Assembly (NCBI GenBank): GCA_005791875.1
Contig: SXTU01000056.1
Location: forward strand, 1-33,035
DNA length: 33,035 nucleotides
Reading direction: 5' to 3'
From: Verrucomicrobiales bacterium
GTDB lineage: Bacteria; Verrucomicrobiota; Verrucomicrobiia; Limisphaerales; SXTU01
Shown piece after piece: positions 1 to 33,035 of this stretch. The notes under the pieces are model-generated. The model was not told the DNA's origin and did not search any database. It worked only from the letters and a program-made list of their open reading frames with translations. Made by a program: the position numbers and the translations under genes. Each line of letters starts with the position of its first letter. The first letter of the stretch is position 1.

Positions 1-24
1 AGGGAGAGGGCCGGGGTGAGGGGA
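1..24. repeat. Partial REP-like element at window edge
   Basis: The first 24 bases (AGGGAGAGGGCCGGGGTGAG and following Gs) match one arm of the REP-like element found in pairs near 9.8 kb and 30.2 kb. The rest lies outside the window. It sits just past the 3' end of the debranching-enzyme gene, the usual intergenic place for such elements. No gene is seen in 1-77. Confidence 0.6.
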
Positions 25-77
25 TACGCGTGCTGAGACTCGCCTCTCATTCAACCAATCTTCACCGAGAGTTGGGA

Positions 78-3000
78 TTAGGCAAGCGATTCCAACTGTC
101 GCCAAACTCGCAGCGCCTCGGTCGCGCCCCACGCTTGGGCGTCGCAGCCGCGTTGGGTGTGCGGGGCGTCGCCGTCCACGATCTCGGGGAGCTGGCCGAG
201 GCAGCCGGTGCTGAGGAGTTCGTTCGCGCTGCCGAGATAGGCGCGCGCGGCGGCGACGGCTTCGGGCGCGAGGTCGTGCGCGCGGGCGAGGGCCTCGCAG
301 AAGACGGGGAAGGTCCAAGTCCAGCCGGTGCCGTTGTGGTAGGCGGGCTTGCGGCGCGTGTCCTCGTCGCCTTCGTAGCAGCCCCAGTAGGGATTCACCG
401 GGTCATTCAGCAGGCGTCCGTCGTGGCTGTAAACCGCCAGCGGCGGCGTGACGGGCAGCGGTGCGAGCGAACGCAGAGCACCGGGGATGACGAGGTGGCG
501 CAGCGCTGCGTCCACCGTGCGACGTGCGCGCTCGCCGACCACGAGGCCGAGGCTGATGGGGAAAAGGCAGTTGCTCCGCAGCGCCTCGTCGCGCACGGCA
601 TCGCGGGCGGAGACGCCGGACTTCGCGAGCAACACATCAGCAAACCAGCCTTTGTCTTCGAGCCAGAAAAGTTCGTTGAGCGAACGCTCCGCGCGCGCCG
701 CGAGTTCGCTCCACTCCTCGCCGTCGGGTGCGACACCGAGGCGGTCGAGCTGGCGCAGCAGACGAATCCACAGCGCTTGAATCTCCACCGGGTAGCCTTC
801 GCGCGGCGTGCTGGCCGGATAGTTCGTGTCCATCCACGTGAAGTGGCTCGGGCTCCAGACGAGGCCGCTCGCCGCGTCCACGCGGATGCCGTTGGGCGTG
901 CCGCGCAGGTAGCCGGTGGCGATGGTGCGCAGCACGTCCGTCAGCGTGCGCCCGGAAGAGTCAACAGCAGTCGAGTAGAACTCGTCTTGCTGACCGCCGA
1001 CCGCTGACCGCTGACCGCTGCAATCCTCGCACACGACGCCAAACCAAAGCGGCGCGTCGCTGGTGTCGCGGTTGCTCGCGTTGTCGCCGTAGATGGCGTT
1101 GGGCAGCGTGCCGTTCTCAGCGAAGCGTCCGAAGGTCACGAGAATCTGCTTCACCTCATCGCGCAACCCGGCGGCGAGCAAACCGCGCGCGCAGATGAGC
1201 GTGTCGCGGCCCCAGTCGAGGAACCACGGGTAGCCGGCGATGACAGTCTTGCCGGCGTCACGACGCACGACAAAGGCGCGGATGGCCCTCTGCAACTGCT
1301 CGGCGAAGTCCGGCGGCGGCGTGGCTGCGAATGTCTCGACGGTGCTCACTGGCAACGGGACAACCATGCCGGGCAACTCAAGCTGGCTGCGTGGCGCGGG
1401 CAGCGGTCCGGCCAGCGGCGCGCTTTCGGTGATGAAGTCGAACAGCGCGCGGGTCTTGGCGGAGGAAGTTTTGAGTGTTGGATCGCTTGCCCTCGGCGAG
1501 GCGTAAGGGGGACACTCTTGTCCCCCACCAGACGTTTCCATGGCTACCCTTGGCGAGCCTTGCGAAGGGGACAAGAGTGTCCCCCTCACGGGCAGGTCGA
1601 GATCAAACTGCTCCTCCGCCTCCGCGCTCGCGGCGAGGGTGACGGCTTCGCCTTTGCGCAGCGGCAACTCGAACCAGCCGGGGCTGAAAGCATCGCCGCA
1701 GCCTTCCTGTCCACGCGTGGCCTCGACGGGATGCGACACGTTCACCGACCACTCGCCCTCGTGATGGTAACGGCCCGAGTCCGCCCAGACCCTGAGCTGA
1801 CGGCTCGACTCAGGCGTGAAGGCGAAGCCGGCGCGGCCTTGGAGCGAGTGCGAGTTCGCACCGAGGTGTTGCTCGCTGCCGGGATTGCGCTTGGTCTCGC
1901 AGTGGAAGCTGCGGTCCTCGATGTCGAACCGCACGGTCAGACTCACGCTGCACTCCGATGGCAGCTCACGGCCCAGCGCGGGCGCGTGCGGCGGGCGAAC
2001 GAAGCGCAGGAGCGTCGTGTTCTTGCCCGGCACCATGTCGGCGAGCAGGTGAATCTCCACGCTGCGACCATCGCCAGCGTTCGCGACGAACTTCCAGACG
2101 GCGGGCGGGCCGGGTGAGAAGGTGACGAGATTCTCTGCGTTGAGCGCGGTGATGAAGCCATCAGCGTTCACCCAGGCGCGAAGGCGCTTCACGAAGACGT
2201 GGCGGTCCACCGGGACGGCGGTGTGCAAGTTCGCGCCTAGCACGCAGTCGTATTTCGAACGCACGGTTCCGAGGTCGGCACAGAGGCGGGCCATGGCACC
2301 GGAGCCGTTGGTGAGGAGGGCCAGAGAGTGATTAGTGATTGGTGGAGAGTGATTAGTCGGCTCGGGTAGCAGGAAGCGGAGGGTGCTGCTGACGGCGGAA
2401 GGCGTGGCGGCGAGACGGTCGAGGGAGAGCACGGCGTCGCCGGTGAAGGTGCTCGGCGGGAAGCAGGCGATGTGGCCGTTGGCGACGGGGATGGAGTCGG
2501 TGTGTGCCGGCGGTTTGCAACCCCCGTCGGTGGGCTGCGAACGGTCCGGACGGCGGCTGGAAGCCGCCGGCACGAGCGTCGCACGGAAGGGCGCGATGTC
2601 TCGCACAAGCAGCCAGTGGCCGGGCGGGACGAGGAGAACGCGCTTCGTGTCCGCGAGCGTCCACTCAACGACTGGGGCATAGGTGCTGTCCGGCGCGGCT
2701 GCGAGGCGAGCGAGAAATCCATTCGCGTCCGTGTCCACCTGCGCGGCCAACGCGCGCCAGTTCACAGAGCCAAGGTGCTCAATGGGCCGGGCGTGCGCGA
2801 GCGCGGTGAGGGCGAACGCAGCTTGGGCACGGGCGATGCGGTAGGCTTCGCCGTGCAGTCCATGCGGTTGCGTAGTGGCGCTGAGGCAGTGCGCGGCTCC
2901 GGCGGCCAGGACGAAAGTGATCTTTTCTTCGTGGACCTCGTGGCGCTGGAGAGCGCTTTCCGAATCCGCCAACAAGTCATGCCGCACCGCGCCAGCAGCG

Positions 3001-4625
3001 AGGTCGAGCGTCAGCCGGTGCTCGCGCTCGGGGTCGGTGTTCACGAGGACGAGCACGGAGTCCCGGCCTTCCTCGGAATCGCGGAGGAGGGCGTAGATGG
3101 CGGAGTCGGACGGGTTGAGGCGCGTGAGCTTCGCGCTGTCGAAGAACGCGGGATGGTCGGCGAGCAGGAAGTTCAGGCGCGCGAGTTCTGGGACGATGTT
3201 CTGCTCGCTGTCCCACGCGAGCGCGCGGCAGGAGTGGACGTTGATTTTTTCAGAGCAGAGCCATTCCACGCCGCAGGTGAAGCCGAAGCCGCCGTTCACG
3301 CTCGTCAGCGCGGAGAGTTGGTTGCGCAGCAGCGACCAGGTGCGCCCGCGCTTCGCGAGGCGCTCGTTGTCGTGCGTCTCGCTGTAGTGGACGAGCGTGC
3401 CGACGCGGTGGCTGTGCTTGAATGCGTGGTCAAGGTAGCCGGCGACCTGCGCGGGGCCGAACTCCTGGAACAGCTCGGAGTAAGCCCATTGCATCCCGCC
3501 GTCGGTGAGCAACGTCTCGGTGTCGCCCCAGCCGCCACCGAGTCCTTCGAGCAGGAAGAGCGCGTTGGGAAACTCCTCGCGGACGCGCGCGATGATGTGC
3601 TGCCACGCGGGCGCGGGGACCTTATAGCCGGCGTCGCAGCGGAAGCCGTCCACGCCGCGCCGACACCAGGTCAGCAACGCCTCGGCGATGTGCTCCCAGA
3701 GCGCGGGGTCGCGTTGCGCGAGTTCGACGAGGTCGTCCCATGTCGTGCCCCACGCGCCGGGACTCTCGAAGTGACCGTCGGCCTTGCGGAGAAACCACTC
3801 GGGATGATTCTCCTGAAGCCACGAACCCCAGCCAGTGTGGTTGATGACGATGTCGAGGAAGACGCGGCCACCGCGCGCGTGGACGGCGGCGGTGAGTTCC
3901 TGAAACTGCTCGACGCCGTTCGTGCGCTTGTCGAACTCGACCAGCGCCGGATCAATGCCCGTCAAGTCCTCCGCCGCGTAGGGACTGCCGAAGCGACCGA
4001 AGCGCGCGAAGGTCGTGGGCGTGGGATTCACCGGCAGCAAGTGCAGGATACGACAGCCGAGCGTGCCGAAGATGTGCGGGAGCTGGCGCGTGAGGTCGCG
4101 GAGCTTGCCCGACGGCGGGATGACCGTGTAGCCGAGCCGATCCAGTTCGTTCATCTGGGCCTCGCGCGCGGGGTCGCCGGTGGACGTGAGCGACTTCGTC
4201 TCGCCAAACATCCGCGTGAAGGCGCAGTAGATCGTGTTCGCCGTGCGCGCCCAGTTTGGGTGGACGCTCACGCCGAAATCGTTGCCATCGGGCCAGTGTT
4301 GGAAGCCGGACGGGTCGAGCACGTAGGGCTTCGACTTGAACCAGCCGACCTCGGTGAGCGGCAACGTGAGCTGCCATTCGCCGTCAGCCCACTGCATCGG
4401 GATGTCGCGCCACGACGCGCCGGCGAGCGGGACTTTCTCGAAGTTGGACTGGATGACCTCGCGACGGATGCCGGCGGCGCGGCCGAGGTTCGTGCGAAGG
4501 CGTGCGGTCCAGCCGGCACCGGCCCACTCGCGTCCGCGCGGGTGCGCGAGCGTGAAGGTGAGGCTGTCGCCGACGAATTGGACGCGGCGCTCGCCCGCGC
4601 CGGGAGTCATGCTCGGTCGTTCCAT
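78..4625 (-). CDS. Bifunctional glycogen-debranching-type enzyme (GH13 alpha-amylase + GH133-like amylo-1,6-glucosidase)
   Basis: This 1515-residue protein has two glycosidase modules and probably remodels or degrades branched alpha-glucan (glycogen) in the cytoplasm; no signal peptide is seen. The N-terminal half is GH13. Region I is DIVINH (258-263), region II GVDGFRCD with nucleophile Asp331, region III LLEG with acid/base Glu360, and region IV ETHDN (416-420), so all catalytic residues are present. The C-terminal part from about 1125 carries the GDE_C signature GYPWFLDWGRDT (1131-1142), as in amylo-alpha-1,6-glucosidases. The layout recalls eukaryotic-type two-activity debranching enzymes, but exact specificity is inference. 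At least four low-complexity inserts encoded by DNA repeats interrupt it (residues about 689-710, 756-768, 1015-1046, 1202-1215). The start at 4625 is the first ATG; a second ATG five codons on is equally possible. It is monocistronic, with 434 bases to the next gene. Confidence 0.88.
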   Translation of the reverse strand: MERPSMTPGAGERRVQFVGDSLTFTLAHPRGREWAGAGWTARLRTNLGRAAGIRREVIQSNFEKVPLAGASWRDIPMQWADGEWQLTLPLTEVGWFKSKPYVLDPSGFQHWPDGNDFGVSVHPNWARTANTIYCAFTRMFGETKSLTSTGDPAREAQMNELDRLGYTVIPPSGKLRDLTRQLPHIFGTLGCRILHLLPVNPTPTTFARFGRFGSPYAAEDLTGIDPALVEFDKRTNGVEQFQELTAAVHARGGRVFLDIVINHTGWGSWLQENHPEWFLRKADGHFESPGAWGTTWDDLVELAQRDPALWEHIAEALLTWCRRGVDGFRCDAGYKVPAPAWQHIIARVREEFPNALFLLEGLGGGWGDTETLLTDGGMQWAYSELFQEFGPAQVAGYLDHAFKHSHRVGTLVHYSETHDNERLAKRGRTWSLLRNQLSALTSVNGGFGFTCGVEWLCSEKINVHSCRALAWDSEQNIVPELARLNFLLADHPAFFDSAKLTRLNPSDSAIYALLRDSEEGRDSVLVLVNTDPEREHRLTLDLAAGAVRHDLLADSESALQRHEVHEEKITFVLAAGAAHCLSATTQPHGLHGEAYRIARAQAAFALTALAHARPIEHLGSVNWRALAAQVDTDANGFLARLAAAPDSTYAPVVEWTLADTKRVLLVPPGHWLLVRDIAPFRATLVPAASSRRPDRSQPTDGGCKPPAHTDSIPVANGHIACFPPSTFTGDAVLSLDRLAATPSAVSSTLRFLLPEPTNHSPPITNHSLALLTNGSGAMARLCADLGTVRSKYDCVLGANLHTAVPVDRHVFVKRLRAWVNADGFITALNAENLVTFSPGPPAVWKFVANAGDGRSVEIHLLADMVPGKNTTLLRFVRPPHAPALGRELPSECSVSLTVRFDIEDRSFHCETKRNPGSEQHLGANSHSLQGRAGFAFTPESSRQLRVWADSGRYHHEGEWSVNVSHPVEATRGQEGCGDAFSPGWFELPLRKGEAVTLAASAEAEEQFDLDLPVRGTLLSPSQGSPRVAMETSGGGQECPPYASPRASDPTLKTSSAKTRALFDFITESAPLAGPLPAPRSQLELPGMVVPLPVSTVETFAATPPPDFAEQLQRAIRAFVVRRDAGKTVIAGYPWFLDWGRDTLICARGLLAAGLRDEVKQILVTFGRFAENGTLPNAIYGDNASNRDTSDAPLWFGVVCEDCSGQRSAVGGQQDEFYSTAVDSSGRTLTDVLRTIATGYLRGTPNGIRVDAASGLVWSPSHFTWMDTNYPASTPREGYPVEIQALWIRLLRQLDRLGVAPDGEEWSELAARAERSLNELFWLEDKGWFADVLLAKSGVSARDAVRDEALRSNCLFPISLGLVVGERARRTVDAALRHLVIPGALRSLAPLPVTPPLAVYSHDGRLLNDPVNPYWGCYEGDEDTRRKPAYHNGTGWTWTFPVFCEALARAHDLAPEAVAAARAYLGSANELLSTGCLGQLPEIVDGDAPHTQRGCDAQAWGATEALRVWRQLESLA
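990..1020. repeat. 7-bp tandem repeat (CTGACCG) inside the debranching gene
   Basis: Four to five copies of CTGACCG, one degenerate, lie in frame and encode Ser-Gly-Gln-Arg-Ser-Ala-Val-type residues (about 1202-1211). They fall in the GH133-like module just after APLWFGVVCEDC. The same 7-bp unit recurs at 12561-12590 inside an unrelated gene. Confidence 0.85.
1507..1585. repeat. In-frame palindromic element with 19-bp inverted arms
   Basis: The arms at 1507-1526 and 1567-1585 (core GGGGACAAGAGTGTCCCC) are perfect inverted repeats over 19 bp, separated by about 40 bases. Flanking sequence (CCTCGGCGAG and CCTTGGCGAG) forms an imperfect direct repeat. The element is read through in frame and adds roughly residues 1015-1046, a Gly/Ser/Pro-rich stretch in the linker between the two enzyme modules. 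Confidence 0.88.
2324..2357. repeat. Direct repeat GAGAGTGATTAGT, 21-bp period
   Basis: Two perfect copies (2324-2336 and 2345-2357) lie exactly 21 bases, or seven codons, apart, which keeps the frame. On the coding strand they encode the repeated peptide TNHS inside the debranching enzyme (residues about 756-768), probably a surface loop of the middle region. Confidence 0.8.
2504..2573. repeat. In-frame palindromic element with 10-bp terminal inverted repeats
   Basis: GTGCCGGCGG (2504-2513) and CCGCCGGCAC (2564-2573) bound a 70-base unit that also holds an inner hairpin around GGCGGCTGGAAGCCGCC (2552-2568). It is translated in frame as a Ser/Arg/Pro/Gly-rich peptide (residues about 689-710) in the debranching enzyme. 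Sequence and size differ from the element at 1507-1585, so it is a second repeat family. Confidence 0.82.
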
Positions 4626-5059
4626 GCGGGCCGATGGTGGAAGCCGCGCGAGGCGAACTCAAGAACGCGGTTGGCTTGGATCCAGGGCGCTCTGACAATG
4701 GATGGGCACGGGTGACCGGCGGTTGGGTGCGCATCGCGAAGTAGTCGTGCTAGGCATCCACCAGAAGGAGGCTCATGCGGGGAGAGGTTTGGTTTGTGGT
4801 CATAAGCATGATGGGTTGCGTTCCGAAAGCAGACTCGCGGCGCGCTGGGGGGCACCTTCGCACGTTACGAAGGCGCCCGCCATGGCCGGGAGTTGGCGGC
4901 GACGTGCCCGTTGCGGATTTTCATCCGTCAGCCGGCATGCTTGCGCGGGTCTGATAAGCGCCCTGACCGGTCCTTGTCAGCCGAGGCGCCGGTGCTTGAG
5001 CAACTCCAAGGATGGGAATATCTCCGGGGAAAACAACACGGCCGATACCCGACAGCTTG
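4626..5059. other. 434-bp intergenic region with a small hairpin
   Basis: No convincing gene. Short open frames on both strands lack recognisable protein features. It should hold the promoter for the minus-strand debranching gene, but I cannot assign one: TTGTCA occurs near 4695 without a good partner. At 4851-4877 an imperfect 10-bp stem (GGCACCTTCG / CGAAGGCGCC, loop CACGTTA) forms a hairpin without a T-run. Confidence 0.5.
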
Positions 5060-5081
5060 TCAGGTGGATACCCGACAAGCT
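5044..5081. repeat. Direct repeat plus 8-bp hairpin spanning the LuxR-gene stop
   Basis: GATACCCGACA occurs at 5044-5054 and again at 5067-5077 (23-bp period). The overlapping arms AGCTTGTC (5054-5061) and GACAAGCT (5074-5081) form a perfect 8-bp stem with a 12-base loop. The response-regulator stop codon (5060-5062) lies inside. Function unknown; a transcript-end structure or a protein-binding site are options. Confidence 0.55.
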
Positions 5082-5800
5082 CCAAACCTACTTTGAGCGC
5101 GATTTGGCTCTGGGAGGGACAGCAATCCTTGCGACACGGCGAAATTTGTAAGCCCGGCGATGGTGTGCAAATCCAGCTTGCGCATGAGCCGCTCACGGTG
5201 GGTCTTCACGGTGGACATCGCCACGCCGAGCCATTTCACGATCTCCTTGTTGCCCGCGCCCGTGGCGATGAGCGCGATCACTTCGCGCTCGCGCACGGTC
5301 AGGCGCGAGGCGGTCGTCCGTCCATAAGCCACGGGCGGGCCGCCCATGGATTCCAGCATCGCGGCGGCCACCGGCGGGCTGAAGAATCCCTCGCCGCGAT
5401 GGACCGCCTCGATGGCCCGGATCAACTCGGCGGGTGCGGCGTCCTTCAGGATGTAGCCGCGCGCGCCACTGCGCGCGACCTCCGACACATACTCGCGGTT
5501 CTCATGAACGCTCAGGATGAGCACCTTGGCATCGGACGCGATTCTTCGCAGGCGGGCCGTGGCAACGAGGCCATTGATGCCGGGCATGTTGATGTCCATC
5601 AGCACGAGGTCCGGCTTGAGGCGTTTGACCAGACGCAAGGCTTCCTCGCCGCTCGCGGCTTCACCCACGATGGTCAACTGCGGGAATCGCGAGAGACAGG
5701 AGCGCAACCCTTCGCGCACCACAGGATGATCGGCCACAAGTAGGAGCCGTATGTGGCGGGAGCGGGCTTCAGCTACGGGGTTGGCACGAGCCGGCCGCAC
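5060..5800 (-). CDS. NarL/LuxR-family response regulator
   Basis: A two-component transcription regulator of about 246 residues. The receiver comes first, with phospho-acceptor Asp in LVLMDINMPG (residue about 69) and the conserved Lys in YILKDA (about 119). A LuxR-type helix-turn-helix follows (LTVREREVIALIATGAGNKEI...STVKTHRERLMRKL). The acidic pair at the receiver start is VADHP instead of the usual VDDHP, so the first Asp is Ala. The GTG at 5800 is the nearest upstream start that includes the whole receiver; the frame stays open to 5914, but that part overlaps in another frame a recognisable GAF-domain remnant. The original 5' end has therefore probably been replaced by the neighbouring deletion. 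The cognate sensor may be the broken gene just upstream. The true start and whether the protein is still active are uncertain. Confidence 0.75.
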   Translation of the reverse strand: MRPARANPVAEARSRHIRLLLVADHPVVREGLRSCLSRFPQLTIVGEAASGEEALRLVKRLKPDLVLMDINMPGINGLVATARLRRIASDAKVLILSVHENREYVSEVARSGARGYILKDAAPAELIRAIEAVHRGEGFFSPPVAAAMLESMGGPPVAYGRTTASRLTVREREVIALIATGAGNKEIVKWLGVAMSTVKTHRERLMRKLDLHTIAGLTNFAVSQGLLSLPEPNRAQSRFGACRVST

Positions 5801-6631
5801 TGCCGTGCCGGATGGGCACGAACAGCAGCGATGCGGACACTTGGCTGACGTCGCTATACCTGCCATAGGTCCGGGCGGGCCGGTGGCCAGGTTTCCGCAA
5901 GACCAGTTGGCCACCCTTCCGCATCACGCGGCGCATCAACGGGGAGGGTCGGGGCAGCATGAAACTCGTGGTCGCCTCCACCCTTGCGCCAGCTTGCGTG
6001 TCATACGCCAAGACGGGCGTGGTGTCGGGGCGGCGCTCAGGCGCTCGCCCAACCGCGCGAAGGCCTCGCTGCGCGCCTGGGCCTGTTGCCGCTCGACGAT
6101 TTCGCAACACAGTTGTTCGTTGGACGCAGCCTACATGGAGGTGCGGTCAGCCACGCGGTGTTCGAGCGTCAGGTTCAGTTGCGCCACCCGCTCCTCGGCC
6201 TGCCGAGGGGCCTTGAGCGCGCGTTGGATGCGGATGAGCGCGTCCACCCGCGCCACCAGTTCCTTGTTGGCGATGGGCCTGACAATGTAATCGTCCGCGC
6301 CGCACTCCAGGCCGGCGACCTTGCTGTCGAGGGAAACCTCGATGCTGGAGATGAGCGCCACGAAGACGCTGGCGAGCGCCGCGTCGGACTTGATGCGGCG
6401 GCAGACCTCGCGCCCGTTCAAGTCTGGCAGCATCACGTCCAGCAGGAGCAAGTCCGGCTTCAGCTCGCCCGCCAGACGCAATCCGTCCAGCCCGTTGGCG
6501 GCGGAGAAAACCTCGCAGCCGTGGCGTTGAAACAACCGGCACAGCAGCTCCAGATTGTCCGGCTCGTCGTCCACGACGAGGAGCCGTGGGGCCGCAGCCG
6601 CCTTGTCTTCGAAAAGTGTGGAGTTGTCCAT
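5769..6631 (-). pseudogene. Degraded receiver-GAF sensor (hybrid signalling protein)
   Basis: From ATG 6631 the frame encodes a receiver domain (VVDDEPDN, LLLDVMLPDLNG, then a coiled-coil start LEHRVADRTSM) and stops at a TAG at 6131-6133. Past the stop the same frame continues as expected for intact relatives (AASNEQLCCEIVERQQAQ..., then SEAFARLGERLSAA) to about 6020. The match then jumps to a second frame (TTPVLAYDTQAGARVE...GGQLVLRKPGH...SASLLFVPIRHG), the middle of a GAF domain, and ends near 5800. So one nonsense codon, one frame change with an apparent internal deletion, and loss of everything after mid-GAF can be seen. The receiver also has Arg where the switch Lys is usual (IVRPI). 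The receiver part (6131-6631, 166 residues) could still be made as a stand-alone protein. Confidence 0.72.
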
Positions 6632-6711
6632 GCCGGCTGCTGCTGTCTTGCTGTGCCGAGAGTTTGGCCCCTGCCGCGCGGCTGGCGAGTTGATTCTGCC
6701 CGCCTGCCAGA

Positions 6712-6739
6712 ACGGCCAGCCACTCGCGCGGCTGGCCGT
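6712..6739 (-). other. Hairpin downstream of the Gfo/Idh gene
   Basis: ACGGCCAGCC (6712-6721) and GGCTGGCCGT (6730-6739) form a perfect 10-bp stem with an 8-base loop, 27 bases past the oxidoreductase stop. No T-run follows on the minus strand, so it is not a typical intrinsic terminator. It may slow degradation or help factor-dependent termination. Confidence 0.45.
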
Positions 6740-6765
6740 CTGGAAACTTTCGGAGACTCTGCGAA

Positions 6766-8193
6766 TCAATACTCGCGCTTGGTCTTCCGGCCCGGCTCGG
6801 GCACGGGGTAGAGATCATTCGCATCTGCCTGAACCGGTGCGGGCGAGTCGAAGGTGAGCTTGTCGGCGTTCGGGGCGAACTCATGCTCGTGGTTGAGCAA
6901 CTCCTCGAGCGTGACCTCTTGGCCGGTGTGCGCCGCATAGCGGCCCAGCGAGGTCGTGAGGCTCGCCATCACGCCGCGCTCCACTTCGTTGTGCGGCTTG
7001 TCGTTGCGGATGGCGTCGGTGAGCACCTGCCACTCCGTGAAATAAGGGTCATCTACCATCTTGGGGTCGGAACTCCACAGCTGGTTCTCGCGGGAACGGA
7101 CGTGGCCCTTGTAGGTGCTGGAGGGACCGTTGCAGTCGCCTGAATTGGCCGCGACCGCCATGCCCTTGGTGCCGTGGACAAAGCTGTGGTAGAGCGGGAC
7201 CGCGCCAAGCATGGTGCGGCCATTCATGTAGAGCTTGGCGCCGTCCTCGAAGGTGTATTCGACAGCGTAGGAGTCGAAGTTTTGGTCCACGTAGGGCTTG
7301 CCGTCCGGGCTGGTGCGGTAGGTGCGCCCGCCGACGCCCTGCGCCTTGACGGGCCAGAGGTATTGTCCGGGCGGGCTCTTCAGCCAGCAAAGGTGGTCAA
7401 TATGGTGGACGTTGAAGTCGCTGTAGCCGCCGCCAGAGGCCCAGAGGAAGCTGTGGAAGCGGGAGATCTGCCACATCAATTCGCTGGGTTTACCGGGCAG
7501 GTTGTTGTCCTTGCCGGGATATTTTTCCGAGAAAGCGGAGCCGAGCAAACCCTGCATGCGGTAGCCGCGCATGAGCATCACGTCGCCAATCTCCTTGTCC
7601 TGATGGATGCGCGCATGGAGCTCTTGGAGGCACTTCTTGTGGCGGGACATTAGGCCCACGCCGACCTTGAGGTTCTTCGCCTTGGCGAGCTTGTTCAGCT
7701 CCAGCATCCGGCGCGAGGTCGGGCCGTCCGCCGTCACGGGCTTCTCCATAAACACGTTGATGCCCTTCTCAATGGCGTATTTGAAATGCACCCAGCGGAA
7801 CGCCAGCGGCGTGGTGAAGATCGCCACATCGCCCTTCTTCAGCGCATCAATCGCGCCCTTGTAAGCATCGAAGCCGATGAACTTGCGGCTGTCCGGCACA
7901 TCCACCTGATCTTTAAATTTGTTCTTCAGCGAATTGAAGGCGCCGTCGAGCTTGTGCTGAAAGACATCCGCCATGGCGACGAGCTTGGGCGGGCCGCTCT
8001 GCGACATGGCGTTGGCCGCCGCGCCGCCGCCGCGTCCGCCGCAGCCGACGAGCGCCACGGAGATTTGGTCGCTGCCCGCCGCGTGGACGTGCGGCAGGAC
8101 GACACCGGAGAGCGCAGTGGCACCTGCGGCCAAGCCAGAGGCTTTGATGAAGTCACGACGCGATGCGGAAGGAAGAGTTGGCGAATTATTCAT
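6766..8193 (-). CDS. Tat-exported Gfo/Idh/MocA-family oxidoreductase
   Basis: A 475-residue NAD(P)-dependent oxidoreductase of the kind acting on sugars or sugar derivatives outside the cytoplasm. The N-terminus has a twin-arginine signal (SRRDFIKASG, Arg12-Arg13, then a hydrophobic stretch ending near HVHAA). A Rossmann loop GCGGRGGG follows (50-57), then the family's EKP motif (FMEKPVTADG, 149-158) and a His-containing segment HHIDHLCW (263-270) in the catalytic domain. The start at 8193 is fixed by the Tat signal. It is followed on the same strand by broken signalling genes and preceded by the DUF1501 and DUF1549/DUF1553 genes. Such trios recur in Planctomycetes and Verrucomicrobia, so a shared role in sugar catabolism is likely, though the substrate cannot be read from sequence. 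Confidence 0.9.
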   Translation of the reverse strand: MNNSPTLPSASRRDFIKASGLAAGATALSGVVLPHVHAAGSDQISVALVGCGGRGGGAAANAMSQSGPPKLVAMADVFQHKLDGAFNSLKNKFKDQVDVPDSRKFIGFDAYKGAIDALKKGDVAIFTTPLAFRWVHFKYAIEKGINVFMEKPVTADGPTSRRMLELNKLAKAKNLKVGVGLMSRHKKCLQELHARIHQDKEIGDVMLMRGYRMQGLLGSAFSEKYPGKDNNLPGKPSELMWQISRFHSFLWASGGGYSDFNVHHIDHLCWLKSPPGQYLWPVKAQGVGGRTYRTSPDGKPYVDQNFDSYAVEYTFEDGAKLYMNGRTMLGAVPLYHSFVHGTKGMAVAANSGDCNGPSSTYKGHVRSRENQLWSSDPKMVDDPYFTEWQVLTDAIRNDKPHNEVERGVMASLTTSLGRYAAHTGQEVTLEELLNHEHEFAPNADKLTFDSPAPVQADANDLYPVPEPGRKTKREY

Positions 8194-8289
8194 AACTCGT
8201 ATCGTTTGCCCGACTCCGAGGGAGTGTCAACACCGGAGCAGCGCGCACGCGCAGGCGGGCGCACAACCCTCGCGTCGCCTCAGCCAGAG

Positions 8290-9756
8290 TCAGCTCAGAA
8301 TCTCCTTCACCACCGTCCCGTGCACGTCCGTCAGCCGCCGGTCCAGCCCGCTGTGGCGCACGGTCAACCGCTCGTGGTCAATGCCCATGAGGTGCAGAAT
8401 CGTCGCGTGCAGGTCGTAGCAATACGTCTTCCCCTCGCCCGCCTGATAACCCCACTCGTCGCTCTGTCCGACCGACGTGCCGGGCTTGATGCCCACGCCC
8501 GCCAGCCAGGTCACGAACGTCCCGCCGTTGTGGTCGCGGCCCACGTTGCCTTGCGCGAAGGGGGTGCGGCCGAACTCCGTCGTCCACACGACGAGCGTGT
8601 CCGCCAACAGGCCGCGTGATTTCAAGTCCCGCAGCAGCGTGGCGATGGGCTGGTCCACGCTCGCGGCCATCGGCGGCAGCTCATTCGGGATGTTGCCGTG
8701 GTTGTCCCAATTGTTCACCGCGCCCTGCGGCCCGCTCCAGACCTGCACAAAGCGCGTGCCGCGCTCGATGAGCCGCCGCGCCAGCAGACAACGCCGCCCG
8801 AAGTCCTCGGTGAGCTTGTTCTCCAGCCCGTAAGCCTTCCGTGTCGCCTCGGTCTCCTTCGCCAAGTCGAACGCCTCCGGCGCGCTCAACTGCATCTTCG
8901 CCGCCAGCTCGTAGCTCGCGATGCGCGCGTCGAGCCGCGAATCGGCGGGGTTGGCCTTGGCGTGCGCGCGGTTCAACTGGTCCAGCAACGCCAGCCCGTC
9001 GCGGTCCGCGGCGCGCGTGGCGAACCGGAACTTCTCCCGCGCGAACAAGTCCCGCACCAGCTCCGGCGCGCCCGCGTTGAGGATGGTTCCCTGATGCACT
9101 GCCGGCAGAAACCCCGCGCTGAACGGGCCGTTCTGGTTGTAAGGCAGCCCGCGCGCGTCTGGCAGCACCACGAACGTCGGCAGGTTATCCGTGAGCCGGC
9201 CCAGCCCGTAGCTCACCCACGCACCGAGGCACGGAAAGCCCGGCAGGAGCTGGCCGCTGTTCATCATGTAAGTGCCCGGCCCGTGGACGTTGGTCTTGCT
9301 CGTCATCGCCATGAGGAAGGCGAGTTCGTCCACCAGCTTCGCCTGCTCCGGGAAGACGCTGCTCACCCACCGCCCCGACTGCCCGTGCTGTCGGAACTCG
9401 AACGGGCTCTTCATCATCGTGCCAGGCATCGCGGTAAAACCCTCGGGCTTCTCCGTCGGTCCGAGCTTCTGGCCGTGCAGCTTGGCGAGCGCGGGCTTGT
9501 AATCGTAAGTGTCCATCTGGCTCACGCCGCCGGTCATGAACAACTGGATGACACGCCTCACCTTCGCCGGGTGGTGCAACCCGCCGTTGAACTCCGGACT
9601 GGGTTTCGGTGCGCCGTCGCCGAGCGCTTCGCGCGCGAACAAGTCCGCCATCGCCAAGCCGCCGAGGCCCCCGCCGATGCGCCAGAGGAAGTCGCGGCGA
9701 GGCAGCGAAAGCGCCAAAAGGCCAGTTGTGCCACCGATCCGGTGACCATGACGCAC
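8290..9756 (-). CDS. DUF1501 domain protein (sulfatase-like fold), Tat-type N-terminus
   Basis: About 488 residues, DUF1501 family. Near the N-terminus are PRRDFLWRIGGG (twin-arginine type) and then RRVIQLFMTGGVSQMDTYDYKP, the metal-site-like opening seen across the family. The C-terminal part has WTTEFGRTPFAQGNVGRDHNGG and a final YDLHATILHLMGID, also typical. The family is related to alkaline phosphatase/sulfatase-type proteins, but its activity is not established. No ATG precedes the Tat motif closely. I chose the GTG at 9756, though a TTG a few codons before the Arg pair is possible. The frame stays open to 10047, but that extension is a translated REP-like pair and overlaps the upstream gene, so I reject it. 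The gene probably forms a couple with the DUF1549/DUF1553 gene. Confidence 0.85.
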   Translation of the reverse strand: MRHGHRIGGTTGLLALSLPRRDFLWRIGGGLGGLAMADLFAREALGDGAPKPSPEFNGGLHHPAKVRRVIQLFMTGGVSQMDTYDYKPALAKLHGQKLGPTEKPEGFTAMPGTMMKSPFEFRQHGQSGRWVSSVFPEQAKLVDELAFLMAMTSKTNVHGPGTYMMNSGQLLPGFPCLGAWVSYGLGRLTDNLPTFVVLPDARGLPYNQNGPFSAGFLPAVHQGTILNAGAPELVRDLFAREKFRFATRAADRDGLALLDQLNRAHAKANPADSRLDARIASYELAAKMQLSAPEAFDLAKETEATRKAYGLENKLTEDFGRRCLLARRLIERGTRFVQVWSGPQGAVNNWDNHGNIPNELPPMAASVDQPIATLLRDLKSRGLLADTLVVWTTEFGRTPFAQGNVGRDHNGGTFVTWLAGVGIKPGTSVGQSDEWGYQAGEGKTYCYDLHATILHLMGIDHERLTVRHSGLDRRLTDVHGTVVKEILS

Positions 9757-9761
9757 CGCTT

Positions 9762-9804
9762 CTCCCTCGCCCCCACCGGGGGAGAGGGCCAGGGTGAGGG
9801 GGCG
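9762..9804 (-). repeat. REP-like element, first arm of a head-to-head pair
   Basis: CTCCCTCGCCCCCACCGGGG followed by GAGAGGGCCAGGGTGAGGGG. It has an internal CCCCC/GGGGG palindrome and is the reverse complement of the copy at 9893-9931. It sits 5 bases upstream of the chosen DUF1501 start. Confidence 0.88.
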
Positions 9805-9892
9805 AGTCGTCCAGCGAGACTGGCCCGCTTGGAAGTCAGGCTGTCCCTTTGCCCCGTCCTCAAATCCGCACGCCCCGCTAGTCCGCAAGCCC

Positions 9893-9931
9893 GCCCCCTC
9901 ACCCTGCCCTCTCCCCCGATGGGGGAGAGGG
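9893..9931 (+). repeat. REP-like element, second arm of a head-to-head pair
   Basis: GCCCCCTCACCCTGCCCTCT followed by CCCCCGATGGGGGAGAGGG. It is the same element as at 9762-9804 in opposite orientation, 88 bases away, so the two can form a large stem. The unit lies between the stop of the DUF1549/DUF1553 gene (9959) and the DUF1501 gene. The 88-base spacer holds nothing recognisable. Confidence 0.88.
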
Positions 9932-9958
9932 TGGTCGCGTTCGGCCACGTCTGGCCTC

Positions 9959-12900
9959 TCAGTTGATGAACAAGAACTCATTGCTGTTGAACAAAACCCG
10001 GCCCAGCGCCGGCAGCCCGTGCTGCTCCGCATAAGCCGACATCGCACGCACTTCCTCCGCCGTCGCCGTGCGTTGGAACGCCAGCCGCACCATCGCCCGC
10101 ACCCGTGTCGGCAGGTTACTTCCGAGCTTCTCCACGCGCGCCGCGAAGTGCTCGCTGTGGCGCAGCACGAAGTCGTTGTTGAACAGCGTGAGCGCCTGGA
10201 GCGCCGACGCCGAGAAGGGACGCGTAGGCTGGAGCAGCGCCGCGTCCGGGAAGTCCAACGCCTCCATGAACGGGTCCGCGATGCCCCGCCACACCACGCG
10301 GTAGATGCTCCGCCGCCCCGCGCCCGGGCTGTCCCAATCGAACGGCGTGTAATCCACCTTCGGCGTGGCCTGCGGGCCTTTGCTCAACTTGAAGTGCTCT
10401 GTCCCCGGTCCGCCGAGCGTGAGGTCGAGCCGCCCCGAGACGGCCAGCACCGCGTCGCGGAACGACTCGGCGTCGAGGCGGGAGCGGTTCATGCGCCAGA
10501 GGAGTTTGTTGTCGGGGTCAACGGAGTGGTGGAGTGATGGAGTGGTAGAGTGCTGACGTGAGCCGACCTTCCCATTGCTCCACTGCTCCATCACTCCATC
10601 ACTCCGTTGTCTGTAGGCCGCGCTCGTCACAATCAGCCGGTGCAAATGCTTCAGCGACCCGCCGCTGTCTCTCAGTTCACACGCCAGCCAATCCAGCAGC
10701 TCCGGGTGCGACGGCAAGCTACCCATCCGCCCGAAGTCGCTCGGCGTGTCGCACAGGCCGCGCCCAAAGTGAAAGTGCCAGACGCGGTTCGCCGCGCTGC
10801 GCCAAGTGAGCGGGTTGCGCGGGTCCGCCAGCCAGTCCGCGAGCGCCACGCGCCGCATCGCCTCGCGCTTCGGTTCTGCCAAGATGAAGCGCCCGGGCAA
10901 GTCCACGAGGGCGGAGAGCGCGCCCGGCTCCGCGAGTTGGCCGGGCTTCGCGATGTCGCCGCGCTTGAGGACGTGAACCGGCTTCGGCTCCATGCCCGCC
11001 TTGACCGCGAAGACCTGCGCGGGCGCGGGCAACTTCGCCAACTCCGCCTGCGCGTGCTGCCGCAACGCGTGCGCTGCGATGGCCAGCCGCTGCTCCGCTG
11101 TGCGTTGCGCGCGCGCCAGCTTCAAGCCCGCCGCGACCAGTGGCGGAGCCGCCTCCGCATTCACGTTCGGCGAGTCGGTGGCGGAGATCTGGAAGCGCCC
11201 GATGAGATGACCGCCGCCGTGCAGTTGCTTGAGCACCACCACGAGCTTCGCGCCCGCCGCCAGCTTCAACGGCGACTCGAACTCGAACACCGCCAGATGC
11301 GACTCGCCCACGCGCGGGTGAATGCCCCACGCCGTCTTCTCGTTGCCATCCAGCGCATGCGCGACGGGCCAGCCCGTCTGGTCGAAGTCCGCAGTGGCAC
11401 GCTTAATCTTGAGGTTGGTGGCGTTCGTCGAGCCGGCCACCAGCAGCCGCACCTCAAACTCGCTCAGGTGCAAATTGCCGTTGTCCATCCGGCCCGGCCC
11501 CTTCTTCGGCAGCCTCTCGTCACTCAACACTTCCAACCGCAGCGCGGTCACGTTGGTCAGCGTCGTCGCAGCCGTGACCGTGTAAGTGTCCCTCTCCGGC
11601 CGCTTGCCGCCCGCGGACACCGAGCCATCCGCCTCGCGCGTGAGCGTGGCCCCGTCGGAGGACTGGAAGCTGTCGAGCGCGAGCGGCAGCCACTCGGTCA
11701 CGGCTTTTCCCTGCGTTTGTTCCCAGCGCGCAACCAATGGTTCGTGCTCCGCCGTGAGCAGCGCGGTCGCGTCCTTGGCCTCCGCAGCGGCAAGGAGCGA
11801 CTGCCAACGCCGCCGCTGCTGCCCGGTCGCGGGCGATTCATCGAACGGCACCTCGGCCTTCGTGATCCCGGCGAAGACCGCTTGCAGCGCGAAGTAATCC
11901 TCCTGCGAAATGGGATCGAACTTGTGCGCGTGGCAGCGGGCGCAGTGCGCCGTGGTGCTGGCGAAGGCGGACATCGTCTGCGTCACGAGGTCGTCGCGGT
12001 CGAGGTAGTCAAAGGTGCGCGGGGCGGTGCTTTGCGTGCTGGTGTCAAGCGGCCCCGCGCCGAGGAAGCCGAGCGCTGCGATGAGCTGCGGCTCGGCAGG
12101 ATAAAAAACATCCGCCGCGAGTTGCTCGCGGATGAAGCGCTGCCACGACACATCCCGGTTGAAGGCCGTGATGACGTAGTCGCGATAGCGCCACGCGTTG
12201 GTGCGGAAGATGTCATGCTCAAAGCCATGCGTGTCCGCGAAGTGAATCGTGTCGAGCCAGTGGCGCGCCCAGCGCTCGCCGTGACGGGGGGACGCGAGCA
12301 GCTTGTCCACGAGCGTGGCCAGTGGCCGATTCCCACTTTCCCACTTTCCCACTCTCTCACCCGCCTTCGGAGCAGGTGAGAGAGTGAGAGAGTGAGAAAG
12401 TGAGCGTTCATGCTCGAACGCCTCGACGTCCTCCGGCGAGGGCGGGAGACCGATGAGGTCGAAGTGCAGCCGACGGATAAGCGTGCGTGCGTCGGCCTCG
12501 GGGGATGGCGAGAGCTTCTGCTCGCGGAGCTTGGCGGCGATGAAGGCGTCAATCGGGTTGCTGACCCCTGACCGCTGACCGCTGACCGCTCCACGTGGCA
12601 CCGCCGGCCGCACCAATGGCTTCAGCGACCACCAATCCGTCCCGACGCGCACCGCTGCCTCCTTCAGCGGCTCCACCTGCCTCACCCACTCCACCAGCAG
12701 CGCAATCTCCGCCTCGGACAACTTCGCCTTCCCCTTGGGCGGCATCTGCAAGTCAGCGCTGGCGTGGCGCACCGCTGAGATGAGCAAGCTCTTCTCCGGC
12801 TCGCCCGGCACGACCGCCGGCCCCGAATCGCCACCGCTGAGGATTGCCGCCGCCGAGTCGAGCACGAGACCGTTCTTCGACTTCTTCGCGGCGTGGCTGT

Positions 12901-13045
12901 GGCACTCGTGACAGCGCTTCTCCAGCAACGGAAGGATTCGCTCCTTGAAAACCGCGTCCGGCCCGGCAGCCCGCGCAGCAACACTCGTCAGCAGCAACAC
13001 GGCCACCGACCAGCAGAGAGGGGCAATGGTGGTCGGTGGGGTCAT
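9959..13045 (-). CDS. Planctomycete-type cytochrome with DUF1549 and DUF1553 domains
   Basis: A 1028-residue exported protein (signal peptide ending near SVAARA). The N-terminal PSCyt1-like module has a haem-binding motif CHECH (45-49) and a downstream MPPKGK Met ligand region. DUF1549 (about 165-400) shows RRLHFDLIGLPPSPEDVEAF, HGERWARHWLDTIHFADTHGFE and a second CxxCH, CARCH (368-372). A middle beta-rich segment (about 450-625) resembles a carbohydrate-binding or discoidin-like domain. DUF1553 (about 725-1020) shows LADWLADPRNPLTWR, NRVWHFHFGRGLCDTPSDFG and DPDNKLLWRMNRSRLDAESFRDAVLAVSG. Such proteins are thought to work in the periplasm with DUF1501 partners, function unproven. Three DNA repeats add in-frame peptides (residues about 153-163, 212-240, 816-846) exactly where relatives have short loops. 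It is divergent from rpsT. Confidence 0.9.
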   Translation of the reverse strand: MTPPTTIAPLCWSVAVLLLTSVAARAAGPDAVFKERILPLLEKRCHECHSHAAKKSKNGLVLDSAAAILSGGDSGPAVVPGEPEKSLLISAVRHASADLQMPPKGKAKLSEAEIALLVEWVRQVEPLKEAAVRVGTDWWSLKPLVRPAVPRGAVSGQRSGVSNPIDAFIAAKLREQKLSPSPEADARTLIRRLHFDLIGLPPSPEDVEAFEHERSLSHSLTLSPAPKAGERVGKWESGNRPLATLVDKLLASPRHGERWARHWLDTIHFADTHGFEHDIFRTNAWRYRDYVITAFNRDVSWQRFIREQLAADVFYPAEPQLIAALGFLGAGPLDTSTQSTAPRTFDYLDRDDLVTQTMSAFASTTAHCARCHAHKFDPISQEDYFALQAVFAGITKAEVPFDESPATGQQRRRWQSLLAAAEAKDATALLTAEHEPLVARWEQTQGKAVTEWLPLALDSFQSSDGATLTREADGSVSAGGKRPERDTYTVTAATTLTNVTALRLEVLSDERLPKKGPGRMDNGNLHLSEFEVRLLVAGSTNATNLKIKRATADFDQTGWPVAHALDGNEKTAWGIHPRVGESHLAVFEFESPLKLAAGAKLVVVLKQLHGGGHLIGRFQISATDSPNVNAEAAPPLVAAGLKLARAQRTAEQRLAIAAHALRQHAQAELAKLPAPAQVFAVKAGMEPKPVHVLKRGDIAKPGQLAEPGALSALVDLPGRFILAEPKREAMRRVALADWLADPRNPLTWRSAANRVWHFHFGRGLCDTPSDFGRMGSLPSHPELLDWLACELRDSGGSLKHLHRLIVTSAAYRQRSDGVMEQWSNGKVGSRQHSTTPSLHHSVDPDNKLLWRMNRSRLDAESFRDAVLAVSGRLDLTLGGPGTEHFKLSKGPQATPKVDYTPFDWDSPGAGRRSIYRVVWRGIADPFMEALDFPDAALLQPTRPFSASALQALTLFNNDFVLRHSEHFAARVEKLGSNLPTRVRAMVRLAFQRTATAEEVRAMSAYAEQHGLPALGRVLFNSNEFLFIN
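10521..10607. repeat. In-frame palindromic element inside the DUF1553 region
   Basis: A purine-rich arm built on GGAGTGATGGAGTGG (10521-10552) is mirrored by a pyrimidine-rich arm with CTCCATCACTCCATCACTCC (10578-10607). Both arms contain a short internal repeat of GGAGTGRTG type. It encodes residues about 816-846, between TSAAYRQRS and DPDNKLLWRMNR, where family members usually have only a few residues. Confidence 0.85.
12333..12405. repeat. In-frame palindromic element inside DUF1549
   Basis: CACTCTCTCACC (12350-12361) and GGTGAGAGAGTG (12375-12386) form a perfect 12-bp stem with a 13-base loop. It is extended on both sides by CCCACTTT / GAGAAAGTGAG-type tandem units. It encodes residues about 212-240 (HERSLSHSLTLSPAPKAG...), between PPSPEDVEAF and TLVDKLLASP, an insertion relative to the usual DUF1549 spacing. 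Confidence 0.87.
12561..12590. repeat. 7-bp tandem repeat (CTGACCG) inside the cytochrome gene
   Basis: Four copies (CTGACCC and three CTGACCG) lie in frame and encode AVSGQRSGVSN-type residues (about 153-163) between the cytochrome module and DUF1549. It is the same unit as at 990-1020 in the unrelated debranching gene, and it gives the same SGQRS peptide, so the reading frame is shared too. Confidence 0.85.
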
Positions 13046-13106
13046 CGTGGGCGAACGGATTCAACGAAACCAGACGGCAGCCCGCCAAGGCAATTCACGG
13101 GCGGGG

Positions 13107-13167
13107 CTGTAGCGGCGGTCTGTGACCACCGTGCTTAGTTGTCGGCGCTCACAGAACGCCGCTACAG
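13107..13167. repeat. Intergenic palindromic element with 19-bp arms
   Basis: CTGTAGCGGCGGTCTGTGA (13107-13125) and TCACAGAACGCCGCTACAG (13149-13167) are inverted repeats with one mismatch and a 23-base spacer. The element lies between the divergent cytochrome gene and rpsT, ending 15 bases before the rpsT -35 box. It is a fourth palindrome family in the window. Confidence 0.85.
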
Positions 13168-13181
13168 GGCGGAACAAGCCG

Positions 13182-13209
13182 TTGACAACGAACGGCCATT
13201 CGCTAGGGT
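13182..13209 (+). promoter_or_regulatory. Sigma70-type promoter of rpsT
   Basis: TTGACA (13182-13187), a perfect -35 consensus, is followed after 16 bases by TAGGGT (13204-13209) as a fair -10. This leaves a leader of about 20 bases before the rpsT ATG. No strong Shine-Dalgarno is present (only GAGA in CGAGAAAACAAT), which suggests S1-type or weak initiation. Confidence 0.7.
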
Positions 13210-13235
13210 GCGCGCCTCGCAATCGAGAAAACAAT

Positions 13236-13517
13236 ATGCCGAACACCAAGTCAGCCGGTCGCCGCATGCGCAACAGCGCGCGCAAGCAAGCTCGCAACAA
13301 CATCGTCCGCACCCAGATCAAGACGGCGGTGAAGAGATTCCGCGCGGCAGTCGAAGCCAAGCAGGACTCCTCGCCCGAAGCTCTCCGCGCCGCCATCTCC
13401 ACGCTCGACAAGGCCGTGAAGAAGGGCGTCGTCAAGCGCGGCACCGCCGACCGCAAGAAGTCCCGTCTTGCGCTCGCCCTCAACCGGGCGACGGCTGCGG
13501 CTGCGGCGAATAAGTAA
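13236..13517 (+). CDS. rpsT: 30S ribosomal protein S20
   Basis: A 93-residue basic protein starting MPNTKSAGRRMRNSARKQARN and ending ALNRATAAAAANK, which matches S20 in length, Lys/Arg/Ala richness and order of motifs (SARKQARNNIVRTQIKTAVK; KAVKKGVVKRGTADRKKSRL). S20 binds 16S rRNA in the small subunit. The ATG at 13236 is chosen because the longer open frame (from 13122) adds an unrelated 38-residue extension that runs through the promoter and the palindromic element. It is a single-gene unit with its own promoter and terminator, divergent from the cytochrome gene and convergent with the lipoprotein gene. Confidence 0.97.
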   Translation: MPNTKSAGRRMRNSARKQARNNIVRTQIKTAVKRFRAAVEAKQDSSPEALRAAISTLDKAVKKGVVKRGTADRKKSRLALALNRATAAAAANK

Positions 13518-13534
13518 GCCATTCTCACTCCGGC

Positions 13535-13570
13535 AACAGGCGTTCCAGACTTGGAACGCCTGTTTGCTTT
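13535..13570 (+). terminator. Rho-independent terminator of rpsT
   Basis: AACAGGCGTTCCA (13535-13547), loop GACT, and TGGAACGCCTGTT (13552-13564) form a perfect 13-bp stem followed by a T-rich tail (TTTGCTTT). It begins 18 bases after the rpsT stop. There is no matching T-run for the minus strand, so it should act one way. Confidence 0.93.
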
Positions 13571-13634
13571 GCGGCGCAAGGTTGAATCCAAGACAGCGGG
13601 CCCGGGCGTTGGAACCGCGCGGCGCGCCGCCACC

Positions 13635-14156
13635 CTATCTCAGGGGGTTGGGCATGATGCTGGGAGCGGCGAACAGTGGCGGGCCCGATGCCGGCGTGTG
13701 GCGTGCAACGATTGTCAGACGGCTGCCCACGGGCCACGTTCCCTGCCACGGCAGCGCCAGCTCATAGCCCGTGCCGAGCGAGCTGGTGACCGCGAAGGGA
13801 GCAAGCTGCGTCGCTGGGAACGACCAAACTCGCGCGGGCTTCACCGAACGTCTCGTCGTTTCATCAGGCGCACCATAATACGCCAGGACCTCCAAGGTGC
13901 CGCTGCGGATTGGAATGCCCTTCGCCTGTCTGCGGCTGCTGGCAAAGACACGCACTGCCAGACCATCGGCCGGGCTCGAGGGGCTTGATCGCAACGCCAC
14001 CGGCGAGACGAAGAGATGCAGCTCGTGAACCGCATCAGCGCGGTTGAACGCACCACCGCTCGACGTCGAGGAGCAGCCGGAGGCGCAGATCAAGGCCAGC
14101 ACCACTGATCCGCCTGCGGACAAGTTCGCCAAGCGCCGAGCAAGGGACGTGGTCAC
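13635..14156 (-). CDS. Putative outer-membrane lipoprotein following gspD (pilotin candidate)
   Basis: 173 residues starting at a GTG whose last bases overlap the gspD stop (GTGA, 4-base overlap), so the two are translationally coupled. The N-terminus has basic residues (ARR), a hydrophobic stretch SVVLALIC and a lipobox ASGC with Cys28. Ser at +2 favours the outer membrane. The mature part (VHELHLFVSPVALRSSPSSPADGLAVRVFASS... TLEVLAYYGAPDE... LALPWQGTWPVGSRLTIVARH) looks like a small beta-sandwich; no named family is recognised with certainty. A small lipoprotein coupled to a secretin gene suggests a pilotin-like role in secretin assembly, but this rests on position only. It is the last gene of the secretion operon. 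Confidence 0.7.
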   Translation of the reverse strand: MTTSLARRLANLSAGGSVVLALICASGCSSTSSGGAFNRADAVHELHLFVSPVALRSSPSSPADGLAVRVFASSRRQAKGIPIRSGTLEVLAYYGAPDETTRRSVKPARVWSFPATQLAPFAVTSSLGTGYELALPWQGTWPVGSRLTIVARHTPASGPPLFAAPSIMPNPLR

Positions 14157-17100
14157 GAGCCGCTGGACTTCCGGCCAGGCGGATTGACGGGTGGAGGTGT
14201 GACCGGCGGCGGGAAGATAGGGTCGAGCAGCGGCTTGTTGAAGTCGTTTCGCTTGATCTCGTCCTTCAGGCGCGAGCGCTCCAACTGGTCGCGCATGGCC
14301 TCGTTCGGATCGGTCAACGGCACGACCGTCTGGTTGTTCGCGAGGATCGTCGGCGTGAGGAAGATAAGCAGCTCGCGCTTCTCCTTCGTGACCGTCGTGG
14401 TGCGGAAGGCCGCGCCGAGATACGGGATGTCGCCGAGGTAGGGCACCTTGCGCACGCGCTTGTCCTCCTGCGTGCCGATGAGTCCGCCAATGATGATCGT
14501 CTGGCCGTTCTGCACGCTCACCGTCGTGTTTGCTCGCCGCTGGTTGATGATCTGCACCGTCGCGGACGCGTTGATCTTCACCTCCGAGCTGCTGATGGAG
14601 GAGTTGGTCGTGCCCAACTCGAGCTTCACGAAGCCGTCGGGGCTGATCTTGGGCGTCACGGTCAGGTTCACACCGATGTCCTCGTAGCGGAACGAGTTGA
14701 TCGTGTCGCCGCGCTCAGTCACACGGCTGTCGGTGATGAGGGGCACGCGCTGGCCGATGTTGATCGTCGCGGGCTTGTTGTCCGCCGTCACGATCTGCGG
14801 ACGGCTCAACACCTCCACCTTGCCGTCGGCCTTCAGCGCGCGGAGCAGGAAGCTGAGGTCGCCGCCCGTGAGCGCCGCGGAGAATGAACCCGTGATGGCC
14901 TTGGCCCCACCAAGATCAATGCCGGCGGTGTAGGGGTTGTTCTTGTGCGTCCACTCCAGGCCCAGCTCGCTGTTGCCGGTCAGGGAAACTTCCGCGAGCA
15001 GCACTTGGACCATCACCTGCGGCTGGGACTTGTCCAACTCGGCGATGAGCTGCTGCACCTGCGTGAAGTAGCGCGGGCTGGCGGAAAGCAGCAGCGTGTT
15101 GCTGTTCGTCTCGCCCACCACGGCCACTTCGCGCTCCAGCATCTGCTGCGCGGCCCCGACGGCGTCCGCGCCCAGCGACTGCGTCACGCGCAGGCGCTCC
15201 TGGTCGAGGAACGAGCGGACGGCCAACGCCACATCGGCGGACTGCGTGTTCTTGAGCCGGACGACCTCGGTGCGCCGGTCGTTGGCCGTGCTGGAGTCCA
15301 GCGAGTCGATGATCTGCTCGACCATCTGCACGTAATGGTCCGTGCCGCCGATGAGCAGGCTGTTCGTGCGCGGGTCCACGGTGACGGTGAGCGCGGCTTG
15401 CTCCGCCGTGCCGAGCGTGGCGCTCGCGGCGTCGTTCGTGCCGCCGGGGCGCACGAGCGTGTATTGGATGGTGCGCTGGCTGGTGGTCGTCGCGGTTGCC
15501 GTCATGCGGAACATCGAGGTCAGGATGTCGGCCATCGCGCGGGCGGAGGCGTTCTTCAGCGCGAAGACCTTGATCTTCGCCTCCTGCGGTGAGCTGGCGT
15601 CGAGGCGCGTGATGATCTGCTCCAGCAAGCCCATGTAATCGACCGGGCCGCTGACGATGAGCGAGTTCATGCGGGGGTCGGGCGTGATCAACACGGACTC
15701 CTTCAACGCCGCCGTGATCAGGTCGCGGCCACCCATCGTGCGCGTGATGAACTGGAGCACGGACTGCGCGTTGGGATTTTGCTGATCGGTGAGTGGCAGG
15801 GGCTTCGTGTTCAACGCAGCGTTCAGGATGGTCGAGAGCATCTCGGCCCGCGCGTTCTTCAGCGGGAAAACCTTGATCTCCGCGACGCGTGCGACCTGCT
15901 CGGTGTCGAGGCGCTTCACCAGTTCGGCGATGCGCCGGGCGTCCACCTCGCCGCAGGAGACGATGAGCGCGTTGATGCGCTCGTCGGCGGTGACCTGCAC
16001 CTGCGTCTGCTGCCCCGGCAGGCCGGGCGGGCCGTCTCGGAACAAGCCTTGCACGGTGAGCGCGACCTTGCGCACGTCCGCCTTCGCCAGCGGGAAGACG
16101 TGGATGGCCAAGCCGTTCGGCGCTGGCTCGGCGTCGAGCTGCTTGATGAGCGCCTCCACGGCAGCCATGTCCTCGACGTTCGCGCCGACGAGCAACGCAT
16201 TGACCCACGCGTCCGCGATGATGGTGATGGGGTCGTTCGGCTCGCCCCGCACGCGCGGCGGGCGGTTGGCGAAGATGGGCTGGAGAGTGGCCTGGAGCTT
16301 CGCCGCAGTGGCCTTCTGCAAGGTGAAGACGCGGAAGTTCAACTTGCTGAACGTCCCCTCGCCGTCGAGTTGCGGCAGGATGCGCTCGACGAAGTCGAAG
16401 GCCTCCTTGCCGCCCGTAACGAGAATCGTGTTCACGCGGTCGTCCGCGATGACCGTCGCCTTCACGCGGCGCTGGTTGGCATTCACGGTCAAGGCGTCCG
16501 CCGCTTCTTTCGCCGTGAAGAACTGCGTCAGCGTCGTCGCGAGCGAGCTGGCGCGTGCGTGCTTGAGCTGGAAGAGCCGCACGTCGCCGGTCACGGCCTG
16601 CTCCTGCGTGTCCATGCGTTTGATGACCTCGCGCACCACGGCCATCGTCTCCGGGCTGGCGCTGACGAAGAGCGTGTTGCTGCGCGGGTCCACGCTCACG
16701 GAGAGCTTGTCGGCGGTGCCGGCTGCGGGTGCGCCGCGCAACTGGCCGGGCCGGTAAAGCCCCTGCTGCACGAGCGAACTCAGCATCGCCCCGACGCGCG
16801 CGGCGTCAGCAAATTGCAACGTGAACGCTTCCAGCACGCCGCCCGCGATGACCGGCTCGGCGTCGAGCTTCTTGAGCAGGTCCTGAATCAACTCAAGGTT
16901 CTCCTTGCTCGCGGAGACGACGAGCGAGTTGTTCAACGCGTCCGGCTCCAGCTTGATTTGCGTGGCGGGAAGCGGCGGCTGGCCCGGCAGCGACTGCGCG
17001 GTCCGGCGCGCGGTGAAGATGCTTTCAATCATCGCCCCGACGCGCGCGGCGTCGTTGTGCTTGAGGGGCAGCACAGTGAGCTGGAGCGAGGGGTTGTCCA

Positions 17101-20100
17101 TGCGCGTGTCGAGCTTCAGGAGCAGCTCGTCAATCGTGCGGTTGTCTTCCTGGTTCGCGGTGATGAGCAGGCTGTTGCTGCGCGGGTCGGGGAGGATCAC
17201 CGGCTTGTTGCGCTGAATGTCCGTCGTGCGCGCGGCGGCGTAGCGCTGCTCGAAGAGCGTCGTCAGCGTCGCGCCCACCAGCCGCGCGTCGGCGAACTGA
17301 AGCGGAATCAGCCGGATGCGCCCGCTCAAGGCCGTGCCCGCCGTGTCGAGCTGCTTCGCCAGGACCTCGACCATCTCGAAGCCGTCGCGCCCGCCGCCCA
17401 CAAGCAGCGCGTTGCTGCGCGAGTCGGCGAGGATGATGACCTTCAGCGCGTCGGACTGGCCCTTGTTCAGCGTCACGCGCTGGGTGAGCCGCGCGTCCAT
17501 GAGCTTCTGCAACGTGCCGGCCACGACGTTGGCATCCGCGTGTTCGAGCGGAAGGATGCGGATGTCGCGCAAGTCGAACGGCAGCTTCTGGTCGAGCTGC
17601 TTCAGCAAGCCCTCGATGATGGCGAAGCTCTTGGTGTTGCCCGCGACGACGAGCGCACCCGTGCGCTCGTCGAGCGTGATGACGGGTTTGTCCTCATTGC
17701 GGACGGTGTTGGCGCGCTGGCCGGCGTAGAGGTCGGCCAAAATCTTTTGCACCGCCGCCGGTTCGGCGTGCGCGAGCGGGAAGATGCGCACGGTGTCCAA
17801 GCCGGACGCAGACGGGATGTCGAGCTGGTCAATCACGTCGCTGATGAGCGGCAACACGTCGCTGCGGGCGGCGATGATGAGTATGTTCGAGAGGTCGTCG
17901 GCCTGGATGGTCAACGCGGCGCGGGCCTTGGCGTTCTCGCTCGTGCGCGGCGCGGCGGCGGCGTCCTTAAGCGTGCGGAGGCGGGTGACCTGCGTCCTAA
18001 GTCCCTCGGTGCCCGGGACCGGTGCGCCCTCGGCGAACACACTTTGCAGCATCGCGACGAGCCGCGTGGCCGAGGCGTGTTTGAGGCGGAACAACTTCAC
18101 CTCGGTCACGGGATGGTCGAGCTGCTTGTCCAAGTCCTCGATTAGCTTGGAGGCCAGCTCGATGGACTCGGTCTGGCCGCTGAGGATGAGCGTGTTCGAG
18201 CGCGCGTCCACGCCGATGCCGACGGGGTTGACGAGCGCCTTGCCGGTCAAGCCCTCGGGCTGCGCGCCGGGGCCGCCGGGGCCGGCGGCGAGCGTGCGGC
18301 CCTGCGTGAAGATGGTCTGCACCGTGGTCAGCACCGACGCGGCGTCCGCGTGCTGGAGCTTGATGATGCGGACGTTCACGCCCTCGACGACCTGCGGCGT
18401 GTCCATCAGTTCGACCACGGCGGCGAGCGCCTTCAAGTTGTCCGGCGTGGAGGTGAGCATCAACCGGTTGCCGCCGCCCACGCCGTCGGCGGCTATCTTG
18501 ATGGGCTTGGTGAGGTCCAGCGTGACGGCCTCGCCGTTGTCGCCGAGCACGCGGAGGCGGCGAATCTGCTCCTGCAACTCGCGCGACTCCGGCGACTGCA
18601 AACCCTGTGCAGCCGGGCGAATCATATTCTGCAACACCAGCGCCAACGCCGCCGCGTTCGCCTTCTTAAGTGCAAAAATCATAACCTCGGCCTCCACGTA
18701 GGGCGCGGGCTTGTCGAGCGATTGAATCATCTTTTCTACCTGTAGGATGACGGCCTCACGCGCGACCACCAGCAGTGCGCGGGAACGCGGGTCCACGGCG
18801 ACGGTGAGCGGCTCGCCGGGGCGGATGAGGTTGAGCTGCGTGACCATCTGCTGCACGAGCGGCAGGACTTTCTCCGGTGGCGCGTTGGTGAGCGGCACGC
18901 TGCGGAAGTCGAGCTGGGCGGCCTGGCCCGCGCCGTCGAGTTGCTTGATGAGCGACTCCATCAGCGCGAAGTCCGTCGGGCGTGCGCGGACCACGACGCT
19001 GCGCGTGCGCTGCTCGGCGACGACCGTGATGCGCGGCGGCTGCTCGACGGTGCGCACCGGCTCGCCGGGCCGCTGCGGCGTGACGGTGACGGGCGGCATG
19101 CGGAGCAATTCGTTCAGTGTGCGCGCCACCACGATGGGGTCAGCGTCCTTCAGCGGGAACAGGCGGAACTCGGCTTCGTTGCTGTAGAAATTCAGCGACA
19201 GGTCGCTGATGATGCGCTCGATGTTGTCCAACTCCGACGCCGGGCCGGAGAGCAACAGCGAGTTCGCGTTCTTGTCCACGGCGATGACAACCTCGGGAAT
19301 CGCATTCGTGTCCGCGACCGTGGCTTGCGCCTGCGGTGCGGGCGGATTGGCCGGGGCGTTGGTGGCCGGAGCGGCGGCGGGCGCGTTGGTCGCGGCGGGC
19401 TTGAACGGGTCCAGTTTCTCGACCACGCGCACGGTGCCGCGCGACATCTGCGGGTAAATGCTTTGCAGCATCTTCGCCATCTGCTCGGCGACGACGCGAT
19501 CGAGCGGGCGAAGGCGGACTTGGATGCTGTTGTCCTTGCTCTGCTCGTCGAGACGCGCGATGAGGTCCTGGATTTGCACGAGGTCGTTGCGCTTGGCGAT
19601 GACGGTCAGCGAGTTGTTCATCACGTCCGGCTCGATGAGCGGCTGCTCGCCCTTGGGCCGCTCGGTGAAGAGCAGCTCCAGCTTGCTCGCCACGTCGAAG
19701 GCCTTGGCCTTCTTGAGCCAGACGAACTGCACGTCGCGGTCGGAGCGCTCGGGGGCCTTGTCGAGCGTGGGGAGAATCTTCTCCACCACGCGGAAGTGCG
19801 CGGGCGTGCCGGAGATGATGAGCGAGTTGGCGCGCGCATCCACGGCCACGTTGATGGCAGCAGCGCGCCCCCGACCACGCGAGACGCCTTGGAGGAGCTG
19901 CTCGATGATGCCGGAGACTTCCTTGGCGGTGCCGTTCTCCAGCTTGTAGATGCGGATTTCGATTTCGTCGCCCTTCATCTCCACGTCGAGCGCCTGGATG
20001 ATTTTCAACACGTCCTCGACCTCGCCGTTCGGGCCGTTGATGAGCAGCGTGTTCGCGCCAGTCACGGGCGTGACGGTGGTGCGCGGGAGCTTGCCCCGGC

Positions 20101-23100
20101 CCATCTTCGCGGTGAACGACGCGGTCACGGCGTTGGCGACCTCCTCGGCCCTGCCCTTCGTGAGATGCACGGCGTGGAAGGTCGTCTTGTCACCAGCGGG
20201 CGCGGCGTCCATTACGCGGACGAGTTGCTCAATCTTTTCCAAGTCCGAGCGCGTGGCGTCCACGATGAGCGTGTTGTCGTCGCCGCCCGCGCTGATGAGC
20301 ATGCGGTCCTCGCGGTCGGCGGTGCCGGCCTGGCGCGGGAAAAGGCGGTTGAGCATCACCACGGCGGCGGCGGCGGAATTTCGCTCCAACGGGAACACGC
20401 GGACCTCGCGGCCCAGCGTGGTGCCGGCCTTGTCCATCACGTCGGCGGTCTCCTGCATGAGCGCGAGCTGCGCCTCGGTGCCGACGAAGATGAGCTGGTT
20501 GCCGGGGATGTCCTCGACGATGACCGCGCCCGCCGTGCCGACCTCGGGCTGGCTGCGCGCGCGCTCCTCGAACACCTGGCGAATCTTCGGCGCGGTCTCC
20601 GTCGCGCGCCGGCCTTTCAGCGCGAAGACCCGCATCGAACGCACCGCGTTCGTGCTGGCGGGTGCGGCTTCGAGCTGTTCAATCAACGTCCCCGCCGCCT
20701 GCACGTCGCGCGCCTCGCCGGTTACGATGAGGCTGCGGTTCTTCGCGTCCACCACGACGGCCACGCGCTTCTGCGGGCGGCCGTTGTAATCCAGCTTCAC
20801 CAGCGCGTTGGTCAGCAGCGCGGTGACTTGGTCGGGGTCGGCGGACTTGAGCTTGAAGACCCGCGCGCCGCCCGCCTGCGAGCCGGTGCGGTTCAGCTCC
20901 TTCACCAAGCCCTCCACCGCTGCGACCTCGTTCGTCGCGCCGGTCACGACGATGCGGTTCGAGTTCGTCTCGGCCATGATGAGCGTGCTGGTCGCCGTCG
21001 CGCCGGGGCGCAGGCGGGCTTGCTCGGCGTAAAGTTGCTTGAGCGTGGCAGCCACCCCGATGGCGTCGCCGCTGGTGAGGTCGAAGAAACGCGTCTCGCG
21101 CACCTCGTTCGCGGCGGGGCCGCGCACTTGGGCGATGATGGCTTCAATCTCGGTGAGATGATTCGTGCGGCCCGTCACGATGACGCGGCCGTTGCGCGTG
21201 TCGGGCAGGAACGACGCGTCCGCCGGGTCCGAGAGCGGCCGCGTGCGCCAGCGCTCCTCGTAGAGCGAGCGAACGAGCGGGACGAGGCGCGTGACTTCGT
21301 CGGCGGGGCCGAGGTCGAACATCCGCGTCGCGCGGTCGGCGGGCTGGGTTTGCAGCTTCTGCAAGTCGTCGAGGATGCGGGTGAAGAGCTTCAACTGCGC
21401 GTCGCTGCCCGCGAGGATGAGCTGGCTGCCGCTCGCGTCGTCCATCACGAGCAACTCCGCCACGGCCAGCTCGGGCTGCGTTTTGATTTGGTCGTCGTAG
21501 AGTTTGCGCGCCTGCGAAAGCAGCGTGTTCGGCGTCGCGGAGTTGAGCTGCACGGTCTGGATTTTCCGCGTGGGCTGCTCGCCGAGCGACTGGTCGAGCT
21601 GCTCGATGATGGCGGGCACGGCGGCGAGTTCCTTCGCGTCGCCGGTGACGATGAGTGTGCGGGTCTTCGCGTCCACCGAGACGCTCACGCGCTTCTGCGG
21701 GCGGCCGAGCGCATCGAAGCGCACGAGCGCCGTGGTCAGCACCTCGGCGACCTTCGCGGGGTCGGCGGACTTGATTTTGAAGACCCGCGCCGTCGCGCTC
21801 TGGCCGGCGGTGGTGTCCAACTTCTTCACCAGCTCCGCGACAGCGTTCAGCTCCGTGACCTCACCGATGGCAATCAGCCGGTTCGCGCTCGTGTCGGCCA
21901 TGATGAGCGTGTCGGGCGTGAGCGCGCCAAAGCGGGCCTTCGCATCCTCCGCGTAAAGCAGCTTGAGCGTCACGGCCAACTCGGTGGCGCTGGCGGTGGT
22001 CAGGTCGAAGAGCCGCGTCTCGCGCGCCTGCGGCTTGGCCTTCGCCGTGCCGAGCTTTTGCAGGATGGTTTCAATCTCCTTCACGTGCTCGGGCCGGCCC
22101 GTGACGATGACGCGCCCGCCCTGCGGGTCGGCGACGATTTGCGCGTCCGCCGGGTCGGTCTCGGGGCGGTCCTTCCACTGCTCGGTGTAGAGCTTCTGCA
22201 CGATGGGCAGCAGCCGCGCCACGTCGTTGGCGGAACCCACTTCAATCATTCGCGTCTCGCGCGCGGCAGTGGCGGCGGGCGTGAGTTCGAGGCGCTTGAA
22301 GATGTCCTCGATGGCCTTCATCTGGTCGGTGCGCGCGCTGACAATGACGCGGCCGGAAACGCCGTCGCTGACCATCTGCGCGTCCGCCGCACCGAGCTGT
22401 GGGTTGGCGGCGAACTGGTCCTTGTAGAGCTGGAGCGCGAGCGCCATGACGCGCCGGGCCTCGGCGAGCTTGCCAAGGTCAATGACCTTCGTTTCGCGCG
22501 CGGCGGGCTGGCCGCCGGCGAGCGTGTCGGCAATCTGCTGAATCGCCTCGGCCTGCTGCTTCGTGCCGAAGACGTTGAGCCGCGTGCCGCTGGCATCGGC
22601 GTAAATCGTCGCGGGCTTCTGCGTCTTGCCAAGCGATTGCTCGGAGTAAACCGCCGTGACCTTCGGCAGCAGCTCCGTGGCCGACGCGTTCTTCAGCACG
22701 ATGGGATGCAGCTCGCGCTGCAGCTCGTCCGGCTTCGCGTCGAGTGACGCCACGAGCGCCTCGATTTGCACGAGCATCGGCTCGGGCGCGAGGACGATGA
22801 GCCGCTTGCCGTTCGGCGTGATGCTCACGAGGTTCGTCACCGCGCGGCCGCCGCTCTGAGCCGAGAAGATGCGCGTGGCCAGCGTCGCGAGCGCGTCAGC
22901 GTCGCCGCGCACTTCGATGAGCTTCATCGCCTTGGGCTTCTCCAAGTTCGACGGGTCAATGCCTTCGTTGTCGAGGCGTTGGATGATGTTCTCCGCGTCC
23001 TTCAAGTCCGCGCGAGTGCCGGCCACGACGATGCTGTTCGACTCCGGGTCTGCGCTGACGGTGATGCGGCGGATGGGCTGGTTGCGGGCATCGAACTTGA

Positions 23101-25981
23101 CCATCGCGTTCGAGACCACGCCGACGACCTTGAGCGCGGTGGCGTTGTTCAGCTTGAAGACCCGCGCGCCGCCCGCGCCCTCGGGGGCCTGGTCGAGCTG
23201 CTCGACGATGGTGTTCACGGCGAGCAACTCGTTGCGCGGGCCGCTGATGATGAGGCGGTTCGCGGTCACATCGGCGATGACTTTGACCGTGGGCGAATAC
23301 TCCGGCCCACGCTGGCTCTTGAGCAGCTCGGTCACGAGCGGCAACGCGAGCGCGGCGATGGCGGTGGCATCGCCCTGCTTCAATTCCATCACGCGCATCT
23401 CGCGCGGCTGCACGTCGCCGGGAGTGTCGAGCTGCTGGATAACCTTCGACGCGGCTTCAACCGCGTCCGGCTCGCCGCTGATGACCAGGCTGTTGCTGCG
23501 CGCGTCCACGAGCACCTTCACGGTCTGCGCCTGCGCGTTAAGGCTCTTCTCCACGAGGCCGGAAATCTCGGCGGCCAGCGCGGCCTTGAGCCGGATGACG
23601 CGCGTTTCCTCACGCGCGGGCTTTTTGCCGACGGGGTCGAGCTGCCGGATGATGGCCTCGACGCGGGTGATTTCCGCCTCCGCGCCGCTGACCATGATGC
23701 GGTTGTTCTTCGGGTCAGCGATGACCGTGGCCGCGCCGCCGGGCGGCTCGCTCTGCCCCCGGAGCTGCTCGGTGTAGAGCTGCGTGACGAGCGTGGTCAG
23801 GTCGGTGGCCGTGCGCGCGTGCAATTCCACGGTGCGGAACTGGCGGGCGAGGTTCTGCGTCGTGGCGGTGTCGAGCTGCATCACCAAATCGCGCACGCGG
23901 GTCAAGTCCTTCGCCGTCGCGAGCACGATGATTTGCTTGCCGCTCGCGTCGGGGATGAGCTTTGGCTCCATCTGCGGGTCCGTGCCGGGGCCGCCCATCT
24001 GTGCGAGGAGCTGCGTGGCGAGCGTGATGATTTCCGTGGGCGTCTTGGCGCGCACGGGGAGGACCACCATCTCTCGACGCTGCGTGGCGGGCGCGAGGTC
24101 AACGACCTGCACGAGCTGCTCAATCTCCTTCAACTGCTCCGGCGTCGCGGTGACGAGCATGCGGTTGTTCGCGTTGTCGGCGACGACGGACGGCTTGGGC
24201 TGGCCCTCGAAGCGTCGGTCGGCCATGCGGTCAGTGAGCAGCTTCTCGAAGCCGGGGAAGACCGTGTCCAGCTTGGTGTTCTTGAGCGCGATGATTTGGA
24301 GCTGGCGGTTCAGCACCACGCCGTTCTTGCCGCGCAGTTGCTTCACCAACTCCTCGATGCGGAGCAAATGCGGTTCGCTCGCCGTGACAATGAGCCGGCC
24401 GTTCTCGTCGTTCATCAGCTTCGCGTGCGGGCCGGACTCCAGAGACCCCGCGCCGCTCATTTGGTTGCGGTAAAGCTCCTCGACAAGCGGCAACAGGCGC
24501 TTCGCATCCGCCGCCGTGCCGACCTCGATGAAGCGCGTCTGTAGCGCTTGTGGCTGCGAAGTGCCCGTCTCCAACTGCGTGAGAATCTCCGTCGCCGTCT
24601 GCAAATCGCCGGGCGAGCCGGTGATGACCACGCTCTTGCTGGCCGCGTCGAACGTGACGCTCGCCGTGGTGCCCGCCTTGCCGCCGGGGTCGCGACGCGT
24701 GAGCGCCTGCGTGATGATGGCGGCGAAGTCCTTCGGCTCGGTCGCGCGCGGGCGGAAAACCTTTGTGAGCGTGATGGTCTGCGTGCGGAGCGCGACGTTG
24801 TTCGTGTTGCCGAACTGGCCGGGCGTGCCCTTGTCCACGCGGCTGATGAGCAAATCAATTTGCTCCAACTGCGCCGCGACCGGCGACGCGACGATGAGGC
24901 GGTTGTCCTTCGTGTCGGCGATGACGCGCGCCTTGGTGGCGGCAGCGGAGCCAGTCTCCTTCGGCTCGGCCACGCCCGGGATGGCTTGGCGGACGATAGT
25001 GGCCAACTCCTCGGCCTTGATGTTTTGCAGTTGGTAAATCCGCACGTCGCCCGCCGGGCCTTCGCGCTGCTCGAACTTCGCAATCAACTCCTCCGCCAGC
25101 GCGATGCGGTCGCGCGGGCCGAAGAGAACCATCGTGCGCGAGGCGTCGTCATAGACGGCGGTGATGTATTCGTTCGGGTCGGGCGGGACCGCGACCATCG
25201 TCTTGGTGGTGGGGTTGAACTCCTGCCGACGCGGCGCGGTGGCGAGGCCGAACGTGCGGTTGAGCAGGTCGGCGACAATTGCGCCCGAGGTGTTTTGCAT
25301 CGCGAAGGTCTTCATCATCCGCTCGGCGGGAGCCTCGATGTCGATGGTGGCGAGCAGGGCTTTGACGCGCTGAATGTTCGCCAGCCGGTCGGTGATGATG
25401 ATGCCGCGACCGCGCGGGAGCACGGCCATTGAGCCCGCGCTGGAGAGCATCGCGGTGAGGGAGTCGGTGATTTCCTTCGAGTCCACGTTCTTCGCGTCGA
25501 GCACGGCGGTGACAACCTCGCCGGGGCGCACGTCACCGGTCGGGGCCGCGCCGCGCAGGAGCTTGAGCGGCGTGGAGGGCAGCTCCTTGAATGGAACGAG
25601 CTGAAGGTAGTTCGCGTTCTCCACGAGCATGACGCCCTTCATCGCGAGGACGACATTGAGCGTGTCGAGGGCCTCGGCGTAGCTGTAGGCGTTGGGGTCG
25701 TTGTAAGTGAGCGTGCCCTCGGGCTTGTTGCCGGCGAGGAGCGGCTTGCCCGCCATCTGCGCGAACCGCTCGATGACATCGGCGTAGGGAATGCCATCGA
25801 ACTGGAAGCGGATGTTGCGCGCGGCAGTCGCAGGCGCGGGCGCGGCGGTGCCCGGCGTGATGGTGACGGACTTCGCGGGGGCGTTCGCGGGCGGCGGGGC
25901 CTTCGGTGCGTCCTGCGCCGCGAGGGTAAACGTGCCGGTGGCGAGCGCCAAGGCGAGGAGCGTGGGGTGCGTGCGGTTCAT
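14153..25981 (-). CDS. gspD: Giant type II secretion secretin with 43 N-type repeats
   Basis: A 3942-residue secretin, about six times the normal GspD length. Residues 1-54 are a signal peptide and Ala/Pro linker. Residues 55-155 are an N0/STN-like domain (IRFQFDGIPYADVIERFAQMAGKPLL). Residues 156-3654 are 43 consecutive NolW/secretin-N-type repeats, most 69-80 residues long. Each has the pattern R-x-hydrophobic-(F/I)-x-L-x-x-A...(V/I)x(A/V)D-x-x-x-N-x-(L/I)-(I/V)-x-(G/A) and ends in a helix (I)xxLD. Residues 3655-3942 are the secretin core (VLLAEVSLT, VLSRPQIVTADNKPATINIGQRVPL, VNLTVTPKIS, QNGQTIIIGGLI, VPYLGDIPYLGAAFR, ELLIFLTPTIL). The protein should form the outer-membrane channel of the secretion system encoded upstream, with a very long periplasmic part. 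The frame is unbroken over 11.8 kb, so the size is not a sequencing artefact. It follows the gspM-like gene by 13 bases. Confidence 0.93.
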   Translation of the reverse strand: MNRTHPTLLALALATGTFTLAAQDAPKAPPPANAPAKSVTITPGTAAPAPATAARNIRFQFDGIPYADVIERFAQMAGKPLLAGNKPEGTLTYNDPNAYSYAEALDTLNVVLAMKGVMLVENANYLQLVPFKELPSTPLKLLRGAAPTGDVRPGEVVTAVLDAKNVDSKEITDSLTAMLSSAGSMAVLPRGRGIIITDRLANIQRVKALLATIDIEAPAERMMKTFAMQNTSGAIVADLLNRTFGLATAPRRQEFNPTTKTMVAVPPDPNEYITAVYDDASRTMVLFGPRDRIALAEELIAKFEQREGPAGDVRIYQLQNIKAEELATIVRQAIPGVAEPKETGSAAATKARVIADTKDNRLIVASPVAAQLEQIDLLISRVDKGTPGQFGNTNNVALRTQTITLTKVFRPRATEPKDFAAIITQALTRRDPGGKAGTTASVTFDAASKSVVITGSPGDLQTATEILTQLETGTSQPQALQTRFIEVGTAADAKRLLPLVEELYRNQMSGAGSLESGPHAKLMNDENGRLIVTASEPHLLRIEELVKQLRGKNGVVLNRQLQIIALKNTKLDTVFPGFEKLLTDRMADRRFEGQPKPSVVADNANNRMLVTATPEQLKEIEQLVQVVDLAPATQRREMVVLPVRAKTPTEIITLATQLLAQMGGPGTDPQMEPKLIPDASGKQIIVLATAKDLTRVRDLVMQLDTATTQNLARQFRTVELHARTATDLTTLVTQLYTEQLRGQSEPPGGAATVIADPKNNRIMVSGAEAEITRVEAIIRQLDPVGKKPAREETRVIRLKAALAAEISGLVEKSLNAQAQTVKVLVDARSNSLVISGEPDAVEAASKVIQQLDTPGDVQPREMRVMELKQGDATAIAALALPLVTELLKSQRGPEYSPTVKVIADVTANRLIISGPRNELLAVNTIVEQLDQAPEGAGGARVFKLNNATALKVVGVVSNAMVKFDARNQPIRRITVSADPESNSIVVAGTRADLKDAENIIQRLDNEGIDPSNLEKPKAMKLIEVRGDADALATLATRIFSAQSGGRAVTNLVSITPNGKRLIVLAPEPMLVQIEALVASLDAKPDELQRELHPIVLKNASATELLPKVTAVYSEQSLGKTQKPATIYADASGTRLNVFGTKQQAEAIQQIADTLAGGQPAARETKVIDLGKLAEARRVMALALQLYKDQFAANPQLGAADAQMVSDGVSGRVIVSARTDQMKAIEDIFKRLELTPAATAARETRMIEVGSANDVARLLPIVQKLYTEQWKDRPETDPADAQIVADPQGGRVIVTGRPEHVKEIETILQKLGTAKAKPQARETRLFDLTTASATELAVTLKLLYAEDAKARFGALTPDTLIMADTSANRLIAIGEVTELNAVAELVKKLDTTAGQSATARVFKIKSADPAKVAEVLTTALVRFDALGRPQKRVSVSVDAKTRTLIVTGDAKELAAVPAIIEQLDQSLGEQPTRKIQTVQLNSATPNTLLSQARKLYDDQIKTQPELAVAELLVMDDASGSQLILAGSDAQLKLFTRILDDLQKLQTQPADRATRMFDLGPADEVTRLVPLVRSLYEERWRTRPLSDPADASFLPDTRNGRVIVTGRTNHLTEIEAIIAQVRGPAANEVRETRFFDLTSGDAIGVAATLKQLYAEQARLRPGATATSTLIMAETNSNRIVVTGATNEVAAVEGLVKELNRTGSQAGGARVFKLKSADPDQVTALLTNALVKLDYNGRPQKRVAVVVDAKNRSLIVTGEARDVQAAGTLIEQLEAAPASTNAVRSMRVFALKGRRATETAPKIRQVFEERARSQPEVGTAGAVIVEDIPGNQLIFVGTEAQLALMQETADVMDKAGTTLGREVRVFPLERNSAAAAVVMLNRLFPRQAGTADREDRMLISAGGDDNTLIVDATRSDLEKIEQLVRVMDAAPAGDKTTFHAVHLTKGRAEEVANAVTASFTAKMGRGKLPRTTVTPVTGANTLLINGPNGEVEDVLKIIQALDVEMKGDEIEIRIYKLENGTAKEVSGIIEQLLQGVSRGRGRAAAINVAVDARANSLIISGTPAHFRVVEKILPTLDKAPERSDRDVQFVWLKKAKAFDVASKLELLFTERPKGEQPLIEPDVMNNSLTVIAKRNDLVQIQDLIARLDEQSKDNSIQVRLRPLDRVVAEQMAKMLQSIYPQMSRGTVRVVEKLDPFKPAATNAPAAAPATNAPANPPAPQAQATVADTNAIPEVVIAVDKNANSLLLSGPASELDNIERIISDLSLNFYSNEAEFRLFPLKDADPIVVARTLNELLRMPPVTVTPQRPGEPVRTVEQPPRITVVAEQRTRSVVVRARPTDFALMESLIKQLDGAGQAAQLDFRSVPLTNAPPEKVLPLVQQMVTQLNLIRPGEPLTVAVDPRSRALLVVAREAVILQVEKMIQSLDKPAPYVEAEVMIFALKKANAAALALVLQNMIRPAAQGLQSPESRELQEQIRRLRVLGDNGEAVTLDLTKPIKIAADGVGGGNRLMLTSTPDNLKALAAVVELMDTPQVVEGVNVRIIKLQHADAASVLTTVQTIFTQGRTLAAGPGGPGAQPEGLTGKALVNPVGIGVDARSNTLILSGQTESIELASKLIEDLDKQLDHPVTEVKLFRLKHASATRLVAMLQSVFAEGAPVPGTEGLRTQVTRLRTLKDAAAAPRTSENAKARAALTIQADDLSNILIIAARSDVLPLISDVIDQLDIPSASGLDTVRIFPLAHAEPAAVQKILADLYAGQRANTVRNEDKPVITLDERTGALVVAGNTKSFAIIEGLLKQLDQKLPFDLRDIRILPLEHADANVVAGTLQKLMDARLTQRVTLNKGQSDALKVIILADSRSNALLVGGGRDGFEMVEVLAKQLDTAGTALSGRIRLIPLQFADARLVGATLTTLFEQRYAAARTTDIQRNKPVILPDPRSNSLLITANQEDNRTIDELLLKLDTRMDNPSLQLTVLPLKHNDAARVGAMIESIFTARRTAQSLPGQPPLPATQIKLEPDALNNSLVVSASKENLELIQDLLKKLDAEPVIAGGVLEAFTLQFADAARVGAMLSSLVQQGLYRPGQLRGAPAAGTADKLSVSVDPRSNTLFVSASPETMAVVREVIKRMDTQEQAVTGDVRLFQLKHARASSLATTLTQFFTAKEAADALTVNANQRRVKATVIADDRVNTILVTGGKEAFDFVERILPQLDGEGTFSKLNFRVFTLQKATAAKLQATLQPIFANRPPRVRGEPNDPITIIADAWVNALLVGANVEDMAAVEALIKQLDAEPAPNGLAIHVFPLAKADVRKVALTVQGLFRDGPPGLPGQQTQVQVTADERINALIVSCGEVDARRIAELVKRLDTEQVARVAEIKVFPLKNARAEMLSTILNAALNTKPLPLTDQQNPNAQSVLQFITRTMGGRDLITAALKESVLITPDPRMNSLIVSGPVDYMGLLEQIITRLDASSPQEAKIKVFALKNASARAMADILTSMFRMTATATTTSQRTIQYTLVRPGGTNDAASATLGTAEQAALTVTVDPRTNSLLIGGTDHYVQMVEQIIDSLDSSTANDRRTEVVRLKNTQSADVALAVRSFLDQERLRVTQSLGADAVGAAQQMLEREVAVVGETNSNTLLLSASPRYFTQVQQLIAELDKSQPQVMVQVLLAEVSLTGNSELGLEWTHKNNPYTAGIDLGGAKAITGSFSAALTGGDLSFLLRALKADGKVEVLSRPQIVTADNKPATINIGQRVPLITDSRVTERGDTINSFRYEDIGVNLTVTPKISPDGFVKLELGTTNSSISSSEVKINASATVQIINQRRANTTVSVQNGQTIIIGGLIGTQEDKRVRKVPYLGDIPYLGAAFRTTTVTKEKRELLIFLTPTILANNQTVVPLTDPNEAMRDQLERSRLKDEIKRNDFNKPLLDPIFPPPVTPPPVNPPGRKSSGS
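15020..25516 (-). repeat. Tandem array of 43 coding repeats (secretin-N type) in gspD
   Basis: Codons 156-3654 of gspD. Repeats 4-26 are compact and regular (69-80 residues, mostly 73-80). Repeats 27-43 vary (75-117 residues) because loops differ, for example an Ala/Pro/Asn-rich insert in repeat 27 (about 2193-2223) and 25-30-residue inserts in 30, 32, 41 and 42. Repeats 1-3 are more divergent. Counts and boundaries were drawn by hand; the domain lengths sum exactly to 3942. Confidence 0.88.
20411..22261 (-). repeat. Two tandem four-repeat blocks within gspD (about 926 bp each)
   Basis: Repeats 15-18 (codons 1241-1549; 21335-22261) and 19-22 (codons 1550-1857; 20411-21334) match in order. 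RETRMIEVG pairs with RATRMFDLG, GGRVIVTGR with NGRVIVTGR, RETRLFDLT with RETRFFDLT, ARVFKIKSADP with ARVFKLKSADP, and GRPQKRV with GRPQKRV. Repeats 10-11 are a further, more diverged copy of the 16-17 / 20-21 pair. Confidence 0.85.
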
Positions 25982-25994
25982 AAAGGGAGAGCGT

Positions 25995-27038
25995 TCACGG
26001 TGTTGTGCGCGGGGCTTCGACTACAGGTTTTGCCAGTTCTGGCGGGAGTTGTGCCAGCTCAAGTTTCCGCAAGTCCGCCAGCGTCTGGCCGCGCTCGATG
26101 GCGAAGAAGGCGTCCTTCACGCGCACGATGACGCGGCTGAAGGATTGCAGGCCGCTGGCGCCGGGTAGCGGCATCGCGCGGTAGTCCACCAGCGCGATGG
26201 TGCCGCCCGCGAGCGCGTCGCCGGGTTTGTAGCGCGCGGTCTTCTGAGTCGTCAGGTCGCGCACGTGAATCTCTGGCTGCCCCTGCCACTCGGAGAGCGA
26301 CACGATGCGGAAGGTCTCCGGTCCCGGCGGTCCCGGCGGCGTGGCGGGCGTGCTCGCTGGAGAACCGGGCGTGTTACGAGCCGGCGCCACGGGCGGTGGC
26401 GGCGGACGCTTGAGGTAGGGCCGCAGCAAATCGCGCGATACGATGCCATCGAAGACCCGGCGCTCGTCGGACTTCAAGTTGGCCTTCGCCACCAACTCCG
26501 TGCGCGTCACATCCGGCGCGGGTTCCATCACCAGCGTGAGGCAGCGGAAGCGCACGCGCACTTCGCCGGGCTTCTCGGCCTGCGAGAGGACCAGCCCTTC
26601 GAGCCGAAGCAGGTGCGGGGCCTGTTCGAGGATGAAGAGCAGGTTCACGACCTTGGCCAGCGGCCCGTCGCCCTGCACGTTCCAGCCGATTTCACTCGCG
26701 CCGCGCAGCTTGCGCGGGCCGAGCGGCAGGCGGGTGAAATCACCTTCGTCCAGGCCCGCCTGCAGAATCTGCTTCGTGAGCGCCTCGCCGGAACGTGCGC
26801 TTGCCTCGTCCGTCGTGTCGGCGAAGGCGAGCTTGGTCAGCGCCTTCAAGCGGTCTTCGGCGGTGAAGAAATTGCGCCGCTCGGTCTGAATCTTGGCGAG
26901 CCGCTCGCGCGCCGCGACGATGCGTTTGTCCAGGTCCGTCAGCGGCTTCATGACGTAGGCGCGGATGCCCAGCGCGCCGCCCAACAGCGCGGCGCATCCG
27001 AGCACGAGGCTCGCCAGCATTTTCTCGCGAGCGTTCAT
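25995..27038 (-). CDS. GspM/PilO-like inner-membrane protein with a GspC/PilP-like C-terminal domain
   Basis: 347 residues. There is one N-terminal membrane segment (about 8-30), then a coiled coil (31-70, LDKRIVAARERLAKIQTERR) and a ferredoxin-like region (about 90-190) as in GspM/PilO. A Pro-rich linker (211-241) follows, and then a small beta domain (242-320: FRIVSLSEWQGQPEIHVRDL...ARYKPGDALAGGTIALVDY...VKDAFFAIERGQTLADL) resembling the HR/PilP fold of GspC, which docks on the secretin N0 domain. The fusion would let one protein do two platform jobs; no separate gspC is seen in the window. A strong Shine-Dalgarno (AAGGAGG) precedes the ATG, which overlaps the upstream stop (ATGA). It lies directly before gspD. 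Family assignment rests on architecture and position rather than strong motifs. Confidence 0.7.
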   Translation of the reverse strand: MNAREKMLASLVLGCAALLGGALGIRAYVMKPLTDLDKRIVAARERLAKIQTERRNFFTAEDRLKALTKLAFADTTDEASARSGEALTKQILQAGLDEGDFTRLPLGPRKLRGASEIGWNVQGDGPLAKVVNLLFILEQAPHLLRLEGLVLSQAEKPGEVRVRFRCLTLVMEPAPDVTRTELVAKANLKSDERRVFDGIVSRDLLRPYLKRPPPPPVAPARNTPGSPASTPATPPGPPGPETFRIVSLSEWQGQPEIHVRDLTTQKTARYKPGDALAGGTIALVDYRAMPLPGASGLQSFSRVIVRVKDAFFAIERGQTLADLRKLELAQLPPELAKPVVEAPRTTP

Positions 27039-28660
27039 CCGCCTCCTTTCTTGCGCGCGGGCGGGTCGAGGGACGCGTCATCCGCCGGACGCTCCGGTGG
27101 CTGAAGTTTCGTGAGGTCCACCTTGAGCTTGGCGGGCACGACCAGCTCGACGGTGGACTGGAACTCGTAGCCGTTCTTGTCCGTGCCCGGCGTGATGGCG
27201 AGCGGCTTGACCTCGTAACCGGCGGCGCGGAGCTGCTTCTCCATTTTCGCCAGAATTGCGCCGCTCTTCGCCCGCACGCCGAGCCGCAGCGCGCCCGGGC
27301 CGCTCACGGCGAAGGAGGTGAGGAAGATTTCCTCGCTACGCGGCAACACGGCGGTGAGGTGCGCGTAATGCAGCAGCCAGTTGCGCTCGCCGCTGACCCA
27401 CTCGTTTACCACGGTGGCCTGCGAAATTACTTTGCGATAAGCGGGCCGGTGTTTCTCTGCGGTGACCGCCTCGGCCGTCAGGGCGTCGAGCACAGCCTGG
27501 CGCTTGCCGATGAGCCAGGTGCGAATGCCGGCGACGAGGAGGAACAGCGCCACCGCGCCCGCCAGCCCGGCGAGAATCTTGATGCGCCGCAGGTCACGCG
27601 GGACGGCAGGGCGCTTCGGATTAAGAAAGTCGAAGGGCAGGCCGTCCGCATCCGCATAGCCCAGCGCCAGGCCCAGGGCGGCGGTTGCGCCCGGCGCGTC
27701 TGCCCGCGCGTCGGCAGGCAATTTCAGTGCGTCCGAGTTCAGCGGCTCGACGGTGCCACTCACGCGCGAGGCGAGGGCAGTGGCGACGGCGACTTCGTGG
27801 CCGGTCGCGCCGGTGACGAGAATTTTCGCCGGCGCGCCCGCGGCGCCCTGCCCGCCATAACTGTGCAGGCTGCGAACGACTTCGATGGTCGCGGCAGTGA
27901 CAAAGTTTTCGGGTGCGCCCGGCTCGGCGGGCTTCACCGCGGCGCCGCGACTGAAGGGGACGGCGCCGCCACACGCGACATCGATGCTGACTTCGTCCGG
28001 CCGCAGCGACACGAGTGCGAAGGGCTGCCCGCGCTCGACGACGTGACAGGCCTCGACGCACCGGGCGCTCGCATTAGGCAACAGGCCGAGCGCAACGAGT
28101 CTCACGCCCGCGGCGGTGGCGATGCGTTGGTAAAACTCGACCGCGTCCCGTTTGGCGACGGCGACGAGCACTTCGAGTTTGGGCGGCGGTGCAGCGGGAG
28201 CTTCCGCACTGGGCTTGGCGTTCGCGTCGGGCTTGGGCGCGGGCGGGGTGACTTGGCGGAGGATTTGGAAATCAATGACCGCGTCCGCCGTGCGGAACGG
28301 CAGGTCGCGGCCGACTTGCAGGTGAACAACGGACGCGAGCTCCCTCACATCCGCGATGACCGGGAGCAGCAGCGTTTTGAGCACGACCTGCGCACGCGGC
28401 AGGCCCATGACGACGGGGCCGGGCTTGAGCTTGAGTTGGTCGAGCGCCTTCGCCAGCGCGGCACCGAGCACGGCGGCATCGGCGCGGTCGGCCTCTGCGG
28501 GCACTTGCAGGGGCGCGACGGCCACGCGGCTCAGGCCCGGCAAGACGACGCGCAGCACCCGGCTGTCGAATTCCAGCGCGGCGGCCTGCGCGGGGAGCGT
28601 CGCGCGCGCGGACGCGGGCTTGCGCAGCGGGAAGGCAGGGAGGGCGTCGCGGTCAGCCAC
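27035..28660 (-). CDS. gspL: GspL-like (PilM-PilN-type) platform protein
   Basis: 541 residues. Residues 25-345 resemble the actin-like cytoplasmic PilM/GspL domain (LEFDSRVLRVV, PGPVVMGLPRAQVVLKTLLLP, LEVLVAVAKRDAVEFYQRI, FALVSLRPDEVSIDV, TIEVVRSLHSY, ILVTGATGHE). A PilN-type LPFDFLNPKRP leads into one membrane helix (361-379), followed by a coiled coil and a periplasmic ferredoxin-like domain (about 430-520). GspL couples the ATPase to the inner-membrane platform and to GspM, the next gene. It starts at GTG 28660 with GGAGG seven bases upstream, overlapping the gspK end by 8 bases. An Ala/Pro insert at 139-160 is probably a loop. Confidence 0.75.
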   Translation of the reverse strand: MADRDALPAFPLRKPASARATLPAQAAALEFDSRVLRVVLPGLSRVAVAPLQVPAEADRADAAVLGAALAKALDQLKLKPGPVVMGLPRAQVVLKTLLLPVIADVRELASVVHLQVGRDLPFRTADAVIDFQILRQVTPPAPKPDANAKPSAEAPAAPPPKLEVLVAVAKRDAVEFYQRIATAAGVRLVALGLLPNASARCVEACHVVERGQPFALVSLRPDEVSIDVACGGAVPFSRGAAVKPAEPGAPENFVTAATIEVVRSLHSYGGQGAAGAPAKILVTGATGHEVAVATALASRVSGTVEPLNSDALKLPADARADAPGATAALGLALGYADADGLPFDFLNPKRPAVPRDLRRIKILAGLAGAVALFLLVAGIRTWLIGKRQAVLDALTAEAVTAEKHRPAYRKVISQATVVNEWVSGERNWLLHYAHLTAVLPRSEEIFLTSFAVSGPGALRLGVRAKSGAILAKMEKQLRAAGYEVKPLAITPGTDKNGYEFQSTVELVVPAKLKVDLTKLQPPERPADDASLDPPARKKGGG

Positions 28661-30143
28661 GGTTCACCTCCGGGATGGAGAGCTCCCAAGCCCAAGTTGA
28701 CCGCCGATGCAGGGACGCGCGCTTTGGGGCTGGGAGCGGGGCGCTAGTTTGGGATTTTGGATTCGAGACTGGGAGCTTCGCGCTTGGCCCGCTGTCCGTT
28801 TCTCCAGCGATGGGAAACGGCAGGCCGCGCCGCGTCACGTCGCGCAGGTAAGTGACGCGGCGCTCGCCGCCGGCCACGTCAATGCCTGCTTCGAGCACGC
28901 GGAAGCGACCGGACGGCACGCCGTAGCCGATGACTTGAAAACTGAACTGCACGCTGCGGGCCGTGAGCAACGGGGCGAGCGTCTTGAACTTCGCCGCGTC
29001 GAGCACGCCTTCCTGAAATAGCCACGCGATGGTTGTCTTGCGGTCTGGTCCGAGCGCGCCGCGGGCGGACACGATGGTCTCGGCGAGCGCCTCGTCCACG
29101 CCGGGCAGCGTCGCGAGCACGGTGGCGTTGGCGGTGTTCACGTTGATGAGGCCTTCGGTGTAGTAGTAGTCGTTCGCGGTGAAGAGTTCGAGCACGGTGG
29201 CCAGCTCGGCCTTGCCCACGCCGGAGAGGAGTTCGGTCTCGACACCCTTGCCATCTTTCACGGGCAACGTGGCTTCGAGCAGGTCAGCGGGATGGCTGAG
29301 CGTCACCCCGTTAGTTTGCAGCGCAAAAATGAAGTTGGTGACGGCAGCGGGTAACCGGTCCGTCGCGGGCAGCGGGACGGATGGGTCGTTCAAGTTGGTG
29401 AGGTCCCAGCCATCGGCGTCCGCGTTCAAATCGTAAGATGTGACGGTGAGATACTGGCTGAGGCCGCGGGCGGGGCGGGCGTTGGCGGGCGCGGGGGAAG
29501 CCTCCGCTTCGGGCGCAGGCGCGGAAGTCGGCGGCGTGCCGTGCAGGATTTCCGCCGTGAAGCCGCGCACCAGCAGGAGTTCATCGAGCGAGGCAAGAGG
29601 GCCGTTGCGAATCGTGTAGGGCCGGGCGAGCGCACTGTAATACGCCTGCTCCGCGCCTTCGGGTTCCGGGACGTCATCGGGGTCGAGGAAGTCAATGAGG
29701 GCGGCGGCCATTGTCGCCGAGACGCGCGGGAGTTTCTCAAACTTGGCGCTGGCGGCGGCGTTGATGTTGAGCTTCGAGGCCTCGTCGGTGAGCCCGTGGC
29801 GGACTTCCCCAGGCACCGCACCGGGAGTGAACACGGAAAAGAACCAGCGCTCACCGCCGTCGTCGAAGACCAAGCGCTCGCGGAATGCTCCGGGATTGTC
29901 CTGCCAATCGGTCGCGCCCGGAGCTGCCGTGCTGGCAACCCGCAGGGCTTCCTCCACGCCGCTCATCGCGGCCGCCCAGGCCTGTTCGCCACCAAGGCTG
30001 GCGCTGGCGGCGGAGTCCTCGGCTTGAAAGCGGAAGAGCAGGCTGATGACGAGCATCGAGAGCAGCATCACCACGACGAGGACGGCGACGAGGGCAAAGG
30101 CGGGGGAACATGGGGCGACGCGCCTCTTCTCCCTCGCCCCCAT
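28653..30143 (-). CDS. gspK: Type II secretion minor pseudopilin GspK
   Basis: About 496 residues. The N-terminal prepilin-like segment is SPAFALVAVLVVVMLLSMLV (13-32), with Ala at -1 and no Glu at +5; missing Glu5 is known for GspK, the tip pseudopilin. The body has the two typical helix-hairpin-like motifs (LTDEASKLNINAAASAKFEKLPRVSATMAAALIDFLDPDD; LINVNTANATVLATLPGVDEALAETIVSARG) and an end FSFQVIGYG...GRFRVLEAGIDV. The ATG at 30143 is the first start giving a normal leader, and it lies inside a REP-like element. The frame stays open to 30476, but that stretch is REP sequence and shadow of gspJ. The last about 40 residues (AKLPVSNPKSQTSAPLPAPK...) come from another repeat. It overlaps gspL by 8 bases. 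Confidence 0.85.
   Translation of the reverse strand: MGAREKRRVAPCSPAFALVAVLVVVMLLSMLVISLLFRFQAEDSAASASLGGEQAWAAAMSGVEEALRVASTAAPGATDWQDNPGAFRERLVFDDGGERWFFSVFTPGAVPGEVRHGLTDEASKLNINAAASAKFEKLPRVSATMAAALIDFLDPDDVPEPEGAEQAYYSALARPYTIRNGPLASLDELLLVRGFTAEILHGTPPTSAPAPEAEASPAPANARPARGLSQYLTVTSYDLNADADGWDLTNLNDPSVPLPATDRLPAAVTNFIFALQTNGVTLSHPADLLEATLPVKDGKGVETELLSGVGKAELATVLELFTANDYYYTEGLINVNTANATVLATLPGVDEALAETIVSARGALGPDRKTTIAWLFQEGVLDAAKFKTLAPLLTARSVQFSFQVIGYGVPSGRFRVLEAGIDVAGGERRVTYLRDVTRRGLPFPIAGETDSGPSAKLPVSNPKSQTSAPLPAPKRASLHRRSTWAWELSIPEVNRG
28682..28790. repeat. Repeat-derived tail of gspK
   Basis: GCTCCCAAGCCCAA (28682-28695) and TTGGGGCTGGGAGC (28724-28737) form an imperfect 14-bp inverted repeat. 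It is followed by TTTGGGATTTTGGATTCGAG (28747-28766) and a third TGGGAGC. Translated in frame, this gives the low-complexity C-terminus of GspK after the conserved family end. Confidence 0.65.
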
Positions 30144-30171
30144 CGGGGGAGTGGGAAGGCGTGAGGGGGCG
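30129..30171 (-). repeat. REP-like element (first of second pair), overlapping the gspK start
   Basis: CTCCCTCGCCCCCATCGGGG then GAGTGGGAAGGCGTGAGGGG. It is the same family and orientation as 9762-9804. The ATG at 30143-30141 is formed by the CCCCCATCGGGGG palindrome read on the minus strand, so the element supplies the likely gspK start codon and its first four codons. Confidence 0.87.
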
Positions 30172-30207
30172 GCTGCGGAAATTCTGAGCGACCCTCTGCA
30201 CAAGACG

Positions 30208-30254
30208 CCCACCCCCTCACCCAGCCCCTCTCCCCCGCTGGGGGCGAGGGAAGG
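30208..30254 (+). repeat. REP-like element (second of second pair)
   Basis: GCCCACCCCCTCACCCAGCC then CCTCTCCCCCGCTGGGGGCG. It is in inverse orientation to 30129-30171, 36 bases away, and lies between the gspJ stop (30287) and gspK, the same arrangement as the pair at 9.8 kb. Confidence 0.87.
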
Positions 30255-30286
30255 GAAGGCAGTTCGTTCGCGTTGGGGTCGCAGGT

Positions 30287-31072
30287 TCACGGTTGGTTCG
30301 CGCTGGCCACCAAGTTTGTCTCCGCCGGCTTGGGCTGGCCGGCAGGGAGGAAGATGACGCGGCGGAAGATTTCGCCGGGATAAAGGTCGGGGGTCAGGTC
30401 CGCCGACAGCGGCTCGAAGCCCAGGCTGACTTCCACTCCGGGCGGCGGAGCCACGCCGCTCCAGGAGTCGCGCCACGCGGTGCCATCCCAGAAACGGAAG
30501 CTGAGGAAGCGGATGCTTTCGGTGAGCGGTTCGGCAGGAGTGGCAACGACGGTCGTGGGTGCGTTGGTGAGGCCGGCGGCGATTTCCTCGGCGGCATCGC
30601 CGACCGGCTCGGTTGCCGTCACGGTCGCATTGGTGGCGCTGGCCGGGGAGATGAGTTCGACCGCGGGTTCGTCCGCGCGGGTGAGGCCGCTGACGGTAAG
30701 GTTGGTGGCGTCGCCGGAGAACAACGCGCGGTAGGTTACGCGGCGCAGGTCGGAGTCGAACCCAGCCGTCGCCAGCGGCAGGCGCGTGGTGACGAAGCGG
30801 AGCGAGTTGGAGTCGCCGGTGAAACCGATGTGGTTGTGAACGGACGCGACACGCAGGTCGGCGCCGAGGCGGTCCATGATTTGGCGCACGGCAGCAAGGC
30901 GTTCGGACTCGTCCAGAAGCGCCGAGCGCAACGTGGCGGCTTGATGATGAAAGGCGAGCGCGGCCACGAGAATCACGATGGCGATGCTGATGGCGAGGAC
31001 GACTTCCAAAAGCGTAAATGCGGCGGGCGGCGGGCGGCGGGCGGGATGAAGCGGGACGGACGCCGCGCTCAT
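30287..31072 (-). CDS. gspJ: Type II secretion minor pseudopilin GspJ
   Basis: About 261 residues. The prepilin signal is PPPAAFTLLEVVLAISIAIVILVAALAF, with the FTLLE motif, Glu at +5, and Ala rather than Gly before the cut site. After the helix comes LDESERLAAVRQIMDRLGADLRVASV, and near the end IRFLSFRFWDGTAWRDSWSG, where GspJ proteins usually have a W/YDG-type segment followed by PxxVEVSL. I chose ATG 31072 because GGAG lies 6 bases upstream and the leader is normal. A start at 31153, two bases after the gspI stop, is also possible and would add 27 residues partly made of a short repeat (about 31071-31098). GspJ forms the pilus tip with GspI and GspK. Confidence 0.85.
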   Translation of the reverse strand: MSAASVPLHPARRPPPAAFTLLEVVLAISIAIVILVAALAFHHQAATLRSALLDESERLAAVRQIMDRLGADLRVASVHNHIGFTGDSNSLRFVTTRLPLATAGFDSDLRRVTYRALFSGDATNLTVSGLTRADEPAVELISPASATNATVTATEPVGDAAEEIAAGLTNAPTTVVATPAEPLTESIRFLSFRFWDGTAWRDSWSGVAPPPGVEVSLGFEPLSADLTPDLYPGEIFRRVIFLPAGQPKPAETNLVASANQP

Positions 31073-31155
31073 TCGCAACTCCGCAATCCGCATTCCGCGT
31101 TTGAACCGAGCCTCCTCGCGTCGGCTGCTACCGGATTGGCAGGAGAAGCGCATGG

Positions 31156-31578
31156 TCAGAAGGCGGCGGTGCGGGCCAGCGAGTCGGGCACGCGGATGAT
31201 TTGCGTGAGGCGGCGGACCAGCACGGATTCCTGATGCCGGATGATGACCTCCACGCGCAGCAGGCCACTGGCTCCGCCGGTCTCAGTCTCGGTGGGCGAT
31301 ACCACCAGTTCGGCGGTCCACTTGTCGAACGGCGCGGTGAAGGGCTGCTCGCCCGCCTCGGCGGGGGAGCGGATGCCGAGCTGGATTTCCGCGAGCACGG
31401 TGGCGGCGAGATTTGCGGCGTGGGTGTTGCGGCGCTGGCGGTCGAGGTTGTGCGTCGAAGCGCTCATGCCACTGGTGACGATGGCGGCGGCGACGACGAA
31501 GAGCGCGAGGGCGAGAAGGACTTCGAGGAGGGCCGTGCCCGCGTCGGCTCTCCGAGAGCGCGCGAAACGCAGCATCAT
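31156..31578 (-). CDS. gspI: Type II secretion minor pseudopilin GspI
   Basis: 140 residues, the usual size. Prepilin signal ADAGTALLEVLLALALFVVAAAI, with Gly before the cut and Glu at +5. Then SASTHNLDRQRRNTHAANLAATVLAEIQLG, the conserved I-family region (A.NLA..VLAE). GGAGG stands seven bases before the ATG, which overlaps the gspH stop (ATGA). It caps the pseudopilus with GspJ and GspK. Confidence 0.88.
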   Translation of the reverse strand: MMLRFARSRRADAGTALLEVLLALALFVVAAAIVTSGMSASTHNLDRQRRNTHAANLAATVLAEIQLGIRSPAEAGEQPFTAPFDKWTAELVVSPTETETGGASGLLRVEVIIRHQESVLVRRLTQIIRVPDSLARTAAF

Positions 31579-32273
31579 GGCGCGACCTCCGCAGCGGCCT
31601 CCGTGGCCGAGGCGGATGGCGCAGCTTCCGTGGCAGGGTCGGCAATGAGTTGGCGGCGAATCGCCCCGGTGATGCCGGTGACGCGGACCGAGAAGCGCCG
31701 CGCGTCTTGGTCCCCGCGCGAAGCCAGCAGGACCTCGATGGAGTCGCCCGTGCCGTCCGGATAGAAGGTCGCACTGGCGAAGGCGCTGCGTGGGGCGGCG
31801 CTGGCATCGGGGTCCGCGCCGGGCTCGCCGGGCATGGCCGAACTGTTTTCTATCGGAGCTTCGCCGGACTGCACCTGCTGGATGCTGACAAGATCGCTGA
31901 TGCTGGTGACGAAGTTCGCCGCTGCGGGAACGTCCGTGAAGACGCCGGGCGCGCCGATGGGGTCCAGCTCGCTCGTCACGCGGACCGTCGCACCGGGCGC
32001 TTCCGCCGCGAGCAACTCGGCGTTGTCGCCGGACTCGGCCTCGGGGAAGAGGATGCGCACTTGCTTGCCGGTGCTGGCGGCGTGCGCGCGGGCGAAGCGG
32101 AAGAGCGCCTCGACCTGCGTTGCGCCTTCGTCAAGGGAGGCGTTGCGGTTGCCAGAGGAGAAGTTGAAGACCACCGCACCGAGCAGCGCCAGCACGAGCA
32201 CGCCGGCGAGCAGCAGCTCGACGAGCGTGTAACCGCGCTTGGCGGCGCTGGCGTTGTGCGGGGTGAGGCGCAT
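31575..32273 (-). CDS. gspH: Type II secretion minor pseudopilin GspH
   Basis: 232 residues. Prepilin signal AAKRGYTLVELLLAGVLVLALLGAVVF, then the GspH-like region DEGATQVEALFRFARAHAASTGKQVRILFP. It is longer than typical GspH (about 170-200) owing to an acidic, Ala/Pro-rich segment (about 140-165) and an Ala/Glu/Pro-rich tail. It starts 2 bases after the gspG stop, so is probably coupled to it. GspH links the tip complex to the GspG shaft. Confidence 0.83.
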   Translation of the reverse strand: MRLTPHNASAAKRGYTLVELLLAGVLVLALLGAVVFNFSSGNRNASLDEGATQVEALFRFARAHAASTGKQVRILFPEAESGDNAELLAAEAPGATVRVTSELDPIGAPGVFTDVPAAANFVTSISDLVSIQQVQSGEAPIENSSAMPGEPGADPDASAAPRSAFASATFYPDGTGDSIEVLLASRGDQDARRFSVRVTGITGAIRRQLIADPATEAAPSASATEAAAEVAP

Positions 32274-32275
32274 GT

Positions 32276-32800
32276 CTAGTTGCCGGTGTTACTCGTGCCG
32301 CCCGCAGGTTCAGCCCCGTGCTTGATGTCATCGTCCGTGTCCGGCTGGCCATCGGGACCGACGGAGAAGAGTTTGTAAGGCAGCGCGCTGGTGTTGCCTG
32401 CTTCCGCGCCATCGCCGCCGGCGGCGATGGGCTCGTAGCGGATTTTGAAGCCCCACGGGTCGTCGAGCGACGTGCCAGGCTTGAGGTAAGGGCCCTGCCA
32501 CTTCTCACCCTGGCGCTCGTTTTCGAAGGTCGGCTTCTTGGACAACGCGTCGAGACCGCCCTCTTGCTCGGTGGGATAGTGGCCGAGGTTGAGACGGTAG
32601 GTGTCCAGCGCGGTGGCAACCTGCGCCAGCATGAGCTTGGTGGTGTTTTTCTCCGCGCCCTTCTGCTGGGGAAGGACGAACACGACCATCGCGCCCGCCA
32701 GCATGAGGATGACCACGATGACGAGGAGGATTTCAATAAGGGTGAATCCCGCCGCGCGACGCGGCGACCGATGAACTGCCAATGCGTTTTTTAACTTCAT
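32276..32800 (-). CDS. gspG: Type II secretion major pseudopilin GspG
   Basis: 174 residues. Prepilin signal RRAAGFTLIEILLVIVVILMLAGAMVVF. The GspG hallmarks follow in order: KLMLAQVATALDTYRLNLGHYPTEQEGGLDAL, WQGPYLKPGTSLDDPWGFKIRYEP and LFSVGPDGQPDTDDDI, the last with the acidic residues of the usual calcium site. The tail is Gly/Thr/Asn-rich. ATG 32800 is chosen over 32839 because it gives a normal basic leader (MKLKNALAVHRSPRR). GspG builds the pseudopilus shaft. It follows gspF by 77 bases, the largest gap in the gspF-gspJ part of the operon. Confidence 0.93.
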   Translation of the reverse strand: MKLKNALAVHRSPRRAAGFTLIEILLVIVVILMLAGAMVVFVLPQQKGAEKNTTKLMLAQVATALDTYRLNLGHYPTEQEGGLDALSKKPTFENERQGEKWQGPYLKPGTSLDDPWGFKIRYEPIAAGGDGAEAGNTSALPYKLFSVGPDGQPDTDDDIKHGAEPAGGTSNTGN

Positions 32801-32877
32801 GTATCTAAAGTGCGACGGGTTGCGTCCGGCAAGATTCACCGGAAGTCAGTGAAAGTCGAAAAAATTTCTATGGCCGT

Positions 32878-33035
32878 TCACTTCGACCCCAGCGAGCTGG
32901 CCATCGTGAAGATGGGCAGCAGCAAACCCAGCGCGAGGAAGCCGATGCCCGCCGCGACGACGCACAGGATGAGCGGCTCGATGAGGCGCACGGACTGGTC
33001 CACCGAGCGGTTCGTCCGGCGCTCGACGGTGTCGG
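32878..33035 (-). CDS. gspF: Type II secretion inner-membrane protein GspF, C-terminal end (partial)
   Basis: The last 51 codons of a gene running off the window. The translation reads DTVERRTNRSVDQSVRLIEPLI, then a membrane helix LCVVAAGIGFLALGLLLPIFT, ending MASSLGSK and a TGA. The order VE...RLIEPL(I/L) followed by helix and LLPIF is the classic GspF/PilC C-terminus. GspF is the platform protein contacted by the ATPase GspE, which probably lies just outside the window. No start codon is visible because the 5' part is missing. Confidence 0.9.
   Translation of the reverse strand, partial: DTVERRTNRSVDQSVRLIEPLILCVVAAGIGFLALGLLLPIFTMASSLGSK

Follow-up and report, generated by a model that had tools for sequence, protein, structure and literature searches.

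A Verrucomicrobial type II secretion gate with 43 tandem ring-building repeats

The outer-membrane channel of the type II secretion system, GspD, usually carries an N0 domain and three ring-building N domains ahead of its secretin core, and GspC normally links N0 to the inner membrane. The GspD secretins in PDB chains 5wq7, 6hcg and 5zdh are 627-657 aa long, and PulD, with four N domains, is 20 nm long (PMC6882859). The N-module of ordinary secretins is flexible (PMC10550240). The number of rings is thought to go with the distance to be crossed: the PilQ of Thermus thermophilus has six rings in 757 aa, is 35 nm long and is said to span most of a wide periplasm (PMC5745081). Here we describe a GspD from a Verrucomicrobiales bacterium (order Limisphaerales) whose predicted periplasmic part holds about ten times the usual number of ring-forming domains. 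The giant form is kept by selection in many species and looks like a real machine part. Searches of open-licence literature aimed at long secretins or at secretion in these bacteria, judged mostly from listings, returned no paper on a giant secretin.

The gene lies in contig SXTU01000056.1 of assembly GCA_005791875.1, analysed as a window of 33,035 nucleotides (the entire stretch of DNA, to which all coordinates refer). The genome has 4.7 Mb in 314 contigs and is 90.7% complete. The frame at 14153-25981 on the minus strand, as are all operon features given below, is open from ATG for 3942 codons. A sequence-only reading had parsed it into an N0-like domain, 43 consecutive secretin-N-like repeats and one complete secretin core, and this observation is confirmed. 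Pfam Secretin_N (PF03958) passes on its own in 35 stretches, and Secretin (PF00263) passes once. A six-frame search of the genome gave 36 Secretin_N places in this frame at E<=0.001, including the first repeat at residues 158-217 (25331-25510; 33 bits, E 3.3e-7). A repeat HMM trained on the protein itself, and therefore circular for counting, found 42 repeats between residues 219 and 3650 (15032-25327) but did not recognise the first, which makes 43; the independent counts are those of Pfam. A spurious 2.3-bit hit in the signal-peptide region was not counted, and 100 shuffles of the protein gave a single domain over 5 bits (5.1 bits). Fewer than about 30 Secretin_N-like repeats had been set beforehand as grounds for refuting the reading, and the Pfam counts exceed that limit. 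KH-domain families also match parts of the protein, with four families over their cut-off when summed (three KH and one fatty-acid-synthase domain) but no stretch passing alone; we take these to be cross-matches of a similar alpha-beta fold.

Ahead of the repeats, a signal peptide of about residues 1-22 (25916-25981) was read by eye, and relatives have similar N-termini. Residues 67-124 (25610-25783) match the GspD-type N0 family PF21305 weakly, at E 4.9e-4 and 20.3 bits against a cut-off of 27. The core at residues 3715-3880 (14342-14839) scored 178.7 bits to PF00263 in one search and 170.7 bits, against a cut-off of 27.5, in the Pfam scan. When the C-terminal 265 aa were scanned, the best NCBIfam was GspD TIGR02517 (E 1.1e-59), at 202.5 bits and below its whole-protein cut-off of 351.35. 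A profile search placed the core with PDB chain 5wq7 GspD (E 8e-60), and the top Foldseek hit was 6hcg PulD (E 5.3e-23). The C-terminal tail (14156-14341) is S-domain-like by position only, an inference.

Most repeats are only about 30% alike. In the window protein, 39 of the 41 linkers between the 42 HMM repeats are 4-7 aa, and over 21 genes, cut ones included, the median is 6 with a 5-95% range of 4-9 (767 linkers). Repeat 1 is 85-86 residues long in the 21 complete genes, and the linker after repeat 2 is 15-19 residues in the complete genes whose linkers were inspected. Repeats of the N-terminal half are about 72 aa, whereas long-loop repeats (84 residues or more) sit at kept distances from the core. 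The last three, repeats 40-42 (15032-15889), lie in an N3-like place next to the core and are long in every giant gene examined that reaches this part. A stretch at 17819-19531 holds long-loop repeats 26, 29, 30 and 31, at positions -17, -14, -13 and -12 from the core, and these positions are kept in most relatives. Position -12 is long in all but one genome (G169; genomes, contigs and loci are labelled G, C and L) among those long enough, and -14 and -17 are long in most but not, for instance, in G057, G011 or G093.

Structure prediction and profile searches agree with a ring-building fold. AF2 models of residues 3044-3942 (mean pLDDT 58.9) and 1157-2000 (75.1) show the basic beta-alpha-beta-beta-alpha order in all 7 and 11 repeats, respectively, some with extra elements in the loop. 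They are single chains with low pTM (0.32 and 0.27) and so say nothing on stacking. Both models match secretins in the PDB; a KICSTOR-GATOR1 chain at rank 9 for the central model has a TM of 0.13 and is taken as chance. A profile of 11 central repeats matches GspD N-domain stretches of roughly one and a half to three domains, with 5wln the best at E 1.2e-13.

The gene is the gspD of a type II secretion operon with the order gspG-H-I-J-K-L-M-D. The major pseudopilin gspG (32276-32839; TIGR01710, 95.9 bits) is over its NCBIfam cut-off and of ordinary size. The gspH-like (31575-32273; TIGR01708, E 2.8e-5), gspI-like (31156-31578; TIGR01707, E 2.6e-8) and gspJ-like (30287-31153; TIGR01711, E 7.6e-5) genes are significant but below theirs. 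The gspK gene (28653-30476) is over its Pfam cut-off (PF21687, 53.4 bits) but below that of NF037980 (98.7 bits). The gspL/PilM-like gene (27035-28660) matches PF11104 at E 5.6e-6, with 26 bits against a cut-off of 27, and is below its NCBIfam cut-off; the gspM-like gene (25995-27038) matches NF040576 at E 1.2e-5, below cut-off, and is also placed by its position. No GspC was found: PF11356 gave 0 matches at E<=0.1 in this 90.7% complete genome, while 3 of 14 control genomes gave a match. The whole order from gspG through gspD to the lipoprotein gene that follows was seen in 7 of 26 regions examined (G010, G001, G002, G050, G049, G039 and G153), most others being cut before it, and gspE and gspF lie upstream in G010. 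G011 is different: gspE and gspF follow the lipoprotein, gspG-M are not beside the giant, and GspL lies on another contig. In the same-genus relative G005, gspL was found in two pieces (contig C50, 83408-85044) with a stop inside one open stretch, although its giant gspD is whole.

The lipoprotein gene (13635-14156) overlaps the gspD stop by 4 bases, and a lipobox is seen in its product. Its family has no Pfam match (18 members, E<=0.01), and the best PDB sequence gave E 0.27, so no match to a family of known pilotins was found. Among 58 relatives, it was found in 21 of the 23 carriers of the giant and in none of the 35 others; in two carriers (G044, G057), it was on another contig. A plain lipobox pattern missed several members. 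With a profile, among 243 genomes of the order, giant and lipoprotein were both found in 72, the giant only in 4 (G048, G150, G203, G222), the lipoprotein only in 7 (G053, which has a cut giant, G104, G127, G151, G156, G192, G234) and neither in 160, the tables being compared by eye and by crossing the sets of genomes. G192 has two matches to the lipoprotein (contigs C133 and C358) but only 5 Secretin_N matches in its genome. The next frame, 13061-13633, encodes 190 aa without a Pfam or NCBIfam match and had no match in 26 relative regions. Beyond it, 8290-13045 holds a planctomycete-type cytochrome/DUF1549/DUF1553 gene and a DUF1501 gene. Both were seen in 2 of 26 relative regions (G009, G050), DUF1501 alone in G003 and PSD1 alone in G010, although many regions do not reach that far.

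Giants with 28-55 HMM-counted repeats occur in other families of the order. The core query found the giant in 21 of 58 relatives, own genome included, and GspL pointed to two more (G008, G048) whose giants are cut by contig ends, giving 23 of 58. The GspL of this operon occurs in 22 of these 23 carriers (not in G047, 76% complete) plus G051 (E 9.5e-4). Among the 21 complete genes examined, HMM repeats number 42 in all 8 of the genus (own included), and elsewhere 41 (G038), 42 (G016), 42-43 (G039), 38 (G057), 44-45 (G011), 46 (G050, G093, G207), 55 (G049), 28-29 (G153), 28 (G075), 30 (G170) and 34 (G169), with two figures where two score limits differ. One more locus, L064, has a frame closed at both ends with 37 repeats. 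The other giants are cut at contig ends or at the ends of the stretch analysed, apart from L069 (3-11032) and L075 (212-11046), which have a broken frame: 26 + 17 repeats in two frames, and a core out of frame with its 40 repeats. Record titles of 35 related loci mostly name Verrucomicrobia, Verrucomicrobiales, Limisphaerales or Pedosphaera bins, and eight (six Akkermansia, one Klebsiella, one Proteobacteria) look like mislabelled bins. By Secretin_N count, 76 of 243 genomes of the order look like carriers, with 24 or more matches per genome and none having 17 to 25; this count rests on only 23 candidates scored at first look (17 in the phylum sample) and not on one gene seen whole in each. 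In a phylum sample of 337, the own genome has 23 matches and no other exceeds 15. A scan of viral contigs gave no relative.

The two ends of the array are conserved, and the largest length changes fall in the middle. In the genus, every repeat has a one-to-one, collinear partner, with conservation of 66-95% per repeat, lowest in 15 and 17-20. A central zone (20432-22267; HMM repeats 14-21) contains a duplication of four, 14-17/18-21, in which pairs 14/18, 15/19 and 16/20 are 51-60% alike and 17/21 only 27%; copy number changes in and just after it in several families. Among giants of 38-55 repeats, the larger changes lie around repeats 15-22: +4 in G050 and G207 (in G207 the block of four is there once more) and +12 of the +13 in G049. 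Single repeats also differ elsewhere (G038 near 6, G047 at 26-27, G049 near 5, G057 at 13-14 and 29), and G011 and G093 are much less collinear. In the giants of 28-34 repeats (G153, G170, G075, G169), repeats 1 and 2 and the last 18 to 21 have partners in order (1, 2 and about 23-42, one or two missing or, in G169, two doubled), while only 8-11 repeats without clear partners stand for the 20 between. In four pairs, dN/dS was 0.113-0.175 for the whole protein, 0.111-0.134 in repeats 1-13, 0.207-0.342 in 14-21 and 0.086-0.148 in 22-42, indicating purifying selection in all repeat zones; the core itself ran from 0.033 to 0.275.

The same genome encodes secretins of ordinary size. On contig C278 (about 25.3-27.7 kb; L002 and L009), a second secretin is encoded as two genes (575 + 418 aa), an N-domain protein ending in a Gly-rich tail and, after it, a 418-aa frame with a secretin core and its own signal peptide. 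Related cores of 398-480 aa occur in nine families of the order. A 1080-aa frame on C250 has two Secretin_N matches, and a third secretin, on C185, is cut by the contig start. In a tree built by a quick method, 52 giant cores lie on one side of a branch with SH-aLRT 100 against ten cores of the class of the two-gene secretin, so a single origin is shown only against that class. Seven of the 69 core rows were left out: four long-branch secretins (L003, L004, L117, L120), a second, shorter copy of the own-genome two-gene core (L009) and two cores too short (L072, L075). An earlier tree with the four long rows did not keep the giants together, as two long rows fell among the giants and two giants fell with the ordinary cores.

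Our preferred explanation, which we consider about as likely as not, is a GspD whose periplasmic vestibule has been lengthened by tandem duplication of ring-building domains, from the usual three plus N0 to 43. In this view, about 15 copies would assemble as in other GspDs, the core would sit in the outer membrane, and the repeats would stack ring on ring as a long tunnel with N0 at the far end, towards the inner-membrane platform. The two ends and the long-loop repeats would hold kept places (docking and constrictions), while the middle repeats would act as a spacer whose number was changed, in part by duplicating blocks of four. At a rough 2.5-4 nm per ring, from PulD and Thermus PilQ, the tunnel would be about 110-170 nm and would need an enlarged periplasm, such as planctomycetes have (PMC5394234) and such as the ribosome-free paryphoplasm described in strain Ellin514 (PMC2647929) might be. 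Paryphoplasm has, in a later reading, been taken as periplasm. The lipoprotein is probably a dedicated pilotin or collar. The repeat number and order, conservation, selection, operon and co-occurrence rest on direct evidence from the sequences, whereas the oligomer, stacking, length, wide periplasm, production as one full-length protein, secretion of folded proteins, and the lipoprotein's role, including any binding to the C-terminal tail and movement of the secretin to the outer membrane, are inferred without structure, proteomics or microscopy. Several observations speak against this view: the periplasm cannot be wide wherever the ordinary secretins sit, GspC was not found, GspG is of ordinary size, single repeats come and go outside the middle (G038, G047, G049, G057, G011), the operon differs in G011, and repeat numbers of 28-55 between families ask for very different widths. 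In its fullest form, a rigid or jointed stack of about 44 rings with a tunable central spacer, several constrictions and its own lipoprotein, the tunnel would exceed 100 nm, far longer than any secretin whose structure we found, and would be a molecular ruler for periplasm width in this order. We regard this form as somewhat less likely than not.

The main rival, possible but less likely, is that only the repeats next to the core (perhaps the C-terminal 12-20) form stacked rings, while the long N-terminal part folds back around or hangs from the vestibule as a skirt, sieve or cargo-catching antenna in a normal periplasm. The ordinary secretins in the same genome imply some normal-width periplasm, the C-terminal long-loop repeats differ from those of the N-terminal half, the C-terminal 20 are the block best kept between families, and no GspC was found to hold N0. 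However, repeats 1-13 are nearly as constrained as 22-42, the weak N0 match is kept at the far end, and linkers are as short there as next to the core; about 15 chains of 20 or more loose domains would also, we infer, be very crowded. It is unlikely that the protein is made or matured as separate pieces through proteolysis, frameshift or internal starts, leaving a working secretin of ordinary length. The two-gene secretin and the broken frames of L069 and L075 would fit this, but the 21 complete genes each have one unbroken frame, there is no recurrent break point, the uniform linkers leave no obvious cleavage site, and the two broken loci break at different places and may be assembly errors. 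Neutral growth of the array by slippage is very unlikely: a four-repeat duplication exists and copy number changes mostly in the middle, but dN/dS is 0.09-0.34 in all repeat zones, the low similarity of most repeats shows that the array is old, the number is fixed in the 8 complete genes of the genus, and the lipoprotein appears dedicated. An assembly or annotation artefact of draft metagenome bins is refuted by the same gene in separate assemblies with different record titles, by the one-to-one repeats in all seven other complete same-genus genes, by the giants in other families of the order, by the low whole-protein dN/dS and by repeats that differ too much to be collapsed or expanded by assembly.

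The interpretation offered by the sequence-only reading is partly supported. Its domain count, order and ring-building fold are right. It had suggested that the protein must fold back, let many repeats project sideways or span an unusually wide periplasm. The short uniform linkers, strong constraint, conserved ends with a length-variable middle and the Thermus PilQ precedent favour stacking by inference, although the ordinary secretins argue that the periplasm is not wide everywhere and the alternatives remain possible on present evidence. Its suggestion of a distinct class of gate is supported in part by the clade of giant cores against the two-gene secretins of the same order and by the lipoprotein in 72 of 76 carriers, but core and operon are those of a type II secretion system, making this a variant of GspD and not a new kind of gate. 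A conserved gate with ten times the usual rings means either that these bacteria have a very wide periplasm crossed by a single protein tunnel or that N-domain repeats have a role other than tunnel wall, and both bear on the long dispute about the cell plan of Planctomycetes and Verrucomicrobia.

Compared with PulD, XcpQ and ETEC GspD, the giant shares an N0-like start (a weak match), ring-building N domains, the secretin core and the gsp operon, but it has 43 ring-building repeats instead of three and 3942 aa against 627-657, with no GspC found in the genome and its own lipoprotein family. It resembles Thermus thermophilus PilQ in having extra ring-building N domains, thought in PilQ to form stacked rings across a wide periplasm and in the giant inferred to do so, but PilQ has only six rings and belongs to a type IV pilus and DNA-uptake system. 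The best Foldseek match of the central-repeat model is 8co1_A1, a secretin of PDB entry 8co1 (Deinococcus radiodurans DR_0774 by the name of chain Q1), a 740-residue sequence named a type IV piliation protein. Within the phylum, a genome of another order, G406, encodes a 1346-aa secretin (L120, 2047-6087) with an N-domain expansion of 9 HMM repeats, and G494 has as many Secretin_N matches in its genome, 15. The G406 core is 38% identical to the giant's over 203 aa and its place in the tree is unsure because of a long branch, but this far shorter protein may represent an intermediate length.
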